Positions 1 to 64,000 of a stretch of DNA of 64,000 nucleotides are shown piece after piece. The DNA is from Halalkalibacter oceani. GTDB lineage: Bacteria; Bacillota; Bacilli; Bacillales; Bacillaceae_D. Location: NCBI RefSeq assembly GCF_023715605.1, contig NZ_JAMBOL010000002.1:372001-436000 (forward strand). The letters run 5' to 3'. Position numbers and translations under genes: made by a program. Within the stretch, counting starts at the first letter, position 1. Every line of letters starts with the position of its first letter. A model generated the notes under the pieces. It was not told the origin of the DNA, did no database searches, and saw nothing but the letters and a program-made list of their open reading frames with translations.

Positions 1-326
1 GGAACGGATCATTTGCCGCCCTTGGAGCGGCGATTGCCTTTGGTCATCCGTTAACGATTTTGACCGCCTTTGTCGTCGCGCCGATCAGCTCGCTCAATCC
101 GTTAATTGCCGCGGGCTGGTTTGCCGGATTTGTACAAGCTTATTTCCGCCGGCCGAATGTCGGTGATCTGGAGAGCCTTGCCGATGATGTCGTTTCTGTC
201 AAAGGCTTCTGGCAAAATAAAGTGACGCGCATTTTGCTGATTATTATTTTTACGAACATTGGCAGCACGCTTGGCACGGTCGTCGGCGGTACGGATGTCA
301 TTCGTGTCTTTCTTGAAAATTTGTAA
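1..326 (+). CDS. TraB/PrgY-family membrane protein, C-terminal part
   Basis: Only the last ~108 codons are present; the frame is open from base 3, so the gene begins before the window. The visible part is two hydrophobic segments joined by a basic loop (YFRRPNVGDLESLADDV, then SVKGFWQNKVTRILL) and ends with a glycine-rich membrane helix. This matches the C-terminal membrane domain of TraB/PrgY (GumN-related) proteins, where the N-terminal domain, not visible here, carries the conserved GX2H and ExxR motifs. Enterococcal PrgY limits pheromone export; the function in Bacillaceae is unknown. Family assignment rests on the C-terminal pattern alone. Confidence 0.7.
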   Translation, partial: NGSFAALGAAIAFGHPLTILTAFVVAPISSLNPLIAAGWFAGFVQAYFRRPNVGDLESLADDVVSVKGFWQNKVTRILLIIIFTNIGSTLGTVVGGTDVIRVFLENL

Positions 327-329
327 CGT

Positions 330-1076
330 CTATTGGTTCACGCCGAGGACGGCGACGTATTGATTGCCGAACGCCGGTGTAAACGCTGTGCCGTCCCAAC
401 TAAGCGGCGTTTGGACAAGCCCGAGACCATCGGCATTATACTGGCCGATAATGCGCTGCAGCGCATACAGCTCATAGACGCCGTCTCCGTCGAAGTCAAT
501 CGGATAGAGCTGGTTCAACCCGGAAACAGACCCCTCCAGAGGGGTCTTTAATGTGCCGTCCGGATGATAAAGATCTGCCAGGTAGTCACGGGCACGGTTG
601 CTAATGTCGATGACGAAGGAAAGATGCAGCGTCTTGTTTGTCACCTCGATTCGGTAGTCGTTTTTGTAGATCACCTCATAGTCATATAACCGGTCAAAAG
701 CGTCATAGTCAAATAAAAGCACAGGCTCATTCTCGTAAAACGAATAGAGATAATAATAGCCGTAGCCGCCGCTTCCGCCTGAATCCATGCTGATCAAAAT
801 ATCATCGACATTCGCCCGTGAAAACGGGGCAAGGAACAGGCGCGGCTCGTAGCCTTGATCGGTCGAAAGGGCGACGCTGTGAAATTGATTCGTCCTTCCG
901 TCCTGAATCACGAGCGTGACAGACGTGCTGTACGGACTGTCGTCGGACCGCTGCCCGATTAAATAAACATAGTCGACGATAAAGTCTCCATTCACATCCC
1001 CTTCCGCATACGAAAAAACAAACGATTCACGCTGTTCGTTAGATTCGGTAGTAAATACCGGGAAATTGCTCTTCAT
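330..1076 (-). CDS. FG-GAP/VCBS-like hypothetical protein
   Basis: A 248-residue protein started at the ATG with an AAGGAGA ribosome site seven bases upstream; a longer frame to 1175 lacks such a site. It has no signal peptide or membrane segment. Two calcium-loop-like stretches, DVNGDFIVD near the N terminus and DFDGDGVYEL near the C terminus, plus many aromatic beta-strand residues, suggest a beta-propeller-like FG-GAP/VCBS fold. Bacillus genomes carry similar uncharacterised proteins. It is convergent with the TraB-type gene, with three bases between the stops. No function can be assigned. Confidence 0.72.
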   Translation of the reverse strand: MKSNFPVFTTESNEQRESFVFSYAEGDVNGDFIVDYVYLIGQRSDDSPYSTSVTLVIQDGRTNQFHSVALSTDQGYEPRLFLAPFSRANVDDILISMDSGGSGGYGYYYLYSFYENEPVLLFDYDAFDRLYDYEVIYKNDYRIEVTNKTLHLSFVIDISNRARDYLADLYHPDGTLKTPLEGSVSGLNQLYPIDFDGDGVYELYALQRIIGQYNADGLGLVQTPLSWDGTAFTPAFGNQYVAVLGVNQ

Positions 1077-1181
1077 GCTTCCATCTCTCCTTACGCATCT
1101 TTCCGCTATTCTATGCGTCTGACGAGGAAGAGGGCCGCTTTTTTGTAAAAAAAGAGAGCCGCCGAAAAATGTCATAACGAA

Positions 1182-1222
1182 AAAGCTGCTGAAAAAGGAT
1201 GATTTCCCTTTTCAGCAGCTTC
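1182..1222. terminator. Hairpin identical in type to the head of repeat subfamily 1
   Basis: Inverted repeat GCTGCTGAAAAAGG / CCTTTTCAGCAGC. Read on the minus strand it is followed by CTTTTTCG, so it can terminate the DUF2188 transcript. The same hairpin begins the longer repeat elements at 16562 and 44873. Confidence 0.7.
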
Positions 1223-1254
1223 GCCATTTTGATGTGCCGGCAACTCCCATACGT

Positions 1255-1452
1255 CTAATACTGTCTTTCTTCAATGATTTGATGCTGCTGATCAAGAATC
1301 AGAACCCGGCTCGGCTGATTTTCCCGCGCCAGCTCCTCCGCTGCCCGTATCGCTTCATCCTTTGAGGTGAAGCTGTCTTCAGGAGCGACATCCTCCAGCT
1401 TGACGAGCCAGCGCGATGCATCGGCATTTGGGGCCACGCTAAATTGCTTCAT
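1255..1452 (-). CDS. DUF2188 domain protein
   Basis: A 65-residue soluble protein with a strong AAAGGAGG site in front of its ATG. It starts MKQFSVAPN, contains a W-x-V core and a helix EAIRAAEELARENQPS, then VLILDQQHQIIEERQY, which is the DUF2188 pattern of a small alpha/beta protein found in many bacteria. It is likely cotranscribed with the cupredoxin gene upstream (70-base gap). The role of DUF2188 proteins is not established. Confidence 0.8.
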   Translation of the reverse strand: MKQFSVAPNADASRWLVKLEDVAPEDSFTSKDEAIRAAEELARENQPSRVLILDQQHQIIEERQY

Positions 1453-1522
1453 CTGATCGCCTCCTTTTCTGTTCCGTTTCTGTCACCTTTCCCGGTGGCG
1501 CTCCTTCATAAACGTAGTCGCC

Positions 1523-1960
1523 TTACTCGACGATCAGATAGGCGATCATTGGTCCGTTATTTTCGATATTGCTGTGAGCGGTGCAAATAAGGCGGTAGAC
1601 GCCAGGCTCTGAAAAATGCAAATTAATCAGCGTTTCTTCTCCTTTTTTGACCGTTCCTTTTATGTCGGTTCCTTCCACATAAAAAGGATGCTCCATCCCA
1701 TTCACCCCGTAAATGCGCAAGGTGATGTCCTTGTCTTTTGGAATATACAATGTGCCAGGGTCCCAGCGGTACGCCTCGAGCTCATGTCCGTCCTCTGTCG
1801 TTGACTTAATTTCACTTGTCACCATATGGAGCTCAAAGATTTCACCAGCCCGTCCTGCGGTTTCAACTGAAGAACGGTCCTGCAGCACGTACCATAACAC
1901 ACTTGAGACGACGACCGCGAGCGCAAGCAGCAGCCAGCTTTTGCGTAAACGAATTACCAT
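1523..1960 (-). CDS. Membrane-anchored cupredoxin-domain protein
   Basis: 145 residues: an N-terminal signal anchor (residues ~8-26) and an extracytoplasmic cupredoxin fold. The type 1 copper ligands are visible as His91 (GMEHPF), Cys126 and His129 (ICTAHS) and Met138 (NNGPM). The arrangement resembles the soluble domain of cytochrome c oxidase subunit II, but the CuA Cys pair is absent, so a mononuclear electron-transfer site is expected. The start has AAAGGAG eight bases upstream. It is the first gene of a short leftward unit with the DUF2188 gene. Partner oxidase unknown. Confidence 0.8.
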   Translation of the reverse strand: MVIRLRKSWLLLALAVVVSSVLWYVLQDRSSVETAGRAGEIFELHMVTSEIKSTTEDGHELEAYRWDPGTLYIPKDKDITLRIYGVNGMEHPFYVEGTDIKGTVKKGEETLINLHFSEPGVYRLICTAHSNIENNGPMIAYLIVE

Positions 1961-2200
1961 CTTTCATTCTCCTTTCTTAAACAAGCCCTGCTCTATACAT
2001 ATGCAAGGAATGAAGGGAAACTTGTCTATTTTTTTTTGCCGGATTTCCAAAGTGGGGGAGGTGGCTCAGTCAAGAACGGACAGCTCTAGCGCCAACCATC
2101 TCCGACGACCCTTGCAATCTCGTTTTTTTCTGCTAAGTAAGGTATAATAAAAAAGAATGACGAAACGCTATTTACTTGAAGTGAAAGTGAGTGTTAAGCA

Positions 2201-2917
2201 ATGGGTCGTAAATGGAATAATATCAAGGAAAAGAAGGCATCAAAGGATGCGAATACGAGCCGGATTTATGCGAAGTTCGGCCGTGAAATTTATGTCGCCG
2301 CCAAGCAGGGCGAGCCGGATCCGGAGTCGAATCAGGCGTTAAAGGTCGTGCTGGAGCGCGCCAAAACGTATAATGTGCCAAAGGCGATCATTGAACGCGC
2401 GTTGGAGAAGGCAAAAGGCGGCTCAGAGGAGAACTACGATGAGCTGCGCTATGAAGGCTTCGGCCCGAACGGCTCAATGGTGATCGTCGATGCGCTGACG
2501 AATAATGTCAATCGAACGGCGGCAGAGGTTCGGGCGGCGTTCAGTAAAAACGGCGGCAATATGGGTGTGAGTGGCTCGGTCAGCTATATGTTCGATGCGA
2601 CTGCCGTGTTTGGCATTGAAGGGAAGACGGAGGAAGAGATGCTGGAATTGCTGATGGAAGCCGATGTCGATGTTCGTGATCTATTTGAAGAAGATGATTC
2701 GGTTATTATTTATGCGGATCCCGCTCAGTTCCATGCCGTGCAGGAGGCATGCAGGCAGGCCGGCATTACTGATTTTACGGTCGCGGAATTGACGATGCTT
2801 GCGCAAAATGATGTGACCCTTGATGCTGATGCGCAGGCCCAATTTGAAAGAATGATTGATGTTCTTGAAGATTTGGAGGACGTCAAGCAGGTTTACCATA
2901 ATGTCGATCTCGCTTAA
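2201..2917 (+). CDS. YebC/PmpR (TACO1) family protein
   Basis: 238 residues, full length for the family. It opens with [20 protein letters not shown], the form seen in the second Bacillus paralogue (YeeI type), and keeps the YEGFGPNG motif near residue 85. Members were annotated as transcription regulators; recent work on TACO1/YebC2 links them to translation of difficult proline-rich stretches on the ribosome. The ribosome site is weak (AAGTGAAAGTGAG). A TATAAT at 2143-2148 lies at a suitable distance, with no clear -35. Cytosolic, monocistronic, followed by a terminator. Confidence 0.88.
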
Positions 2918-2929
2918 CGAGTCAACTTG

Positions 2930-2964
2930 GCAGTATAGTCTTTAGCAGGCTGTACTGCTTTTTT
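2930..2964 (+). terminator. Terminator after the YebC-family gene
   Basis: GCAGTATAG and CTGTACTGC arms followed by TTTTTT. Confidence 0.75.
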
Positions 2965-3118
2965 GCTATGGTTGAAAAACAGGGGGAATTCGCATCACGC
3001 CGGACCTGCCTGAGAAAAATAGGTAATGAGCACAGTGAGAAAAAACAGGGTGTTTGATCAGCCTGATAATTTGGTATGGTTATAGAAGAGGATAACGGTC
3101 AAAAGGAAGGACGAAGAG

Positions 3119-4777
3119 ATGTTAAGACGAAAAATGCGCCATTTGTCAAGGTATCAGGAGATAGCTACGGCCTTGTTTCATTACGGCTTCGGCCATATTG
3201 TCCGTGATTTGGGCCTGATGGACCAGGTGAGGAGGAAGTCTGGCAGGAAACCGGAGAGCGACGCTTCGATGGCGAAACGAATCCGCCTTTTGCTGGAAGA
3301 ACTGGGGCCGACTTTTGTTAAACTCGGACAGGTGGCGAGTACGCGATCTGACTTATTTCCGCCGATGATTATTAGTGAACTGGAAACGCTGCAGGATCAT
3401 GTGCCAAGCTTTCCTTTTCAGGAGGTGAAGGGCATTATTGAAGCCGAACTGCAAGCATCATTGCCGGCTTGCTTTGCCTCTTTCGATGAACAGCCACTTG
3501 CCGCGGCGTCGATTGGACAGGTGCATCGGGCGACGCTGATAAGTGGGGAGGAGGTCGTCGTCAAAGTGCGCCGGCCAATGATTGAGCGCCTGATCGAAAC
3601 GGATCTTGAAATTATCGCTGATTTGCTCGTGATGGCCGAGGACCGCCTCAGCTGGGTCGCGCAGTTTCAGCTTGTCGAGCTGTTTGACGAATTTGCGAAA
3701 GTGCTGCGCCAGGAGCTTAATTTCGTGATTGAGGCCGATAATACCGAGCGGATTCGCAAGCAGAGCATGGAAAGCGGTTATATTTCAGCACCGCGGATCT
3801 ACAGTGATTATTCTACGAAAAAGGTGCTGACGCAGTCGTTTATTGATGGAGTGAAAGTAACAGAGGCGACAAAAGCAGCCGGCTATCAGCCTAAACGGAT
3901 AGCCGAACAATTCGCCAAAGGGATGTTTGAGCAAATGTTTGTCCACGGCTTTTTTCACGGGGATCCTCATCCAGGGAATGTATTTGTCACGAAAGCGAAC
4001 AAGGTCGTCTTGATTGACTTTGGCATGGTCGGCCGGCTTTCGCGTCGGATGCGGCAGGAGCTGGCACTGCTGTTGATCGGCCTTTACAAGCGCGATACAA
4101 ACAAAGTGCACCGCGCCCTGATCGGGATGGAAATTTTACGGGAGGACAGTGACCAGGAGCTGATTTGGGAGGACCTCGAGCAGCTGCGGATCAAATATGC
4201 GATGATGGAAATAAGCGAGATCAGCCTGGCAAACGCCTTGCAGGAAATCTTCGATATTGCCCACAAGCATCGCTGTCTCGTCCCATCGTCCTTAACGGTG
4301 CTGCTGAAATCAATCCTTTCCATTGAGCGCCTGCTGGCAACGTTGGCGCCGCAGCTTCGCATTATTGATATTATCGAGCCGTTTGGCCACGATCTGGTCA
4401 GAGAGCGTTATGATCCGATCCGCGCCGCAAAGCAGATGCAGGAAGAGACAATTGATTTACTCAGGACGTTGCGCTACTTGCCGAAGGAGCTGCAACACGT
4501 GATCCGTGCCGCGCGGCGCAATGAACTGGAAATGAAAATGTCGATTTCCGAGCTCGATCAGCTGAACCATAAAATTGATCAGATTACGAATAAGCTTTCG
4601 TTTTCGATCGTGCTTTTATCGTTCAGCATCATTATGGCGGCGGTGATTGTCGGAGGTTCGCTCACGGCGGAGCAGACGATTCTGTCGCGCCTGCCTTCGC
4701 TCGAAATCGGGCTTGGGATCGCCTCGTTTCTCTTTCTCTGGATCATTTGGGCGATCGTCCGCTCTGGAAGATTTTAA
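3119..4777 (+). CDS. UbiB/ABC1/AarF-family protein kinase-like ATPase
   Basis: 552 residues. The ABC1 signature is complete: KLGQVASTRSD (family KxGQ motif, ~residue 65), the alanine-rich loop AAASIGQVH replacing the usual glycine loop, the nucleotide lysine in VVKVRRP, FHGDPHPGN as catalytic loop and LIDFGMVG as metal-binding DFG. The C terminus has two membrane helices (~residues 495-545). Family members assist quinone biosynthesis, here presumably menaquinone, by an ATPase activity at the membrane. AAGGAAGG precedes the start. The adjacent lipoprotein gene follows after 60 bases. Confidence 0.9.
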   Translation: MLRRKMRHLSRYQEIATALFHYGFGHIVRDLGLMDQVRRKSGRKPESDASMAKRIRLLLEELGPTFVKLGQVASTRSDLFPPMIISELETLQDHVPSFPFQEVKGIIEAELQASLPACFASFDEQPLAAASIGQVHRATLISGEEVVVKVRRPMIERLIETDLEIIADLLVMAEDRLSWVAQFQLVELFDEFAKVLRQELNFVIEADNTERIRKQSMESGYISAPRIYSDYSTKKVLTQSFIDGVKVTEATKAAGYQPKRIAEQFAKGMFEQMFVHGFFHGDPHPGNVFVTKANKVVLIDFGMVGRLSRRMRQELALLLIGLYKRDTNKVHRALIGMEILREDSDQELIWEDLEQLRIKYAMMEISEISLANALQEIFDIAHKHRCLVPSSLTVLLKSILSIERLLATLAPQLRIIDIIEPFGHDLVRERYDPIRAAKQMQEETIDLLRTLRYLPKELQHVIRAARRNELEMKMSISELDQLNHKIDQITNKLSFSIVLLSFSIIMAAVIVGGSLTAEQTILSRLPSLEIGLGIASFLFLWIIWAIVRSGRF

Positions 4778-4837
4778 TCACGAAGAAGAAACGTTAACCG
4801 ACGAACGGGCGTCTCATCACATAAAGGGGGGATCGAG

Positions 4838-5509
4838 ATGAAAAAGGGTATGATTCTGCTTTTATTGGTGGTGGGCGGCTGCTCGTCTCAGGTGCAAAAA
4901 CTGGAAACCTGCCCGAATGAGATCAATGAATGGGCCGATGTGTTGATGTATAACGATATCGAATATATTGGATTGGGAAAGGAGGGGGGGCAGCGTCAAA
5001 AAGGAGAAAAGCTTGGTGAAGTATCCTTTCAACTTGCTGACCAGGCCTGCGCCGATCATCAAATCGAAAATGGCGATGCTGCTTTTCTGCCGGAAGGAAC
5101 TGAGATTTTTGAAAGCGTCGGCTACCGGCCTGATTTCCGGCTGATCGCCGGGGGACGACTTTTTCAAGTACATAGAAATGAAGCGGCCGAGACCATAAAG
5201 GAGCTGTACGACATCGAAGGAAAAGTGACGAAGCTTAGTCGGGAAAGCGGCAATGATGGTAGCCATATGTACGATTACAGTGAGGAAGAAACAATCGCAT
5301 TTATCGAGGATTTTCTTTCTCTGGCTTATGTTGGCTTTGATGGAATCTATTCTGACATTGCATATAGCAATCCGGTTTTTTTGCGGCTTCACCTTGAGGA
5401 TGGCTCTTCTTTTCGCATTTCCTACTGGCTTGACGCCAATGCGGTCAACCCGGGAGCGTACGCGACAGACAGAATGAAATCGATCATAATAGAAGGAGGA
5501 CGAGGATAG
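4838..5509 (+). CDS. Putative lipoprotein of unknown function
   Basis: 223 residues with a lipoprotein signal: MKKGMILLLLVVGGC, with Cys15 in a lipobox-like VGGC. AAGGGGGG stands in front of the ATG. The mature part is acidic, with a segment GYRPDFRLIAGGRLFQVHRNE and a C-terminal beta-rich LHLEDGSSFRISYWLDANAVNPGAYATD, reminiscent of small Bacillus surface lipoproteins, but no named domain is recognised. It probably sits on the outer face of the membrane. It may be transcribed with the UbiB-type gene. Confidence 0.7.
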   Translation: MKKGMILLLLVVGGCSSQVQKLETCPNEINEWADVLMYNDIEYIGLGKEGGQRQKGEKLGEVSFQLADQACADHQIENGDAAFLPEGTEIFESVGYRPDFRLIAGGRLFQVHRNEAAETIKELYDIEGKVTKLSRESGNDGSHMYDYSEEETIAFIEDFLSLAYVGFDGIYSDIAYSNPVFLRLHLEDGSSFRISYWLDANAVNPGAYATDRMKSIIIEGGRG

Positions 5510-5592
5510 CCTCCGGCAATCGAGCACGCGCGGCAGACAGAATATGGTATGATGGAGTTGACCTACTAGACTAGAGAAAGAAGGCGAAATGA

Positions 5593-6540
5593 TTGCAGGC
5601 CGTATTCAACAAACTGAAGCAGTCCCCCTATCTGCTGCTTGTGCTGGCTACTTTTTTTTGGGGAACGAATTTTGCATTTAGCCGGATGGTGATCGAGGAA
5701 ATCCCGCCAATTCAGCTTTCTGTAATAAGGTGGCTGATTGTCAGTATTGTCTTTTTGCCATTCGTTATCAATGAGGTGAAGGCGAATAAAGCGATCCTTA
5801 AGGCAAATTGGAAGGTACTGATTCTGCTGGCGATTACCGGCGTCGGCGGCTTTAATACGCTATTATATATTGCGATACAATATACGACATCGATTAACGC
5901 ATCGCTCGTGAATTCGCTCTCACCGTTGCTGATTGTCGTACTATCGGTCATGTTTTTGAAGGAGAGGATTGTCCCCTGGCAGTTCGTCGGGATTGTCGTC
6001 TCACTTGCCGGCGTCGTTGTCGTGGTAACTGGCGGCAGCATGGAAGCGATTGTTGCGCTGCGGATCAATCCGGGTGATGTGATCGTTGTCGCTGCGGTGA
6101 TCTGCTGGTCGATTTATTCGGTGCTGATGAAGCGGTTCGGGGTCGATCTGCCGAAAAAAGCGACTTTTTTGATCACAATCTATATTGCGATTGCTTGTCT
6201 GATTCCGTTCGCGCTTTTCGAGCGGACCTATGAGCCGCTCGAGCTGACGTCGCTATCACCTTCGCTTATGCTGACAGTCGTCTATCTCGCCTTGTTTCCG
6301 GGGTTTCTCTCTTTTATTTGCTGGAACGAGGGCGTGATGCAGGTCGGACCGGGCAGAGCGTCCAACTATTTGCATATGATCGTCCTGTTCACGACGGTGC
6401 TCGCCGTGCTGTTTACCGGAGAAAGCCTGGCGAAAGCACAGCTGATCGGCGGCATCCTGATTTTAACCGGGGTCATTCTAGCCTCCAATCCGCAATTTCT
6501 CTCGCGGAAAGGGAAGGCGGAGAGAAGAGCGGTATCCTAG
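5593..6540 (+). CDS. EamA/DMT-superfamily transporter
   Basis: 315 residues with ten predicted hydrophobic helices in two EamA repeats (residues ~10-145 and ~160-295). The first helix holds the typical FFWGTNFAFSR motif and the second repeat has VICWSIYSVLMKRFG. Members export amino acids or other metabolites by proton antiport; the substrate cannot be told. The start is TTG at 5593 with AGAAAGAAGG upstream; the ATG four bases earlier is in another frame. A bidirectional hairpin follows the stop. Confidence 0.88.
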   Translation: MQAVFNKLKQSPYLLLVLATFFWGTNFAFSRMVIEEIPPIQLSVIRWLIVSIVFLPFVINEVKANKAILKANWKVLILLAITGVGGFNTLLYIAIQYTTSINASLVNSLSPLLIVVLSVMFLKERIVPWQFVGIVVSLAGVVVVVTGGSMEAIVALRINPGDVIVVAAVICWSIYSVLMKRFGVDLPKKATFLITIYIAIACLIPFALFERTYEPLELTSLSPSLMLTVVYLALFPGFLSFICWNEGVMQVGPGRASNYLHMIVLFTTVLAVLFTGESLAKAQLIGGILILTGVILASNPQFLSRKGKAERRAVS

Positions 6541-6547
6541 AAGCTAA

Positions 6548-6589
6548 AGTGGCTGGACAAAAGGATGTTTTTCCTTTCGCCCAGCCACT
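6548..6589. terminator. Bidirectional terminator, head of repeat subfamily 2 type
   Basis: AGTGGCTGG / CCAGCCACT with an inner AAAAGG / CCTTT stem between the convergent EamA and mtnD genes. It resembles the GGCTGGGACAAAAGG hairpin that begins the repeats at 19240, 36461 and 61404. Confidence 0.6.
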
Positions 6590-6694
6590 AACGTATATAG
6601 TTTTCGGGTTGAATTGAAGAAGAGCGACGGCTTCGCGCGTTGCATTGTAACGGCTCCGCACACCGCTTTTAAGAAAAGCCGCTGTACGGTTTTC

Positions 6695-7237
6695 TTATTT
6701 ACTTCCCTCAAACTCAGGATCAGCAAAAGGATGAGCAACCCAGCCTTCCGGATCAATGAACAAGCGGACGGCGACGACCTGGCGCTCTTCCGAGAGGGTG
6801 AAGAAGTGCGGGATGTTGACCGGAACGGAAATGACGTCTCCTGGTGTGAGGTTGACATCGAAATAGCCGGTTTCTGCCCCTTTAATGACAAAAGTCCCTG
6901 ATCCGGCTGTAATCGCCCGTACTTCGTCTTCGGTATGAGTGTGGACCTGCTCGAACTTTTTCAACAGCTTGTCGAGGTCGGGCGTGTCATTATTTAACGA
7001 GATGACATCCCATTTTTGATAGCCGCGGCGTTCGGCAAGGGAACGAATGTCTTCGTCAAATGTCGCCAGCACCTCTTCCTTATCGCCATCTGTCAGATGG
7101 CAAACCCCTTGCAAACGCTCAGGCAGCTTGCTCGTATCCCAGTGCTCATAAAGAACGTCCTGACTTGCTAAAAAGCTGCGCACCTCTTCTTCTCCGTGAA
7201 TGACTTCTCCTGTGTTACGAATTTGAATTTCAGCCAT
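6695..7237 (-). CDS. mtnD: Acireductone dioxygenase
   Basis: 180 residues, a cupin enzyme that cleaves the acireductone of the methionine salvage pathway with O2. With Fe2+ it gives 2-oxo-4-methylthiobutanoate and formate. The metal site is seen as VHTHTEDEVR (His, His, Glu) and the distant His in IPHFF. The start used is the ATG of MAEIQIRN because GAAGGAGG stands seven bases before it; a longer frame to 7255 would run through that site. Last gene of the mtnWXBD unit, 23 bases after mtnB. Confidence 0.95.
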   Translation of the reverse strand: MAEIQIRNTGEVIHGEEEVRSFLASQDVLYEHWDTSKLPERLQGVCHLTDGDKEEVLATFDEDIRSLAERRGYQKWDVISLNNDTPDLDKLLKKFEQVHTHTEDEVRAITAGSGTFVIKGAETGYFDVNLTPGDVISVPVNIPHFFTLSEERQVVAVRLFIDPEGWVAHPFADPEFEGSK

Positions 7238-7260
7238 TTGATTTTCCTCCTTCAATATGG

Positions 7261-7878
7261 TTATTTTCTTAAAGCCAGCATCTTAAGATGATAGCTGAAT
7301 AAAAACTCAAAAGCTTCCAAATGTTTTTTCGCTTCAAAGCCATTTCGTCCCCAGGCGGTGATACCGTGGTTGCGAATGAGCACTCCGTAGATGCCTGGAG
7401 CAATCCGTTCGGCGACCGCGTCTCCCAAGCGGGGGAGATCGGCGTAATTTTCAACAATCGGCACGTTGATCTCGCCATCCTCATCCCAAATGTTAAACGC
7501 TTTGATCAGCTCCTGACGACGGAAGGTGATTTCACCTTGTTCGCCGTACAGCTCTGAGATGACATTGTTGTCAATCGTATGAACATGAAGCGAGCAGCCG
7601 GCATCGGTTTTTTCGTAAATTTGTTGATGAAGCACCGTTTCTGCTGATGGCTTGAGATGAGTTTCCTCAAGCGGTTGGCCGTTGCCGCCGACTAGTAAAA
7701 AATCCTCGGCTGTCCGTTTTCGTTTGTCTTTGCCACTTGCGGTGACAAGGAAAGAGAGCGGCGAGTCGCTGACCTTGATCGACAAATTTCCGCTTGTGCC
7801 CGGGAACCAGTCGCGGGCGGCCAGTTCATCTTTAATGTCAGCGAGCTCATTCCATTTTTCCTGTACTGCTTCACTCAT
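7261..7878 (-). CDS. mtnB: Methylthioribulose-1-phosphate dehydratase
   Basis: 205 residues, class II aldolase fold. It dehydrates 5-methylthioribulose 1-phosphate to the 2,3-diketo compound. Zinc ligands appear as CSLHVHT and the downstream [10 protein letters not shown]; the N-terminal FPGTSGNLS phosphate-binding loop is present. The ATG overlaps the end of mtnX by eight bases and has GGAGTGA ahead of it, so translation is probably coupled. Cytosolic, in the S-box-controlled mtnWXBD operon. Confidence 0.95.
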
Positions 7879-8560
7879 TGATGCTCACTCCTTTTTTCGC
7901 TTTCAGCCCGGCTATCACTTCATGGAAGGACGAGAAAGCCGTATGACGGAGGCCAAGCTCCTGACATTTCTCAAGCAGAAAGTCATCACAGGCGAACACT
8001 TCATCGGCGAGCTTGGCTGCCTCCAGGTCGGTAATTGAATCGCCGATAACGATTCTATAATAATCCTCGGCGGAATACTGCCGCAAAATCGACGGCTTGC
8101 AGCAGCCGCAATCATTTGTGCAGTCAGCGTCGCAGGCGTGAGGCCAGAGAATCTCGATCGTCTCGCCGCTGAAGTCGCTGCCGTTGCAATAAAGGTTATC
8201 AGTCAGCTTGTAGGGAGCGAGCATCGGTTCGACGAAAAAGTCAATTCCGCCGCTGACGACGTTAAAGTCGAAGCCGTACTCCTTCGTAAAGTCCAGCAGC
8301 TGCTGAAAGCCTTCGCGTATCGTCGCCTGCCGCTGCACAAAGGCAATGATCTCCGCTTTTCGTTCCACCGGAATGAGAGAAAACAGCGCGCCGACTCCTT
8401 CGCGTATCGAAATCCGCTGGGCGAGGATATCGTCCTTAATTTGCTCCCAGCCGGGCGGGGCGAATTCTTTCATAATCGCGATAATATTGTCCTTAGTGGT
8501 GATCGTGCCGTCAAAATCACAGAAAATGATCGGCTTTCGTCCGTCAATTGAACTCATCAT
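7871..8560 (-). CDS. mtnX: 2-hydroxy-3-keto-5-methylthiopentenyl-1-phosphate phosphatase
   Basis: 229 residues, HAD superfamily. The nucleophile motif is [11 protein letters not shown] (~residues 10-19) and the late motif is [11 protein letters not shown] cysteine cluster [12 protein letters not shown] in the middle is typical of Bacillus MtnX. With MtnW it performs the two steps that the fused MtnC does in other bacteria. The start is taken at 8560, where ATG overlaps the mtnW stop as ATGA; the next in-frame ATG (8557) is equally possible. Confidence 0.94.
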
Positions 8561-9786
8561 CGCTGCCCCCACAGCTCAAGCGCGGTGCGCAGCTCGGGTT
8601 GCTGTCCGGCGGCTTCATCAAGAGTCTGTCCGGCGAGCACAGCATCGATCGCCGCTCTAAAGGCACGGGCCCCGGCATCAGCGCCGGCCGGATGGCCGTG
8701 AATGCCGCCGCCGGCGTTAATGACCGCGTCGTGGCCGAAGTCATTGATTAAAAGCGGTGTCAGCCCCGGATGAATCCCGGCCGATGGAACCGGGAAAGCC
8801 GGCTTGAGCTGGCTTTGCGTGGTCAATGCTGTCGCAATGTCCTGCGTTTCCTGCTTTTCCAAAGCGACGCTGCCATAAGGAGAAGGGAAGAGGACAAGGT
8901 CAGCGCCAGCAAGGCGCAACAGCTTGCCGAGCAGCACTTTGTTGGAGAAGCCGTAATAAGGCGAGCCGGTCATCGCCCCGGAAACAGCCGGGTGGGCCAT
9001 TAGCGGCACGGCAATATCTGGATCTTCGGCTAGACTTTGCAGCACATCAAGGCCGTAAGCAAACACATTAAACAATAACGCGCTTGCACCGAGCTCGACC
9101 GCGCGCTTCGCCTTTTCTTTTAAGTCGAACGTCCGTCCGGTCAAGTTGACAGCGTAAAGCGTTCTTTTTCCGGTTTCTTCATAGGCCTCAGCCAGCGTCT
9201 GGACGCCGGTCGTAATCCGCTGTTCAAATGGGGTCAGCTCATTATCAAATAGAATCTCATCGTCTTTGACAAGGTCAACACCGCCAATGGCCTGCTGCTT
9301 GAGCTGCTGCTGAAATTCACCAATGTCCTTGCCGATCATCCCTTTAAAAATACTCATTAACAGTGGGCGGTCAAACACATCGAGTCGTTCCCGGACGCCA
9401 CTGATGCCGAATTGCGGACCAGGAAATTGGGCTTCAAGCTGGGGCGACAGCTCAATGTCGACAAGCTTGATTTCTCCATCGAGGGATAGCTTGCCGAACA
9501 TCGTCGTCAAAATCGCTGCCAGATCCGCGCTGAAGTTGGCGGCAGGGTAGGCGATTTTAATCAGGCCGACCGTCCGTTTGCTGGAGAAATAACGGTTGTC
9601 ATCCGCCGATGGCACAAGCTCTTCGACAGAGATGACTTCTCCTTTGTGCTTTTCAAGCTGCTTCTTTTCCAGTGCGGGAAGGTTTGTCCAGGAGCCGATT
9701 GTCAGGCCGAGCGCGATGCCTTCCGCTTTTTTAGCGAGGTCGCCTTTTTGGTCAAACACCTTGTAGGTTGCCGTAATATGACTCAT
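8557..9786 (-). CDS. mtnW: 2,3-diketo-5-methylthiopentyl-1-phosphate enolase (RuBisCO-like protein)
   Basis: 409 residues, a form IV RuBisCO large-chain homologue. It keeps [15 protein letters not shown], the metal-binding segment with the lysine equivalent to the carbamylated residue, and the phosphate-binding regions [10 protein letters not shown] near the C terminus. It enolises the diketo intermediate of methylthioribose salvage rather than fixing CO2. First gene of the leftward operon; ATG preceded by AAAGGAGG. Controlled by the SAM riboswitch just upstream. Confidence 0.95.
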
Positions 9787-9816
9787 CGTAGCGGAGTCCT
9801 CCTTTCGTTACCATCA

Positions 9817-9852
9817 CAAAAAAATCCTCATCTTTTTTGAAAAAGAAGAGGA
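9817..9852 (-). terminator. S-box terminator in front of mtnW
   Basis: Minus-strand hairpin TCCTCTTCTTTTTC / AAAAAAGATGAGGA followed by seven Ts. Its 5' arm can pair instead with the AAGAGGA at the 3' end of the aptamer, the usual S-box antiterminator exchange. Confidence 0.85.
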
Positions 9853-9873
9853 CCCATTCTATGATTCTATGTC

Positions 9874-9986
9874 CTCTTATCTGTCAGCTTTGCGCTTGAG
9901 AGAATTAGCACCTTGAATCAACCGCTCGGTTGAAACAGGTTGCCGGGCTTCATCGGGCTCGTCCCTCCACCTGCTCTTAATAAGAG
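9874..9986 (-). promoter_or_regulatory. SAM-I (S-box) riboswitch for mtnWXBD
   Basis: On the minus strand the conserved S-box core reads AGAGCAGGTGGAGGGA, GCCCGATGAAGCCCGGCAACC and GGTGCTAATTC in order, closed by the P1 arms CTCTTATT and AGATAAGAG. High SAM should favour the downstream terminator and switch the salvage operon off. Confidence 0.97.
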
Positions 9987-10025
9987 TATTCGTATTGGTA
10001 TTGTCGTTACAAAATGATGTAATGA

Positions 10026-10054
10026 ATTATGCCAGAGGAAGAGTCGTCTGTCAA
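10026..10054 (-). promoter_or_regulatory. Sigma-A promoter of the mtnWXBD operon
   Basis: TTGACA (10054-10049), 17-base spacer, CATAAT (10031-10026). The start point would lie just before the aptamer. Confidence 0.85.
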
Positions 10055-10080
10055 TTATGAATTATTTTTGCGAAAATCTA

Positions 10081-10110
10081 TTGACAAAACGAATGTCTGA
10101 CTCGTATGAT
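10081..10110 (+). promoter_or_regulatory. Sigma-A promoter of the importer-mtnKA operon
   Basis: TTGACA at 10081-10086, 18-base spacer, TATGAT at 10105-10110, about 45 bases before the aptamer. Confidence 0.85.
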
Positions 10111-10154
10111 TACTCTCAGAATTCAAAATGTAAAACATAAAATTACATGATTCA

Positions 10155-10306
10155 CTCTTATCGAGAGCTGGCAGAGGGAATTGGCCCAATGAAGCCCGGC
10201 AACCGGTCTGTTCATCAAGGAGATTGATGGAAGCCTAAAAGGTGTAAAGACACGGTGCTACATCCAACAGCTCGTTTTACATGTGAAACGAGCTGAAAGA
10301 TAAGAG
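10155..10306 (+). promoter_or_regulatory. SAM-I (S-box) riboswitch for the importer-mtnKA operon
   Basis: Core segments GAGCTGGCAGAGGGA, GGCCCAATGAAGCCCGGCAA and GGTGCTACATCCA are present. P1 arms are CTCTTATC (10155-10162) and GATAAGAG (10299-10306). AAGAGGACGGA after P1 can pair with TCCGCCTCTT to form the antiterminator. Confidence 0.97.
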
Positions 10307-10325
10307 GACGGAGCCAGTCCATTCC

Positions 10326-10361
10326 GCCTCTTTCTCGATCGTGAGTGAAAGAGGCTTTTTT
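10326..10361 (+). terminator. S-box terminator before the importer genes
   Basis: GCCTCTTTC / GAAAGAGGC followed by TTTTTT. Confidence 0.93.
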
Positions 10362-10394
10362 ATGTTTTGCCGACAAAAAAGGGGAGAGAGACAA

Positions 10395-11513
10395 ATGAAG
10401 AAAAATAAGTGGTGGAAATCAGTAGTGGCAGCGGCGCTTGCCGTAACGCTTGTCGGCTGCGGAGCTGGAGAAGAGTCAACAGGAGAGCAGGGCGGTGGAG
10501 CGGAAAGCGACACGATCGAAGGTGTGCCGGAACGATTTGCCGGCGGTGAAGAAACGAAAATCAGAGTGATCCGCAAAATCGGCGGCGATGATCATACAGC
10601 GCAATATTTGGCCGGAGTAAAGGAAGAAGGAGAGGCACTCGGCTTTGATGTCGACGTATTTACAGCAAACGGCGATACGGCCCGTTATCATGATGCGATT
10701 TCTCAGGCGATTGATGCTGGCGTCGATGGGCTGATTTTATCGCATGGCGACGATGCGGCGACCTACGATGCGGTTGAGCGCGCCCGGGAGGCGGGAATTG
10801 AAGTGGTTACGTTCGATTCGATTGCTGAATTGGAAGAGATTGAAGGCGTAACGCTGACTTCTCAGGATGACGAAGCATTGGCGACGCTGGCGCTTGACCA
10901 ACTCGTTGAGGATTTCAACGGAGAAGCGAACATGATTTATCTTTGGGTTGACGGCTTTCCACCAATGGTACGCCGCAACAACGTCTATCAGGAAGTGCTT
11001 GCGGCAAATCCGGGGCTGAACGAGCTTGAACGGTTTGGGGTCGCCTCTGAGGATACGTCGACACAGACACAAAATGCGGTCGCGGCGATGCTGAACAAAT
11101 ACCCTGAAGGGGAGATTGATGCGATTTTTGCGACATGGGACGCCTTTGCGATCGGGGCCGCTCGTGCGCTGGAGGAAGCGGGCCGTGATGAAATCGCGAT
11201 TTACGGAATTGACGTATCAAATGCCGATCTTCAAGTAATGCAGCAGGAAAACAGCACGTGGAGCTACACGGCTGCTGTCGATCCGAAGCTGATCGGCTCG
11301 ATCAATCTGCGGATTTTAGCGAAGAAGCTTGCCGGAGAGGAAACCCCGCAAACCTATGATTTGGAAGCATCGTTGATTTCAAGAGAGAGCCTCATCGGCG
11401 GGTCAGAACCGGTCAATATGGTTAACCTTGCTGACGTGATTGAAGGCTGGGGCATATCTGATGCGTTTGAAGAAGAGTGGATGACGATACTGAAAGAACA
11501 TCATAACCAATAG
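10395..11513 (+). CDS. Sugar-type ABC transporter substrate-binding lipoprotein, predicted for methylthioribose
   Basis: 372 residues starting MKKNKWWKS with GGGGAGAGAGA before the ATG; the frame upstream overlaps the S-box terminator and is not used. Lipobox LVGC (Cys ~16). The rest is a ribose-binding-protein type (Peripla_BP_4) fold with GVDGLILSHGDDAATYDAV, GIEVVTFDS and FATWDAFAIGAARAL. It delivers its ligand to the RbsA/RbsC-like proteins encoded next. The SAM riboswitch and the downstream kinase for methylthioribose make methylthioribose the likely substrate; that is inference. Confidence 0.9.
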   Translation: MKKNKWWKSVVAAALAVTLVGCGAGEESTGEQGGGAESDTIEGVPERFAGGEETKIRVIRKIGGDDHTAQYLAGVKEEGEALGFDVDVFTANGDTARYHDAISQAIDAGVDGLILSHGDDAATYDAVERAREAGIEVVTFDSIAELEEIEGVTLTSQDDEALATLALDQLVEDFNGEANMIYLWVDGFPPMVRRNNVYQEVLAANPGLNELERFGVASEDTSTQTQNAVAAMLNKYPEGEIDAIFATWDAFAIGAARALEEAGRDEIAIYGIDVSNADLQVMQQENSTWSYTAAVDPKLIGSINLRILAKKLAGEETPQTYDLEASLISRESLIGGSEPVNMVNLADVIEGWGISDAFEEEWMTILKEHHNQ

Positions 11514-11521
11514 GTGATGGC

Positions 11522-13018
11522 ATGAACCTGAAAATGAGCAATATTTCAATCGAATTTCCCGGTGTGCGCGCATTGGACCGAGCTTCATTTGAAATGGAGA
11601 CCGGACAGGCCCACGCGCTGATCGGCGCCAATGGCGCCGGGAAGTCGACGTTAATGAAGGTGCTGTCCGGCGTGTACAATCACTACAGCGGGGAGATTTA
11701 CCTTGATGGGGAGCTCATTGACATCCGCTCCCCAAAGGATGCCCGGCGGCACGGCATTCAAATCGTTTACCAGGAAGTTGATACAGCGCTTGTTTCAAGC
11801 TTAACAGTCGCGGAAAACATTATGCTGAACGCTCTTGTGGCCAATAAAGAGAAGAAACTGATGATTGACTGGAAAAGGCTTCATCAGCAGGCAGCGGTGA
11901 TCCTCGAGACGCTTCAAGTCAAGCTGCCGACGCGAAAGCTGGTCAGTGAGCTTTCGCTTGCTGAAAAGCAGATGGTGCTGATTGCCCGCGCCGTGTCGAC
12001 GGAATGCAAATTTCTCATTTTAGATGAGCCGACGGCACCGCTCAGTATGACAGAGACGAAGCAGCTTTTTCGCGTTGTAAATGAGCTGAAGCAAAAAGAC
12101 GTCGGAGTCATTTTCATTTCTCATCGCCTGCCGGAACTGTTTGAGATTTGCGAGGAAATCACAGTGATGAGAAATGGCTGCTATATTTCCCGTGAACGTA
12201 CAAGTGAAACGAGCGCGACGAGGGTGATTGAGCATATGCTTGGTAAGTCGCTCGAAGCCCAGTTTCCGGAGCGCAGGCAAACGGCGGGGGAGGTTGTGCT
12301 GGAAGCTGCCCATATTTCTGACGGCGACAAGGTTGATGATGTCAGCCTGACAGTGAGAGCCGGGGAAATTATCGGCGTAGCGGGACTTGTCGGTGCCGGG
12401 AAAACGGAGCTGTGCAAGCTGCTTTTTGGAGCAGAGAAGCTAAAAGCCGGCACGATCTCGCTCAGAGGGAAGAATGTCACCATTGCCAGTCCGACCGAGG
12501 CGGTGCGCCAGCGGATCGCGCTTGTGCCGGAGGAGCGCCGCAAGGAAGGGGTGCTCGTCGAAGAATCGGTCGTTACGAACTTGACCGCATCAAGCCTTGG
12601 AAACTTTCTCAAACGATTCAGCTTCGTTGATGTGAAAAAGGAACGAACGAAGGCCGAGGAAATGATTGAAGCGCTTGCGATCAAAACACCTAGTCCGGCG
12701 GCAACCGTCAAGCATCTTTCCGGCGGCAACCAGCAAAAAGTGGCGATCGGAAAATGGCTGATTGCCGACAGTGACCTTTATATTTTCGATGAGCCGACAA
12801 AAGGCGTCGATGTCGGCGCGAAAAAGGATATTTTTGAATTGATCGCCGGCCTTGCCGACCGTGGGAAAGCAATCATTTACGCATCATGCGAGCTGGCGGA
12901 AGTGCTCGGGATTACCGACCGGGTGTATGTGCTGTACGATGGGCGAATGACTAAGGAACTCGTCACATCAACTACGAACGAAGAGGAATTGTTATACCTC
13001 TCAACTGGAGGAAAGTAA
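11522..13018 (+). CDS. RbsA-type ABC transporter ATPase with two nucleotide-binding domains
   Basis: 498 residues with tandem ATPase domains as in ribose importers. The first has Walker A GANGAGKST (~residues 38-46) and FLILDEPTAPLS. The second has a degenerate Walker A GLVGAGKTE (~residue 290), the signature LSGGNQQKV and IFDEPTKGVDVG. Starts nine bases after the binding-protein stop and ends one base before the permease start, so the three genes are one operon. It powers uptake of the sugar-like ligand, predicted methylthioribose. Confidence 0.95.
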   Translation: MNLKMSNISIEFPGVRALDRASFEMETGQAHALIGANGAGKSTLMKVLSGVYNHYSGEIYLDGELIDIRSPKDARRHGIQIVYQEVDTALVSSLTVAENIMLNALVANKEKKLMIDWKRLHQQAAVILETLQVKLPTRKLVSELSLAEKQMVLIARAVSTECKFLILDEPTAPLSMTETKQLFRVVNELKQKDVGVIFISHRLPELFEICEEITVMRNGCYISRERTSETSATRVIEHMLGKSLEAQFPERRQTAGEVVLEAAHISDGDKVDDVSLTVRAGEIIGVAGLVGAGKTELCKLLFGAEKLKAGTISLRGKNVTIASPTEAVRQRIALVPEERRKEGVLVEESVVTNLTASSLGNFLKRFSFVDVKKERTKAEEMIEALAIKTPSPAATVKHLSGGNQQKVAIGKWLIADSDLYIFDEPTKGVDVGAKKDIFELIAGLADRGKAIIYASCELAEVLGITDRVYVLYDGRMTKELVTSTTNEEELLYLSTGGK

Positions 13019-13019
13019 T

Positions 13020-14015
13020 ATGGCGGAACAAAAAAGGGGCGACCATAAAGCGTCCTTTGACTTGTTTAATTTTTTATATAAATATGGGACGATGATTTTA
13101 ATTGTCGTGCTGATTATTGTCTTTGCCAGCGTGAATCCGTCCTTTATTAAGGCGGATAATATCATTACGATTTTGCGCTCGATCTCGATCGTGACAATTA
13201 TCGCGATCGGCATTACGATTTCCCTGGCGGTCGACGGCTTTGATTTATCAGTCGGCTCAGTCGCCTCGCTTGCCAGCGCCGTCGTGATTTCGATGTTTGT
13301 CTGGTATTCCCAGCCGACTGCGGTTGCAATCGTAACAGCCATTGCCGTTGCTTTGCTTGTCGGCGCGTTTAACGCCTTTATGATCGTCAAAGTCCGAATT
13401 CCGGATTTGCTGTTAACGCTGGCGACGATGTTCATTATTCAAGGAGTGGCGCTGACCTATACAAAAGGGGCGACCGTCTCTGAAAATATGATTATGCCCG
13501 ATGGCAGCTATGCGGAGGGCACGATCAGCAGCGGATTCGCCAAGCTCGGCCAGGTGCCTTATATTATTATCATCATGCTTGTCGTTGTTTTCATTGTTCA
13601 TATTTTCCTTACGCATACAAAGCATGGCCGTTACATGTATGTCATCGGCGGCAACGAGGAAGCGGCTCGGCTCTCCGGCATTCCCGTCAACAAATACAAG
13701 GTCGTTGCCTACCTGCTTTCCGCCTTATTCGCTTCATTGGGAGGAATCGTCCTCGCCTCGCGGGTGATGACGGCGGAAATTAATGCCGGCGGACCTTATT
13801 TGATGGATGCGGTCGCCGCGGCCTTCATCGGCTTTGCCGTCCTCGGCGCCGGAAAGCCGAACGCGCTCGGAACGTTTGTCGGGGCTGTTTTAATCGGAAT
13901 ATTGGCCAATGGACTTGTGATGATGAGTGTACCGTATTACGCGATGGACATTGTAAAAGGAACGGTGCTCGCTTTGGCACTGGCCCTGACTTATTATAAA
14001 AGCAGACAGAAGTAA
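13020..14015 (+). CDS. RbsC-type ABC transporter permease
   Basis: 331 residues, about nine hydrophobic segments, BPD_transp_2 family. Family motifs seen include VDGFDLSVGSVASLASAV (~residue 70), GGNEEAARLSGIPVNKYK, the cytoplasmic loop that contacts the ATPase, and AAAFIGFAVLGAGKPNALGT. A single permease gene suggests a homodimeric channel. The ribosome site GGAGG overlaps the end of the ATPase gene. Confidence 0.94.
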   Translation: MAEQKRGDHKASFDLFNFLYKYGTMILIVVLIIVFASVNPSFIKADNIITILRSISIVTIIAIGITISLAVDGFDLSVGSVASLASAVVISMFVWYSQPTAVAIVTAIAVALLVGAFNAFMIVKVRIPDLLLTLATMFIIQGVALTYTKGATVSENMIMPDGSYAEGTISSGFAKLGQVPYIIIIMLVVVFIVHIFLTHTKHGRYMYVIGGNEEAARLSGIPVNKYKVVAYLLSALFASLGGIVLASRVMTAEINAGGPYLMDAVAAAFIGFAVLGAGKPNALGTFVGAVLIGILANGLVMMSVPYYAMDIVKGTVLALALALTYYKSRQK

Positions 14016-14040
14016 ACGATGAACGGGGAGGGGAAGGAAG

Positions 14041-15252
14041 ATGACGACATTTACTGAGAAATATTTTACGATGACGGAAGCTGAAGCGGTCGATTATACG
14101 AAGACGAGACTGTCGATTTTTCCAGCTGATGCTGAATTGACATGTGAGGAAATTGGCGATGGAAACTTGAATTATGTGTTTCGGATCCGCGATCAGAAAA
14201 GCGGCCAGTCAATTATTATTAAGCAGGCCGGGCCGGTGGCGCGCATTTCGGACGAGTTTAAAGTGTCTCCGGACCGCAACCGGATTGAAAGTGATATTTT
14301 ACGGCTGCAAGGGAAGCTGGCAGAAGGCTTCGTGCCAAAGGTGTATCACTATGATCCGATCATGAACTGCTGCGTGATGGAGGATCTATCTGACTTTGAC
14401 ATTTTAAGAACTGCATTCTTAAAAAAGAGAACGTTTCCGAAATTCGCTGATCATATTTCCACGTTTTTAGTCAACACTCTCCTGGCGACATCGGATCTTG
14501 TGCTGAATCATAAAGAGAAAAAGGAACTCGTTAAATCGTTCATCAATCCTGAGCTATGTGAAATCACGGAGGACCTCGTTTACACAGAGCCTTTCTATCC
14601 ATGCCCGCGCAACGAAGTGTTTGACGGCACACGGGCATTTGTCGAAGAGGAAATTTGGAACGACAAGGCGCTGGCGCTGGAAACAGCAAAGCTTAAGTTC
14701 GACTTTATGACAAATGCCCAGTCGCTTTTACACGGTGATTTGCATACCGGCTCAATCTTCGTCACAGAAACGGAAACGAAAGTGATTGATCCGGAATTCG
14801 CCTTTTACGGCCCGGCTGGTTACGATATCGGCAATGTAATCGCCAATTTGCTGTTTGCCTATGTCAATGGCCGTCACACGCTGACAAATGAAGCGGAGCG
14901 TGAGCAGTTTTGCGGATATATCCTCGAGACGATTAAGCAGACGATAGACTTGTTTAAAGAAAAATTTATCAGCGCATACAAGCGCGAAGTAACAGAACAG
15001 GTCGCGTCCTACGAAGGGTTTCTTGACTACTATCTTCAAAGAATTATCGAGGATACGGCGGCGGTATGCGGACTTGAGCTTTGCCGGCGCGTTATCGGAC
15101 TGGCTAAAGTAAAGGATGTAACGGAAATCAAGGAACCGGGGAGCCGGGCGGAAGCAGAAATCTTCTGTTTAAAAGTTGGAAAGACGCTGATTCTTAACCG
15201 GCAACAGTACAGCAACGGCGAGGACTTCATTAAGACAATTGTTGAGAGCTGA
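14041..15252 (+). CDS. mtnK: 5-methylthioribose kinase
   Basis: 403 residues. Phosphorylates methylthioribose at C1, the entry step of salvage. The protein-kinase-like fold shows LLHGDLHTGSIFV as catalytic loop and VIDPEFAFYGPAGYDIGN as the DxE metal-binding motif, both diagnostic for MtnK. AGGGGAAGGAAG precedes the ATG. It directly follows the importer genes and precedes mtnA, so imported methylthioribose can be trapped at once. Confidence 0.97.
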   Translation: MTTFTEKYFTMTEAEAVDYTKTRLSIFPADAELTCEEIGDGNLNYVFRIRDQKSGQSIIIKQAGPVARISDEFKVSPDRNRIESDILRLQGKLAEGFVPKVYHYDPIMNCCVMEDLSDFDILRTAFLKKRTFPKFADHISTFLVNTLLATSDLVLNHKEKKELVKSFINPELCEITEDLVYTEPFYPCPRNEVFDGTRAFVEEEIWNDKALALETAKLKFDFMTNAQSLLHGDLHTGSIFVTETETKVIDPEFAFYGPAGYDIGNVIANLLFAYVNGRHTLTNEAEREQFCGYILETIKQTIDLFKEKFISAYKREVTEQVASYEGFLDYYLQRIIEDTAAVCGLELCRRVIGLAKVKDVTEIKEPGSRAEAEIFCLKVGKTLILNRQQYSNGEDFIKTIVES

Positions 15253-15269
15253 AGAAAAGAGGGAAGGCC

Positions 15270-16355
15270 ATGAAGAACATGATCGATATTGTCCAATCCG
15301 TCATCTTGAATGAGACGGGCGAGGCTGTCGTTATTTTAGATCAGACGCTGCTGCCGACACAGAAGGTCTATCAAACATTGAAAACACCTGAGGATGTGTG
15401 GGAGGCGATCTATCATTTGAAGGTGAGGGGAGCGCCGGCTATCGGAATCGCGGCGGCGTACGGCGCTTATTTAGGCGCAAAGCAAAGCGGCGCGTCAACG
15501 TCCGCCGAGCTTTATGCCGCTTTTGGCAGAGTGAAAGATTACCTCGGCTCCTCGCGTCCGACGGCGGTTAATTTGTTTTGGGCGCTTGAACGGCTTGAGA
15601 AGCGGCTCGTGACCGAGATGAAAGCAACGGCGGACGTCGGCCAGCTTGTCGCCGCGCTGAAGGAAGAGGCGGAAGCGATTCGCCTGGAAGATGAGCAGGT
15701 CTGTGAGACGATTGGGACGTATGCGTTATCGTTGCTGAAGCCGGGAGACGGCATTTTGACGCATTGTAATGCCGGCACGATTGCGACGGCGAAATACGGA
15801 ACGGCGCTCGCCCCAATTTATCTAGGGCAGCAGCAGGGGTATCAATTTAAGGTGTACGCCGATGAAACACGGCCCTTGCTTCAAGGGGCGCGGCTGACGG
15901 CCTGGGAACTATCAGAAGCCGGGATTGATGTCACCTTAATCTGTGACAATATGGCGTCAATCGTGATGAGCGAGGGCAAGGTGCAGGCGGTGCTAGTCGG
16001 CTGTGACCGCGTCGCGGCTAACGGCGATACGGCTAACAAAATCGGTACATCGGGTGTGGCGATTCTCGCGCAGCATTACGGCATTCCTTTCTATGTCTGT
16101 GCGCCGACCTCAACGATTGATCTCTCGTGCCAAACAGGAAAGGACATTGTGATTGAAGAACGCGATGCAACGGAGATTACGACAAAGTGGTACGAAGAAC
16201 CGATGGCGCCGGCTAATGTCAAGACATACAACCCGGCCTTCGATGTTACCGATCACCGTTTAATAACGGCGATTATTACGGAAAAAGGGATTTTACGACC
16301 GGACTTTGCCGAAGGTTTACAGTCAGTTATGAACCAGTCTGAAGCAAAATTGTGA
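15270..16355 (+). CDS. mtnA: 5-methylthioribose-1-phosphate isomerase
   Basis: 361 residues, eIF2B-like fold. It converts the aldose phosphate to methylthioribulose 1-phosphate, the substrate of MtnB encoded across the divergent promoter. Active-site Cys is in LTHCNAG (~residue 167) and the catalytic Asp in VGCDRVAANGDTANKIGT (~residue 247). Starts 17 bases after mtnK. No obvious terminator follows; the next element is a promoter and the Mn2+ riboswitch. MtnN and MtnE are not encoded in the window. Confidence 0.97.
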   Translation: MKNMIDIVQSVILNETGEAVVILDQTLLPTQKVYQTLKTPEDVWEAIYHLKVRGAPAIGIAAAYGAYLGAKQSGASTSAELYAAFGRVKDYLGSSRPTAVNLFWALERLEKRLVTEMKATADVGQLVAALKEEAEAIRLEDEQVCETIGTYALSLLKPGDGILTHCNAGTIATAKYGTALAPIYLGQQQGYQFKVYADETRPLLQGARLTAWELSEAGIDVTLICDNMASIVMSEGKVQAVLVGCDRVAANGDTANKIGTSGVAILAQHYGIPFYVCAPTSTIDLSCQTGKDIVIEERDATEITTKWYEEPMAPANVKTYNPAFDVTDHRLITAIITEKGILRPDFAEGLQSVMNQSEAKL

Positions 16356-16381
16356 AAGAAATAGGAAAAGCAGTGAACAAG

Positions 16382-16410
16382 TTGTATCACATCACCAATT
16401 CGGGTATGAT
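16382..16410 (+). promoter_or_regulatory. Sigma-A promoter of the Mn2+ riboswitch transcript
   Basis: TTGTAT (16382-16387), 17-base spacer, TATGAT (16405-16410). Confidence 0.7.
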
Positions 16411-16424
16411 TATGACTATAATCG

Positions 16425-16525
16425 AAGGGGAGTAGCTGTACAATAAAGTCGTCATGACGGGAGCAAATCCCCGGCTTTGTTGGCAACCGGATCAAGTTGT
16501 TAGCCAGACCTTTACCAGTAGCTCC
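16425..16525 (+). promoter_or_regulatory. yybP-ykoY (Mn2+) riboswitch aptamer
   Basis: The family core is present in order: GAAGGGGAGTAGCT, GTCGTCATGACGGG, CCGGCTTTGTTGGCAACCGG and the 3' CCAGACCTTTACC. In this family Mn2+ binding normally prevents a terminator and turns the gene on. The expected terminator partner GGTAAAGGTCT now lies at 16743-16753, beyond an inserted repeat. Confidence 0.92.
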
Positions 16526-16758
16526 GTCTTTCATTTCATGAAAAGACGTCTGCTTTGATGGAAAGCTGCTGAAAAAGTGCGATTTTTACTTTTTCAGCAG
16601 CTTTTTCGTAATGAGCGTAGCCGTTGCCTGATTTTGAAAGCCTTGCTACGAGTGGGTTTCTCGAAGCAAGGCGCGCAACGTGCGGCGCCATTACTCTTCT
16701 TCGAGTTACGAAAAAGGAAGTTTTTCAGTGGTCTGCTTTGATGGTAAAGGTCTTTTTT
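16506..16758 (+). promoter_or_regulatory. Split terminator of the Mn2+ riboswitch
   Basis: AGACCTTTACC (16506-16516) is perfectly complementary over 11 bases to GGTAAAGGTCT (16743-16753), which is followed by TTTTT. The two arms are now 226 bases apart because of the element at 16562-16730 and its 14-base target duplication. Confidence 0.8.
16562..16730 (+). repeat. Structured repeat element, subfamily 1, copy A (with target duplication)
   Basis: A 169-base element flanked by a perfect 14-base direct repeat GTCTGCTTTGATGG (16548-16561 and 16731-16744). It starts with the hairpin GCTGCTGAAAAAG / CTTTTTCAGCAGC and ends with TTTTTCAGTG, giving short inverted ends (GCTGAAAAA against TTTTTCAGT). 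The middle folds as nested stems: GTAATG/CATTAC, CGTTGC/GCAACG, and a 13-base stem around the loop TGGGTTT. No open reading frame of note. Confidence 0.88.
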
Positions 16759-16905
16759 ACGAGGCGACAAAAGAAGACATGCTTATCATGGCGCGAAATG
16801 GTAGAATAATGATGGAAATGCATGACCCTCATCAATTTGATTACAACAGTTTGCTTCCCTGTCATGTTTACATAGGAACCGACCTGTTTAGAAAAGGAGA
16901 AAGAT

Positions 16906-17736
16906 GTGTTGTTTGAATGGCGTAACATTTTTAAAGGTATGACAATGGGAATCTCCGACCTGATTCCAGGAGTAAGTGGCGGAACGATTGCGTTAGTGCT
17001 AGGTATTTATCAGAATCTATTAGCGGCCATTAACGGGCTTTTCACGAGACAATGGAAAAAGCATCTCATGTTTTTGCTTCCGCTCGGGATCGGTATTGTC
17101 GCAGCGCTCCTTGCCGTCAGTCATCTCGTAGAGTGGCTGTTGGCGGAATACCCGCAGCCGACCTTTTTCTTTTTTCTCGGCTTGATTATTGGCATCATCC
17201 CTAAGCTGCTGCACGATATTGAGTTTACCCGTACCTTTACGGCGGCTCATTATGTCCTGCTGCTAATCGGAGCGCTGATCGTCGGCTTAACGGTTTTTGT
17301 CAAAGAAGACGAGCTTGCGCCGGTGATGACGGCTTTAAGCACAGGTGATTATGCCCTTTTATTTTTTGCCGGCTGGCTGGCAAGCTCGGCAATGATTTTA
17401 CCGGGGATTAGCGGCTCGTTTATTTTCCTGCTTTTCGGTGTTTATCCAACGGTCGTCAATGCTTTATCGACGATTAATATCCCCGTTATTATGACTGTCG
17501 GGGCGGGGATCGCGATCGGCTTAATCGTCACAAGCCGGTTCATCGCCTGGCTTTTGCGACAATTCAAGGTCGGAACCTATGCGGTTATTATCGGCTTTAT
17601 TGTCGGCTCGACAATTGTAATTTACCCGGGCATCGGCACGGATCGATTTTTGCTGCTGGTCAGCGTGCTGACCTTCCTGTTCGGGGCGGGCTGCGCTTTC
17701 CTTTTGAGCCGGTTTGAACAGAAAAACCAGTTGTGA
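16906..17736 (+). CDS. DUF368 polyprenyl-phosphate translocase (PopT type)
   Basis: 276 residues, about eight hydrophobic segments. The family signature GISDLIPGVSGGTIALVLGIY is near the N terminus and repeated in weaker form as MILPGISGSFIFLLFGVY (~residue 162). DUF368 proteins were recently shown to return undecaprenyl phosphate across the membrane for wall synthesis and to matter at alkaline pH. The start is GTG at 16906, AAAAGGAG seven bases upstream; the ATG at 16904 is out of frame. It lies downstream of the split Mn2+ riboswitch. Confidence 0.9.
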   Translation: MLFEWRNIFKGMTMGISDLIPGVSGGTIALVLGIYQNLLAAINGLFTRQWKKHLMFLLPLGIGIVAALLAVSHLVEWLLAEYPQPTFFFFLGLIIGIIPKLLHDIEFTRTFTAAHYVLLLIGALIVGLTVFVKEDELAPVMTALSTGDYALLFFAGWLASSAMILPGISGSFIFLLFGVYPTVVNALSTINIPVIMTVGAGIAIGLIVTSRFIAWLLRQFKVGTYAVIIGFIVGSTIVIYPGIGTDRFLLLVSVLTFLFGAGCAFLLSRFEQKNQL

Positions 17737-17787
17737 ATCGAAGCGGTCGGCTGATAGCGACTGACCGATCTTAGTTGGAGGTGTCAA

Positions 17788-18906
17788 GTGGGGAACAATA
17801 AAGTGCTTCAAGTTATTGCACGAATGCTCGTTGTTGCTTTGCTGATCGTTCTTGGCTGGCTCGCCCTCTACTATTTTGTCTGGCTGACTTTTCCGTTTCT
17901 GATTGCTGCCGTCTTCGCTTTTTTGATGAACCCGCTCGTCAACATTCTTGAGAAAAAAGCAAGGTTCCCGCGGCCGCTCGCTGTTCTGACCGGGATTCTC
18001 GTCCTGTTCGGCTTAGTTGGCGGCTTGTTGACCTTGATCATTATCAAGCTAATTGACGGCTTTCAATATCTCTCACAGTTTGTCCCGACGCAGATCGAAA
18101 TGATTTCCCGCAATTTGCAAACATATTTTAATGAGCATTTCGTTCCTTTGTGGATCAAGGGGCTCGGGATGATCGATGAGCTTGATCCGGCTCAGCAGAA
18201 CGCGATTGAAACGAGCATTCAGCAGATCGGTGGTCAATTTGCCTCGATTCTCGGGAATGCCGGCCAGGCGGTAGCCAATAGTCTTTCTCATTTTGTCGGT
18301 GCGCTGCCGCTGACATTGACGGTGTTTTTATTCGTGTTGCTCGGCTTATATTTTATTAGCAAGGATTGGAACCGGTTGAAGGTGTGGCTCAAAGAAAAGC
18401 TGCCGATTCGTGTTTCCGGACAGGTTGCAAGCGTCTACCGTGATTTGAAAACAAAGCTTGTCGGCTTTCTAACGGCGCAGTTTATATTAATTAGCATGAC
18501 AGCCGTCGTCAATTTCATCGGTCTGCTTATTTTAAACGTCGAGCAGCCGTTGACGATCGCTCTCATTCTCGGCCTCGTCGACTTGCTGCCATATTTGGGT
18601 ACTGGGCTTATTTTAATTCCGTGGGGGATTTACTGTTTGGTGACGGGGGACTTGTTTTTAGGCTTTGGCCTGCTTATTTTGTATACGATTACGATCGTGC
18701 TGCGCCAGCTGGCCGAACCGAAAGTACTCTCCTCAAGCCTCGGGTTGAACCCGCTGGCGACGCTCGTATCCTTGTTTGCCGGCTTACAGCTCTTCGGCTT
18801 TATCGGCTTATTTATCGGGCCTGTCCTGCTCGTCCTGCTCGTTTCCTTATACGAGGCCAAGGTCTTTTCGGGCTTATGGCGCTTTATTATCGGAAATCAA
18901 AGCTGA
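17788..18906 (+). CDS. AI-2E family transporter
   Basis: 372 residues, eight hydrophobic segments with the long amphipathic region (~residues 85-170) typical of the family. The signature LVDLLPYLGTGLILIPWG is near residue 265 and SSSLGLNPLATLVSLFAGLQLFGFIGLFIGPV near the end. Members include TqsA and sodium/proton antiporters of alkaliphiles; substrate uncertain. GTG start with GGAGGTG upstream. Likely cotranscribed with DUF368 (51-base gap). Confidence 0.92.
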   Translation: MGNNKVLQVIARMLVVALLIVLGWLALYYFVWLTFPFLIAAVFAFLMNPLVNILEKKARFPRPLAVLTGILVLFGLVGGLLTLIIIKLIDGFQYLSQFVPTQIEMISRNLQTYFNEHFVPLWIKGLGMIDELDPAQQNAIETSIQQIGGQFASILGNAGQAVANSLSHFVGALPLTLTVFLFVLLGLYFISKDWNRLKVWLKEKLPIRVSGQVASVYRDLKTKLVGFLTAQFILISMTAVVNFIGLLILNVEQPLTIALILGLVDLLPYLGTGLILIPWGIYCLVTGDLFLGFGLLILYTITIVLRQLAEPKVLSSSLGLNPLATLVSLFAGLQLFGFIGLFIGPVLLVLLVSLYEAKVFSGLWRFIIGNQS

Positions 18907-18928
18907 AGACAAAGGGTAGCTTTTTTTA

Positions 18929-18976
18929 GCCTGTCGACAAAGTCTCGCAAAAGTGAGACGGCCGACAGGCTTTTTT
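18929..18976 (+). terminator. Terminator after the AI-2E gene
   Basis: GCCTGTCG / CGACAGGC arms enclosing an inner GTCTCGC / GTGAGAC stem, followed by TTTTTT. Confidence 0.9.
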
Positions 18977-18987
18977 GGTAGAAGGAT

Positions 18988-19230
18988 TTGTCCCGATCCA
19001 GAGCTTCGTCTAGTAGATATGTCCGGAAGATCAGCTTCTTTCCTATCGGACAACAAATCGAGAATACCTATCTGATTCATCTATTTGCCAGGATGCCTTG
19101 GATGAAGCCGGACAAAGCTGAAAGGGCTTCGATGCAGGCGATGCTTGTTTTTGCTGTGATGAACCTAAAAATTAGCCATCTGGCACTGGAGAAACACCCA
19201 TCCTCCTTGTCACCAACCCGAGACACCTAA
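18988..19230 (+). pseudogene. Possible remnant of an IS1182-like transposase C terminus
   Basis: An 80-codon frame without start or ribosome site. Its segment ASMQAMLVFAVMNLKISHLA resembles the C terminus of IS1182/DDE transposases, where a basic motif is followed by MQALLTFAVMNLKK. Nothing else of a transposase is recognisable nearby and no terminal repeats are seen. It could be a chance frame. Confidence 0.35.
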
Positions 19231-19239
19231 CGTAAAAGC

Positions 19240-19385
19240 GAGGGTGGGACAAAAGGTTGTTTTGCCCAGTCTCTAAGCAATGAGCGGAACCGCCACGATC
19301 TTTAAAAGCCCGTTGTGAGTGGGTTTCTCACAACGGGCTTTTGGCGTGTGAAGCCATTGCCAGTAGGTCCAAAGCTAGATTTGTC
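19240..19385 (+). repeat. Structured repeat element, subfamily 2, copy C
   Basis: Begins GAGGGTGGGACAAAAGG, continues with GCAATG, CGCCAC, the stem GCCCGTTGTGAG / CTCACAACGGGC around TGGGTTT, then TGGCG and CATTGC. The head hairpin is shortened compared with the copies at 36461 and 61404. Sits between the AI-2E gene and the 3' end of the ZagA-like gene. Confidence 0.85.
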
Positions 19386-19452
19386 AACGGTCTGGCTTTT
19401 TGTTTTCAGCTGCGATGTTTTTTCTCTCTACTTTGCCTTCTATCCGGGCCTT

Positions 19453-20634
19453 TTATGCTTCGACAAAAGCCGGGAGCGGGTCGGAAAGGCTCGTCCAGTC
19501 TACTGTCATTTCCTCATCACGGAGGAGGCAGTGGTCCAGCGAACGGCTGACAGCTTCCTCGTCCATGTCAATGCCAATGAAAACAAGCTCGGTCATCCGG
19601 TCACCGAAATCCTGATCCCACTTCTGTAAAAGCTCGGGTTCCTCACGCAGAACCTCTTGCTGCTCGTCCTCGTCATAAGCGGCAACCCATTTACCGGCTC
19701 CCTGAATGGTAATCGTCGAGCCAGCCTGTGACAGCAAGCCGGCGATCTCATTTCGGCTGGCAAGCCAGAAAAAGCCCTTTGCCCTTACAACTGCATCAGG
19801 CCAATGTTCGAGCCAGTCCATCAGCCGCTCAGGGTGAAAGGGTCTGCGTCTGCGATACACGAAGGAAGAAACACCGTATTCTTCTGTTTCCGGCGTGTGT
19901 TCCTCGTTTAATTCCTTGATCCAGCCCGCGGACTGACTCGCTTTTTCAAAATCAAATTTCCGAGTATGGAGGATCGAGGAAAGCTCAACGTTTCCATAAG
20001 AGGTCGGGATGATGACGGCATCGCTATTGCTCTTGCGGATAAAACCGCTTAGCTCACGCAAGTCAGCCTCTTCAATGAGATCGGCTTTATTAAGCAGGAT
20101 CACGTCGGCGAATTCGATTTGATCGATAAGCAGGTCGGAAATTTCACGCGTGTCGGTTTCGTCGACTCCTTGCCGTCGCTCATGCAGCGTTTCCCCTGAA
20201 AGATAATCCTCCCAGAAATGATGGGCGTCAACGACGGTTACCATCGTATCGAGCGTGCAATTCTTCGTTAAATCAATTCCAAGCTCTTCATCAATGTATG
20301 TGAATGTTTGCGCGACAGGAATCGGCTCACTTATGCCTGATGACTCGATTACGATATAATCGATGCCGCCCGCTTGGACGAGCCGTTCAACCTCCTGCAT
20401 CAAGTCTTCCCGCAATGTACAGCAAATACAGCCGTTTTGCAGTTCAACGAGCTTTTCCTCCGTTCTGGAAAAGTGATTCTTTTTGACCTGCATCGCATCA
20501 ATGTTGATTTCACTCATGTCATTTACAATCACGGCGACCTTTAACCCCTCACAATTGGTTAAAATATGTTGCAAAAGCGTTGTTTTTCCGGCTCCTAAAT
20601 AACCGCTCAAAACCGTGACAGGCACTTTGTTCAT
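19453..20634 (-). CDS. zagA: ZagA/YciC-type G3E GTPase, zinc metallochaperone
   Basis: 393 residues, CobW/COG0523 family. Walker A GYLGAGKTT is at residues 11-19, the metal motif CxCC at Cys69-Cys71-Cys72 (NGCICCTL) and NKAD at the guanine site. Length and C-terminal CobW_C domain fit B. subtilis YciC/ZagA, which delivers zinc to the folate enzyme FolE under zinc starvation. It lies 307 bases downstream of a zinc-free S14 gene that carries a Zur box, supporting a zinc-starvation role. ATG with AAGGAGG upstream. Confidence 0.9.
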   Translation of the reverse strand: MNKVPVTVLSGYLGAGKTTLLQHILTNCEGLKVAVIVNDMSEINIDAMQVKKNHFSRTEEKLVELQNGCICCTLREDLMQEVERLVQAGGIDYIVIESSGISEPIPVAQTFTYIDEELGIDLTKNCTLDTMVTVVDAHHFWEDYLSGETLHERRQGVDETDTREISDLLIDQIEFADVILLNKADLIEEADLRELSGFIRKSNSDAVIIPTSYGNVELSSILHTRKFDFEKASQSAGWIKELNEEHTPETEEYGVSSFVYRRRRPFHPERLMDWLEHWPDAVVRAKGFFWLASRNEIAGLLSQAGSTITIQGAGKWVAAYDEDEQQEVLREEPELLQKWDQDFGDRMTELVFIGIDMDEEAVSRSLDHCLLRDEEMTVDWTSLSDPLPAFVEA

Positions 20635-20730
20635 CTCGTGTATTCCTCCTTTAAGGGAAGAGGTCGGGAAAAAGTATCTAAACTACATGGATATCCGAAC
20701 AAAGGACAGCGAGACTACCTGCACCGCTCC

Positions 20731-20835
20731 TGAAATAGACTTCGCTTTCCGCAGGAAGCTGGTGAGCCTCCTCGTGCTATGCACGGCGGGGTCTCACCGT
20801 TGCTTTTGTTCCCGCTGGAGTCTACGTCTATTTCA
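20731..20835. repeat. Bacillaceae intergenic palindromic repeat
   Basis: Ends are a perfect inverted repeat, TGAAATAGAC (20731-20740) and GTCTATTTCA (20826-20835). The interior CGCTTTCCGCAGGAAG and CCCGCTGGAGTCTA is the pattern of the GC-rich interspersed repeat common between genes in Bacillus and Geobacillus. It lies between rpsN and the ZagA-like gene, on a potential common transcript. Confidence 0.75.
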
Positions 20836-20941
20836 TCCGCTAAGTTGGTGCTTTGTTCGATATTGCAGTTGCAAACTTTCGTTATATTCCATCCTCTAAG
20901 TCATTTCTCTTTTTGCACATGGATTTGTCCGTCTTACACTT

Positions 20942-21211
20942 TTACCAGCTCGATTTCTTCACACCGGGAACCTGACCTTTATGAGCGAGCTCGCGAAAGG
21001 CGATCCGGGAGAGCTTAAATTTACGAAGCACGCCACGAGGTCTGCCGGTTAATTCGCATCTTCGCGTTAAACGGCTTGGCGCTGAATCACGTGGCAGTTT
21101 GCTAAGCGCCACATAATCTCCTTTTTCCTTTAATTCTCTTCGCTTTTCTGCATAGCGGGCCACGAGTTCTTGGCGCTTTTTTTCTTTTGCAATCTTTGAT
21201 TTCTTTGCCAT
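20942..21211 (-). CDS. rpsN: Ribosomal protein S14, zinc-independent paralogue
   Basis: 89 residues. The long form without zinc ribbon: only one cysteine ([11 protein letters not shown]) instead of two CxxC pairs. Under zinc starvation this paralogue replaces the zinc-binding S14 in the 30S subunit, as YhzA does in B. subtilis. The ATG at 21211 has GGAAGGTGAT ahead. A Zur-type operator overlaps the promoter, 21 bases upstream of the start. Confidence 0.96.
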
Positions 21212-21231
21212 TCTTATCACCTTCCTGTTTT

Positions 21232-21283
21232 AAAACGAAATTATTACGATTTATATAATAGTCGATTCACGAATGAAAGTAAA
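21232..21283 (-). promoter_or_regulatory. Promoter and Zur box of rpsN
   Basis: Minus strand: TTTACT (21283-21278), 17-base spacer, TATTAT (21260-21255). Directly after the -10, bases 21252-21232 read AAATCGTAAT-A-ATTTCGTTTT, matching the Bacillus Zur palindrome AAATCGTAAT-n-ATTACGATTT at 18 of 20 positions. Zinc-loaded Zur would block transcription of rpsN and possibly of the ZagA-like gene. Confidence 0.85.
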
Positions 21284-21333
21284 GGAATTGTATTTTCTGA
21301 CCGTTTGGCAGTCGTAAAAAAAGGATGAGAAAT

Positions 21334-21381
21334 TTGACAGCGTCGTTCGACTAACGATATTATAGACTCATTGAATCTATA
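21334..21381 (+). promoter_or_regulatory. Promoter and operator of the Rrf2-type regulator
   Basis: TTGACA (21334-21339), 18-base spacer, TATTAT (21358-21363). An inverted repeat TATAGA-N9-TCTATA at 21361-21381 overlaps the -10; a second copy precedes the oxidoreductase gene. Confidence 0.7.
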
Positions 21382-21397
21382 ATGAGGTGGTGAGAAG

Positions 21398-21838
21398 ATG
21401 AAGTATTCAAAGGCGACGAATTATGCGCTCCACACCATAGTTTATTTGGCGCTGTTGCCTGCCGGAAAAACGATCGGTGTCAAGCCACTGGCCGAGGTGC
21501 AACGGGTATCGCCAAGCTATCTGTCAAAAGTGCTAACGACATTAGTGAAAGGCGGCTTTATCGAGTCGGTAACAGGGGTGAACGGTGGCTATCGCTTAAT
21601 TAAGGATAGTAAGCAGGTTACGTTTTTAGACATCATTCATGCGATTGAGGGAAGTAATTCGATGTTCAATTGCCATGTCGAGCATCGGCCCGAGGAACAG
21701 AAAGGCTGCCTGATCGAGGCGGTTATGAATGAAGCCGAACAGAAAATGGAACAGCATTTAAGTAGCCGGACGATTGAAGATATTGTGAAAAAGGTCGATC
21801 AAAGCATGGTTGACTCGCTGCATGCGGTTGTTCTGTAA
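21398..21838 (+). CDS. Rrf2-family transcription regulator
   Basis: 146 residues with the Rrf2 winged helix: MKYSKATNYALHTIVYLA at the start, recognition helix VSPSYLSKVLTTLVKGGFI and wing GVNGGYRL. Cysteines are at FNCHVE and KGCLIEA, fewer than the three-cysteine iron-sulfur set of IscR/NsrR, so the signal is unclear; related YwnA/ HypR-like members sense electrophiles. AATGAGGTGG stands before the ATG. It probably represses itself and the flavoprotein gene that follows, since both carry the same operator. Confidence 0.9.
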   Translation: MKYSKATNYALHTIVYLALLPAGKTIGVKPLAEVQRVSPSYLSKVLTTLVKGGFIESVTGVNGGYRLIKDSKQVTFLDIIHAIEGSNSMFNCHVEHRPEEQKGCLIEAVMNEAEQKMEQHLSSRTIEDIVKKVDQSMVDSLHAVVL

Positions 21839-21854
21839 TTTTTTTTAACTTAAT

Positions 21855-21875
21855 TATAGACTTTAACAATCTTTA
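21855..21875 (+). promoter_or_regulatory. Second Rrf2-type operator
   Basis: TATAGACT-N7-ATCTTTA, aligning base for base with the operator at 21361-21381 in both arms (15 of 21 positions). It lies between the regulator stop and the flavoprotein start. Confidence 0.55.
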
Positions 21876-21903
21876 ATCTCTATAAATGAATGGAGTGGAT
21901 TCT

Positions 21904-22815
21904 ATGATTGATTGTGCGATTATCGGTGGCGGTCCTGCCGGATTAAATGCGGCGCTTGTATTGGGGAGGGCAAAGCGACGTGTCCTGGTCTTTGATAACG
22001 GTCAGCCGCGGAACAGGGTTACCCGGCATTCACACGGCTTTCTCACGAGGGATGGGGTGTCACCAAATGAATTGCGCGAGCTGGCTTGGAAGGACATTCG
22101 TCATTATCCGTCTGTCCGCTTTGAGCAAGTAAAGATTGCCAAAGTGAAAAAGGAAGCGGAAGACCGCTTTTTGCTGATGACAGAGCAGGGGGAGCGCTTT
22201 ATCAGCCGCACATTGCTTATCGCTACGGGTCTCAAAGAAAGCCTGCCAAAGATCAAGGGAATCGAGACCTTTTATGGAACGAGCGTTTTCAGCTGCCCAT
22301 ATTGCGATGGCTGGGAATTACGGGATCAGCCCTTGATGCTGATTGCTGAAACAGAGCATGCCGCCCATATGGTGAAGCTGATCTATCAGTGGAGCAATGA
22401 CCTCGTCGTTTGTACGAATGGGCATTCTGTGTTATCGCCGGAAGACAAGCAGTTGTTTCAGAGGAAAGGAATCAGGGTGAAGGAGGAGCAAATTATCGGT
22501 CTGGAGGGAGAGGAAGGGAAGCTGGAAAACGTGTTGTTTAGCGACGGAACAGAAATTAAGCGAACTGGAGGCTTCGTGCCAACCAAGCTCGCGCAGCCGA
22601 CCGATTTTGCTGAAGCACTCGGATGTAAGCTGAATGAAACCGGCGGGATTGTTGTTGACGGGTTAGGAAGAACGAATGTCGCCGGAGTCTATGCTGCGGG
22701 AGACACGTCGCAGTCCGGGCCTTCACAATTGATAATCGCTGCCGGTCAAGGGGTATGTGCCGCCGCCGGGGTGAATACTGATTTGGCTATGGAGGTGTTT
22801 GAGGAAGGGGAGTGA
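21904..22815 (+). CDS. Thioredoxin-reductase-like FAD/NAD(P)-dependent oxidoreductase
   Basis: 303 residues. FAD motif GGGPAGLNAA (residues 8-17), redox-active CPYC (Cys131/Cys134, FSCPYCDGW) and the C-terminal FAD motif GVYAAGDTS. The central NAD(P) motif is atypical (MLIAETEHAA instead of GxGxxA), so the hydride donor or partner may differ from classic thioredoxin reductase. Started at the ATG with GGAGTGG five bases upstream, not at 21886. Paired with the Rrf2 regulator. Confidence 0.85.
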   Translation: MIDCAIIGGGPAGLNAALVLGRAKRRVLVFDNGQPRNRVTRHSHGFLTRDGVSPNELRELAWKDIRHYPSVRFEQVKIAKVKKEAEDRFLLMTEQGERFISRTLLIATGLKESLPKIKGIETFYGTSVFSCPYCDGWELRDQPLMLIAETEHAAHMVKLIYQWSNDLVVCTNGHSVLSPEDKQLFQRKGIRVKEEQIIGLEGEEGKLENVLFSDGTEIKRTGGFVPTKLAQPTDFAEALGCKLNETGGIVVDGLGRTNVAGVYAAGDTSQSGPSQLIIAAGQGVCAAAGVNTDLAMEVFEEGE

Positions 22816-22838
22816 GTCACACTTCCTCTTTAAATCCT

Positions 22839-23480
22839 TCATTTATGCTCGCTAAAGGCGATTCTCAAGCCGATGAAAGCAAAAAGACTTCCTTCGATCA
22901 AATTGATCTTCCTGGCGAGCGCCGGACTTTTCCGCAAAAAAGTACCAATCTTTCCGGCGAACACGCTGATGAGCGAGAAAAGAATGAGCGCCTGCAGCAA
23001 AAAGATCAATCCAAAGACAAGCATTTGCCCGGCAACGGGCCCTGCTTCATAATGAATAAACTGCGGCAGGAACGCTAAGAAAAAAAGGGAAACTTTCGGA
23101 TTGAGCAAATTCATAATCACGCCTTTTTTATAAAGCGCACGATAATCCAGTGGATCGGCGCTCAGCGGCCCAAAGCCCGTTTCCTTGGCCCGAAATGCTT
23201 TGTAGGCTAAAAACAGCAAATAGGCGGCACCGGCGTATTTGACAATCGTAAAAGCTAATGCCGATTGATAAATAACCGCCGAAAGCCCGATCACCGCTGC
23301 GCTAATATGACCGAGCAGACCGGTGCAAAGCCCAAGCGCCGTGGCGATCCCCGCTTGTTTGCCTTTCGCGATGCTCTGGGCCAAAACAAATAAATTATCC
23401 GGCCCCGGCATTAATGTCAAAACAATGGCAGCGCCTAAAAAAGAAACAACAGCAATACTATCCAACGATGTCCACCTCAT
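22839..23480 (-). CDS. LysE/RhtB-family exporter
   Basis: 213 residues, six hydrophobic segments. The N-terminal LTLMPGPDNLFVLAQSIAKGKQAGIATALG motif is the LysE signature (PGPD... with G-rich second helix) and MNLLNPKVSLFFLAFLPQF is typical of the third. Members export amino acids or homoserine-type compounds; substrate unknown. Convergent with the flavoprotein gene. Its leader contains a perfect palindrome described separately. Confidence 0.9.
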   Translation of the reverse strand: MRWTSLDSIAVVSFLGAAIVLTLMPGPDNLFVLAQSIAKGKQAGIATALGLCTGLLGHISAAVIGLSAVIYQSALAFTIVKYAGAAYLLFLAYKAFRAKETGFGPLSADPLDYRALYKKGVIMNLLNPKVSLFFLAFLPQFIHYEAGPVAGQMLVFGLIFLLQALILFSLISVFAGKIGTFLRKSPALARKINLIEGSLFAFIGLRIAFSEHK

Positions 23481-23484
23481 TTAC

Positions 23485-23548
23485 AGCGCGTACGTCCAGT
23501 ACGCGCTTTTCCTAGTAGTATTATAGTCTTTGCCTTCCAACGAAGCAA
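23485..23548 (-). promoter_or_regulatory. Promoter and leader palindrome of the LysE-type gene
   Basis: Minus strand: TTGCTT (23548-23543), 17-base spacer, TATAAT (23525-23520). Downstream, AGCGCGTAC-GTCCA-GTACGCGCT (plus-strand reading, 23485-23507) is a perfect inverted repeat with 9-base arms, placed where a repressor or a leader hairpin could act. Confidence 0.6.
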
Positions 23549-23627
23549 ATAAATGATCGCCGGGGCGGGCAGGATTCTGCCAGCTGCCGCTAGAATGATA
23601 GGGGTACTGGGAAGGAGGCAAGGAGTT

Positions 23628-24173
23628 ATGAAAGCATTGATTGCGATTGACTACACAAATGACTTTGTCGCCACGGACGGAGCGTTGACATGTGGGGCGC
23701 CTGGCCAGGCGATCGAAGAGGAGATTGTCAGACTGACACGAAAATTTGTGGAGGCGGGAGATTTTGTCGTCTTTGCCGTTGATGTACACGAGCTGGAGGA
23801 TGACCATCATCCGGAGACGAGGCTGTATCCGCCGCATAATATTCGCGGAACCGCGGGTCGGCAGCTTTACGGAAAGCTGGGGGAGCTGTATAAGGAAATT
23901 AAGGATCGGCCCAATGTCTATTTCATGGACAAAACAAGGTATTCAGCGTTCAGCGGAACGGATCTTGATCTGAAATTGCGCGCCAAAGGGATCACGGAGC
24001 TTCATTTCGTTGGAGTGGCGACCGATATTTGCGTCCTTCACAGTCTCTATGGCGCCTACGAGCGTGGCTATGACCTCGTCGTGCACAAAAAAGGGGTCGC
24101 CAGCTTTAATCCGGCCGGGCATGAGTTTGCCTTGCAGCATTTTCAAAACAGTCTCGGCGCTGAAGTACGTTAA
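23628..24173 (+). CDS. Isochorismatase-family hydrolase, nicotinamidase-like
   Basis: 181 residues. The cysteine hydrolase triad is visible: Asp8 (IDYTNDF), Lys102 (FMDKTRYSAF) and Cys135 (VATDICVLHS). Asp52 and His54 (VDVHELEDDHH) match the zinc site of nicotinamidases, which convert nicotinamide to nicotinate for NAD salvage. Closely similar to B. subtilis PncA (YueJ). The ATG at 23628 has GAAGGAGG and a second AAGGAG upstream. Confidence 0.88.
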   Translation: MKALIAIDYTNDFVATDGALTCGAPGQAIEEEIVRLTRKFVEAGDFVVFAVDVHELEDDHHPETRLYPPHNIRGTAGRQLYGKLGELYKEIKDRPNVYFMDKTRYSAFSGTDLDLKLRAKGITELHFVGVATDICVLHSLYGAYERGYDLVVHKKGVASFNPAGHEFALQHFQNSLGAEVR

Positions 24174-24178
24174 AAAAG

Positions 24179-24218
24179 AAAGGCTGACTGCCGGATTGTC
24201 TCCGTTAGTCAGCCTTTT
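24179..24218. terminator. Bidirectional terminator between convergent genes
   Basis: AAGGCTGACT / AGTCAGCCTT with T-rich tails on both strands. Confidence 0.8.
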
Positions 24219-24230
24219 CGTCCTGTTTTC

Positions 24231-25046
24231 CTATGAGCGGTTTTGTAGCAGCTGCTTAATTTCAGCAAGCTCTTTCTTCACCTCTCTGTTCTCCTCAAGC
24301 ACCTGCTCCAGCTTTTCGTCGCGGTGCGCATCCTCGTCAGCGTTCAAATAGCTTAAAATGACAGCAACCACAAGGTTCAAAATCACCAGGGCGCCAATGA
24401 TGATGAACGACACGAAATAAATCCACGCCGCGGGAATTTCCTGAATCACCGGTCTTGCCACTTGACTGGCCCACGATTCAAATGTCACGACTTGCAGTAA
24501 TGTAAACAAAGAAGAATGAAAGCTGCCAAAAAATTCGTAAGGCAGAACATCATGATAGAATGTCGTGCCGATAATCGCGTAAATCGAAAAGATGAGAAAG
24601 GTAAGCCCTAAGATTCCCGTCAGGGCCGGCACGGCCTTTAAAAGCGAGTCAATAATTTTCCGGAGCGCCGGAATCGCCGGGATCATCCGGATCAATCTCA
24701 TTACCCGTACCAATCTGAGAATACTGACAAAAGGAGTCGAGTAAAACAATATACTTGCTACGACAATGGAAAAGTCAAATAGATTCCAGCCGCTTGAAAA
24801 ATACCTTTTCACGCCGAGTCCGACCAATTTCAAAATCATCTCCACGATAAAAATCCAGACAATGATTTTATCCAGCGTCAGCAAGAGGGCGTTGCCCTTC
24901 AAATACGTTTCCGCTACAATAATCAGTCCATTAAGAAAAATGATCGCGATAATGGCAAACTGAAAATGCTGGTGCGTCACCAGCGCGGCCAGTTGTGTTC
25001 TAAATGAGTTGTTTTGATGAGGATTGTCTTTTTCGTTTTTGTCCAT
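24231..25046 (-). CDS. Voltage-gated sodium channel, NaChBac family
   Basis: 271 residues, six transmembrane segments. S4 carries four arginines at three-residue spacing (Arg111, 114, 117, 120 in LRLVRVMRLIR). The pore filter is TFESWAS (188-194), one residue from the NaChBac TLESWAS, with the key Glu190. The C terminus after S6 is acidic (NADEDAHRDE) and then a coiled coil (EQVLEENREVKKELAEIKQLL) that tetramerises the channel. In alkaliphilic Bacillus this channel returns sodium for pH homeostasis and motility. Confidence 0.95.
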   Translation of the reverse strand: MDKNEKDNPHQNNSFRTQLAALVTHQHFQFAIIAIIFLNGLIIVAETYLKGNALLLTLDKIIVWIFIVEMILKLVGLGVKRYFSSGWNLFDFSIVVASILFYSTPFVSILRLVRVMRLIRMIPAIPALRKIIDSLLKAVPALTGILGLTFLIFSIYAIIGTTFYHDVLPYEFFGSFHSSLFTLLQVVTFESWASQVARPVIQEIPAAWIYFVSFIIIGALVILNLVVAVILSYLNADEDAHRDEKLEQVLEENREVKKELAEIKQLLQNRS

Positions 25047-25318
25047 GTTCCGTCTCCTGCCTGGTTGAGTCTCTGTTTTAAATTTCTGTTGAAATTATAC
25101 CAAATTACGACGTGCCTCCGAAAGGAATAACCTTTCAAACATCTATAGTATCATAGCCGGATGATCAATTTCGTTATGTTCCGTGACAGGAAAACAACAT
25201 TTTTCCCGATACGTTTTAGCACAAATTTGCTTTTTTCTGAAAAACGAGACTAACATCTTGACGCAAGTTGTTTTACAATGGGAGAAGTAAAGAAAATTAT
25301 AGGAACAAAGGAGCTCGA

Positions 25319-26611
25319 ATGACGTTGACTCAGTTACAAGATCAATCAGAAGAAGCGTTAAAAGACCGCTTGGCCGCATTGAAGGCCGACTATGAGCAAT
25401 ATCGCACGAAAAAGTTGAAGTTGGATATGTCCCGCGGCAAACCGAGTCCGGAGCAATTGGAATTGTCGATGCCAATGTTGGATGTCCTTTCTTCAAAATC
25501 AGACATGAAGGCAGAAAATGGTGTTGATACACGAAATTACGGACAGCTTGACGGAATTCCGGAGGCAAAGCGTTTTTTTGCTGATTTGCTTGAGGTGGAG
25601 ACCGATGAAGTGATTGTTGGCGGAAATTCCAGCCTCAATTTAATGCATGATACAATCATGCGCGGGATGGTGTTTGGGTTCCCGGAAAGCAGCGCCCCGT
25701 GGTCGAAGCAGGGGAAGATCAAGTTTATTTGTCCGGTGCCGGGCTATGACCGCCACTTTGCGATATGTGAACTGTTTGGCATTGAAATGATCCAAGTAGC
25801 GATAAATGAAGAAGGACCGGATATGGAGGAAGTCGAGCGTCTTGTTCGCGAAGATGATTCGATTAAAGGGATGTGGTGCGTGCCGAAATACAGCAATCCG
25901 TCCGGCGCAACATACAGTGACGAAACGGTGGAGCGTCTCGTTTCGATGGAAACGAAAGCGAATGATTTTCGCCTGTTTTGGGACGATGCCTATACCGTCC
26001 ATCATTTGACAGATGAGCATGATCCGTTAAAAAATGTTTTGGCAGCCGCCAAAGAAGCTGGTCAGCCGAACCGGCCGATCATCTTCGCTTCTACGTCAAA
26101 GGTGACGTTCCCAGGTTCAGGTGTCTCTGTCATAGCGGCTAGCCGTGACAATATCAACCATTTTCTCAAACTGATGTCGTCACAGACAATCGGCTTCGAT
26201 AAAATCAACCAGCTCCAGCATGTCCGCTTTTTCACAGAGGTGGAACCGTTGGACGCCCATATGAAAAAGCACGCGAAGCTGATTAAGCCGAAATTTGAGC
26301 TTGTCCTCTCGACGCTTGAAGAAAAGCTGGGCGGCAAAGGAATCGCCACATGGTCAAAGCCAAACGGCGGCTATTTCATCAGCCTCGATATTGTTGACGG
26401 TGCAGCCCGCAAAACGGTAACACTGGCAAAGGAAGTTGGCGTGACCTTGACGGGAGCCGGAGCGGCTTTCCCGTATGGCATTGATCCACGTGACCGGAAT
26501 ATTCGGATTGCGCCGACATTCCCATCAGTAGACGAATTGAAAGAGGCGTTGAACGTTCTCTGCACATGCGTCGAAATCGCCAGCATTGAACAACTTCTAG
26601 CTACTAAATAA
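25319..26611 (+). CDS. Fold-type I PLP aminotransferase (PF12897-like)
   Basis: 430 residues, started at the ATG after ACAAAGGAG. PLP-site features: NPSGATYSDETVERL, FWDDAYTVHHL, and the Schiff-base lysine in FASTSKVTFPGSGVS. The overall pattern is that of the aminotransferase group seen in Bacilli and Actinobacteria that was recently tied to aspartate transamination. It is not near the mtn genes and there is no reason to call it MtnE. The 270-base gap upstream holds no gene. Confidence 0.85.
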   Translation: MTLTQLQDQSEEALKDRLAALKADYEQYRTKKLKLDMSRGKPSPEQLELSMPMLDVLSSKSDMKAENGVDTRNYGQLDGIPEAKRFFADLLEVETDEVIVGGNSSLNLMHDTIMRGMVFGFPESSAPWSKQGKIKFICPVPGYDRHFAICELFGIEMIQVAINEEGPDMEEVERLVREDDSIKGMWCVPKYSNPSGATYSDETVERLVSMETKANDFRLFWDDAYTVHHLTDEHDPLKNVLAAAKEAGQPNRPIIFASTSKVTFPGSGVSVIAASRDNINHFLKLMSSQTIGFDKINQLQHVRFFTEVEPLDAHMKKHAKLIKPKFELVLSTLEEKLGGKGIATWSKPNGGYFISLDIVDGAARKTVTLAKEVGVTLTGAGAAFPYGIDPRDRNIRIAPTFPSVDELKEALNVLCTCVEIASIEQLLATK

Positions 26612-26619
26612 AAAGCGAA

Positions 26620-26666
26620 GAGGCTGGGACAGAAGGTTGTTTTTTTTACCTTTTGACCAGCCTTTA
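26620..26666. terminator. Terminator, head of repeat subfamily 2
   Basis: AGGCTGG...AGAAGG and CCTTTT...CCAGCCT with T-runs, the same module that begins the longer repeats at 36461 and 61404, here without the three-stem part. Confidence 0.75.
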
Positions 26667-27011
26667 AAATTGCTTCATGAGCGAATAATGCTCGATCTCC
26701 TCTAAGCTGACTTCTCCATCCCCTCTTCGGTAAGCTGGATGATTTTCGCGCCCGGATAAGCCATTAAAATCGAAAGAAAAGTTCAACGAGCCGCCTTCCG
26801 GGTTAAATCCCAAGGCGATCGCAATTCCTTCAAGCAACGTTGACTTTCCCATCCCATTCTCCCCAATGATACACGTCAAGTTAGGATGAAAGGATACCGT
26901 CCCGAAATGCTGCATAAACGGGAGGGTAAGCGGGAAAGTGTCATAAGACAAAATCAGCTCCTCCTTCAAACGGACCTCGCGAATAAATTGTGAATCCCGG
27001 TTTACCTTCAT
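26664..27011 (-). pseudogene. AAA ATPase with internal deletion
   Basis: 115 codons. The N terminus (FIREVRLKEE...HPNLTCIIGENGMGKSTLLEGIAIALGFNPEGG) is that of the ~240-residue RecF/AAA_23-like ATPases of Bacilli, with an intact Walker A. After LNFSFDFNGLSGRENH the frame jumps to PAYRRGDGEVSLEEIEHYSLMKQF, which matches the family C terminus (...DTEHYQITKQF). About 120 residues with the signature and Walker B are missing, so the product cannot be an active ATPase. Confidence 0.7.
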
Positions 27012-27131
27012 CTCGATCCTTCCTTTTATTGAATATAGCTCGTCCGCTTTGTTCTGTCGTTTCTATCACAATAGCATGAAAGCACGGCTATCCTCTACCC
27101 GTCAAGGAGGGAAACAATGAGAAAATGCTTG

Positions 27132-27170
27132 AAAAAAACAGGCGGTTTTCCTCAGAACCGCGCCTGTTTC
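27132..27170 (-). terminator. Terminator of the BTAD regulator gene
   Basis: Minus strand AACAGGCGCGGTT / AACCGCCTGTT followed by TTTTT, overlapping the stop codon region. Confidence 0.9.
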
Positions 27171-30012
27171 ACATCGATTTTGAATAGTTGCTGAACATCG
27201 CTTCGATTTTTGCTACTACCGGGATTCCGAGCTCTTTTTCAATCATTTGCTGATAAAGCTTTGATACCCTGTTGGCGTGAAGAAGCATCTTCGCTGTCAG
27301 CAGCTTCTCGATATAATCGAGGTAAAGACTCTCTTGATAAGGTTCTTTGTTTAATAATTTGTCATAATAATGTTGTCCGGTTGAATAGTCCCCGGTATTC
27401 CAATAATATTCGGCCAGTTCCTGTAGGAGGTTGATATAAAGGACGCGATATCTTTCCCGATCAAGCTCTAAAAAGATATTGTAAGGATAGCCCTCGAAGT
27501 AGTCACCTTTGTATAAAGCTTCAGCCTGTTTCAAATCTTGAATTCTTTCTAACGGACTGAGGGAGTTTTTTTGTTCTGCTAATCGGGTGAATTCATTAAT
27601 GTCCAGGTGAATGTACTCTGTATCTAAATAATAATGTTCACCATCACGCTTAATGAAAGAGGATGAGGGGCCTTTTTTTAAATCGGGCTCCAACGATTTA
27701 CGCAAATTGGATAAGGCGACGTAGAACTGGTTGTTCGCCGATTCCATCAGCCCGCCAGGAAAAAGTTCGTCAAGGATGCTGTCTTTGTTTATTTTACTCC
27801 CTTGATGTGTAATCAAATATTGCAGCAAGTGCAAACTGGCCTTTCGTTTAATAGGAACGAGCTTATGATTGGCAAGGATTTCAAAGTTTCCCAACGTTGT
27901 GATGGAAAGAGCGCTGCGGTCAGCATGCCGCTTCTCCTTGATGAGAACCGGCCTCCGCTCCACTTCAACCGGAGCTGAGGAGAGTAACCAGTGATAGTTT
28001 TTGCCGGTGCAGATGTCCTGAAATTCTTTTAACGTATCGGCCGCGGCTTCATTTTTTCCCCGCTTTGTGTAAAGGCTGGTTTGTAACTGTAGAATGGTGC
28101 ATTTTAAATAGGCGGAGTCCGTGACATATGAGTACGCTTTAGATAAGTAAAGCTCTGCCAAATCCCAATTTTCGAGCTCCATGTAAGTCGTGGAAAGTTC
28201 TTTATACACCCAGGCCATCGCATATTCAATTTGAAACTCCTCAGCCGTAGCTTTCGCTTTATTAATCCATTCGAGCGCGTGGTGGTGATCGCCAATTAAG
28301 CGAAAGTATTTCCCCATTGAACAGTAAGGATAAACGATAGAAGCGTTATGGCGTTGCTTTGATATTTTCAATGTTTCTTCTAACAGAAGTTTCGCCTTAT
28401 CTAATTTCTTGTTCATGAGATGAACTTCCGCTAATATCCACGATGAAATATGAGTAGGGTGAAAAAAATTGTTCAGATTTGGGTATGACAACGATTTCTG
28501 AGCAGCTTCAAGCGCTTTATCAGCGCTGCCCTTATAGAAATAAATGACAGATTGGAGTGAAAGGTTAATCGCGATCATCTGATTATCTTTGTTTTGATGG
28601 GACTCCTGCAAGGATTCGGCGCAAAGCTGTTCAGCCTTACCGATTTCCCCGCTGTAAAAATAAGCGGCGGCGAGCTGATGCTTGTAATGCGAAACCGATA
28701 ATGGATTCAGGTGGCTACCATATTGTTTTAAATTGTTTTCCATCGCCGGTATCACTTTTTGCAAAGCGCTTAACGGCAGGCATTTTACAAGGAATAATCC
28801 AATACTGGCTGTATGTAACCGGGGAGAAACTTCCTGGAAAAACCAATCAACAAATTCGACAAACCTGGAGGGCGGATAAAATTCTTTCATCTTTGCCATG
28901 ATTTGCGTCGCTATAAAAAAATTGTTACTGGAGATAGCATGGGCAAATGCATGAAAGAAATCTTTCTTTTCTTCATAGATTGTCGAAAGTTGACTATGCA
29001 GCTTTTGAATCGTGTCGGTTTCGGATTGTGTTGTCAGTTGTTTCGTCAGAAAGGCTTGAAATAAAGGGTGGTAGCGCACTTCGCCATAATCATTTTGATA
29101 AATAAAGAGATGATTTGTCAGCAGGTGGTCAATAATTTGTTCTGAGTGATGAATGTTTAAATATTTGTCAATGACTTCCGGACTAAGCTCGTAAAGGATC
29201 GATGTCCGCCGAAGAAAATAGTTAATTTCATCACTTTGTTTGGCAAGAATTTCTTCACCTAAATAATTGTAAATATCTTCAGTTCCTTTGAAGTTTATCC
29301 AAAATGGCAACCGCTCCGTTACATTAATATCTTTGATCAAGTCCTGCAATAGTTGCAAGCAGGCAGCCCAGCCTTCTGTTTTTGAATAAATGAAATGAAC
29401 TTCCTGGTTCCGTAAGTCGATTTTGTGTAAATGGGAAAAATATTGCTTGATTTCATCTGGTGTAAATCTCAGCTCTTTTGTACTCAAGCGAGCCAGTTTA
29501 TTTTTCAACTTTAAATTTACGAGATTTAAATTAGGGCGTATGCGACTCGTAATGATAAAGGTAACGTGTGGGGAGACATGCGATAGAATATTGATCAACA
29601 TCCGTTCGATTTCCGGGCTTTGGTCAATCGTCTGATAATCATCCAAAACGATTATGAGCCGTTCCGGCCAGGTTGATAAAATGCTCATAATCTTATCCAG
29701 CTCACGGGAAAGGTCAGTGTCCGACACATCATAGATCACATTCTCGCCGGATATTTTTCTCATAATCGCGGTTTTTAAATAAGAGAGAAAAACAGCTGGA
29801 TTGCTGTCGATTTGTGATAGCTTATACCAGACTGTAGGTATATTCCTTTCCTTCGTAAAGCTCGAAACGAGCGTTGTTTTTCCGTAGCCGCCGTCACTTA
29901 TCAAACAGATGAGGGAACAGTCTAAATGTTTTTCCAGGTAAGTAAATAGACGCTTTCTAACTAAACAAGGAGTATAATGCGGCACACTTAACTTTGATTC
30001 AAAAAATAGCAT
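27169..30012 (-). CDS. NTPase-TPR-BTAD transcriptional activator (MalT-like head, SARP-like DNA-binding tail)
   Basis: 947 residues. The N-terminal STAND/MalT-like NTPase has Walker A SDGGYGKTTLV (~46-56) and Walker B LIIVLDDYQ (~118-126). A TPR-rich middle (~350-680) follows, then a winged helix (LGNFEILANHKLVPIKRKASLHLLQYL, ~705-790) and a BTAD all-helical domain to the end. Winged helix plus BTAD is the SARP module, here C-terminal instead of N-terminal. It stands opposite the catabolic cluster and three promoters there carry 11-bp-phased repeats. Inferred to be the inducer-dependent activator. A cre-like site lies in its leader. Confidence 0.88.
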   Translation of the reverse strand: MLFFESKLSVPHYTPCLVRKRLFTYLEKHLDCSLICLISDGGYGKTTLVSSFTKERNIPTVWYKLSQIDSNPAVFLSYLKTAIMRKISGENVIYDVSDTDLSRELDKIMSILSTWPERLIIVLDDYQTIDQSPEIERMLINILSHVSPHVTFIITSRIRPNLNLVNLKLKNKLARLSTKELRFTPDEIKQYFSHLHKIDLRNQEVHFIYSKTEGWAACLQLLQDLIKDINVTERLPFWINFKGTEDIYNYLGEEILAKQSDEINYFLRRTSILYELSPEVIDKYLNIHHSEQIIDHLLTNHLFIYQNDYGEVRYHPLFQAFLTKQLTTQSETDTIQKLHSQLSTIYEEKKDFFHAFAHAISSNNFFIATQIMAKMKEFYPPSRFVEFVDWFFQEVSPRLHTASIGLFLVKCLPLSALQKVIPAMENNLKQYGSHLNPLSVSHYKHQLAAAYFYSGEIGKAEQLCAESLQESHQNKDNQMIAINLSLQSVIYFYKGSADKALEAAQKSLSYPNLNNFFHPTHISSWILAEVHLMNKKLDKAKLLLEETLKISKQRHNASIVYPYCSMGKYFRLIGDHHHALEWINKAKATAEEFQIEYAMAWVYKELSTTYMELENWDLAELYLSKAYSYVTDSAYLKCTILQLQTSLYTKRGKNEAAADTLKEFQDICTGKNYHWLLSSAPVEVERRPVLIKEKRHADRSALSITTLGNFEILANHKLVPIKRKASLHLLQYLITHQGSKINKDSILDELFPGGLMESANNQFYVALSNLRKSLEPDLKKGPSSSFIKRDGEHYYLDTEYIHLDINEFTRLAEQKNSLSPLERIQDLKQAEALYKGDYFEGYPYNIFLELDRERYRVLYINLLQELAEYYWNTGDYSTGQHYYDKLLNKEPYQESLYLDYIEKLLTAKMLLHANRVSKLYQQMIEKELGIPVVAKIEAMFSNYSKSM

Positions 30013-30030
30013 GTAGACCCTCCTTCAAAA

Positions 30031-30044
30031 TGTAAGCGCATTCA
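30031..30044 (-). promoter_or_regulatory. cre-like CcpA site in the leader of the BTAD regulator
   Basis: TGTAAGCGCATTCA matches the cre consensus TGWAANCGNTNWCA at all but one position. It lies 19 bases upstream of the start codon, in the transcribed leader, a position for roadblock repression by CcpA. Confidence 0.65.
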
Positions 30045-30099
30045 TAAAGTTGCCCAACATACCTAGGATATCCCCAACTTCTACATATTTTTGCTATTA

Positions 30100-30128
30100 A
30101 TACTATTTATAAGTTACTTAATTGTCAA
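30100..30128 (-). promoter_or_regulatory. Promoter of the BTAD regulator gene
   Basis: Minus strand TTGACA (30128-30123), 17-base spacer, TAGTAT (30105-30100). The -35 overlaps the outermost repeat of the divergent array. The leader also contains AAGTTG (30047-30052) and CAACTT (30075-30080) as a spaced inverted repeat. Confidence 0.65.
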
Positions 30129-30298
30129 GGGTGTGTAAGTCAATCGTAAGAAAAATATTTATCACTTGTTAGTATTTATTTATCTTACAGTAAGAAGGGC
30201 TGTAGTGGTATACAGTTTTTTTCTATTTTGCTGGCATTAAAATTGTAAGAAAATTCAGAACTCCTTGTAAGGGTGTGGTTAGGTGGCTCCTTTATAGT
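30124..30298 (+). promoter_or_regulatory. 11-bp-phased direct-repeat array and promoter of the LLM operon
   Basis: GTAAG or GTTAG starts at 30135, 30146, 30168, 30190, 30245, 30267 and 30278; all intervals are multiples of 11. A weaker GTCAA is in phase at 30124. The last GTTAG is followed 15 bases later by the -10 TATAGT (30293-30298) with no good -35. This is the arrangement SARP activators use. Confidence 0.75.
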
Positions 30299-30399
30299 GC
30301 GATTAGATCGACTGGAACAGAAAGGAGGCAGCAAGGACGCGGCAAGTGTGGTGGACCGCACAAACAATTCAGATTAGAAGAGATAACGGAGGGGAAAGT

Positions 30400-31638
30400 A
30401 TGAAATTTGTATTCATGAACTTAATGTCGTATCGTGATTTACCGGAAGATTTCACGGAAACGTATAAAAGCGTCTATATTTCACTCCCGAACAAACTGTA
30501 TGATCCTGAAAAAGGGCATCAAATGTACAACGACTTTATCGATCAATACGAGCTGGCGATTGATTTAGGCTTTGATGGTGTAGGGGTAAACGAGCACCAT
30601 GCGAATGCGTACGGAATGATGCCTTCACCGAACTTGATCGCCGCCACACTGGCGCGAAAAGTGAAGGATTCGGAGCGAACGGTTCTGATCGTCTTGGGCA
30701 ACAGTCTGGCCCTTTATAATCCGCCGATTCGCGTCGCCGAGGAATTGGCGATGCTGGATAATATTTCAGGCGGGCGCCTGATTGCCGGTTTTCCGGTTGG
30801 TACCTCGATGGATACGAACTATGCGTATGGCATTAATCCGGCTGAGCTTAGGCCTCGTTATTATGAAGCCCATGATTTAATTATGAAGGCCTGGAAGGAA
30901 CGGGAAGTCTTCCATTTTAACGGGAAATTTAACCAATTAAGATATGTCAATGTCTGGACCCGGCCTTATCAGGAGCCTCATCCGCCCGTTTGGATTCCGG
31001 GCGGCGCAGCTAGCCAGGAGACGTTTGACTGGGTAGCAGAAAACGACTATCAATATAGCTATCTCAGCTTTTACGGGCATGAATTTGCGAAAGATAAGTT
31101 TGATAAGTTCTGGGAGCGCCGGAAGCAATTAGGCCTCGATATGAACCCGTATAAAGTCGGTTTTGTTCAAATGATCTGTATTTCAGAAACCGATGAAAAA
31201 GCGAAGGAAGAATATGAAGAGCATATTAACTATTTCTTTGAAAAAAGCTTTCATGTATCGCCGGAATTCCTCGAGGCTCCGGGCTACCGGACAGAAAAAA
31301 GTGTCAGGGCGGGGATGCAAAGCCAGTATGGAACCGAAAGCGCCGGGGCGAAGCTGAGAGCAGGCTTGAACTGGGAACAGATGGTGGAAGGAGGCTATAT
31401 TATTGCGGGCTCTCCTGAAAGCGTTATCAAGCAAATAAGAAAGGCGATTAAGAAGCTGCATGTCGGTCATTTTATCGCGCTCTTAAATCATGGATCGATG
31501 CCGCATGAGCTGGCATTGAAAAACATCCGCCTGATGGGAGAAGAAGTAATTCCGCATGTGCGCGACATTTGGGGCGATCAATATGAGGTGCAGAACTGGC
31601 CGGAAGTCACAGAAAAAGAAGCGGTAAAAAAAGGGTAG
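30400..31638 (+). CDS. LLM-class flavin-dependent monooxygenase
   Basis: 412 residues, luciferase-like (PF00296) barrel. Seen: DLGFDGVGVNEHHANAYGMMPSPN (the conserved EHH), ISGGRLIAGFPVG, RPRYYEAHDLIMKAW and PPVWIPGGAASQET. Uses reduced FMN from a separate reductase, and one is encoded at 35609. Possible reactions are aromatic hydroxylation or type II Baeyer-Villiger oxidation. First gene of the cluster; ATG with ACGGAGGGG upstream. The frame to 30346 lacks a ribosome site. Substrate unknown. Confidence 0.9.
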   Translation: MKFVFMNLMSYRDLPEDFTETYKSVYISLPNKLYDPEKGHQMYNDFIDQYELAIDLGFDGVGVNEHHANAYGMMPSPNLIAATLARKVKDSERTVLIVLGNSLALYNPPIRVAEELAMLDNISGGRLIAGFPVGTSMDTNYAYGINPAELRPRYYEAHDLIMKAWKEREVFHFNGKFNQLRYVNVWTRPYQEPHPPVWIPGGAASQETFDWVAENDYQYSYLSFYGHEFAKDKFDKFWERRKQLGLDMNPYKVGFVQMICISETDEKAKEEYEEHINYFFEKSFHVSPEFLEAPGYRTEKSVRAGMQSQYGTESAGAKLRAGLNWEQMVEGGYIIAGSPESVIKQIRKAIKKLHVGHFIALLNHGSMPHELALKNIRLMGEEVIPHVRDIWGDQYEVQNWPEVTEKEAVKKG

Positions 31639-31653
31639 AGGGAGGAATCAATC

Positions 31654-32466
31654 ATGGCTGTACCAGCAGTAGAAACGGTGAACGTAAGAGATAACATCAG
31701 CGCGAAGGTTTTAATTGCCGGCGAAGGGAAGCCTTTAGTTTATCTTCACGGCGCGGGCGGGCTGCAATGGGATGGTTATTTGGATAGGCTTGCCGAGCAT
31801 TACAAAGTGTACGCGCCTTACCATATTGGAACAGGCGGCTCGCTCGGCAAAGATGAAATACGCGACTGGTGGGATTTAGTTCTGTATTATTATGAATTGT
31901 TTGATGCGCTCGGATTGGAACAAGTTGATATTATCGGTCATTCGTTCGGGGGGATGGTTGCGGCAGAGCTGGCTTCGACCAATCCGGAGCGCGTGACGAA
32001 CCTTGTACTAGTGTGCGCGGCAGGATTATGGCTTGATGAAGCGCCGGTCAAGGATGTTTTTACGATGCTTAACACGCCGGATGTCTTGTTCCAGCATCTG
32101 TTTGCCAATCTCCATTCACCGGCAGCTCAGGCATTTGCCAATGCGGCGCCGGAGGATGAGCGAGAGCGGATTGACTTTATGGTCGCGCAAAATACAGCCG
32201 CCGCAGAAGCCGCAAAATTTATGTGGGGCATCCCGGACAAGGGGTTAAGCCGGCGGATTCACCGGGTGAAAGCGAACAGCTGCATCATTTGGGGCGCAAA
32301 GGATGCACTCGTCCCGGTTGATTATGCTTATGAATACCACAAAAAATTGCCGGGCTCACAAGTCGTGATTATGGAAAATTCCGGCCACTATCCTCAGGCT
32401 GAGGAGCTTGACGCAGTTGTCGACTCGACACTTCAATTTTTACAGGCGGCTCATGTGACAAAGTAG
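31654..32466 (+). CDS. Alpha/beta hydrolase
   Basis: 270 residues. The nucleophile elbow is GHSFGG (Ser97), the oxyanion strand LHGAGG, the acid near WGAKDALVP and the histidine in NSGHYPQ. The short cap with MWGIPDKGLSRR fits ester, lactone or C-C bond hydrolases of aromatic pathways. It starts 15 bases after the monooxygenase with GGGAGG. If the monooxygenase makes an ester, this enzyme would cleave it; if the ring is opened by meta cleavage it could act later. Undecided. Confidence 0.88.
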   Translation: MAVPAVETVNVRDNISAKVLIAGEGKPLVYLHGAGGLQWDGYLDRLAEHYKVYAPYHIGTGGSLGKDEIRDWWDLVLYYYELFDALGLEQVDIIGHSFGGMVAAELASTNPERVTNLVLVCAAGLWLDEAPVKDVFTMLNTPDVLFQHLFANLHSPAAQAFANAAPEDERERIDFMVAQNTAAAEAAKFMWGIPDKGLSRRIHRVKANSCIIWGAKDALVPVDYAYEYHKKLPGSQVVIMENSGHYPQAEELDAVVDSTLQFLQAAHVTK

Positions 32467-32495
32467 ACGGCTGACTTGAGACTGGGAAAGTAGAC

Positions 32496-32530
32496 AAAGT
32501 GAGCAGGAAACCTGTTTTCTGCTCACTTTT
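32496..32530 (+). terminator. Intra-operon hairpin before the TRAP genes
   Basis: AAGTGAGCAGG / CTGCTCACTT followed by TT; it may lower expression of downstream genes relative to the monooxygenase and hydrolase. The 190-base gap holds no gene. Confidence 0.65.
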
Positions 32531-32655
32531 ATCAGGACTGGCTGCTGCCTGCCAGTTCGATAAAACCGAAAACAGCAGGCCGTCTTTCCAGGCAGAGCAG
32601 AAGCGCGGAAACGCAATGACATATGTTCGTAATAATGAATGAAGGGAAGAGTGAA

Positions 32656-33753
32656 ATGAAAAAAATTGTAGCTGGCATGCTTTTATTGATGCTTTTCCTA
32701 CTGATGGCGTGCAGCGGCCAGTCTTCTGAATCGGTCTCAACGGAGGATAATGGGAATAGCCGTGCAAGCGATTCCTCCTCGCAGGAGGGGCAGCAGGCAG
32801 CGGAGGCAATCGAATTGACGATCGCCAGTGTTTGGCCGGGCCCGCACGGTCAGCATGTTCAGGTCGTTGAACCACTAATGGAGGAAATTGAAAAAGTGAC
32901 AGAAGGACGGATTACGGCAACGCTCTATCCGGCAGGGGGACTGGGTGCACCAAGTGAAACATATGACATGACCGTTACCGGGATTGCGGATATCGGTTAT
33001 GGACTGCACAATACGACGCCGGGGGTTTTTCACTTAGTCTCGGTTAACAGCCTTCCGTTCATTGGGGATAGCGCAATCAATGGAACCGAGATATCGAATG
33101 CCCTGCTGGAAACATTCTCAGAAGAATTTGAAGCAGAGCACGACGGAACGAAGATTGCTTATTTATGGATTGGCGATGGGGAGAACGTATTTACGGTTGA
33201 TAAACCGATTCATAAGCCGGAGGATTTGCAAGGGCTGCGAATCAGTTTAACACCATCGCCGACTGGAAATGCATTTTTGGAAGCATTCGGAGCGATTCCG
33301 GTCACGCTGCCGATGGGCGAGGTATATGAAGCCATGCAGCGCGGAATTGTCGACGGGGCGCTTGCCAATGGATCGACGATTCCAAATTTTCAATTGGGTG
33401 ACGTCGCCGGTCATATCACGAGGTTAAATCTCGTATTGCCGACATTCTTCTGCGTCATCAATGAAGATACGTGGAGTCAGATTTCCACGGACGATCAGGC
33501 GGCTCTTGAAGAATTATTTGCAGCATATGGCCTGAAGCATGCCGAAGCGTATGACTCGCTTGCTGAAGAAGGCTGGAGGATGGCAGAAGAAAAAGGCGTC
33601 GAAATTTTTGATATTCCAGAAGAAGAAAAGCATTTATGGGGAAATCCGCTTCAGCCTGTCGCAGATGAGTGGATTGAAAGCATTGAAGCAATGGGCCTGC
33701 CCGGGCGTGAGGTATATGAAGAAGTGCTCAGACTGAAGGAAACGCTTGATTAA
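32656..33753 (+). CDS. TRAP transporter solute-binding lipoprotein (DctP family)
   Basis: 365 residues, started at the ATG after GAAGGGAAGAG. The signal peptide ends in the lipobox LMAC (Cys ~19). The mature part has the DctP pattern: SVWPGPHGQHVQVVEPLMEEIEKVTEGRITATLYPAGGLGAPSETYDM and later VYEAMQRGIVDGALANGSTIPNF. In the segment that usually reads GLKIR, with the carboxylate-binding Arg, this protein has GLRISLTPS, so the usual Arg position is Ser. That hints at an unusual ligand, presumably the cluster's substrate. Confidence 0.9.
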   Translation: MKKIVAGMLLLMLFLLMACSGQSSESVSTEDNGNSRASDSSSQEGQQAAEAIELTIASVWPGPHGQHVQVVEPLMEEIEKVTEGRITATLYPAGGLGAPSETYDMTVTGIADIGYGLHNTTPGVFHLVSVNSLPFIGDSAINGTEISNALLETFSEEFEAEHDGTKIAYLWIGDGENVFTVDKPIHKPEDLQGLRISLTPSPTGNAFLEAFGAIPVTLPMGEVYEAMQRGIVDGALANGSTIPNFQLGDVAGHITRLNLVLPTFFCVINEDTWSQISTDDQAALEELFAAYGLKHAEAYDSLAEEGWRMAEEKGVEIFDIPEEEKHLWGNPLQPVADEWIESIEAMGLPGREVYEEVLRLKETLD

Positions 33754-33776
33754 TCTGGAAAGCCGGGGTGAACGGA

Positions 33777-34280
33777 ATGAGGAAATTTGTTACTTCCTTG
33801 GAAAAAGGAATGAGCAAAATCAATGAAATCGCCGGGTTCATAGCGGCAACTCTAATTGTTCTAATGATGATCCTGACATTCGCTAATGTCACAGGCCGGT
33901 ATTTTATCAGGCCGATCGTAGGAACACACGAGTTAACCTATTTGTCGCTGGCGCTAATCGTCTTTCTGAGCCTCGGCTACGTTCAAAGCAAGAAGGAGCA
34001 TATTGCGATTGGAATATTCGTTGATAAATGTTCGAAGCGGACTCAGGCGGTCCTCGATGCGATCAGCTATTTCGTCACCTTCTCATTGCTTTTTTTAATG
34101 GGCTGGCAAATGGTTGTCTTCGCCGGCCGGACGAGTACGACGTTAACGGGGGATTTGCATCTGCCGGTTTCCGCCTTCGTCTATCTTTGCGCGCTTGGTG
34201 CTTTCCTATATGCCATGACCGCCGTCGTTGATTTTTTGAAGTCATTGCTGAAGGTGGTGAATCCGGAACATGAGTCCTGA
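33777..34280 (+). CDS. TRAP transporter small permease (DctQ)
   Basis: 167 residues, four hydrophobic segments. Typical DctQ features: the first helix with VLMMILTFANVTGRYF, then GTHELTYLSLALIVFLSLGYVQSKKEHIAIGIFVD. ATG chosen at 33777 with CGGGGTGA upstream; a GTG at 33768 is possible. It couples the binding protein to the large permease. Its end overlaps the DctM start by 11 bases, so translation is coupled. Confidence 0.92.
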   Translation: MRKFVTSLEKGMSKINEIAGFIAATLIVLMMILTFANVTGRYFIRPIVGTHELTYLSLALIVFLSLGYVQSKKEHIAIGIFVDKCSKRTQAVLDAISYFVTFSLLFLMGWQMVVFAGRTSTTLTGDLHLPVSAFVYLCALGAFLYAMTAVVDFLKSLLKVVNPEHES

Positions 34281-35577
34281 AATGCTGGGCGGGTTGAGTA
34301 TCCTGTTGTTAATCACCCTAATTCTGCTTCGCGTTCAAGTCGCTGTAGCTTTACTATTAATCGGCTTTGTCGGCTACTCGTTACTCGTGAATGTCGACGC
34401 CGCTTTGGTTCAGCTTGGCAGTACCGCTTTTCAAACGGCGAGTAATTATAGTTTAAGTGTCATGCCTTTGTTTATTTTAATGGGGATGTTTTTATCCTAC
34501 AGTGGTTTAGCGCGAGATCTGTTCCATTCAGTCGACCGCTGGATCGGCCATCTTCGCGGAGGAATGGGGATGGCGACGATTGGTGCCTGTGCGCTTTTTT
34601 CTTCAATTTCGGGCTCTGTCTCGGCGACTACGGCAACCATTGGCAAAGTCGCCTTACCAGAGATGGAACGCTATCATTATGATCAAAAAGTATCGACGGC
34701 CTGTGTCGCCGCCGGTGGGACGTTGGGGATTCTCATTCCACCAAGTGTGACGCTAATTTTATACGGTGTTTTGACAATGGAGCCGATTGGGCAATTGCTG
34801 ATTGCCGGTATTGTCCCCGGCATTGCCATGGCGCTTTTATTTATGGTCACCGTCTATGTGCAGATTCGCAGAAATCCTGCCTTGGCTCCATTGAAAGCAG
34901 AGTCGACCCCTTTCCGTGAGAAAATTGGCTCTTTAAAAAAGGTCTGGCCGTTTTTACTCGTCTTTCTCGTCAGCATCGGTGGAATCTATTTTGGCTTTTT
35001 TACCCCTTCAGAGGCTGGTGGTGTCGGGGCAATTGGGGCGCTTCTGATCGCTCTTGCGACGAAAACGTTGAACTGGACGAATTTTTTACAGTCAATCATG
35101 GATACGGTGCGGATTACGGGGATGCTGTTTATGATTTTAATTGGCGCGGGTATGTTCGGGAAATTTTTGGCGATTTCAAAGCTGCCGATGCAATTATCAG
35201 CGTCAGTTGCCAATACTACCATTTCACCTTATTTAATTTTACTAATCATTTTGCTCGTTTATCTCATTCTTGGACTGTTTATGGAAGGCTTCGCGATCCT
35301 CGTCCTGACATTGCCAATTGTCTATCCGCTGATCATTGATTTAGGGTTTAATGGCGTCTGGTTTGGGATCATTATGATTTTGGTGCTGAATATGGGTCTT
35401 TTGACACCTCCTTTAGGGCTAAGTGTGTATGTCATCAGCGGAGTGGCGAAAAATATCCCGATTCAAACGATCTTTCGCGGCGTCGTTCCTATGCTTGTCA
35501 CGATCATTATTTTCACGGCGATTTTGGTTGTTTTCCCGAGTATCGTTACATTTCTTCCCGACATGATGTACGAGTAA
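34270..35577 (+). CDS. TRAP transporter large permease (DctM)
   Basis: 435 residues, about eleven hydrophobic helices plus hairpins. DctM signatures: VMPLFILMGMFLSYSGLARDLF, GACALFSSISGSVSATTATIGKVALPEM, TLGILIPPSVTLILYGVL and LGLFMEGFAILVLTLPIVYPL. It uses the sodium gradient to move the ligand from DctP, consistent with a sodium-based alkaliphile. Middle of the TRAP triplet. Substrate is inferred to be the aromatic growth substrate. Confidence 0.95.
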   Translation: MSPEMLGGLSILLLITLILLRVQVAVALLLIGFVGYSLLVNVDAALVQLGSTAFQTASNYSLSVMPLFILMGMFLSYSGLARDLFHSVDRWIGHLRGGMGMATIGACALFSSISGSVSATTATIGKVALPEMERYHYDQKVSTACVAAGGTLGILIPPSVTLILYGVLTMEPIGQLLIAGIVPGIAMALLFMVTVYVQIRRNPALAPLKAESTPFREKIGSLKKVWPFLLVFLVSIGGIYFGFFTPSEAGGVGAIGALLIALATKTLNWTNFLQSIMDTVRITGMLFMILIGAGMFGKFLAISKLPMQLSASVANTTISPYLILLIILLVYLILGLFMEGFAILVLTLPIVYPLIIDLGFNGVWFGIIMILVLNMGLLTPPLGLSVYVISGVAKNIPIQTIFRGVVPMLVTIIIFTAILVVFPSIVTFLPDMMYE

Positions 35578-35608
35578 CAAGCCTGAAAAGGGCGAAAGGA
35601 GGACTTAC

Positions 35609-36145
35609 ATGAAAGTCGTTGGCATCTCCGGCACGATCATTGGAACGAAAACGAGTGCCGTCGTCAGTCTCATCTTGGACGAAATCAAAAAAGTCGACTC
35701 CACTGTCGAGACAGAGCTGCTTGATTTGAAAAACTATCAGCTCCAATTTTGTGATGGGCGGGATCCGGCTGCCTATGAGGGGGATACGAAAAAAGTAATC
35801 GATATTATGAATGCTGCTGATGTCTTTTTATTCGGCACGCCGATTTTTAACGGATCCTTGTCCGGTCCGTTAAAAAATCTAATTGATGTAACGCCGGTAG
35901 CCGCGTTAAGGAACAAAGTGATCGGATTTATCGCAACAGGAGCAATTCCCCAGCATTATCTCGTTATCGAAAATCAACTGAAACCGATAGCCGGCTATTT
36001 TCGCGCCTTTGTAGCGCCAAGCTCTGTCTATGTGACACGCGACCATTTCAATGAACGGCAAGAACTGATCGATGAGGAAGTCCTCAGGCGAATGGAGCAT
36101 TTGGCAAAAGAGCTGGTTCATATGGGCAAGGCGTTGAAGTTTTAA
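35609..36145 (+). CDS. NAD(P)H-dependent FMN reductase
   Basis: 178 residues, flavodoxin-like. The N-terminal VVGISGTIIGTKTSAVVSLIL replaces the usual GSxRxxS phosphate loop of these reductases, and LFGTPIFNGSLSGPLKNLID is the FMN-contact motif. Similar enzymes (SsuE, MsuE) feed reduced FMN to LLM monooxygenases, so it probably serves the monooxygenase that starts the cluster. AAAGGAGG precedes the ATG. A terminator follows. Confidence 0.9.
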   Translation: MKVVGISGTIIGTKTSAVVSLILDEIKKVDSTVETELLDLKNYQLQFCDGRDPAAYEGDTKKVIDIMNAADVFLFGTPIFNGSLSGPLKNLIDVTPVAALRNKVIGFIATGAIPQHYLVIENQLKPIAGYFRAFVAPSSVYVTRDHFNERQELIDEEVLRRMEHLAKELVHMGKALKF

Positions 36146-36152
36146 AGAAAGA

Positions 36153-36179
36153 GAGGCTGCAAGATAAAGCCTCTTTTTT
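36153..36179 (+). terminator. Terminator after the FMN reductase
   Basis: GAGGCT / AGCCTC with TTTTTT; marks the end of the first catabolic transcript. Confidence 0.85.
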
Positions 36180-36248
36180 AATGATATCTCTAAGCTGTTC
36201 AGCAAAACATTATGATAAACTGGCTATAGAGCTGGGAGGTAGAAACGG

Positions 36249-36443
36249 GTGAAATTGAACAGAAAAATAGGGATGGCGCTATGTGCGCTGGTTTTGCTTG
36301 CAGCCGTGTTTTTAGTCGGCACTCAATCCTATTTCAACAATAAGGAAATCAGTTTGGCAAGTGACCGCTGCTCTGAATTAGGCGGAGCTCCGAAGGTAGA
36401 AAGAAATCTTCTCTCCTTAAGCTATACTTTTTCGTGCGAGTAA
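36249..36443 (+). CDS. Small exported or membrane protein
   Basis: 64 residues, GTG start with GGGAGGT upstream. One N-terminal hydrophobic segment (residues 9-26, MALCALVLLAAVFLVG) and an outside tail of ~40 residues with two cysteines (RCSELGG and TFSCE) that could form a disulfide. No family recognised. It sits between two catabolic transcription units but shows no link to catabolism. Confidence 0.55.
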   Translation: MKLNRKIGMALCALVLLAAVFLVGTQSYFNNKEISLASDRCSELGGAPKVERNLLSLSYTFSCE

Positions 36444-36460
36444 ACGAAAGGATGGCTTCT

Positions 36461-36620
36461 GAGGCTGGGACAAAAGGTTGTTTTTTTACCTTTTGCCCAG
36501 TCTCTAAGCAATGAGCGGAACCGACACGATCTTTTAAAGCCCGTTGTGAGTGGGTTTCTCACAACGGGCTTGTGGCGTGTGAAGCCATTGCCAGTAGGCC
36601 TAAAGATAGTTTTGTCTCAA
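36461..36620 (+). repeat. Structured repeat element, subfamily 2, copy D
   Basis: GAGGCTGGGACAAAAGG head hairpin, GCAATG, CGACAC (one base off the stem), GCCCGTTGTGAG / CTCACAACGGGC around TGGGTTT, GTGGCG, CATTGC, and TTTTGTCTCAAGC at the end, which mirrors the head (GGCTGGGACAAAA). Lies between the small ORF and the citryl-CoA-lyase-like gene. Confidence 0.88.
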
Positions 36621-36780
36621 GCTCAAATCGAGGGCTGGGCTAAAAGAAAAAACGTTTGGCCCAGCCCTTTTCTGCATTCTGCAAAAGTGGTCCCGTTCCA
36701 TGCAGGTCTGGGAAAAGGGGAAAGACGTCCTTTTTTCCAGGCTCTTTTTTTATGCTTGGCGGTTCTTTCTCCGTCCGTTT

Positions 36781-36833
36781 GTAAGATTAAAGCGCTTTCC
36801 AGTAAGAAGTCAGTTAGAAATATATTTTATAGT
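36781..36833 (+). promoter_or_regulatory. BTAD-type promoter of the lyase/CoA-transferase operon, with cre-like site
   Basis: GTAAG at 36781, GTAAG at 36802 (21 bases on, one short of two turns) and GTTAG at 36813, then -10 TATAGT at 36828-36833, 15 bases after the last repeat start. Between the first two repeats lies TTAAAGCGCTTTCC (36787-36800), a cre-like palindrome. Confidence 0.7.
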
Positions 36834-36872
36834 TTTTCTATTCTACATGAATTGAATGGGGAGGCTGTCGCG

Positions 36873-37643
36873 ATGGAATTTGAAACAAGAATTGGCAAGT
36901 CAACGAAAGAATCGATCGAAGTACATGGTTACGACCTGGCCGAGCAGTTAATCGGAAACATTACCCTTGCTGATATGGCGTTTTTAGGGGCGAAGCATCG
37001 AAAGCCGTCGGAGGAGGAATCACAAATGCTCAACGCATTGTTGATCGCGATTTGTGAGCACGGCTTTACCCCGAGTTCCATTTCGGCCCGACTTACGTAT
37101 CTCGGCGCGCCCGAGGCTGTTCAGGCTGCCGTGGCGGCCGGCTTGCTTGGGGCCGGCACTGTTTATTTCGGGGCGATGGAATATGTCTCTGAAATGCTGC
37201 AAAACGCTTTCCGGCAGCATGGAGAGGAGAAGAGCATTGAAGAGCTTGCGGCGACGGTCATTAAGGAACGGAAGGAGCAGGGTTTGCAGCTGCCGGGGTT
37301 TGGTCACCACATCCATAAACCGGTCGATCCGCGTACACCGAAGCTGTTTGCGTTAGCGGAAGAGCTCGGCTTCCTCCGTAAGCATTCAAAGCTTTTGCTG
37401 GAGATGCACAAGCAGTTTTGTGAGGAGAAAGGGAAGCAAATTACGTTAAATGTCACCGGAGCGATCGGGGCGATCATGTCGGATATGGAGATTGATTACA
37501 GACTTGTGAAGTCATTTGCTGTCGCGGCGAGGGCTGTCGGGCTCGTCGGTCATATTGCCGAGGAGATTGAAAAAGGAAGGCAGGAATCCGTCGCTCAGCA
37601 GCTGTTTGAATATGTGGAGAACCATACCGATTACAGAAGTTGA
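36873..37643 (+). CDS. Citryl-CoA-lyase-like protein of the citrate synthase family
   Basis: 256 residues, about two thirds of a citrate synthase. It keeps GFGHHIHKPVDPRTPKLFALAEE, the form of the second catalytic histidine region found in citryl-CoA lyases, and the C-terminal AAARAVGLVGHIAEEIEKGR. Such short enzymes split or join an acyl-CoA by retro-aldol chemistry. What it does in this cluster is not clear, since the 3-oxoadipate route needs no such step. ATG chosen at 36873 with GGGGAGG upstream; the longer frame starts inside the repeat. Confidence 0.8.
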   Translation: MEFETRIGKSTKESIEVHGYDLAEQLIGNITLADMAFLGAKHRKPSEEESQMLNALLIAICEHGFTPSSISARLTYLGAPEAVQAAVAAGLLGAGTVYFGAMEYVSEMLQNAFRQHGEEKSIEELAATVIKERKEQGLQLPGFGHHIHKPVDPRTPKLFALAEELGFLRKHSKLLLEMHKQFCEEKGKQITLNVTGAIGAIMSDMEIDYRLVKSFAVAARAVGLVGHIAEEIEKGRQESVAQQLFEYVENHTDYRS

Positions 37644-37680
37644 TAAGCAGGTTATTTTTGATGAACGGAGGGTGTGACAG

Positions 37681-38343
37681 ATGATTAACAAAGTAATCGC
37701 TTCTGCTTCTGAGGCAGTTGCTGACGTAGATAACGCGAGCACGGTCTTGTTCGGCGGCTTCGGCGGCGCGGGGGTGCCGTATGAATTAATTTATGCGTTA
37801 TACGACCAGGAGGCGAAAGACCTGACAGCCGTCAGCAACAATCCAGGCTATCACGAGGAAGGAATTGCGAAATTAATCGCTCATGACCGGATTGCGAAAT
37901 TGCTCTGCTCTTTTCCGGTGCAAAAAGACAGCTATGTGTTTAAGGAAAAATATAAACAGGGAAAAATTGATTTGGAGCTGATTCCCCAAGGGACGATGGC
38001 CGAACGGATCCGGGCCGGGGGAGCGGGCATTGAAGCATTTTATACGCCCACAGGTGTCGGGACGGAAGTGGCAAAAGGCAAGGACAAAAAGGAATTCAAC
38101 GGGATCACTTGTATTCTAGAAAAAGCAATCAAAGGGGATTTTGCTTTTATTCGCGCGAAAAAGGCGGATCGCTGGGGCAATCTCGTTTACAACAAATCAG
38201 GGCGTAACTTTAATCCGGTGATGGCGATGGCTGCCAAGGTCACGATTGCTGAAGTTGATGAAATAGTCGAAGTCGGTGAATTGGACCCGGAGGCAATCGT
38301 CACACCGGGGATTTTCGTCCAACGTGTCGTAAAAAGGAGCTGA
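37681..38343 (+). CDS. 3-oxoacid CoA-transferase subunit A
   Basis: 220 residues, class I CoA-transferase alpha chain: FGGFGGAGVPYELIYALYD, IPQGTMAERIRAGGAGIEAFYTPTGVGTEVAKGK and ADRWGNLVYNKSGRNFNPVMA. With subunit B it moves CoA from succinyl-CoA to a 3-oxo acid. Given the maleylacetate reductase and thiolase in the cluster, 3-oxoadipate is the likely acceptor (PcaI role), though acetoacetate cannot be excluded from sequence. ATG with CGGAGGGTG ahead. Confidence 0.9.
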   Translation: MINKVIASASEAVADVDNASTVLFGGFGGAGVPYELIYALYDQEAKDLTAVSNNPGYHEEGIAKLIAHDRIAKLLCSFPVQKDSYVFKEKYKQGKIDLELIPQGTMAERIRAGGAGIEAFYTPTGVGTEVAKGKDKKEFNGITCILEKAIKGDFAFIRAKKADRWGNLVYNKSGRNFNPVMAMAAKVTIAEVDEIVEVGELDPEAIVTPGIFVQRVVKRS

Positions 38344-38349
38344 GAAAAA

Positions 38350-39015
38350 ATGGATCAACGACTGCTATCGAGAGAGCAAATTGCCAAACGGATCGCCCAG
38401 GAGCTGCGTAATGGCGATGTGATTAATTTAGGAATCGGCATTCCTGTCCTGGTCAGCAATTTCGTTTCCCCGGAAGCGGAATTTATCTATCACAGCGAAC
38501 AAGGTGTACTGGGGATGGGATCGCTTGCTGACCCGGATGAAGCTGATCCCGATCTCGTCAATGCCGCAAAGGAGCCTGTCACACTTGTTCCGGGAGGGAG
38601 CTTCTCTCATTCGGCCGACTCTTTTGCGATGGTCAGAGGTCAGCACATTGATGTGGCGGTGCTCGGCGCGATGCAAGTGTCAGAACGAGGCGACCTTGCC
38701 AATTGGAAAGTAAAAGGCGTGCAATTAGGCGGGATAGGCGGAGCCATGGATATTGCGATCGGAGCGAAGGCACTTTATATCGCGATGACGCATACGAGCA
38801 AGGATGGTCAGGCGAAAATCGTCAAGGAACTTGATTATCCGGTGACCGCTTTACAATGTGTAAGCTGTATTTTTACAGATATGGCTGTGATTGAAGTGAC
38901 GAAGGAAGGGCTGCTTTTAAAAGAAATCGCCCCGGGACTGACGGTCGAGGAAGTCCAGCAGGCCACCGGGCCGGCATTAATTGTCCCGAATGATATAAAG
39001 GAGATTCACGTGTGA
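38350..39015 (+). CDS. 3-oxoacid CoA-transferase subunit B
   Basis: 221 residues. The catalytic glutamate lies in YHSEQGVLGMG, matching the SENG motif of PcaJ/ScoB-type beta chains (Gln for Asn), and NLGIGIPVLVSNFV is the N-terminal glycine motif. PGGSFSHSADSFAMVRGQHIDVAVLGAMQVSERGDLANW is the conserved core. Starts six bases after subunit A. Predicted to form 3-oxoadipyl-CoA for the thiolase at 40986. Confidence 0.92.
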   Translation: MDQRLLSREQIAKRIAQELRNGDVINLGIGIPVLVSNFVSPEAEFIYHSEQGVLGMGSLADPDEADPDLVNAAKEPVTLVPGGSFSHSADSFAMVRGQHIDVAVLGAMQVSERGDLANWKVKGVQLGGIGGAMDIAIGAKALYIAMTHTSKDGQAKIVKELDYPVTALQCVSCIFTDMAVIEVTKEGLLLKEIAPGLTVEEVQQATGPALIVPNDIKEIHV

Positions 39016-39019
39016 GGCA

Positions 39020-39060
39020 GGCCGGGTTAAAGGGTTTTTTACCTTTTTCCCGGCCTTTTT
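39020..39060 (+). terminator. Terminator after the CoA-transferase genes
   Basis: GGCCGGGTTAAAGGG paired with CCTTTTTCCCGGCC, then TTTTT. Confidence 0.9.
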
Positions 39061-39107
39061 GCTAATTTTTCTCCGTTCCTCTTTTTGTCAGAAAAAAAAC
39101 GCTGTGA

Positions 39108-39161
39108 GTAAGAAAAAGAGCCTGCCTGTGTAAGTAACTGGTTAGAGCAGCGTTTTAAAGT
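39108..39161 (+). promoter_or_regulatory. BTAD-type promoter of the ring-cleavage operon
   Basis: GTAAG at 39108, GTAAG at 39130 (22 bases) and GTTAG at 39141 (11 bases), then -10 TAAAGT at 39156-39161, 15 bases after the last repeat start. Same layout as the last three repeats before the LLM operon (30245, 30267, 30278, -10 at 30293). Confidence 0.78.
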
Positions 39162-39213
39162 GAAGACAGTGGTTCACCACATCAAATTAACAATGAACAA
39201 GGAGGAGAATTCT

Positions 39214-40188
39214 ATGCTGCAAAATCTTATTAACGGGATTCACCATGTAACGGCCGGGGTGGCAGGCGCCCAGGAAGATGTCGACTTCTTTACGACGATT
39301 GTCGGGCAACGTTTGGCTAAGCAGACGGTCTTAATGGACGGTCCATTGCCTATTTATCATCTTTATTATACAAATGCTGATGCTGATATCGGCTCGGCGA
39401 TGACGACTTTTCCGTATGGAAAGGCTGGAATTAAAGCAAGAAGAGGCTCAGGGCAGGTTAAGATCACATCGTATACCGTGCCTTCCAATTCACTCGAATT
39501 TTGGGTGGAGCATTTTCAAAAGCATCATGTCCGGCACGGTACCATTGAAGAACGCTTTGGCCAAAGACGCCTAACTTTTATGCATCCATGCGGGCTTGAG
39601 TTTGAATTTGTCGAGGATGATACGGATACAAGGAGAGGATATGTCACCGATGACGTATCGATTAACGAAGCGGTCAAAGGATTCCATAGTGTGACGATGT
39701 CGGTGCGGGAAGTAGAAGAACAGAACCGTTTTATTACTGAAGTGCTCGGCTTTCAATTTATCGGCCAGGAAAGGAATTATTATCAGTATGAATTAAAGGA
39801 GGGGGGAGCGAATAAAACGATTTATGTTGTGCACGAGCCGGATCTTCCTCAAGGAAGCTGGGGTCTCGGTGCCGGTACGATTCATCATGTTGCCTTTGCC
39901 GTTGATACGGACGATGAGCTAAATCAGGTGCGGGAAATTGTGACGGGCTTGGGCTTTACCGACATGTCCGAAATTAAAGACCGTTATTACTTCCATTCCG
40001 CATACGTCAGATCGCCTGGTGGCATTCTTTGTGAGTTCACGACAAGTGATATCGGCTTTACGATCGATGAACCGTTTGAAGAGCTTGGACAAAAGCTTCA
40101 TCTTCCGCCGTGGAAGCTTAAGGATAGTGAAGAAATTATGAGCCAGCTTGAACCGATCACCAATCCGCAAAAGCCACTGGTGAAATAA
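39214..40188 (+). CDS. VOC-family ring-cleaving dioxygenase (hydroquinone/MhqO type)
   Basis: 324 residues made of two vicinal-oxygen-chelate modules. Metal ligands are suggested by GIHHVTAGV (~residue 10), the second-module FHSVTMSV, TIHHVAFAV and the glutamate in GGILCEFTT. Closest pattern is the MhqO/MhqA and LinE group that opens hydroquinones rather than catechols. The ATG at 39214 has AAGGAGGAG upstream. In this cluster it should deliver maleylacetate or its semialdehyde precursor; no aldehyde dehydrogenase gene is seen. Confidence 0.88.
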   Translation: MLQNLINGIHHVTAGVAGAQEDVDFFTTIVGQRLAKQTVLMDGPLPIYHLYYTNADADIGSAMTTFPYGKAGIKARRGSGQVKITSYTVPSNSLEFWVEHFQKHHVRHGTIEERFGQRRLTFMHPCGLEFEFVEDDTDTRRGYVTDDVSINEAVKGFHSVTMSVREVEEQNRFITEVLGFQFIGQERNYYQYELKEGGANKTIYVVHEPDLPQGSWGLGAGTIHHVAFAVDTDDELNQVREIVTGLGFTDMSEIKDRYYFHSAYVRSPGGILCEFTTSDIGFTIDEPFEELGQKLHLPPWKLKDSEEIMSQLEPITNPQKPLVK

Positions 40189-40197
40189 GGCGCGTTA

Positions 40198-40833
40198 ATG
40201 AATATTCATTTACAGCAGCCGGTCGTCAGGCGGGGGCCGGCGGTTTCTGAAGCACAAGCCGTTGTCTTCATGGTGCACGGGCGTGACCAAACGACTGAGT
40301 ACGTCTTGAATCTAGTGGATCGCATCCAGCTTCCTGATGTTCATTATGTCGCCCCGCAAGCGGCTCAGAACAGCTGGTACCCGGTCGGCTTCATGAAAGA
40401 GATCGCTGAAAATGAGCCTTATTTAAGCTATGCTCTCGATTGCTATGAGCAGCGGATTTCAGAGCTGGTCGCCGAGGGCATACCGAAATCGAAGATCGTC
40501 CTGCTCGGGTTTTCGCAGGGAGCTTGTTTAACAGCTGAATTTGCGGTACGCCGTCCTGAACGGTATGGCGGGATTATCGTCTATACGGGTGGGGTGATCG
40601 GGCCTGATGGCACGAAATGGAATAGCCAAGGCTCCTTTCAGAATACTCCGGTTTTTCTGGGGTCAAGCGATGTCGATGAATGGGTACCGGAACAACGAAT
40701 TCATGATACCGCGGCGATTTTTAACAAGCTCGGCGCTCAAACGAAAACGGTTATATATAAAGGGATGGGGCATGAGATCAATGACGACGAAATCGATTTT
40801 GCAAGAGAGCTGATTCGTAATGTGAAAGGATGA
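40198..40833 (+). CDS. Carboxylesterase/phospholipase-type hydrolase (MhqD-like)
   Basis: 211 residues, alpha/beta hydrolase of the YodD/MhqD group. Nucleophile in LLGFSQGACLTAEF, catalytic Asp near GSSDVDEWVP and His in GMGHEINDDE. Adjacent mhqO-mhqD homologues form a unit in B. subtilis for quinone detoxification; the same pair here is separated by nine bases. It might hydrolyse an aryl ester upstream of ring cleavage or protect against quinones. Confidence 0.9.
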   Translation: MNIHLQQPVVRRGPAVSEAQAVVFMVHGRDQTTEYVLNLVDRIQLPDVHYVAPQAAQNSWYPVGFMKEIAENEPYLSYALDCYEQRISELVAEGIPKSKIVLLGFSQGACLTAEFAVRRPERYGGIIVYTGGVIGPDGTKWNSQGSFQNTPVFLGSSDVDEWVPEQRIHDTAAIFNKLGAQTKTVIYKGMGHEINDDEIDFARELIRNVKG

Positions 40834-40871
40834 AGTGCGGGAGGTTCTGCCGAAAATCGTAATCAAAAAAT

Positions 40872-40885
40872 AGAAAGCGCTTTCG
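40872..40885 (+). promoter_or_regulatory. cre-like CcpA site before the thiolase gene
   Basis: AGAAAGCGCTTTCG, containing the perfect 12-base palindrome GAAAGCGCTTTC of the cre core. It lies about 100 bases before the thiolase start. Confidence 0.65.
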
Positions 40886-40908
40886 GTTTTGCCGGAACTT
40901 CTCATTGC

Positions 40909-40960
40909 CCTTCCAGAAGAAACGCACATTGTGCCCATGCTTATTTTGGAAGGGTCTTTT
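40909..40960 (+). promoter_or_regulatory. Hairpin in the thiolase leader
   Basis: CCCTTCCA and TGGAAGGG arms with a long loop, followed by TCTTTTG. Could be a weak terminator or a regulatory leader structure. Confidence 0.4.
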
Positions 40961-40985
40961 GCATTCAATAGAAGGGGGGAGTCGG

Positions 40986-42185
40986 ATGGCAGCTCGTGCG
41001 TATATTGTACGTGCACAGCGCACTGCGGTCGGCAAGCTAGGGGGTACCCTGAAAAGGATCGAACCCGATGACTTGCTTTTGCCTTTGCTTCAGGATATCA
41101 AAAAGCAGAAATCGCTACCCGAGAGCCTGATCGATGAGGTCATTGTCGGTCAGGCCAAACAAAGTCAGGATCAGGCAAACATAGCGAGAAAAGCGCTGTT
41201 AAAAGCTGATTTTCCAGAGTCGCTGCCGGGCTATACGGTTCATCGCCAATGTGGAAGCGGGATGCAGGCGATTCATAACGCCTTTTTTCAAATGAAAGCC
41301 GGCCTGGGGGAAGCCTTTATTGTAGCAGGGGTCGAAAGCATGAGTACAGCGCCTTATTATTTGCGCAATGCCCGGTTCGGGTTTTTCTCCGGAAATGCCG
41401 AGATTCTCGATCCGAATAAAGAGAGTCAGCCGGGGTCACAGCCGGAAGAAACCTATGGACGATTGACGATGGGGATAACCGCTGAGAATCTCGCGGAAGA
41501 ATACTCGATCTCGAGAGCAGAGCAGGATGCCTTTGCCCATGCCAGTCAAACGAAAGCAAATGCGGCAATCATAAGCGGAAGGTTCAAAGACGAAATCGTC
41601 CCGATTTCGGTCCCGCAACGAAAAGGGGAGCCGCTGCTTTTCACCACGGATGAGCATCCTAGAAAAACCACGCTTGAAAAACTGGCTGCTCTGAAACCGG
41701 TGTTTAAACAAAATGGAACGGTGACAGCTGGAAATTCGTCAGGATTAAACGACGGTGCCTCGCTGCTGCTCGTCGTCTCTGAAAACATCATCAAGCACTA
41801 TCAACTGAAGCCGCTCGTTGAGATCGTCGGTGTCGGGGTAGCGGGAGTGCAGCCTGAGCGGATGGGAATCGGTCCGGTACAGGCAACGGAAAAAGCATTA
41901 CAAATGGCGAAGCTGAGACGTGAGGATCTTGGTTTAGTAGAGGTGAATGAAGCCTTTGCTGCACAAGCGCTTGCCGTCATGAAAGAACTTGATCTTCCTG
42001 AGGAAATTGTCAATGTCAATGGCGGGGCAATCGCGCTCGGACATCCGATTGGGAACAGCGGGGCGAGAATTTGTGTGACGCTGATTCATGAAATGATGAG
42101 GCGGGGAGTTGAATGGGGGCTAGCGACTTTATGTATTGCCGGTGGTCAGGGAATTGCCACGATTTTCAGACATGCCGCTCGATGA
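40986..42185 (+). CDS. Acetyl-CoA acyltransferase (thiolase), predicted 3-oxoadipyl-CoA thiolase
   Basis: 399 residues. Catalytic Cys89 in VHRQCGSGMQA, His in GGAIALGHPIGNSGA (~353) and the second Cys in CIAGGQG (~383). It should split 3-oxoadipyl-CoA into acetyl-CoA and succinyl-CoA, the last step of the route. Started at 40986 with AGGGGGGAG upstream; the frame back to 40905 has no ribosome site. The gene just downstream makes 3-oxoadipate, which supports the assignment. Confidence 0.93.
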   Translation: MAARAYIVRAQRTAVGKLGGTLKRIEPDDLLLPLLQDIKKQKSLPESLIDEVIVGQAKQSQDQANIARKALLKADFPESLPGYTVHRQCGSGMQAIHNAFFQMKAGLGEAFIVAGVESMSTAPYYLRNARFGFFSGNAEILDPNKESQPGSQPEETYGRLTMGITAENLAEEYSISRAEQDAFAHASQTKANAAIISGRFKDEIVPISVPQRKGEPLLFTTDEHPRKTTLEKLAALKPVFKQNGTVTAGNSSGLNDGASLLLVVSENIIKHYQLKPLVEIVGVGVAGVQPERMGIGPVQATEKALQMAKLRREDLGLVEVNEAFAAQALAVMKELDLPEEIVNVNGGAIALGHPIGNSGARICVTLIHEMMRRGVEWGLATLCIAGGQGIATIFRHAAR

Positions 42186-42217
42186 GCTCGCGTTGACCTT
42201 GATAAAGGAGAATCGGA

Positions 42218-43297
42218 ATGGAAGCATTTTTATATGAAAGTCATGAATCCCGTGTCAAATTCGGTAGAGGGCTGATAAGAGAAGCTGGATTTGAGCTGGA
42301 GAAACTAGGCGGCAAAAGAGCACTGGTGATCACGACAGCGGGGCGTCGGGTACTCGCCAATAGCATGGCCGCATTACTTGGAGAACGGTGCGCCGCTATG
42401 TTTACGGAAGCGGTTCAGCATGTACCCGTAAAAACGGTAGATAATGCGATGAAAGTCGTGCGTCAATTTGATGTTGATAGCTTTGTGCCTGTTGGCGGAG
42501 GTTCCTCAATTGGCCTGGCGAAGGCGCTCGCTTTGAAAACTGGCTACCCGATCTTGGCGATCCCGACAACCTATGCCGGTTCAGAGATGACACCGATTTG
42601 GGGAATCACGGAAAACGGGCAGAAAAAAACGGGGAAAAGTTTGCTTGTCAGGCCGAAAACAGTCATTTATGACCCCGAAGTAACAGTGACCCTGCCGTCA
42701 CGCCTGACAGCGACAAGTGGCATAAATGCTGTAGCCCATTGTGTAGAAGGACTATATGCTGAAAATGCCAATCCGGTCATTTCCCTGTTGGCGGAGGAAG
42801 GAATTCGCGTCCTTTGTTCAACGTTGCCGGCGCTTATCGAGAGCCCGAAAGATGTCACCCTGCGTACGGAAGCTCTGTACGGGACATGGCTCGGCAGCCT
42901 AGTGCTAGGTTCGGTAGGGATGGCGCTCCATCATAAGCTGTGCCATGTCCTTGGGGGGAGCTATAATCTTCAGCACGCGGAGACGCATGCTGTCATCCTG
43001 CCCTATGCGCTCTGGTACAACTCAGCTGCTATCCGGCCGGCGCTGGAAGCGATCGCCCGGGCGCTCAACTGCGAGCCTGATGATGTAGCCGCCTCTTTAT
43101 ACGATTTGACAAATGCCTTGGGTGTTCCTGTTTCATTAAAGGAAATCGGGATGAAGAAGGAGCAGCTTGACGAAGCTGCTGACATTGCTGTGAAACATCC
43201 CTACTACAATCCCCGTCCTCTTGAGGAAACCTCAATTCGTCATTTATTAGAGTACGCCTTTTATGGAGAAAGGCCGAAACCGAGCAAGCTGCTTTAA
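42218..43297 (+). CDS. Maleylacetate reductase
   Basis: 359 residues, iron-type alcohol dehydrogenase fold. The sequence carries the family marks of maleylacetate reductases: VPVGGGSSIGLAKALAL, IPTTYAGSEMTPIWGITENG..KKTG, TSGINAVAHCVEGLYA and MALHHKLCHVLGGSYNLQHAETHAVILPYAL. The reaction is NAD(P)H reduction of maleylacetate to 3-oxoadipate. This is the most specific marker that the cluster works through hydroquinone or hydroxyquinol ring cleavage. GATAAAGGAGAA precedes the ATG. Confidence 0.95.
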   Translation: MEAFLYESHESRVKFGRGLIREAGFELEKLGGKRALVITTAGRRVLANSMAALLGERCAAMFTEAVQHVPVKTVDNAMKVVRQFDVDSFVPVGGGSSIGLAKALALKTGYPILAIPTTYAGSEMTPIWGITENGQKKTGKSLLVRPKTVIYDPEVTVTLPSRLTATSGINAVAHCVEGLYAENANPVISLLAEEGIRVLCSTLPALIESPKDVTLRTEALYGTWLGSLVLGSVGMALHHKLCHVLGGSYNLQHAETHAVILPYALWYNSAAIRPALEAIARALNCEPDDVAASLYDLTNALGVPVSLKEIGMKKEQLDEAADIAVKHPYYNPRPLEETSIRHLLEYAFYGERPKPSKLL

Positions 43298-43324
43298 CAA
43301 GCAATTTGGAAGGAGGGAAGCCGG

Positions 43325-44296
43325 GTGAGTGGACCTTTGAACGATCCATCTGGGCTTGTCCTGTTATATGATGATCTTACCAGTCAGCTTGGCTATTTGA
43401 TGGGAGCGGCGACGGAAGTAAATAAGGAAAAGGTGAATTTTATGGCTCACCATGGAAAAGGGCTTGTCTATGTCTGCATTACAGAAAGTCATGCGAAGCG
43501 ACTCGCCTTGCCCCTGATCGGCGGCGAGGATTCGTTACAGTCCGCTAAAGCCTTTGCTGTTTCTGTAGACTATACAACATCAACGACAGGGATTTCCGCG
43601 TTTGAACGAGCGGAGACGATTCGCGCATTTGCCAGGGCAGGGACGAAAGCAGAAGACTTCAAAAGACCGGGTCACATTTTTCCCTTAATCAGCAGCGATA
43701 AAGGCATCGTCACAGAGCGCAACATTTGCGAAGCGGCAGTCTCACTGGCGGATATGCTCACAAAGGAACCTGTTGCCTACCTTTGCGAAATTCTTGATGA
43801 AAAAGGAAAGATAGCCTCATTAGACCGGTTACGTGAAATGGCTGAACTCCATCACCTTCCTTTCGTCACGCTCAGTGAGGTGATTACATGGCAGCTTGAG
43901 AAAACAAATTGGCTCGATAGTGGGGAAAGAAAAGTGATGAAAGCGGCCAATCAGGAGATCGACGTTTATCAAATGACAAACCGCCTGAATGAAAGCAGCT
44001 TCACGGTCTATTTGCGGAAAACACGAGACAAACTGAAGCGGATTCATGTGTACGAACAATGCATATGGGGTGACTTGTTGAATGAAAACCAAAATTGCTC
44101 GTGTGAAAAACACTTTCCGTACTATTTTGATCAATTATTATATGGTACCTACAGCTGTCTCATTTATCAACGGGCAGATGAACGTCAACCGCTTAGCGCC
44201 GAAGAAAAGAGAGTGGTCATTAAGCAACTGCGTGAATGGATACAGCAAACAGACATGACGCAAAAGTCCGATCAGAAAATAAAAGAATTGACGTGA
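43325..44296 (+). CDS. Degenerate RibB-RibA-like fusion (DHBP synthase fold)
   Basis: 323 residues. Residues ~1-200 align with 3,4-dihydroxy-2-butanone-4-phosphate synthase (NFMAHHGKGLVYVCIT, TTSTTGISAFERAETI, RPGHIFPLISSDKGIVTERN). The acidic catalytic loop that normally reads DDEDRENEGD is here DDLTSQLGYL, so the catalytic acids are gone. The C-terminal third recalls GTP cyclohydrolase II (CIWGDLLNENQNCSCEK for CLTGDVFGSxRCDC) but lacks its arginines. Probably not a riboflavin enzyme; a repurposed fold in the aromatic pathway is possible. GTG start. Confidence 0.75.
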   Translation: MSGPLNDPSGLVLLYDDLTSQLGYLMGAATEVNKEKVNFMAHHGKGLVYVCITESHAKRLALPLIGGEDSLQSAKAFAVSVDYTTSTTGISAFERAETIRAFARAGTKAEDFKRPGHIFPLISSDKGIVTERNICEAAVSLADMLTKEPVAYLCEILDEKGKIASLDRLREMAELHHLPFVTLSEVITWQLEKTNWLDSGERKVMKAANQEIDVYQMTNRLNESSFTVYLRKTRDKLKRIHVYEQCIWGDLLNENQNCSCEKHFPYYFDQLLYGTYSCLIYQRADERQPLSAEEKRVVIKQLREWIQQTDMTQKSDQKIKELT

Positions 44297-44330
44297 CTAC
44301 ACTCGGGCAAACAAACTGGGGGAACGGGGA

Positions 44331-44803
44331 ATGAAAGAAAACGACGATCTCATCATTCATTTACCTGACTTGTCCTTCGTACAGTGGTGTGAGAAAAGAT
44401 ATGGCCTCAATCGAGGCGTTTACAATACGATCGACGAATGGTTTTTTCTGAACGGAACAAAAGACATCCTGAAACGAAGGAAAAAGATTTTGCACTTTTT
44501 AGCCAATCACTCCAAAGAATGCCGGAATGGCAGGCGGATGAAGTTTGGTCATGGCCGGCTGACAGCATTGTTAACGGAATTCCTGGAAGTGAATCAGAGG
44601 AGTGGCAGACAAGAGGATATAAAGGAAAACGCGATTTCTTAGCCATCAAAAAATGGATGTGGAAACGATTATGAATTGGCAAACATAGAACAGCATGGGT
44701 GAAAGATGAAGATGGCTCCTCTTACTATATTTTAGAAACATTAAAGAAGGCTTTTGATCCAAACGGGATCATGAAGAAAGGGACGATTTTCCCGATTGAA
44801 TAA
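44331..44803 (+). pseudogene. Decayed FAD-linked oxidase
   Basis: Three overlapping fragments in different frames. The first (from 44331, good GGGGGAACGGGG site) runs to 44642, a second frame to 44674 holds VNGIPGSESEEW, and the third (44696-44803) ends LETLKKAFDPNGIMKKGTIFPIE, the C-terminal signature of vanillyl-alcohol-oxidase and glycolate-oxidase type flavoproteins. The N-terminal FAD domain is absent. It closes the catabolic operon and may once have fed it, for example with an alkylphenol oxidation. Confidence 0.6.
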
Positions 44804-44810
44804 AATGGTT

Positions 44811-44856
44811 AAAACAAGGATCGAGCTATGAAAATAGTAGCTCGATCCTTGTTTTA
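44811..44856 (+). terminator. Terminator at the end of the catabolic cluster
   Basis: AACAAGGATCGAGCTA / TAGCTCGATCCTTGTT, a near-perfect 16-base stem ending in TTTTA. Confidence 0.92.
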
Positions 44857-44872
44857 GATTCGCATATTTACC

Positions 44873-45041
44873 GAAGCTGCTGAAAAAGTACGATTTTCAC
44901 TTTTTCAACAGCTTTTTCGTAATGAGCGTAGCCGTTGCCTGATTTTGAAAGCCTTGCTACGAGTGGGTTTCTCGTAGTAAGGCGCGCAACGCGCGGAGCC
45001 ATTACTCTTCTTCGAGTTACGGAAAAAGAGGTTTTTCAGTG
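44873..45041 (+). repeat. Structured repeat element, subfamily 1, copy B
   Basis: Over 90 percent identical by eye to copy A: head hairpin GCTGCTGAAAAAG / CTTTTTCAACAGC, GTAATG/CATTAC, CGTTGC/GCAACG, GCCTTGCTACGAG / CTCGTAGTAAGGC around TGGGTTT, end TTTTTCAGTG. TATTTACC occurs on both sides (44865-44872 and 45047-45054), possibly an older target duplication. Confidence 0.88.
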
Positions 45042-45062
45042 GCCTCTATTTACCTGCATTTC

Positions 45063-46223
45063 TTACTTCCGTCCGCAGCATTTTTTGTATTTTTTTCCGC
45101 TTCCGCATGGGCAGGGGGCATTTCTCCGTACTTTTCGGTAGCTTTGCATGTCGATGACATTGTGCTCTTCCGGGGTGGAGAGGCGGTTCACTTCATTCTG
45201 GGTGTAGCCTTTGAATTTCCACTGGCGGGTATTCATAAACACGTCCATCAGATGATTCGTAAACAGTTCGCCAATCGGGGCGGTAGGGAGTTCGAATTCC
45301 TCTTTGGCAGATGTAATTAATTCATCCCAACTTATATCGTTTTTGATTCTCGTGTCAAAATCAAGCGCTTCCTCATGAAGATCTTCGTTTGAGAGATGGT
45401 AGCCCTCTTGCAGAAATGCGAGAAGCTTTTTCATCGCTGGTGTATATTCGACAAATTGATCGTCGGCTGCCTGCAAAAATTGTTCCTTCGTAAATGGATA
45501 ATAGTCGACCTCCGGATACATCGCCTGTTCCTCTTTTAGATGCTCAGAACCAAATACTCTACAGTGGAGCCAGCCATCGTCGGCCGGGATGAAGGGCATG
45601 TCCATTTCAGCGATATTGAAAAAGAGAATATCCATGTACTCTATCATATCGAAGGTCTCCCCATACATACCTGTCATCATGTCGTAAAGGGTATCATTGG
45701 GTAAATAACCGTAATAGTAAAGCATCCCGGCAGTTAAATTCAAATAGTCGGTATTCCTTTTCACTGTTGCTTGCAGATTGTTTTTCTCGGCTTGCTGAAA
45801 CACATGTCGGACTTCCTCCGGCATCGTTATAACGAGCTCAGCTTTCGCTTTTCTGAAAGCTGGAAACGCGATACTAAAGTCGCTCAAAAATGCGAGCTTC
45901 TCCAGTGACAATTCAGCAGCGGCGATAAACTCATTCCTGCTTAACTTGCGTAACAGCTTGTAGTTCTCTTCATTTAACAGAAAGAATCGGTCGATTAGCT
46001 CTGAAGGGATTCGTTTGCTCAGTTCATCTGCAAGCTCTGCTTTTTTTAATTGACTCAAGCCTGAAATGTTGAATAGCCGCCGCATCAAGTCCAGCTGTGT
46101 TTTTGGTACAGCGCGCAGAGCTTCCTGAAGGGAACAGGGAGCGGAGATGTTTCTCGCTATTTTTAGTTGACGCCGTTTTTCAAGCTTAATCTGCTGTCTT
46201 TCTTCCTCTATCAACGCTTCCAT
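45063..46223 (-). CDS. SEC-C motif protein
   Basis: 386 residues; the C terminus NAPCPCGSGKKYKKCCGRK is the SEC-C zinc motif of SecA and YecA-type proteins. The rest is helical and without a recognised domain. Coordinates start at the ATG, but that ATG has no ribosome site. In frame upstream, AGGAGG (46285-46280) stands eight bases before an ATC at 46271, which would add 16 residues (SDFFDQSDKDVLDEF). The true start is therefore uncertain. Monocistronic, next to repeat copy B. Confidence 0.8.
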   Translation of the reverse strand: MEALIEEERQQIKLEKRRQLKIARNISAPCSLQEALRAVPKTQLDLMRRLFNISGLSQLKKAELADELSKRIPSELIDRFFLLNEENYKLLRKLSRNEFIAAAELSLEKLAFLSDFSIAFPAFRKAKAELVITMPEEVRHVFQQAEKNNLQATVKRNTDYLNLTAGMLYYYGYLPNDTLYDMMTGMYGETFDMIEYMDILFFNIAEMDMPFIPADDGWLHCRVFGSEHLKEEQAMYPEVDYYPFTKEQFLQAADDQFVEYTPAMKKLLAFLQEGYHLSNEDLHEEALDFDTRIKNDISWDELITSAKEEFELPTAPIGELFTNHLMDVFMNTRQWKFKGYTQNEVNRLSTPEEHNVIDMQSYRKVRRNAPCPCGSGKKYKKCCGRK

Positions 46224-46437
46224 AAATTCATCTAATACGTCTTTATCGGACTGATCAAAAAAATCACTGATAAAGCATACCTCCTGTCTGATCTTTTTAC
46301 CCTATTCCTCTTTGAAACTAGTATAGAAAAAATAGAGGAATTTATCTAGGTTTAGACAGCATTCAATGTAATCAAAATGAGCGCAGGGCCAAAGAAAAAG
46401 TGGGGAAGGGAAAACAAAGATAGCGCAAGGGGCTGCC

Positions 46438-46941
46438 CTATCTTTGTAATGTGAGGGAATGGCGAGTGTTTACTTTTTCATATAAATACTGAACGCCATA
46501 TAATACATACGCTTTGTAATGCAGGTAGATAAAGAATTGAGAGCGGTTTAGCTTGTGTAAGCGGACAATTTTTAATTTTTCAAGGATGTCGAAAAAGACA
46601 AAGGCAAAAAGGCCATTCGCGATTGCGTTGAGCAGGATAAATTTTTTGAAGTTCCCGTATGAAAGCTTGAGCATCCACATCGAAAGAGGCATATAGGGAC
46701 CAATATCAAAAGGAAGTTCATCTCTGAGAAAGGAATTTGGTTTGTCGTAAAACTTCCACCATTTCCGTTTATTTCCGTACAAGTGATTTAAAATCTCGAA
46801 AATGACGATAACGATACCCGAAAAAGAGTATTGTTTAAAAGTACGCTTTCCAATGAACAGCATCGACAGCCACGGCACAATGAGTAGCGCCAGGTTAACA
46901 AACAGATGCTTCCTTGATATCACTTTCCATTCCTCCTTCAC
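46438..46941 (-). CDS. CBO0543-family membrane protein
   Basis: 167 residues, four or five hydrophobic segments. The pattern WKFYDKPNSFLRDELPFDIGPYMPLSMWMLKLSYG with acidic residues between helices is that of the CBO0543 family found in spore-forming Firmicutes; function unknown. GAAGGAGGAAT precedes the ATG. The 255 bases between its start and the left att repeat hold no gene that I can support. Confidence 0.75.
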   Translation of the reverse strand: MKEEWKVISRKHLFVNLALLIVPWLSMLFIGKRTFKQYSFSGIVIVIFEILNHLYGNKRKWWKFYDKPNSFLRDELPFDIGPYMPLSMWMLKLSYGNFKKFILLNAIANGLFAFVFFDILEKLKIVRLHKLNRSQFFIYLHYKAYVLYGVQYLYEKVNTRHSLTLQR

Positions 46942-47199
46942 TTCCTTCGCTGTTTTTTATGTCTGTTTTAACGTAACCATTATTACAAAAAAAATCATCG
47001 ATTGGACGATTGGCTGACTTCAATATGGACAAAGCTTGTAAAGAGGGAAGATCAATAAAGTTTACATAAGATTTTTATGGGAAATAAATTCTTTACCTAG
47101 GCATAAAGGGGTGTTTTGTTCTGGTTGATGGGCCGAACAGAGGGGGCGCTGGTTGCAGTGTATTTCATCGTGAATGTAACATGTCAATAGTATGGATCA

Positions 47200-47229
47200 T
47201 TTGTGGCGGGACTGTCTAGGAATCGAACC
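47200..47229. other. Left attachment repeat of the tRNA-Sec mini-element
   Basis: 30 bases identical to 49816-49845, the 3' end of the tRNA-Sec gene (acceptor 3' strand and part of the T arm). A separated copy of a tRNA 3' end is the footprint of site-specific integration. Confidence 0.9.
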
Positions 47230-47397
47230 AAATTATTCGCGCCGCACTATAACGCACTCATTCGAATCTGTTTCGTGAACTATTACGTCCGTGTTCGAAA
47301 AAAGAGGTCCCTCTTCCCTTGCCTAGGTGGAGCTCGCAGGATCATGGACAATGGCTAGAATAACGTGTAGACACAAAGGAAGGAGGTAGGGACGTCA

Positions 47398-47490
47398 GTG
47401 GCGGTAAAACGAAAATCAAACGAGAAGAAAAAACTAGCGAATATCAGTCTGCGCGAAGAAAACGGAGGAATCCATATTACTATCGGATGA
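47398..47490 (+). CDS. Possible 30-residue peptide
   Basis: GTG start 11 bases after AAGGAGG, then a lysine-rich N terminus (MAVKRKSNEKKKLANIS) and IHITIG at the end. Within the mini-element. No homology can be proposed; it could be a chance frame after a good ribosome site. Confidence 0.25.
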   Translation: MAVKRKSNEKKKLANISLREENGGIHITIG

Positions 47491-47567
47491 GGCATCGCTC
47501 CCGATTACCAAACGCGAGCTGATTTTTCACTTTGATGTAAATTTATTCCATGTATTTTTAGTTCATA

Positions 47568-47596
47568 TTGCCTATACATATAGTACGTGGTAAGAT
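47568..47596 (+). promoter_or_regulatory. Promoter of the element's membrane-protein gene
   Basis: TTGCCT (47568-47573), 17-base spacer, TAAGAT (47591-47596). Confidence 0.6.
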
Positions 47597-47632
47597 TATG
47601 AATAATTAGAAAACATGAGGAGGGATAATCCT

Positions 47633-48715
47633 TTGGCTGGAAAAAAGAACGTCACTAAACGTAAACTCGAAGACCTCGTCATTGAGAGTCTTCTCGCGGA
47701 GGGCAAATCACTTGAATATCGGACGGCCTATCAAGTAGAAATCGTAGGGGGCGGCTTAAGTCCCGCCACGAAATATCTCGTTATTGTCAACGACGGCTTC
47801 GAAATCTACGAAGCATCGAAAAAAGTTGACGGCGGCACAGAAGTTTTGAAAACGATTAAATTGCTGCATACGAAGAAATGGTCGGAGTTTACCCGTGTAG
47901 AGATCGATAAGTTTGCGGCCACCACGCAATATAAATTTGACGACGGCTTCACGATTAAACTATACTCCGATAAAGATTTCCGCGGAGAAGTTGAGAAGTC
48001 CGGACTTGATGTCGTTAAACTCGAACGTAAGTGGTACAACAAGATACTCGGGTTCCGTAGTAAAAAACGTTGGAAAATGGTCATTGCTTCCGCGGGATAT
48101 TTCTTTATCTTTTTGATCTTCGTTGCAGCCTTAACCGGAGGAGGTGAGACGGAGGAAGTCGCTGGACAGGACGATGAAATCGAAGAAGTATCCGCGGATA
48201 TAGAACCGAATGAGGAAACGGAGGATCCACCGCCGGTAGAAGAAGCGGAAGAACCGATCGAAGAGTCAGAACCGGAAGTGCCGAACGCATTTAACGATGA
48301 GCAGGACGTTATTACCGTAATTCATGCGACAGTAGGTGACGAAGCAGACGGGGAGCCTCGCGTGATTGACGTCAGTCTAAACGACCACATGGGCGTAGAT
48401 ATAGAGGACGCGAAATTGATTATCGCTAATATCAACGCGAAAAGTAATCTTACGAATAATATGGTGAGAACCGGGATATTAATGGAAGCGGCAGAATTGA
48501 TGCAGGCGTTATTTGTGGACGATAATATCCACGATGTTACGGTCAATTGGCATCTACCGCTTACTGACGCGTACGGAAATACAGAGCCGGGAATGGTGTT
48601 TCGGGTAAGCCTCGAACGGGAGACGTATGAAAAAATAAATTGGGATGGATTCGATCACAATAATTTCGAAACGGTCGCGGATATGTATTTCGAACACCCG
48701 GGGTTTAGTAATTAA
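47633..48715 (+). CDS. Single-pass membrane protein of unknown function, cargo of the mini-element
   Basis: 360 residues from the TTG at 47633; the ATG at 47615 lies inside the AGGAGG ribosome site. Domains by appearance: an N-terminal cytoplasmic alpha/beta region (~1-140) with SLEYRTAYQVEIV and TIKLYSDKDFRG, resembling small PH-like modules; one membrane helix (~152-170, VIASAGYFFIFLIFVAALTGG); a glutamate/proline-rich linker (~175-225); and an outside globular domain (~228-360) starting DVITVIHATVGDE. Intact although the integrase is dead. A phage or conjugation exclusion role is only a guess. Confidence 0.75.
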   Translation: MAGKKNVTKRKLEDLVIESLLAEGKSLEYRTAYQVEIVGGGLSPATKYLVIVNDGFEIYEASKKVDGGTEVLKTIKLLHTKKWSEFTRVEIDKFAATTQYKFDDGFTIKLYSDKDFRGEVEKSGLDVVKLERKWYNKILGFRSKKRWKMVIASAGYFFIFLIFVAALTGGGETEEVAGQDDEIEEVSADIEPNEETEDPPPVEEAEEPIEESEPEVPNAFNDEQDVITVIHATVGDEADGEPRVIDVSLNDHMGVDIEDAKLIIANINAKSNLTNNMVRTGILMEAAELMQALFVDDNIHDVTVNWHLPLTDAYGNTEPGMVFRVSLERETYEKINWDGFDHNNFETVADMYFEHPGFSN

Positions 48716-48724
48716 TCACAATAA

Positions 48725-48751
48725 AAAGAGCCTAGCGTTAATGGCTCTTTC
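48725..48751 (+). terminator. Terminator after the cargo gene
   Basis: AAAGAGCC / GGCTCTTT with T-rich 3' side. Confidence 0.75.
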
Positions 48752-48804
48752 TATTGAGGATAATTTGCTTTAAACATGTAGAGATTACTTTTTGAATAGT
48801 TGCT

Positions 48805-49638
48805 TCAGCGGACTAAATTTATTATGCTGCTTAATACATTGTCGCTTACCATATTCACGTAACGCTTTACCATTGAAATATCAGAATGCCCGAGTATTTT
48901 TTGGAGCGAAAACGCGTCTCCTCCATTTAATATATAAAATAAAGCGCCGGTATGCCTGAACGTGTGCGGGCTCACTCGTTTATTTGTAATTCCCGCGGCA
49001 TGTCCGTACTCTTTCAAGCGCCATCGGAACGTAGCCGTGTCCAGTTGTCTGCAGTCATAGGTTAGAAATAGATGTTCGTCATAGAAGTCGTCAATTTCAG
49101 ATAAATATTCATTGAGATACCGTAATGTTCGCGTAGATAGAGGAACGGTCGCCCCTTTCTATTTTTCGTATCGTCATTGTAACTCGCTGGATGTAAAGGC
49201 TTCGACCTGTTCAAGCGGTTGCTTTAGTGGTTTGAACTTCTCGTGTATCGGTATGTCGATAAATTGCTCGGTGTAACACCACCGAAGAAATGCACGGAGG
49301 GGGCGAATCCGGATGTTTATTGTAGAATTCATTAATCCTTTGTTTATCATAAACTGGATATAGTCGATAAATGGCTCTACAATCATTTCATTGTGAAGCA
49401 AGTCCCGCACACCTTCTTCTTCCTCTAAAAAGTCGCAGAACCACTCATAATGCGTTACATAATCCGCTAATGTCTTCCTTGCGAGCCTTTCCGTTTTTTT
49501 AAATACCATGAACTGATCGAATTAAGTTGACATGTGTAATTCTTTTAATGAATTCGCGTTAAATTGCTTTCCGGAGTATTTCCGCGTTCCCACTTTCTTT
49601 TTTATCCTGCCCGGGCTTAATTTCCCTTTTAAAGACAC
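48805..49638 (-). pseudogene. Tyrosine integrase pseudogene
   Basis: Reads from a GTG at 49638 with GGGAGGTG upstream. Fragments in order: an N-terminal basic Arm-type region ending ELHMST, a TAA stop, the SAM-like core-binding domain (FDQFMVFKKTERLARKTLADYVTHYEWFCDFL...RPLRAFLRWCYTEQFID) up to FTSSELQ, a deletion of roughly 60 codons with the first catalytic Arg, a one-base frameshift near KNRKGR, and the C-terminal catalytic part with HTFRHTGA, LGHSDISMVKRYV. At least three lesions, so no active recombinase. Confidence 0.9.
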
Positions 49639-49815
49639 AAAAAACACCTCCCACATAATTTGGAAGGTTTCGTCCCATACGGTCACATCGGATCGGACTC
49701 CGTAGTATTCCGTATTTTCAAGCCGAGTCCGCATTGGTTATTCGATAAAATCACCGATGAAATCATCGTCATAAATTTTCGTTGGAATCACATCAAACCC
49801 GCGTCGTTATACGCT

Positions 49816-49845
49816 TTTGTGGCGGGACTGTCTAGGAATCGAACC
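49816..49845. other. Right attachment repeat inside tRNA-Sec
   Basis: 30 bases identical to 47200-47229; covers the 3' end of tRNA-Sec, so integration left the tRNA gene complete. Confidence 0.9.
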
Positions 49846-49916
49846 TAGCGGAGACGGCACGCGCCTCCCAGGCGGTTTTGAAGACCGTGGCGAACACCAG
49901 TGTCGCAGCCAGCCCC
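49820..49916 (-). tRNA. selC: tRNA-Sec (anticodon TCA)
   Basis: 97 bases on the minus strand with CCA encoded. Acceptor strands GGGGCTG and CAGTCCC then GCCA, a six-pair D stem with four-base loop CTGG, anticodon loop CTTCAAA, a long variable arm (GGAGGC...GCCGTCTCC) and the T arm CTAGGTTCGATTCCTAG. The length, D arm and large variable arm are diagnostic of bacterial tRNA-Sec. SelB is encoded 4 kb away. Confidence 0.93.
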
Positions 49917-49930
49917 AAGGGACAGCTTCC

Positions 49931-49959
49931 ATTATACAAGCAAAGGAAGGAGCTTGCAA
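49931..49959 (-). promoter_or_regulatory. Promoter of tRNA-Sec
   Basis: Minus strand TTGCAA (49959-49954), 17-base spacer, TATAAT (49936-49931), 14 bases before the tRNA 5' end. Confidence 0.85.
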
Positions 49960-49992
49960 ACCAAAAATCGCTGTGCATTTTCTTTAAAGTCA

Positions 49993-50032
49993 TTGTCTGT
50001 TTACAGACAAGCTCTTCGATACGAAGTATAAT
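49993..50032 (+). promoter_or_regulatory. Palindromic operator and promoter before the UbiD gene
   Basis: TTGTCTGT-TT-ACAGACAA (49993-50010) is a perfect palindrome with 8-base arms. Its right half would overlap a -35 (CAGACA, 50004-50009) set 17 bases before TATAAT (50027-50032). Confidence 0.6.
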
Positions 50033-50063
50033 AAAGCTATTATGACAGATTTAGGAGCAGTGA

Positions 50064-51863
50064 ATGATGGTTCGTACTCTTGAAGAAAGTATAAAAGATC
50101 TTGAAAAAAACGGTCAGTTGATGCGAGTGACAGAAGAGATTGATCCCTATCTTGAGATGGCGGCATTGCATTTGAAGGTATTTGAGGCCGGGGGTCCGGC
50201 GCTGCTATTTGAGAAAGTGAAGGGCTCGAAGTACAGGGCGGCGTCAAATATATTCGGCGATTTGACGCGAAGCAAGTTTCTTTTCCGTGAGACATTGGCG
50301 AAGACGCAGGAGGTCATCGCCCTGCGCAATGATCCGATGAGCGTGCTCAAGCAGCCGTTCAAGCATATGAAAACCGGGCTCGCCGCGAGCAAGGCGCTGC
50401 CGCAGAAAAAAAGCTTTGAGTCAGCCGGCTTTGAGGAGATCAACATTTCCGATTTGCCGATGATTCATCATTGGCCTAACGATGGCGGGGCATTTGTCAC
50501 GCTGCCGCAAGTGTACAGTGAAGATCCGGAGAAGCCGGGAATCATGAATGCGAATCTCGGCATGTACCGGGTGCAATTAAGCGGCAATGACTATGAGCTT
50601 AACAAGGAAGTCGGACTTCATTATCAGATCCATCGCGGAATTGGTGTCCACCATGAGAAAGCGGCTCGTCTTGGCAAGCCGTTGAAGGTCAGTATTTTTG
50701 TCGGCGGCCCACCGGCGCATACGCTGGCGGCGGTGATGCCATTGCCGGAAGGGCTGAGCGAGCTGACCTTTGCTGGACTGCTGGCGGGGCGCCGCTTTCA
50801 ATACAGCTATGTCGACGGCTATTGCATTAGCCACGACGCTGATTTTGTCATTACGGGAGAAGTTCATCCGGGCGAAACGAAGCCGGAGGGTCCTTTTGGC
50901 GATCATTTAGGCTATTACAGTCTGACTCACCCGTTTCCTGTCATGAGAGTGCATAAAGTGTTTGCCAAGCCGAAGGCGATTTGGCCGTTTACCGTCGTTG
51001 GCCGCCCGCCGCAGGAGGATACCGCTTTTGGCGAGTTGATTCATGAGCTGACGGGAAGCGCGATCAAGCAGGAAATCCCGGGAGTGAAGGAAGTTCACGC
51101 TGTCGATGCCGCGGGGGTGCACCCGTTGCTGTTTGCGATTGGCAGCGAGCGCTACACGCCTTATGCGCAGGTGAAGCAGCCGGCCGAGCTTTTAACGATC
51201 GCCAACCGGATTTTAGGAACAGGGCAGGTCAGTCTGGCAAAATATTTGTTCATTACAGCGGAGGATGACAAGCCGCTTGACACCCATCAGGAAATTGAAT
51301 TTCTGACGTATATATTGGAACGGGTGGATTTGCGACGCGATTTGCATTTTCAAACGAATACGACGATTGATACGCTTGATTATACAGGGACCGGACTTAA
51401 TCAAGGCAGCAAGGTGGTTATAGCGGCATATGGCGAGAAGAAGCGTGAGCTGTGTCAGGAGGTGCCGGCCGGGCTTGAAGGGCTTGCCGACTTTGGGCGG
51501 CCGCAGTTTGTGATGCCGGGAGTCGTCGCGCTTCAGGGGCCAGCTTTTGTCAGTTATGACGAGGCAGAAGAGGAAGTGAAGAAGCTCACTTCCGAGCTTG
51601 CCGAAAAAGCCGGCCTTGACTCCTGCCCATTGCTCATTCTATGTGATGACAGCGCGTTTGTCAGTGACACGCTGGCCAATTTCCTGTGGGTTACTTTTAC
51701 GCGCAGCAATCCGTCGCATGATCTGTACGGGGTGAACAGCCGTTATGAATACAAGCACTGGGGCTGTGATCAGCTAATTATCGATGCGCGTATCAAGCCG
51801 CACCATGCCCCGCCGCTTATTTCCGATCCCGAGGTGGAAAAAAGTGTCGCTCCTCTCGTGTAA
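50064..51863 (+). CDS. UbiD-family decarboxylase
   Basis: 599 residues, full length. Prenylated-FMN and metal-site motifs: MNANLGMYRVQLSGNDYELNKEVGLHYQIHRGIGVHHEKA, FVGGPPAHTLAAVMPLPEG and EGPFGDHLGYYSL with the E(x)nR-E catalytic set. Members (de)carboxylate unsaturated or aromatic acids in quinone synthesis or degradation; without a UbiX gene nearby the substrate is open. Starts MMVRTLEES with GGAG six bases ahead. Has its own operator palindrome. Confidence 0.92.
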   Translation: MMVRTLEESIKDLEKNGQLMRVTEEIDPYLEMAALHLKVFEAGGPALLFEKVKGSKYRAASNIFGDLTRSKFLFRETLAKTQEVIALRNDPMSVLKQPFKHMKTGLAASKALPQKKSFESAGFEEINISDLPMIHHWPNDGGAFVTLPQVYSEDPEKPGIMNANLGMYRVQLSGNDYELNKEVGLHYQIHRGIGVHHEKAARLGKPLKVSIFVGGPPAHTLAAVMPLPEGLSELTFAGLLAGRRFQYSYVDGYCISHDADFVITGEVHPGETKPEGPFGDHLGYYSLTHPFPVMRVHKVFAKPKAIWPFTVVGRPPQEDTAFGELIHELTGSAIKQEIPGVKEVHAVDAAGVHPLLFAIGSERYTPYAQVKQPAELLTIANRILGTGQVSLAKYLFITAEDDKPLDTHQEIEFLTYILERVDLRRDLHFQTNTTIDTLDYTGTGLNQGSKVVIAAYGEKKRELCQEVPAGLEGLADFGRPQFVMPGVVALQGPAFVSYDEAEEEVKKLTSELAEKAGLDSCPLLILCDDSAFVSDTLANFLWVTFTRSNPSHDLYGVNSRYEYKHWGCDQLIIDARIKPHHAPPLISDPEVEKSVAPLV

Positions 51864-51895
51864 CGGATCGTATGAATAAAGAAGGGCAGGCAGCA

Positions 51896-52843
51896 ATGAA
51901 GACAGCAGAAAAAAACTATATGTACCTCTATGCCTATCATGACGATGACGAGGCGTTAGCGAAGCTGGAAATGCGCAGCCTCTTTGGGGCAGATACGGGT
52001 ATGAAGGTGCTGCAAAGCAGGAAGAAGATTGATCCGAGCAGAAGTCCGTTTATACGTGGGCGAATCGAGATCATCGTTCAGGCTGAGTCGTTGGAAGAGC
52101 TGCTCGCGAAAGCGGATGGTCGGGTCATTGAAGCGGAGTCCTTTAAAGTGACGATGATCAAAAATGACAGTCTGGCAAAGGGAAAATCGCCAGCTTTTCA
52201 CGAGCGTCGCCGGCTGGAACGAGAGATTGGCTCGTTGCTGCGGGGAACGGTGGATCTCAACAAGCCTGAACGGATCGTCGCTCTGCTTACATGGACGGAA
52301 GGCTGGCTCCTCGGCTATTACGAGGAAAGTCAGTCGATCTGGCTCGAGCATCAGCACAAGCCGGAGGCGTATTCAACAGCCTTAAGCACAAGGGTCGCGC
52401 GAGCGGTTGTCAATATCGCCGTGCCTGAGCCGCAAGGAGCGAAGGTGATTGATCCATGCTGCGGTGCAGGGACGGTTTTGATTGAGGCCTTGTCGATGGG
52501 CATTGAGATTGCCGGTGGTGAGGTCAATCCGCTCGTCGCCCAGAAGGCGCGCAAAAACGTCGCTCACTTCGGCTACGAGTGTCCGGTCAACCTTCGCGAT
52601 ATGCGGGAAGTCCGGGAGCGTTATGATGTCGCGATTATTGATATGCCCTACAATCTTTGTTCGGTGCTCAGTCCTGACGTGAAGCGGGAGATGCTTGAGG
52701 CGGCGCGGGCGTTTGCCGGTAAGCTTGTCGTCGTGACCGTGGAAGAACTCGATTCGTTTTTACAGGGGGCTGGCTTTCATGTCATCGACCGGGCGCTTGC
52801 GAAAAAAGGCCGCTTTGTCCGTGAAATCATCGTTTGCCGATGA
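51896..52843 (+). CDS. SAM-dependent RNA methyltransferase-like protein (TRM11/RlmL group)
   Basis: 315 residues. The C-terminal Rossmann fold has motif I KVIDPCCGAGTVLIEAL, GGEVNPLVAQKARKNVAHFG and the base-flipping motif IV DMPYN, a variant of (D/N)PPY. Together with YSTALSTRVARAVVN this points to N2-guanine RNA methylation, probably of tRNA. ATG at 51896 preferred because AGAAGGG is suitably placed; an ATG at 51872 would add eight residues. Follows the UbiD gene by 32 bases. Confidence 0.82.
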   Translation: MKTAEKNYMYLYAYHDDDEALAKLEMRSLFGADTGMKVLQSRKKIDPSRSPFIRGRIEIIVQAESLEELLAKADGRVIEAESFKVTMIKNDSLAKGKSPAFHERRRLEREIGSLLRGTVDLNKPERIVALLTWTEGWLLGYYEESQSIWLEHQHKPEAYSTALSTRVARAVVNIAVPEPQGAKVIDPCCGAGTVLIEALSMGIEIAGGEVNPLVAQKARKNVAHFGYECPVNLRDMREVRERYDVAIIDMPYNLCSVLSPDVKREMLEAARAFAGKLVVVTVEELDSFLQGAGFHVIDRALAKKGRFVREIIVCR

Positions 52844-52906
52844 TTTTCGTTCAACCGCGCTGCAAGCTATGTTACACTTAAACAAAGAGAATATGGAGGG
52901 GAACAA

Positions 52907-53821
52907 ATGGGGAAACGATTTTTGCTTTTTTTAGTGACGAATATTATGGTCATGACGACGATTGTCATTGTCTGGTCGCTGATTACCCGTTTTACAAATG
53001 TCAATGGCACGTTTGAAACAGGTGGTCCTGGTTTGGGCATTGATTATGCTTCGTTAATGATCTTTAGCTTGCTTGTCGGCTTCACCGGCTCGTTTATTTC
53101 CTTGGCGATGTCGCGCTGGGTCGCGAAGAAAATGATGAAGGTCAAGGTGCTTGATCCAAATGGTTCTTTATCGGCTCAGGAACGGGCTGTCGTGGAAAAG
53201 GTACATCGCTTTTCACGCGCGGCCGGGCTTACACATATGCCGGAGGTCGGGATTTACCCGTCTGCTGAGGTAAATGCTTTTGCGACAGGGCCGTCGAAGA
53301 AACGCTCGCTCGTCGCTGTTTCGGCCGGTCTGTTAAACACGATGGACGAGGATGCGGTGGAAGGTGTCATCGCCCATGAGGTGGCGCATGTCGCCAATGG
53401 CGATATGGTGACGATGACCTTGCTGCAGGGGATCGTCAATACATTTGTCGTCTTCTTCTCACGGATTGCGGCAATTATCGTCTCGCGCTTTGTCAGAGCA
53501 GAGCTGCAATGGATTGTCCAGTTTGCGGCGATCATTATTTTCCAAATTTTATTTTCGATTCTCGGGAGCATTGTCGTCAACGCGTATTCGCGCCATCGTG
53601 AGTTCCACGCTGACCGTGGCGGTGGCGATTTAGCCGGAAACGATAAAATGGCCCATGCGCTTCGTTCGTTGAAGGCGTATGTCGACCGGGCGAAGGTCAA
53701 TGACCGGACGGACGATACGGCAATTCAGACGATGAAAATAAACGGAAAAGGCGGAGTGATGAGACTGTTTTCAAGTCACCCCGATTTAGATGAACGCATT
53801 GCCCGCTTGGAACAACGCTAA
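52907..53821 (+). CDS. htpX: Membrane zinc metalloprotease HtpX
   Basis: 304 residues, M48 family. Zinc site HEVAH at residues 157-161 and the third ligand in [12 protein letters not shown]. Two N-terminal and two central membrane helices. It degrades misfolded membrane proteins together with FtsH. ATG with ATGGAGGGG upstream. C-terminal [14 protein letters not shown] is typical. A terminator follows after 40 bases. Confidence 0.95.
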
Positions 53822-53860
53822 TGAGAGAGCAGTGGCGGTGCTGATTAATCACGATGTACG

Positions 53861-53906
53861 CAAGGCTGAGTCAAAAACGGGAATTCCGTTTGACTCAGCC
53901 TTTTTT
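53861..53906 (+). terminator. Terminator after htpX
   Basis: AAGGCTGAGTCAAA / TTTGACTCAGCC with inner AACGG / CCGTT, then TTTTTT. Confidence 0.92.
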
Positions 53907-54016
53907 AGTGTTGATCATGGCCGGGCGCTGAGCCACTATTCTTTTGTTTTGCGACTGGCGTGTAGTATGATGTAGCGTGAGACAGTTGACGCTTTGGAAA
54001 GAGGGATTTTGACATT

Positions 54017-55918
54017 ATGAAGCATTACACGGTTGGAATGGCGGGCCATATTGATCATGGCAAAACGACGCTGACGAAGGCATTGACCGAGGTTGATACG
54101 GATCGTCTTAAAGAAGAAAAAGAACGGAATATTTCGATTGAGCTCGGCTATGCGCCGCTTACATTGACGGCTCAAATGGAAGTGTCTTTAATTGACGTCC
54201 CGGGGCATGAACGGTTTATTCGGCAGATGATCGCCGGGGTGGCCGGTATTGATCTTGTCATCCTTGTTGTCGCCGCGGATGAAGGGGTGATGCCGCAAAC
54301 GCGGGAACATCTCGATATTCTCCGCCTTCTTGGTATTGAAAAAGGAATCATTGTCATGACGAAAATCGATCGCGTCGATGAAGAGGGGCGTGAACTGGCA
54401 GAGCTTGATATTCGCGACGCTGTCGAAGGGACGTTTCTCGAAAAAGCCGAGCTGTTTTATGTCGACAGTGTAACGGCGTCCGGAATCGCTGAATTGAAGG
54501 AAGGGCTGATCAGACAGCTGCAAGAGACAGAAAGCCGTGAGTCCGGCGGCGCTTTTCGTTTGCCGATTGATCAGGTTTTTACTGTGCATGGACAGGGAAC
54601 AATTGTACGAGGGACGGTATATGAAGGTGCTGTTTCGGAAGGAGATATGCTCGAACTATTGCCGCAAAACAAGCTCGTGCGCGCCCGCCAGCTCCAAGTC
54701 CATCATCAGGCGCGCAAGCAAGGGCAAGCGGGTCAGCGTGTCGCCATTAACCTTGGCGGAATTAGCAAAGAGGAGATCAGGCGCGGCGATGTTCTGGCGA
54801 GCAGCGGGCAGTTTGAAACGACGACAACGATTGATATTGCGTTAACGACGGTTGCGTCGCTTAAGCTGCCAGTCAAGCAACGGAGCGCGGTGAAGCTTCA
54901 TCTCGGCACGGCTGAAGTTTTCGGAAAGATTGTCTTTTTTGACCGTAATGAGCTGACGGAAGGGAACAGCGAGCTTGTTTGCCAGCTGCGACTTGACCGT
55001 CCACTCGTGACGAAAAGAGGGGACCGTTTTATTTTACGGCGGCCGACACCGATGGAAACGATCGGTGGCGGTGTCGTGATCGATCCCGAAGCGGGCAGCT
55101 ATCGATTCGGACAGGAAACGGTGAACATGCTCGAACAAAAAAAGACAGCGACACCGGAGGAGCGGCTTGATCAGCTTCTATTAGACAAGAAGCTCGTCGA
55201 CGTTTCTGAAGCTGGTGCCGTTTTGCAGCTGACGGAGCCGGCTTTTTACGAATGGGCAGACGAGCATCAAGCGATTGTTGTAGTAGCCGGAGCGGTGACG
55301 AGCAAAAGCGTACTTGCTGCGCTGCGGCAGGAGCTGCTTGCTGAGCTGACGGAGTATCACCGCGCGCATCCGTTGCGGACCGGCGTAAAAAAAGCCGAGC
55401 TGCTGCAAAGCTATCAAAGGCGTTATCCGGCCCGTTTACTGGAGTGGCTGCTTGAACATTCGCGAGAAGAAGCATTTGAACGGCGAGGTCCATATGTCGC
55501 CCTCATGATCCATACCGCTCATCCGCCGGCGCAGTGGCAAAAGCGGGTCGAGCAGGCGCTTGCGGCGGTCAAAGAGGAAGGGATGAACGTCACGCCATTA
55601 ACGGATCATTTTGAGCGCCAGCAGCTGCCAGCTTCCTTGATCGACGAGCTGACCCACTATGTGCATGAGACAGCGCGATTGTATCAGCTTGATGACAAGC
55701 ATTCGGTTGATGTAGAAGTCTTCAATGACTATGTGAATCGCTTGAAAGCAGGGACGGGTGCCGAGTTCACCTTGCAGGAGGCGAAGGAAATCAGCGGTCT
55801 GTCGCGCAAATATCTCGTTCCATTTTTAGAAAAAATGGATCAGATAGGACTGACGTCGCGGCAGGAGCAGCTGCGCAGATGGCGTGATAAAGGAGAGTCA
55901 AAAGAAAATGAAGCTTAA
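54017..55918 (+). CDS. selB: Selenocysteine-specific elongation factor SelB
   Basis: 633 residues. GTPase motifs GHIDHGKTT (10-18), DVPGHERF and MTKID, an EF-Tu-like start ([17 protein letters not shown]) with ERNISIELG as switch region, beta-barrel domains to ~residue 340, and a C-terminal series of winged helices ([11 protein letters not shown] onward, ending [20 protein letters not shown]) that binds the SECIS hairpin in mRNA. It brings Sec-tRNA to UGA codons. Only the tRNA-Sec gene is near; selA, selD and a selenoprotein gene are not recognised in this window. RBS AAAGAGGG. Confidence 0.95.
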
Positions 55919-56945
55919 GCATCTCTTCTTTTTTACACCTTATTACGAACAAAATCGCGGGAACTCGACGACAGCGAAGCGAATTGTCGCCGGGCTCGTG
56001 GCAAGAGGCATCAAGGTTACGGTCTTTCCCTATGAAGAAGCAAGCTGGGACGAGGAGTGGGACGAGCGCTTTGCCGAGGCTGATCTGTATCATATTCTTC
56101 ATTTAAGACGTTTTGCCGAATGGCGTAAGCAAAGGGACGGGCTTGAATTTTTAAAGCCTTATGTCCTGACATCAGGAGGCACTGACGTCAATGAAGATTT
56201 GAAAAACAGAGAGGCGGCGAAGCTGATTCAGTCCGTCACGACCCAATCGTGCGCGATTACCGTTTTTAGTGAGGATGGGCGAAGCAAGCTGCTTCATGCC
56301 TATCCTGAATTAACTGAACGAATTTATGTCATTCCGCAGAGCGCGTGGCTACCGGACCCGGATTATGAAATGCAGATACCGATACATCCGGGTTGGCCGA
56401 AGCTGCTACTGCCGGCCGGCTTGCGTCCCGTAAAGGATGTCTTTTACATATGGGACGAATTAAAGCGCATGCGGGAAAAATGGCCGGAGCTGACGTTTAC
56501 GATCATCGGCGCGGCGTTGGATGAAAAGCTGTTCGCAGAGGTGGAGCGGCGCCGGCAAAAATATGACTGGTTTCACTATATTCAGGAAGTGCCGCTTGCC
56601 TGTATGCGCTCTGTGTACGAGCAGTTCGATCTTGTATTGAATTTGTCAAAGTCTGAAGGGCAGCCGATGGCGTTGCTGGAAGCGATGGCGTTCGGTAAAC
56701 CGGTTGTGGCCCGGCGGAACCCGGGAAACGAAAGCATTATTGTAGATGGTGAGACAGGGGTGCTGTTTGATCAGCCGGGACAGTTTCCCGCCCTCATCGA
56801 ACAAGTGCTGGAGCGTGATGAGTGGCGCCGGCAGCTGACCGAACGGGCCCGGCTGTTTGTTGAAGCGAAGCATTCCGTCGAGCAGGAAATCGCGGCGTTG
56901 CTTGCTGTGTATGATCACTGCCTGCAGCAGGTAAGCAGAAAGTGA
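55908..56945 (+). CDS. GT4-type glycosyltransferase
   Basis: 345 residues. The C-terminal GT-B half has FDLVLNLSKSEGQPMALLEAMAFGKPVVARRNPGNESIIVDGETGVLF, the nucleotide-sugar binding pattern with the EX7E element of GT4. The N-terminal half starts [34 protein letters not shown]. Its ATG lies inside the end of selB (11-base overlap) with AAAGGAGAG ahead, so it is translated from the selB message. Acceptor and product unknown. Confidence 0.87.
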   Translation: MKLKHLFFFTPYYEQNRGNSTTAKRIVAGLVARGIKVTVFPYEEASWDEEWDERFAEADLYHILHLRRFAEWRKQRDGLEFLKPYVLTSGGTDVNEDLKNREAAKLIQSVTTQSCAITVFSEDGRSKLLHAYPELTERIYVIPQSAWLPDPDYEMQIPIHPGWPKLLLPAGLRPVKDVFYIWDELKRMREKWPELTFTIIGAALDEKLFAEVERRRQKYDWFHYIQEVPLACMRSVYEQFDLVLNLSKSEGQPMALLEAMAFGKPVVARRNPGNESIIVDGETGVLFDQPGQFPALIEQVLERDEWRRQLTERARLFVEAKHSVEQEIAALLAVYDHCLQQVSRK

Positions 56946-56962
56946 AAGACAAGGATAAATAC

Positions 56963-56991
56963 TTTACAAACGTTTGTCATGGTGGTATTTT
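56963..56991 (+). promoter_or_regulatory. Promoter and palindrome before the PhnDEC importer
   Basis: TTTACA (56963-56968), 17-base spacer, TATTTT (56986-56991) with an upstream TGG giving an extended -10. The perfect palindrome ACAAACGTTTGT (56966-56977) overlaps the -35, typical of a repressor site. Confidence 0.6.
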
Positions 56992-57033
56992 TTACAAGGC
57001 AACACGTGAGAATGATAAGAAGGTGGAGAACAA

Positions 57034-57960
57034 ATGAAAAAATGGTTAGTAGCAGTAGGAGTTGTGCTTGCATTGGCAGGCTGTGGCGGAGGAGAAACGG
57101 AGCAGCCGACGGAAGGAACGGAGCAACCGGAATCAGAGGGGACTTCAGAGCCGTTTGAAGTCGCTGTGATTCCGTCGCAAACGGTTGGTGAGATGCAGAC
57201 TGGACTGGATTTGCTTGAAGAAAGGCTCGCTGATGGACTTGGCAGAGAGGTGAAAGTGGAGTCGTATCCGAATTATAATGCTGTCGTCGAAGCGCTCAAT
57301 TTTAATCATATTGATTTAGCGTTTCTCGGCCCTCTAACGTACGTCATCGCTCATGAACAGAGCGGGGCAAAAGCGATTGTTACACAGGAAGTGGAGGGCA
57401 GTCCATATTATTATTCCTATATTATTACGCATGCCGATGCGCAGTGGGAATCACTCGATGAGCTGTTAGAGGATGCGGCTGAAGTTGATTTAGCTTTTGC
57501 CAGCATTTCCTCGACGTCAGGTCATTTAATGCCGGGGCTTGAGCTGCGTCAGCGCGGTTACTATGAGAGCGAGGATCAGCATCAATTTAATCAGGTTCAA
57601 TTTGCCGGTTCACATGATATTGTCGCTTCGCTCGTTCAGGAGCAAACGGTCGATGCCGGCGCGATTGACAGCGCGATTTTGGAAGCGTTGATGAAGGAAG
57701 CGGATGCCAACGGCGGTTCCTTGCGCGATGATGTGAAGGTCATTTGGCAATCGGAGCAGCTTTATCAATATCCATGGGTCGTTCCGTCTGAAATGGATGA
57801 CGAGACGATTGCCGCTATTCAAGAGACGTTTTATCAAATTGATGATCCGGAAATCCTGCAAATTTTCGGTGGAGCCTCTGCTTTTGTCGAAGCCGATCAC
57901 AGCAAGTATGCTGACGTGCTAGAAGCCGCCCGGGAATTTGATATGCTGACATTGGAATAG
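57034..57960 (+). CDS. phnD: Phosphonate/phosphite-type ABC transporter substrate-binding lipoprotein
   Basis: 308 residues. Lipobox ALAGC (Cys ~18). PhnD/SsuA_3 type fold: FEVAVIPSQTVGEMQTGLDLLEERLADGLGREVKVESYPNYNAVVEALNFNHIDLAFLGPLTYVIA, then the anion-binding ASISSTSGHLMPGLELRQRGYY. AAGAAGGTGGAG precedes the ATG. No C-P lyase or phosphite oxidase genes are nearby, so phosphonate, phosphite or phosphate esters are all possible ligands. Confidence 0.9.
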   Translation: MKKWLVAVGVVLALAGCGGGETEQPTEGTEQPESEGTSEPFEVAVIPSQTVGEMQTGLDLLEERLADGLGREVKVESYPNYNAVVEALNFNHIDLAFLGPLTYVIAHEQSGAKAIVTQEVEGSPYYYSYIITHADAQWESLDELLEDAAEVDLAFASISSTSGHLMPGLELRQRGYYESEDQHQFNQVQFAGSHDIVASLVQEQTVDAGAIDSAILEALMKEADANGGSLRDDVKVIWQSEQLYQYPWVVPSEMDDETIAAIQETFYQIDDPEILQIFGGASAFVEADHSKYADVLEAAREFDMLTLE

Positions 57961-57966
57961 ATCGCC

Positions 57967-58728
57967 ATGGTATGGTTTCGGAAACGGTATATCGTTTATG
58001 TGATTCTGCTCATTGTCGCCTGCTGGTGGAGCATGCGGATAACGGGATTTGACTTTCGCCAGCTTACCGAGCTCGGCAACATGTTTGAGATGCTGGCGAC
58101 CCGCTTTTTTCCAATCGAATGGTCACTTTTGCCGAGAATGGCCTATCATAGCATTGTCACATTGGCCGTCGCTTTTTTAGGCTCGCTGTTCGCTCTTATG
58201 ATTGCGCTGCCTGTCAGCTTTCTCGCCGCGCAAAATACGAGCGGTTCAATTGGAGTGTACGGAACGAGCCGCTTTCTGTTAAGCGGCTTGCGTTCGATTC
58301 CTGAAATTGTCTTCGGGCTGCTTTTTGTTACGGTTTTAGGCCTTGGCCCATTTGCAGCGGTGCTGGCAATCATTCTTCATAATATCGGCGTGCTCGGCAA
58401 GCTGATCGCCGAGCTGATCGAATCAGCCGACCCCGGTCCGCAGGAAGCGATGAAGTCCATTGGCGCGACGAAATGGGTCGCCAACTTATTTTCGATTTTG
58501 CCGCAAATATGGCCCAATGTTCTTTCGCATTATTTCTACCGGTTTGAAGTGGCGATCAGAACGTCGTTGATTCTCGGTTTTATTGGCGGCGGAGGAATCG
58601 GCCAGCAATTATTTAATCATTTTCAGAGCTTTTATTACACGGCGGTTGCCCTTGATATTATTTGTATCATGGCGCTTGTGCTTCTCGTTGATTTTATTGG
58701 CGGGCGGATCCGAGCGCGGGTCATTTAG
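57967..58728 (+). CDS. phnE: Phosphonate-type ABC transporter permease
   Basis: 253 residues, six hydrophobic segments. The BPD_transp_1 cytoplasmic loop reads LIESADPGPQEAMKSIGATKW (EAA motif), and SLILGFIGGGGIGQQLFNHFQSFYY is typical of PhnE. Begins six bases after phnD with no strong ribosome site, suggesting coupled translation. Confidence 0.92.
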   Translation: MVWFRKRYIVYVILLIVACWWSMRITGFDFRQLTELGNMFEMLATRFFPIEWSLLPRMAYHSIVTLAVAFLGSLFALMIALPVSFLAAQNTSGSIGVYGTSRFLLSGLRSIPEIVFGLLFVTVLGLGPFAAVLAIILHNIGVLGKLIAELIESADPGPQEAMKSIGATKWVANLFSILPQIWPNVLSHYFYRFEVAIRTSLILGFIGGGGIGQQLFNHFQSFYYTAVALDIICIMALVLLVDFIGGRIRARVI

Positions 58729-58758
58729 CCGTAGACGATCAGGAAGGAGAGGGTGTCG

Positions 58759-59493
58759 ATGTTGAAGCTGACCGATGTCGTAGTCCGCTATCCGAAGGTG
58801 GCGGAGCCGGCGCTCGACCGGCTCTCGTTATCATTTGAACGGGGAGAGTTTGTTTGTGTGCTCGGAAAAAGCGGAGCTGGAAAATCAACCTTCGTCCGGA
58901 CGATTAACCGTCTTCAGCCCGTCTCCTCCGGTTCGATTCACTTTGAAGGACAGGAGCTGACGACGTTGTCTGAAGCGCAGATGAGAGCGGTCAGACAGGA
59001 AATGGTGATGATTTTTCAGCATTTTCACTTAATCCCGCGAATGACGGCTTTTCAAAATACGCTGACCGGCTTATTTGGCCGGCGGCCGGCGTTGAAAAAT
59101 CTGCTCGGTTTGTTTTCAAAAGAAGAAAAACAGCGCGGGCGGCTGGCGCTGGAGCAGGTCGGCCTCGAACGCCACGGTGACAGGCGGGTTGAAGCGCTCA
59201 GCGGCGGACAGAAGCAACGGGTTGGCATCGCGCGCGCCCTGCTTCAGGAGCCGAAGCTGCTGCTTGGAGATGAGCCGGTGGCGAGCCTTGATCCAGTGAC
59301 GTCGCGTCATATTTTCACGCTTTTACGTGATATTCATCAGAAAAAAGAGCTGCTATCGATTGTCAATGTTCATGATGTCAGCCTGGCGAAGGAATTTGCG
59401 ACGCGGATCATCGCCTTAAAAGACGGGCAGCTGCTTTTTGACGGCAAGCCTGAAGAGCTTGATGAGGCGACGTTTTCCGCGATTTATCAGTAA
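58759..59493 (+). CDS. phnC: Phosphonate-type ABC transporter ATPase
   Basis: 244 residues. Walker A GKSGAGKST, Q-loop MIFQHFHLIPRM, signature LSGGQKQRVGIARAL, Walker B LLLGDEPVASLD (Gly instead of Ala) and the H-loop in NVHDVSLAKEF. The TALFGRR-like insert (NTLTGLFGRRPALKNLLGLF) is specific to PhnC. ATG at 58759 with GAAGGAGAGG; a GTG six bases earlier is possible. Gene order D-E-C. Confidence 0.94.
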   Translation: MLKLTDVVVRYPKVAEPALDRLSLSFERGEFVCVLGKSGAGKSTFVRTINRLQPVSSGSIHFEGQELTTLSEAQMRAVRQEMVMIFQHFHLIPRMTAFQNTLTGLFGRRPALKNLLGLFSKEEKQRGRLALEQVGLERHGDRRVEALSGGQKQRVGIARALLQEPKLLLGDEPVASLDPVTSRHIFTLLRDIHQKKELLSIVNVHDVSLAKEFATRIIALKDGQLLFDGKPEELDEATFSAIYQ

Positions 59494-59603
59494 GAAAAAA
59501 ATGAAGCAGGGCGTCATCCAATCTTTTCAATAAAAAGATGAATTTTACTCATGTTTTCCTTTTTGTCGGGCACACTTGTATTGTACAAAAAGGAGGGATT
59601 TGA

Positions 59604-61208
59604 GTGAAAAAGAAGGACGAAGAGCATCACACGGAACCGCTTGGCACCGGGGAGTCGGGCGAATCGCTAACGAATCGGCAGGGACATCCGGTAACTGACA
59701 ATCAAAACGTAAGAACGGTCGGCAACAGAGGTCCGACGACGCTGGAAAACTACGATTTTCTCGAAAAAATTTCGCATTTTGACCGAGAGCGGATTCCGGA
59801 GCGTGTCGTCCATGCCCGCGGAGCCGGGGCGCATGGCTATTTTGAAGCGTACGGGAAAGTCGGTGACGAGTCGCCCGCGCTTTATACACGGGCGAAGCTG
59901 TTTCAGGAAAAAGGGAAAAGAACGCCGGTATTTGTCCGCTTTTCAACGGTCGTCGGTGCACGTGAATCAACAGAAACAGCACGGGATCCTCGTGGGTTCG
60001 CCGTGAAATTTTACACGGAAGACGGCAACTGGGATCTTGTCGGTAACAATTTAAAGATTTTCTTTATTCGTGATCCGCTTAAGTTTCCTGATATGATTCA
60101 TGCTTTTAAGCCCGATCCGGTGACGAATATTCAGGATCCTGAGCGGATGTTTGATTTCGTATCGCAGTCTCCGGAAGCGACACACATGATCACCTTCGTA
60201 TTCTCGCCGTGGGGCATACCGGCCAATTACCGGCAAATGCAAGGCTCTGGCGTCAACACCTACAAATGGGTGAATGAAAAGGGTGAAGCGGTGCTGATCA
60301 AGTATCATTGGGAGCCGTTAAAGCAAGGTATTAAAAACTTAACGCAAAAGGAAGCGGAGCACATTCAGGCGACGAACACGAACCATGCGACACAGGATTT
60401 GTTCGAAGCGATTGAGAATGGCGACTATCCTGAATGGGAGCTCTGTGTGCAAATGATGAGCGACGAGGAGCACCCGGAGCTTGATTTTGATCCGCTCGAT
60501 CCGACAAAGCTCTGGCCGGCGGAGCAGTTTCCTTTCCTTCCTGTCGGCAAGATGGTGCTAAATAAAAACCCTGAAAATTACTTCAATGAAGTTGAGCAGG
60601 CGGCGTTTGGCACCGGGGTGCTCGTCGACGGGCTTGATTTTTCAGATGATAAGCTTCTTCAAGGTCGCACTTTTTCCTATTCCGATACCCAGCGTTACCG
60701 TGTCGGCTCAAATTATTTACAGCTGCCGATTAACTCGCCGGAAAAACGCGTGGCGACAAACCAGCAGGGCGGTCAAATGGAATACCATGTTGATACCGCT
60801 CCAGGTCAAAATCCGCATACGAATTACGAGCCGTCGTCATTAGGCGGGCTGAAGGAAGCGGAGCAGATCGGCGACGTCCATAAACCGCACTACGACGATA
60901 AGCTCGTCCGCGAGCCGATTGACCGGCAGAATAACTTCGGGCAGGCCGGCGATACGTACCGCAGCTTTGAGCCGTGGGAGCAGGAGGAGCTAATTTCGAA
61001 CCTCGTTGAGGCGCTTTCTGTCTGTCAACCGCATATTCAGGAGAAAATGATTGAGCATTTTACAAAAGCTGACGAGGATTACGGCCGTCGCGTCGCCGAA
61101 GGACTGAAGGCGGCAGGAACAATGAGTAAGGAACATACCAGTTCCAAGCAGGCCGACGAAGCCGTCGACGAGGCGCAGAAGCTCGGCCACAAAGCTGACC
61201 GCTACTAG
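59604..61208 (+). CDS. Monofunctional heme catalase
   Basis: 534 residues. Catalytic His70 in [15 protein letters not shown], the distal Asn in [14 protein letters not shown] and the proximal heme tyrosine in [13 protein letters not shown]. The C-terminal tail is longer than the small-subunit core by about 40 polar residues ([23 protein letters not shown]). The N terminus [12 protein letters not shown] is typical of small-subunit bacillary catalases. GTG start with AAGGAGGGA. It removes hydrogen peroxide in the cytosol. No PerR box is seen in front of it. Confidence 0.95.
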
Positions 61209-61210
61209 CT

Positions 61211-61357
61211 CACAAGGCGATCTTCTTTGTGAGCGAAGCAGAGGAGGAGCGATCGCCAGCAGTTAAAAGGAGAAGGGAAGCGGTTTTATTCCCTGCTCCG
61301 GGCGAGGAGCGAAGCCTCTGCAAAAAAAGAACAAGGCGATCTTCCTTGTGAGCGATG
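61211..61357 (+). repeat. Two copies of a 25-base hairpin-forming repeat after the catalase gene
   Basis: ACAAGGCGATCTTC-TTTGTGAGCGA (61212-61236) and ACAAGGCGATCTTC-CTTGTGAGCGA (61331-61355) differ by one base. Each can fold as ACAAGG / CTTTGT or CCTTGT. The 195 bases between the catalase stop and the next repeat hold no gene. Confidence 0.55.
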
Positions 61358-61403
61358 AAGACGTCCGGACCGCTTCGGGGATGAAACAAAAGGTAGCATG
61401 GAG

Positions 61404-61568
61404 GAGGCTGGGACAAAAGGTTGTTTTTTTACCTTTTTCCCAGCCTCTCTAAGCTATGAGCGGAACCGCCACGCTCTTTTAAAGCCCGTTGTGAGTGGGT
61501 TTCTCACAACGGGCTTGTGGCGTGTGAAGCCATTGCCAGTAGGTCCAAAGCTAGTTTTGTCTCAAGCC
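61404..61568 (+). repeat. Structured repeat element, subfamily 2, copy E
   Basis: GAGGCTGGGACAAAAGG head, GCTATG (one mismatch), CGCCAC, GCCCGTTGTGAG / CTCACAACGGGC around TGGGTTT, GTGGCG, CATTGC and the end TTTTGTCTCAAGCC. Lies between catalase and the sigma operon. Confidence 0.88.
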
Positions 61569-61677
61569 CTTTTTTTCATTCGAAATGATAAGATAAGCTG
61601 TAATTTGAAAAAAAGTGTAGGGGTTAGGTCAACCGCTGTCGTCTATTATATGTGCGACGTAAAAAGGGGGGAGAGAG

Positions 61678-62220
61678 ATTAGCGATCGGATTTTACTAGA
61701 GAAAATGAGAAGCGGCGATGATCATGCCTTCAGGCTCATTGTGGAGAAATATCGCACAGAGCTTTTCCGCGTCATCTACGCGATTTTGCGTGATCAGAAG
61801 GATGCTGAAGATGCGACGCAAGAAGTGTTTATTAAAATCTATCATTCTCTCTCCACCTTTGAGAATCAAGGGTTGAAAACATGGATGACGCGCATCGCCG
61901 TCAATCATGCGATTGATAGTAGAAGGAAACGGGAGCGCAGGCGTGAGGAGATGACCGAGCAGCTGGCGTTTCAAGCGGCGGTTTCAGCCAAGGATCACGT
62001 TGAAGCTGAAGTGATGCTGACAGAAAAGCAGCGCCTCGTGCGGGAAAAGCTCGATCAATTGCCGGGCAGCTACCGGGAAGTCGTCTATGATTTTTATATT
62101 GCGGAGAAAAGCTACCAGCAAATGGCTGATGAACAGCAGGTCCAGGTAAAAACGATTGAAACAAAGCTTTACCGGGCGCGTCAGTGGATGAAAAAGCATT
62201 GGAAGGAGGAGGAGTTTTGA
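61678..62220 (+). CDS. ECF-type RNA polymerase sigma factor
   Basis: 180 residues if started at ATT 61678. Region 2 is DHAFRLIVEKYRTELFRVIYAILRDQKDAEDATQEVFIKIY, region 4 is LDQLPGSYREVVYDFYIAEKSYQQMADEQQVQVKTIETKLYRARQWMKK. The ATT is six bases after AAAAAGGGGGG and yields ISDRILLEKMRSGD, the normal ECF N terminus; the first ATG (61705) is nine codons later with no ribosome site. The stop overlaps the anti-sigma start (ATGA). It probably controls its own operon and envelope genes. Confidence 0.9.
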   Translation: MSDRILLEKMRSGDDHAFRLIVEKYRTELFRVIYAILRDQKDAEDATQEVFIKIYHSLSTFENQGLKTWMTRIAVNHAIDSRRKRERRREEMTEQLAFQAAVSAKDHVEAEVMLTEKQRLVREKLDQLPGSYREVVYDFYIAEKSYQQMADEQQVQVKTIETKLYRARQWMKKHWKEEEF

Positions 62221-62669
62221 TGAATCATATCAGTGAAGAACAATGGAAAAAGTATGTGCAGGACGAGGTCGATCTTTCCACCCGTCGGCAGTACGAGGAG
62301 CATTTGTATCGCTGTGATCAGTGCCTTGAGCTTTATCTGCACGCTGTGGCTGCTTATGAGGAGAAGCTACCGGATGTGACCGATCCAGCTGCTTTTACCG
62401 GTCAGATTCTTGAAAAGGTGGCGGAACAGCCGAAAGAGATGCAGGCTGAAGCGGCACGTCCATTTTATCAAAGGACGATCGTTCATTATACGGTCGCCGC
62501 AGCGATAACCGTCATGTTCATGACCTCCGGTGTTTTTCATTCCATTACCACTGTCCAAAGTCCGGCGCTCGCGGAAAGCTCGCCTTCGGTAACGGAGCAG
62601 CTTGTTAATAAAACCGTTGCCTGGCTCAATGTCATTGAACAAAAAAATAGGGAGGAGACCGATCAATGA
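62220..62669 (+). CDS. Membrane anti-sigma factor with ZAS-type zinc motif
   Basis: 149 residues. His28-x3-Cys32-x2-Cys35 (EEHLYRCDQC) is the zinc anti-sigma signature; a single membrane helix follows at ~residues 88-108, then a short outside tail. It should hold the cognate ECF sigma factor at the membrane until a stress signal. ATG overlaps the sigma stop, and its own stop overlaps the next start, so three genes are coupled. Similar in plan to YlaD. Confidence 0.9.
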   Translation: MNHISEEQWKKYVQDEVDLSTRRQYEEHLYRCDQCLELYLHAVAAYEEKLPDVTDPAAFTGQILEKVAEQPKEMQAEAARPFYQRTIVHYTVAAAITVMFMTSGVFHSITTVQSPALAESSPSVTEQLVNKTVAWLNVIEQKNREETDQ

Positions 62670-63739
62670 AAAACCCGATATTAGCTTTTTTGCTGGCATT
62701 CTTCCCTGGCGGGGGCTTGCTTTATTTACGAAAGCCGCTTCGCGGGCTCGCGTATATGTTTGGAGAGTTCGGCTTGATTGTGATTTTTACGTTTCTGTAC
62801 GCCCATTGGGAATACGGGCTGGCGTTCTTTGTCGTGATAGCAGGCGTTATTCTTTACGTCGTCAACCTTGTTGACACGGCGATTACCGCTTCAAAAACGG
62901 CTTATCCGACGGCTGCCAATCAAGCGGAGGCAATGAAAAACCCGACCGAAGAGCAGGAACGTTTTTTTACGATTTTGCTATCATTTATACCGGGTCTGGG
63001 CCATTTTCAGCTAGGTTTGATGAATCGCGGTTTGACGCTGTTTATGGCGTTTGTCGGCACGATTATGATGGTTTTCTTCGTGACTGTCCTCACATCAAGA
63101 GAAGAGTTTTTGCTGTTTCTCGCCATTTTACCGGTGATCTGGGTGTATGGTTTTTTTGATGCGATCCATCAGCTGAATAAAAAGCACAAAGGGGAGGAGC
63201 TTATTGATCGCTCGATTCTCGAAGACATCGAATTAAATCGGGTGAATGGGAAAAAGAGCAAATCAATCGCCGTCGCTCTGTCGTTTTTTCCCGGCGCGGG
63301 GCACCTCTATCTTGGACTCCAGCGCCGTGGAATTCAATTAATGGCCGCCTTTTTATTTTCGATCTATATTTTAGACGTACTTAGACTCGGCATATTTTTG
63401 TTCCTTATTCCGATTATTTGGTTTTACAGCTTTTTTGACGGGCTGCAAAAAGCTTCCGCTTACGGGAAAGAGGAACTGGATGATACACCGATTATTTCTT
63501 ACTTTCTTAATCAGCAGAAATGGGTCGGCATCGGGCTCATTTTACTCGGGCTTTATTATTTAACAAGTCATATGGCACTGCCGGCGGTAGCACCGCTGCT
63601 CGATGATTGGCTCAACGTCGATTTCAAGTACTGGTTTGATCATTATTTTCAAACGACGATCGTCTGCCTGTTGCTCATTGGTGGAGGGATCAAACTGCTG
63701 GTCGGCAGCAAGCGAAAGAATAAGGAGGACGTATCATGA
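62666..63739 (+). CDS. Polytopic membrane protein with triplicated FPGxGxxxLG motif
   Basis: 357 residues, about ten hydrophobic helices. The same helix-hairpin unit occurs three times: AFFPGGGLLYLRKPLRGLAYM (~residue 10), SFIPGLGHFQLGLMNRGLTLF (~108) and SFFPGAGHLYLGLQRRGIQLM (~207), like tandem TM2-type domains. Two LiaI-like helices end the protein. No function known. Being in the sigma operon, it may be part of the sensing or of the response. GGGAGGAG precedes the ATG. Confidence 0.75.
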   Translation: MKNPILAFLLAFFPGGGLLYLRKPLRGLAYMFGEFGLIVIFTFLYAHWEYGLAFFVVIAGVILYVVNLVDTAITASKTAYPTAANQAEAMKNPTEEQERFFTILLSFIPGLGHFQLGLMNRGLTLFMAFVGTIMMVFFVTVLTSREEFLLFLAILPVIWVYGFFDAIHQLNKKHKGEELIDRSILEDIELNRVNGKKSKSIAVALSFFPGAGHLYLGLQRRGIQLMAAFLFSIYILDVLRLGIFLFLIPIIWFYSFFDGLQKASAYGKEELDDTPIISYFLNQQKWVGIGLILLGLYYLTSHMALPAVAPLLDDWLNVDFKYWFDHYFQTTIVCLLLIGGGIKLLVGSKRKNKEDVS

Positions 63740-64000
63740 GAGTTTGGCGTGTCGGTACGATTTCAATGGGAGCGTCTCTGCTCCTGTTAGGAATCATTCT
63801 TTTCATTGCTCAATTTAGCGAGATTAGCGTCTCGCAAATTATGCTGGCGTGGTGGCCGGTCATTATGATTATTTTAGGGCTGGAAATGCTCGTCTATCTT
63901 TTTTTATCAAAGCAGGAAAAACCGCTGCTGCATTATGATTTTTTAAGTATATTCTTCGTCGCGCTGATCGGCACGGCCGGAATTGCCTTTGCGCTTGCCA
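63736..64000 (+). CDS. Membrane protein, N-terminal part (DUF5668/LiaF-like)
   Basis: 88 codons before the window ends, in frame with no stop. ATG overlaps the preceding stop (ATGA), with TAAGGAGG ahead. Three or four hydrophobic segments: RVGTISMGASLLLLGIILFIAQF, ISVSQIMLAWWPVIMIILGLEMLVYLFLS, then FLSIFFVALIGTAGIAFALA. The WWPVIMIILGLE pattern is the DUF5668/LiaI-LiaF_TM signature of envelope-stress membrane proteins. Fourth gene of the ECF operon. Confidence 0.75.
   Translation, partial: MRVWRVGTISMGASLLLLGIILFIAQFSEISVSQIMLAWWPVIMIILGLEMLVYLFLSKQEKPLLHYDFLSIFFVALIGTAGIAFALA

Follow-up and report, generated by a model that had tools for sequence, protein, structure and literature searches.

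The locus and its three operons

The window, that is, the whole stretch of 64,000 nucleotides from Halalkalibacter oceani that was analysed, holds a gene for a regulator of 947 amino acids (27169–30012, minus strand), composed of a MalT-type STAND NTPase, TPR repeats, a winged helix and a BTAD domain. Three operons lie next to it on the plus strand, with the following contents. First, operon 1 (30400–36145) encodes an LLM flavin monooxygenase, an alpha/beta hydrolase, a TRAP transporter of three genes, whose two membrane genes were named from their translations only, and an FMN reductase. Second, operon 2 (36873–39015) encodes a citryl-CoA-lyase-like protein and CoA-transferase subunits, the second of which (38350–39015) was named from its translation. 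Third, operon 3 (39214–44642) encodes a hydroquinone-type 1,2-dioxygenase, an esterase, a thiolase, a maleylacetate reductase, a RibB-like protein and a 103-aa open reading frame for which NCBIfam gave no match. The genes of operon 1 were assumed to share one transcript, as were those of operon 3. Judging from these assignments, the three operons would together provide aromatic uptake and oxygenation, hydroquinone ring cleavage, maleylacetate reduction and thiolysis. The leader of the regulator gene also contains a cre-like (CcpA) site (30031–30044, no strand given), with one mismatch to the consensus and a similar stretch at the aligned position in Mesobacillus.

Domain architecture of the regulator

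The NTPase occupies residues ~5–375, the TPR region ~445–696, an OmpR-like winged helix ~700–800 and the BTAD domain 803–938. The N-terminal part matches MalT (8bob) with E values of 5e-28 as a single sequence and 5e-57 as a profile; the NCBIfam MalT model scores 213 against a cut-off of 537, and no LuxR helix-turn-helix was found among the Pfam matches of the regulator (E<=0.001), BTAD being present instead. The BTAD model (PF03704) reaches 34.5 bits against a cut-off of 22.1, and is matched at E<=0.001 in all 11 members of A1. Trans_reg_C, at 19.9 bits, stays under its cut-off of 26.2 and is matched, at the same E value, in six of those 11.

Winged helix and BTAD form a C-terminal SARP-type domain (27199–27915, minus strand), assigned by Pfam and by profile matches to AfsR and EmbR, which is presumably the part that binds DNA and contacts RNA polymerase. 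Its profile aligns with AfsR (8hvr) over positions 4–239 of 245 (E 6e-4) and with EmbR (2fez) over positions 2–232 (E 2e-3), and it is this joint profile, spanning both proteins, that places an OmpR-like winged helix directly N-terminal of BTAD. When the profile was searched against the PDB, many TPR proteins that match the TPR-like part of BTAD only ranked above AfsR and EmbR, and with a profile of the winged helix alone OmpR-type domains came top, EmbR had an E of 0.13, and AfsR was absent from the best 60 of 70 matches. The whole-protein profile matched AfsR (8k60) with an E of 2e-7, but no single stretch was significant alone, and for this reason the likeness to AfsR was rested on the C-terminal profile. 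An AlphaFold model, for which the input was the window, L004 and L005 sequences only, was of low quality (pLDDT 51, pTM 0.41); the best six Foldseek matches to it were AfsR or EmbR (TM 0.41–0.45, rmsd >9), which we count as weak support because the predicted model is poor.

These results agree with a preliminary description of this DNA, in which the winged helix had been placed C-terminally, behind an NTPase-TPR sensor: the match of the SARP-domain profile to AfsR and EmbR comes after the MalT-type NTPase and the TPRs. The SARP domain (residues ~700–938 of 947) is accordingly not at the N-terminus, where PMC10972967 describes it for large SARPs. Within the recognition helix (27694–27741, minus strand; about residues 758–773), N761, V765, L770 and R771 are the same in all 19 homologues that were aligned. 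The position aligned by eye with R92 of AfsR, which contacts a base, is variable in the regulators here; therefore, base recognition must differ from that of AfsR.

Phased repeats at the three promoters

The GTWAG starts previously claimed were verified, namely, 30135, 30146, 30168, 30190, 30245, 30267 and 30278 before the LLM operon; 36781, 36802 and 36813 before the lyase operon; and 39108, 39130 and 39141 before the ring-cleavage operon. Promoter 1 (30245–30298, plus strand) comprises the last three of the first series and the -10 element TATAGT (30293–30298). Promoter 2 (36781–36833, plus strand) has the -10 element TATAGT (36828–36833), and its step from 36781 to 36802 is 21 bp, not 22. 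Promoter 3 (39108–39161, plus strand) has the -10 element TAAAGT (39156–39161). All three hexamers begin exactly 15 bases past the G of the last repeat, and the absence of a good -35 was borne out by the hexamers found 17 bp 5' of the -10, which read AGGGTG, AGAAGT and AGTAAC at promoters 1, 2 and 3, respectively. The putative operator is GTAAG-N16/17-GTAAG-N6-GTWAG, with repeats one or two helix turns apart and its end 10 bases before the -10.

In the 4.47-Mb genome of the organism, GTWAG-N6-GTWAG-N10-TAWAGT has three matches, all at these promoters, and the reversed control has none. The regulator of Mesobacillus maritimus is 71% identical and its genome keeps all three phased promoters, with three motif matches, which fall at these same operons, and none for the control. 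Between the two sets of promoters, repeats and -10 elements are identical at 62 of 63 bases, versus 92 of 180 for the other bases from -45 to +35 (Fisher p 5.6e-14). Conservation in relatives had been named beforehand as the check, and two relatives keep both the regulator and the three promoters; at the lyase promoter even the 21-bp step is retained. Conservation of the phased repeats was thus supported for the promoter-proximal ones, but not for the far-upstream array of promoter 1 (30135–30194, plus strand), with GTAAG, GTAAG, GTTAG and GTAAG at -143, -132, -110 and -88 relative to the last repeat. We rejected this array as a conserved part, Mesobacillus having just one pair, at -119/-108, instead of the same positions. 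Also rejected as an array member was the GTAAG at 30032 (-246 of promoter 1), which is part of the cre-like site, and an extra candidate promoter 5' of the Mesobacillus thiolase (a GTAAG pair, L005 1889), which the site scan did not report, was left uncounted.

Sites of the same geometry at distant regulator loci

We scanned further loci for the same geometry, all those outside the window being picked via their MalT-BTAD protein. A site was found at 21 of 21 loci encoding MalT-NTPase/TPR/C-terminal-BTAD proteins, from 17 genomes, the best site being exact in 16 and carrying one mismatch in five; the first 13 loci gave 11 exact and two one-mismatch sites, and the eight scanned blind gave five and three. 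The distance between site and regulator is 4.4 kb at L052 and 3.7 kb at L056. Target genes vary by locus, covering ring catabolism, an aminotransferase, a cupin, a short-chain dehydrogenase, DUF2306 and an S8 peptidase. Homologue-bearing genomes numbered 2 of 24, 1 of 4 and 5 of 39 in further surveys, and at least 3 of 397, 6 of 398, 2 of 398 and 4 of 245 in others, these latter being lower bounds, since scoring was limited there to two or three first-look candidates in each genome.

Such co-occurrence could arise if another protein, e.g., a response regulator of OmpR or LytTR type, bound the repeats and the MalT-BTAD gene were a frequent neighbour. Domains of both types bind direct repeats too, and binding by the regulator is here a prediction. 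We nevertheless consider this improbable: the presence of a site at every locus picked via the regulator argues against it, as do the differing target genes and five short H. oceani loci that surround further BTAD and MalT-like proteins and have no site.

Across 28 sites no -35-like hexamer was found, the consensus at that position being AGAATC, and a third repeat further upstream, at a step of 21 or 22 and with at most one mismatch, is present in 18 of the 28, five of these 18 having been chosen partly for it. Since the sites overlap the -35 position, where repressors are also found, the regulator might instead bind them as a repressor or antiactivator. This is very unlikely, given the lack of a -35-like hexamer and a geometry that is that of SARP activators as described in PMC10936776.

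When repeat distance and spacer were varied over 140 combinations in 11 loci, hits occurred only for (11,10), with 16, and (11,12), with 3; in all listed sites the 11-bp last step and the N10 spacer follow from the construction of the scan. First-order Markov resamples of 19 non-redundant loci gave no exact sites (20 rounds for 11 loci, 60 rounds for eight), versus 16 and 7 observed, and a loose match occurred on average in 0.05 of 11 loci and in 0 of eight. The near-duplicates L004 and L035 were omitted from the spacing, 28-site and Markov counts.

At the genome scale, GTWAG-N6-GTWAG-N10-TA was counted in 12 of the 17 regulator genomes (~64.6 Mb; G038, G570, G1149, G1292 and the genome of L004 were left out). 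It has 27 matches, 21 at the regulator or its regulon and six elsewhere, compared with 50 for the reversed control; because the control is commoner, the genome-wide evidence is the location of the matches, not their number. G1360 has no exact match genome-wide, and G362 and G038 carry regulators yet lack a match with the strict -10 TAWAGT. A strict pattern, which demands GTAAG as the first repeat and TAWAGT as the -10, has eight matches in 397 genomes of the order, namely, the three here and one each in five other genomes, against 11 for its reversed control (hand count; at most one per genome). The three here fall within 9 kb, and no other genome has more than one. The five genomes with a single match (L057–L061) had no regulator detected at E<=1e-60. 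Those of L058 and L061 are inside long same-strand open frames, that of L057 is just 3' of a 111-aa frame, that of L060 overlaps only a 104-aa opposite-strand frame, and that of L059 is upstream of a gene start; a third repeat (at most one mismatch) is missing in L057, L058, L059 and L061, and L060 has one at one of two positions. Chance or base composition, which the shortness of the units and the abundance of reversed matches in whole genomes might favour, is in practice already refuted by the resamples, by the location of the 21 matches and by the clustering of the three strict ones.

Comparison with known systems

PMC10936776 gives a promoter rule for SARPs, with repeats 11 or 22 bp apart and 8 bp between the 3' heptamer and the -10; this geometry, together with the overlap with the -35, is found here. 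The regulator resembles AfsR, a large Streptomyces SARP known from cryo-EM (8hvr, 8jke, 8k60), in its winged helix and BTAD, matched near end to end by profile, in its STAND NTPase and TPR sensor, and in its direct repeats, which are spaced by 11 or 22 bp and end in a heptamer 8 bp from the -10, with a poor -35 (PMC10936776). Unlike AfsR, in which the SARP domain is N-terminal, it carries this domain C-terminally, has a MalT-type NTPase and a GTAAG core, and belongs to a catabolic pathway in a Bacilli host. PimR, a SARP-LAL, has an operator of three repeats separated by 4-bp spacers, and binding requires two repeats or more; its CGGCAAG shares AAG with GTAAG (PMC5930380). It differs in its N-terminal SARP domain, its antibiotic cluster and a main operator without -35 overlap. 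EmbR shares the winged helix and BTAD but has a C-terminal FHA domain (PMC10936776) and no NTPase. The N-terminal NTPase region and TPR region are as in MalT, and the SARP domain stands in place of the C-terminal LuxR helix-turn-helix. MalT itself has direct-repeat arrays and that helix-turn-helix at its C-terminus. Among the open-access matches listed, judged from titles and abstract openings, there was no Bacilli MalT-BTAD regulator or GTAAG operator.

A probable STAND activator with a C-terminal SARP domain

The reading of the locus as a SARP-type regulon, put forward earlier, gains support from relatives that keep both regulator and promoters and from distant homologues accompanied by sites of the same geometry. 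We consider it probable, at roughly 85%, that a STAND activator binds the phased GTAAG repeats through its C-terminal SARP domain, recruits RNA polymerase and drives a hydroquinone-type catabolic regulon. In the 947-residue activator a SARP domain, with OmpR-like winged helix and BTAD, would have replaced the LuxR helix-turn-helix of MalT. By analogy with MalT, the NTPase and TPRs would sense an inducer and oligomerise, and the oligomers would place their winged helices next to each other, two or three at a time, on the direct repeats. Because the repeats fill the -35 position, the SARP domains might offer an alternative dock for sigma region 4, in the manner of AfsR, and the three operons would be activated together. 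In the Bacilli genomes examined, the sites at the loci show related regulators of other pathways with what we take to be the same operator design. An activator design known from the antibiotic producers of Streptomyces thus seems to control catabolic genes in Bacillus-like bacteria that are only distantly related.

We also lean, with less confidence, towards a wider reading, in which all Bacilli activators of the MalT-NTPase/TPR/C-terminal-SARP type read one operator, GTAAG-N16/17-GTAAG-N6-GTWAG-N10-TANNNT, whatever the pathway. If true, a single pattern search would predict the regulons of such activators in any genome, and wherever a genome encodes more than one paralogue, as G362, G425 and G1361 do with two or three, the question would arise of how regulators with a shared DNA code are insulated. 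Regulators known by their BTAD domain alone would gain a predicted binding site, activation mechanism and targets, and the matching of STAND oligomers to direct-repeat arrays would become testable in easy laboratory hosts. The promoter logic of SARPs would then extend beyond the antibiotic clusters of Streptomyces to operons for catabolism in Bacilli, where the domains stand in the opposite order.

Phased repeats at three promoters and their conservation in close relatives

The preliminary description had placed phased GTAAG/GTTAG repeats before three promoters, namely, those of operon 1 (LLM; -10 at 30293), operon 2 (lyase; -10 at 36828) and operon 3 (ring-cleavage; -10 at 39156). On re-checking, the coordinates of all repeats and -10 elements were correct, confirming this observation. 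Throughout the whole H. oceani genome (4,474,054 bases, 124 contigs), GTWAG-N6-GTWAG-N10-TAWAGT matches three times, at these promoters, and its reversed control not once. With the first repeat fixed as GTAAG, eight strict matches were found in 397 genomes of the order: the three window promoters, plus a single match in each of five further genomes. Reversing this pattern gave 11 matches, at most one per genome.

The regulator gene (27169-30012, reverse strand) and all three phased promoters, with spacing unchanged, are kept in Halalkalibacter oceani P106 (L004) and Mesobacillus maritimus PL-B2 (L005), whose regulator copies are 96% and 70-71% identical, respectively; even the irregular 21-bp step in the lyase promoter is present in both. 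Between the window and Mesobacillus, 62 of 63 positions within the repeats and -10 elements are identical, versus 92 of 180 among the remaining bases from -45 to +35 (Fisher p 5.6e-14), and each of the three strict matches in the Mesobacillus genome lies at these operons. For the TRAP transporter genes in operon 1 (32623-35577), Mesobacillus has no same-size counterpart at that place (L005, 6843-9647), as judged from the ORF list only. On the 3' side of the regulator gene, there is a possibly truncated 115-residue ORF (26664-27011), whose translation resembles the beginning of an ATP-binding ATPase; at about the same place, L004 carries an ORF of 251 residues.

The predicted operator at distant regulator homologues

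Protein searches found further regulator homologues in Bacilli genomes, ten of which, measured against the window protein, share 29-41% identity with it. The sample with flanks comprised 21 regulators from 17 genomes. Among the first 13 loci, 11 have exact sites and two (L017, L031) have one mismatch. Eight further loci were chosen by protein profile alone, with the scan rule fixed before any view of their DNA: five (L050, L051, L054, L055, L056) have an exact site, and in three (L049, L052, L053) the site has one mismatch and a third copy lies upstream of it. The two weakest are L052, where the site lies 4.4 kb from the regulator and the recognition helix has A instead of the usual S, and L056, where the distance is 3.7 kb. 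First-order Markov resampling, with 20 rounds on the first 11 non-redundant loci and 60 on the other eight, yielded no exact sites, against 16 and seven observed, respectively. When repeat distance (6-19) and spacer (6-15) were varied at the 11 loci, only two of the 140 combinations appeared, (11,10) with n = 16 and (11,12) with n = 3; among all pentamers present twice at an 11-bp interval ahead of N10-TANNNT, GTAAG led with 10 occurrences (runner-up, two). These results support the earlier interpretation that the regulator binds the repeats and coordinates the three operons, and extend the predicted operator design to every homologue examined. Some genomes carry paralogous regulators (two each in G362 and G425, three in G1361), to which a GTAAG-type operator is common.

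Of the 17 genomes, 12 (about 64.6 Mb) were counted in full. GTWAG-N6-GTWAG-N10-TA matched 27 times, 21 at the regulator or within its regulon and six elsewhere; GTAAG opens all 21 of the former, and GTTAG five of the latter six. The reversed pattern, made of letters that are more frequent overall, has 50 matches in these genomes; the argument for an operator rests on the position of the forward matches, not on their count. The whole genome G1360 has no exact match; G362 and G038 have none with the strict TAWAGT, since their -10 elements differ from it.

Site anatomy and targets

Taking the G of the last repeat as 0, we aligned 28 sites, for which GTAAG at -11, GTWAG at 0 and TANNNT at +15 were selection criteria. 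The consensus shows a third copy starting 32 or 33 bases before that G, and AGAATC at the -35 position. A third copy with at most one mismatch is present in 18 of the 28, five of which (L017, L031, L049, L052, L053) were accepted partly on its account. Under a mechanical rule, an open frame with a ribosome-site-like motif follows within 450 bases at 28 of 29 sites (exception, L017), the first such start falling 40-65 bases past the -10 at 21 of them; for promoter 1 the rule picked a GTG, and the ATG at 30400 is likelier.

Site targets are diverse: hydroquinone catabolism, a class-III aminotransferase, a cupin protein, a short-chain dehydrogenase, a DUF2306 protein, an S8 peptidase and others. 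A small cupin protein bearing sites lies beside the regulator at L016, L030, L031, L032, L033, L049, L050, L051 and L054 (ChrR-cupin-like in the two scanned, the others judged by translation), often alongside a short-chain dehydrogenase; these loci represent a recurring pathway. With the CcpA cre consensus and at most one mismatch, 12 of 28 promoters have a cre-like site no more than 150 bp away (expected, 0.045 per 300 bp), for example at L030 1081 and 4006, L051 8452, L054 5760 and L016 9928, and at +20/+21 in six of the 12. Many of these regulons are probably subject to carbon catabolite repression. No cre-like site was found within 150 bp of the window's three promoters; one lies in the regulator leader (30031-30044).

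In the window, the nearest solved structures to the ring-cleavage enzyme are 2,6-dichlorohydroquinone 1,2-dioxygenase (4huz, E 3e-79) and MhqO (3oaj, E 7e-49). For the iron-containing dehydrogenase the matches include maleylacetate reductases (3w5s, E 7e-94; 3hl0, E 3e-92), the top one being an unassigned iron-containing alcohol dehydrogenase (3jzd). Together with a CoA transferase, thiolase, LLM monooxygenase, FMN reductase, TRAP transporter and RibB-like protein, the predicted regulon reads as hydroquinone-type ring degradation via maleylacetate and 3-oxoadipate. The citryl-CoA-lyase-like protein, which matches 6hxp (E 8e-39), is allotted no step in this scheme. The RibB-like protein (43325-44296, in the ring-cleavage gene run) falls in the 3,4-dihydroxy-2-butanone 4-phosphate synthase family, under curated cut-offs, and perhaps supplies flavin for the LLM monooxygenase.

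A C-terminal SARP-type domain

The C-terminal SARP-type domain claimed behind an NTPase-TPR sensor was borne out: residues 5-361 align with the NTPase region of MalT (8bob, E 5e-28), the middle part is TPR, and residues 803-938 are BTAD (34.5 bits; cut-off, 22.1). A C-terminal profile built from 19 homologues aligns nearly full length with AfsR (8hvr, 4-239 of 245, E 6e-4) and EmbR (2fez, 2-232, E 2e-3), although many TPR proteins outscore both through the TPR-like part of BTAD. All 19 homologues share the helix N-[QRKH]-[FL]-x-V-x-[LIV]-[SA]-x-L-R, whose S-x-L-R-K overlays AfsR S91-R92-L93-R94-K95 in a by-eye alignment (numbering from PMC10936776). In AfsR, R92 contacts a base; in the Bacilli homologues, however, this position is variable and that of T88 is V, and therefore the base contacts must differ from those of AfsR.

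In the SARP promoters described in PMC10936776, direct repeats recur at intervals of 11 or 22 bp and the 3' copy stands 8 bp away from the -10; the geometry is the same here, with a heptamer GTWAGNN and then 8 bases. AfsR SARP domains are described as binding side by side, carrying sigma region 4 in place of a -35 (PMC10936776), and PimR as requiring at least two heptamers (PMC5930380). From these precedents, the likely picture is that inducer and ATP would drive oligomerisation of the NTPase, SARP domains would sit side by side on the phased repeats, and sigma-A polymerase would then be recruited. What is directly demonstrated is confined to the architecture of the DNA and the similarity of the domains; we infer the remaining mechanism.

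Among the matches listed in the open-access literature (titles and abstract starts), none was a published Bacilli MalT-BTAD regulator or GTAAG operator. Because its SARP domain is C-terminal, the protein is not a classical large SARP by strict definition. Judging from sequence, it would function like a SARP system.
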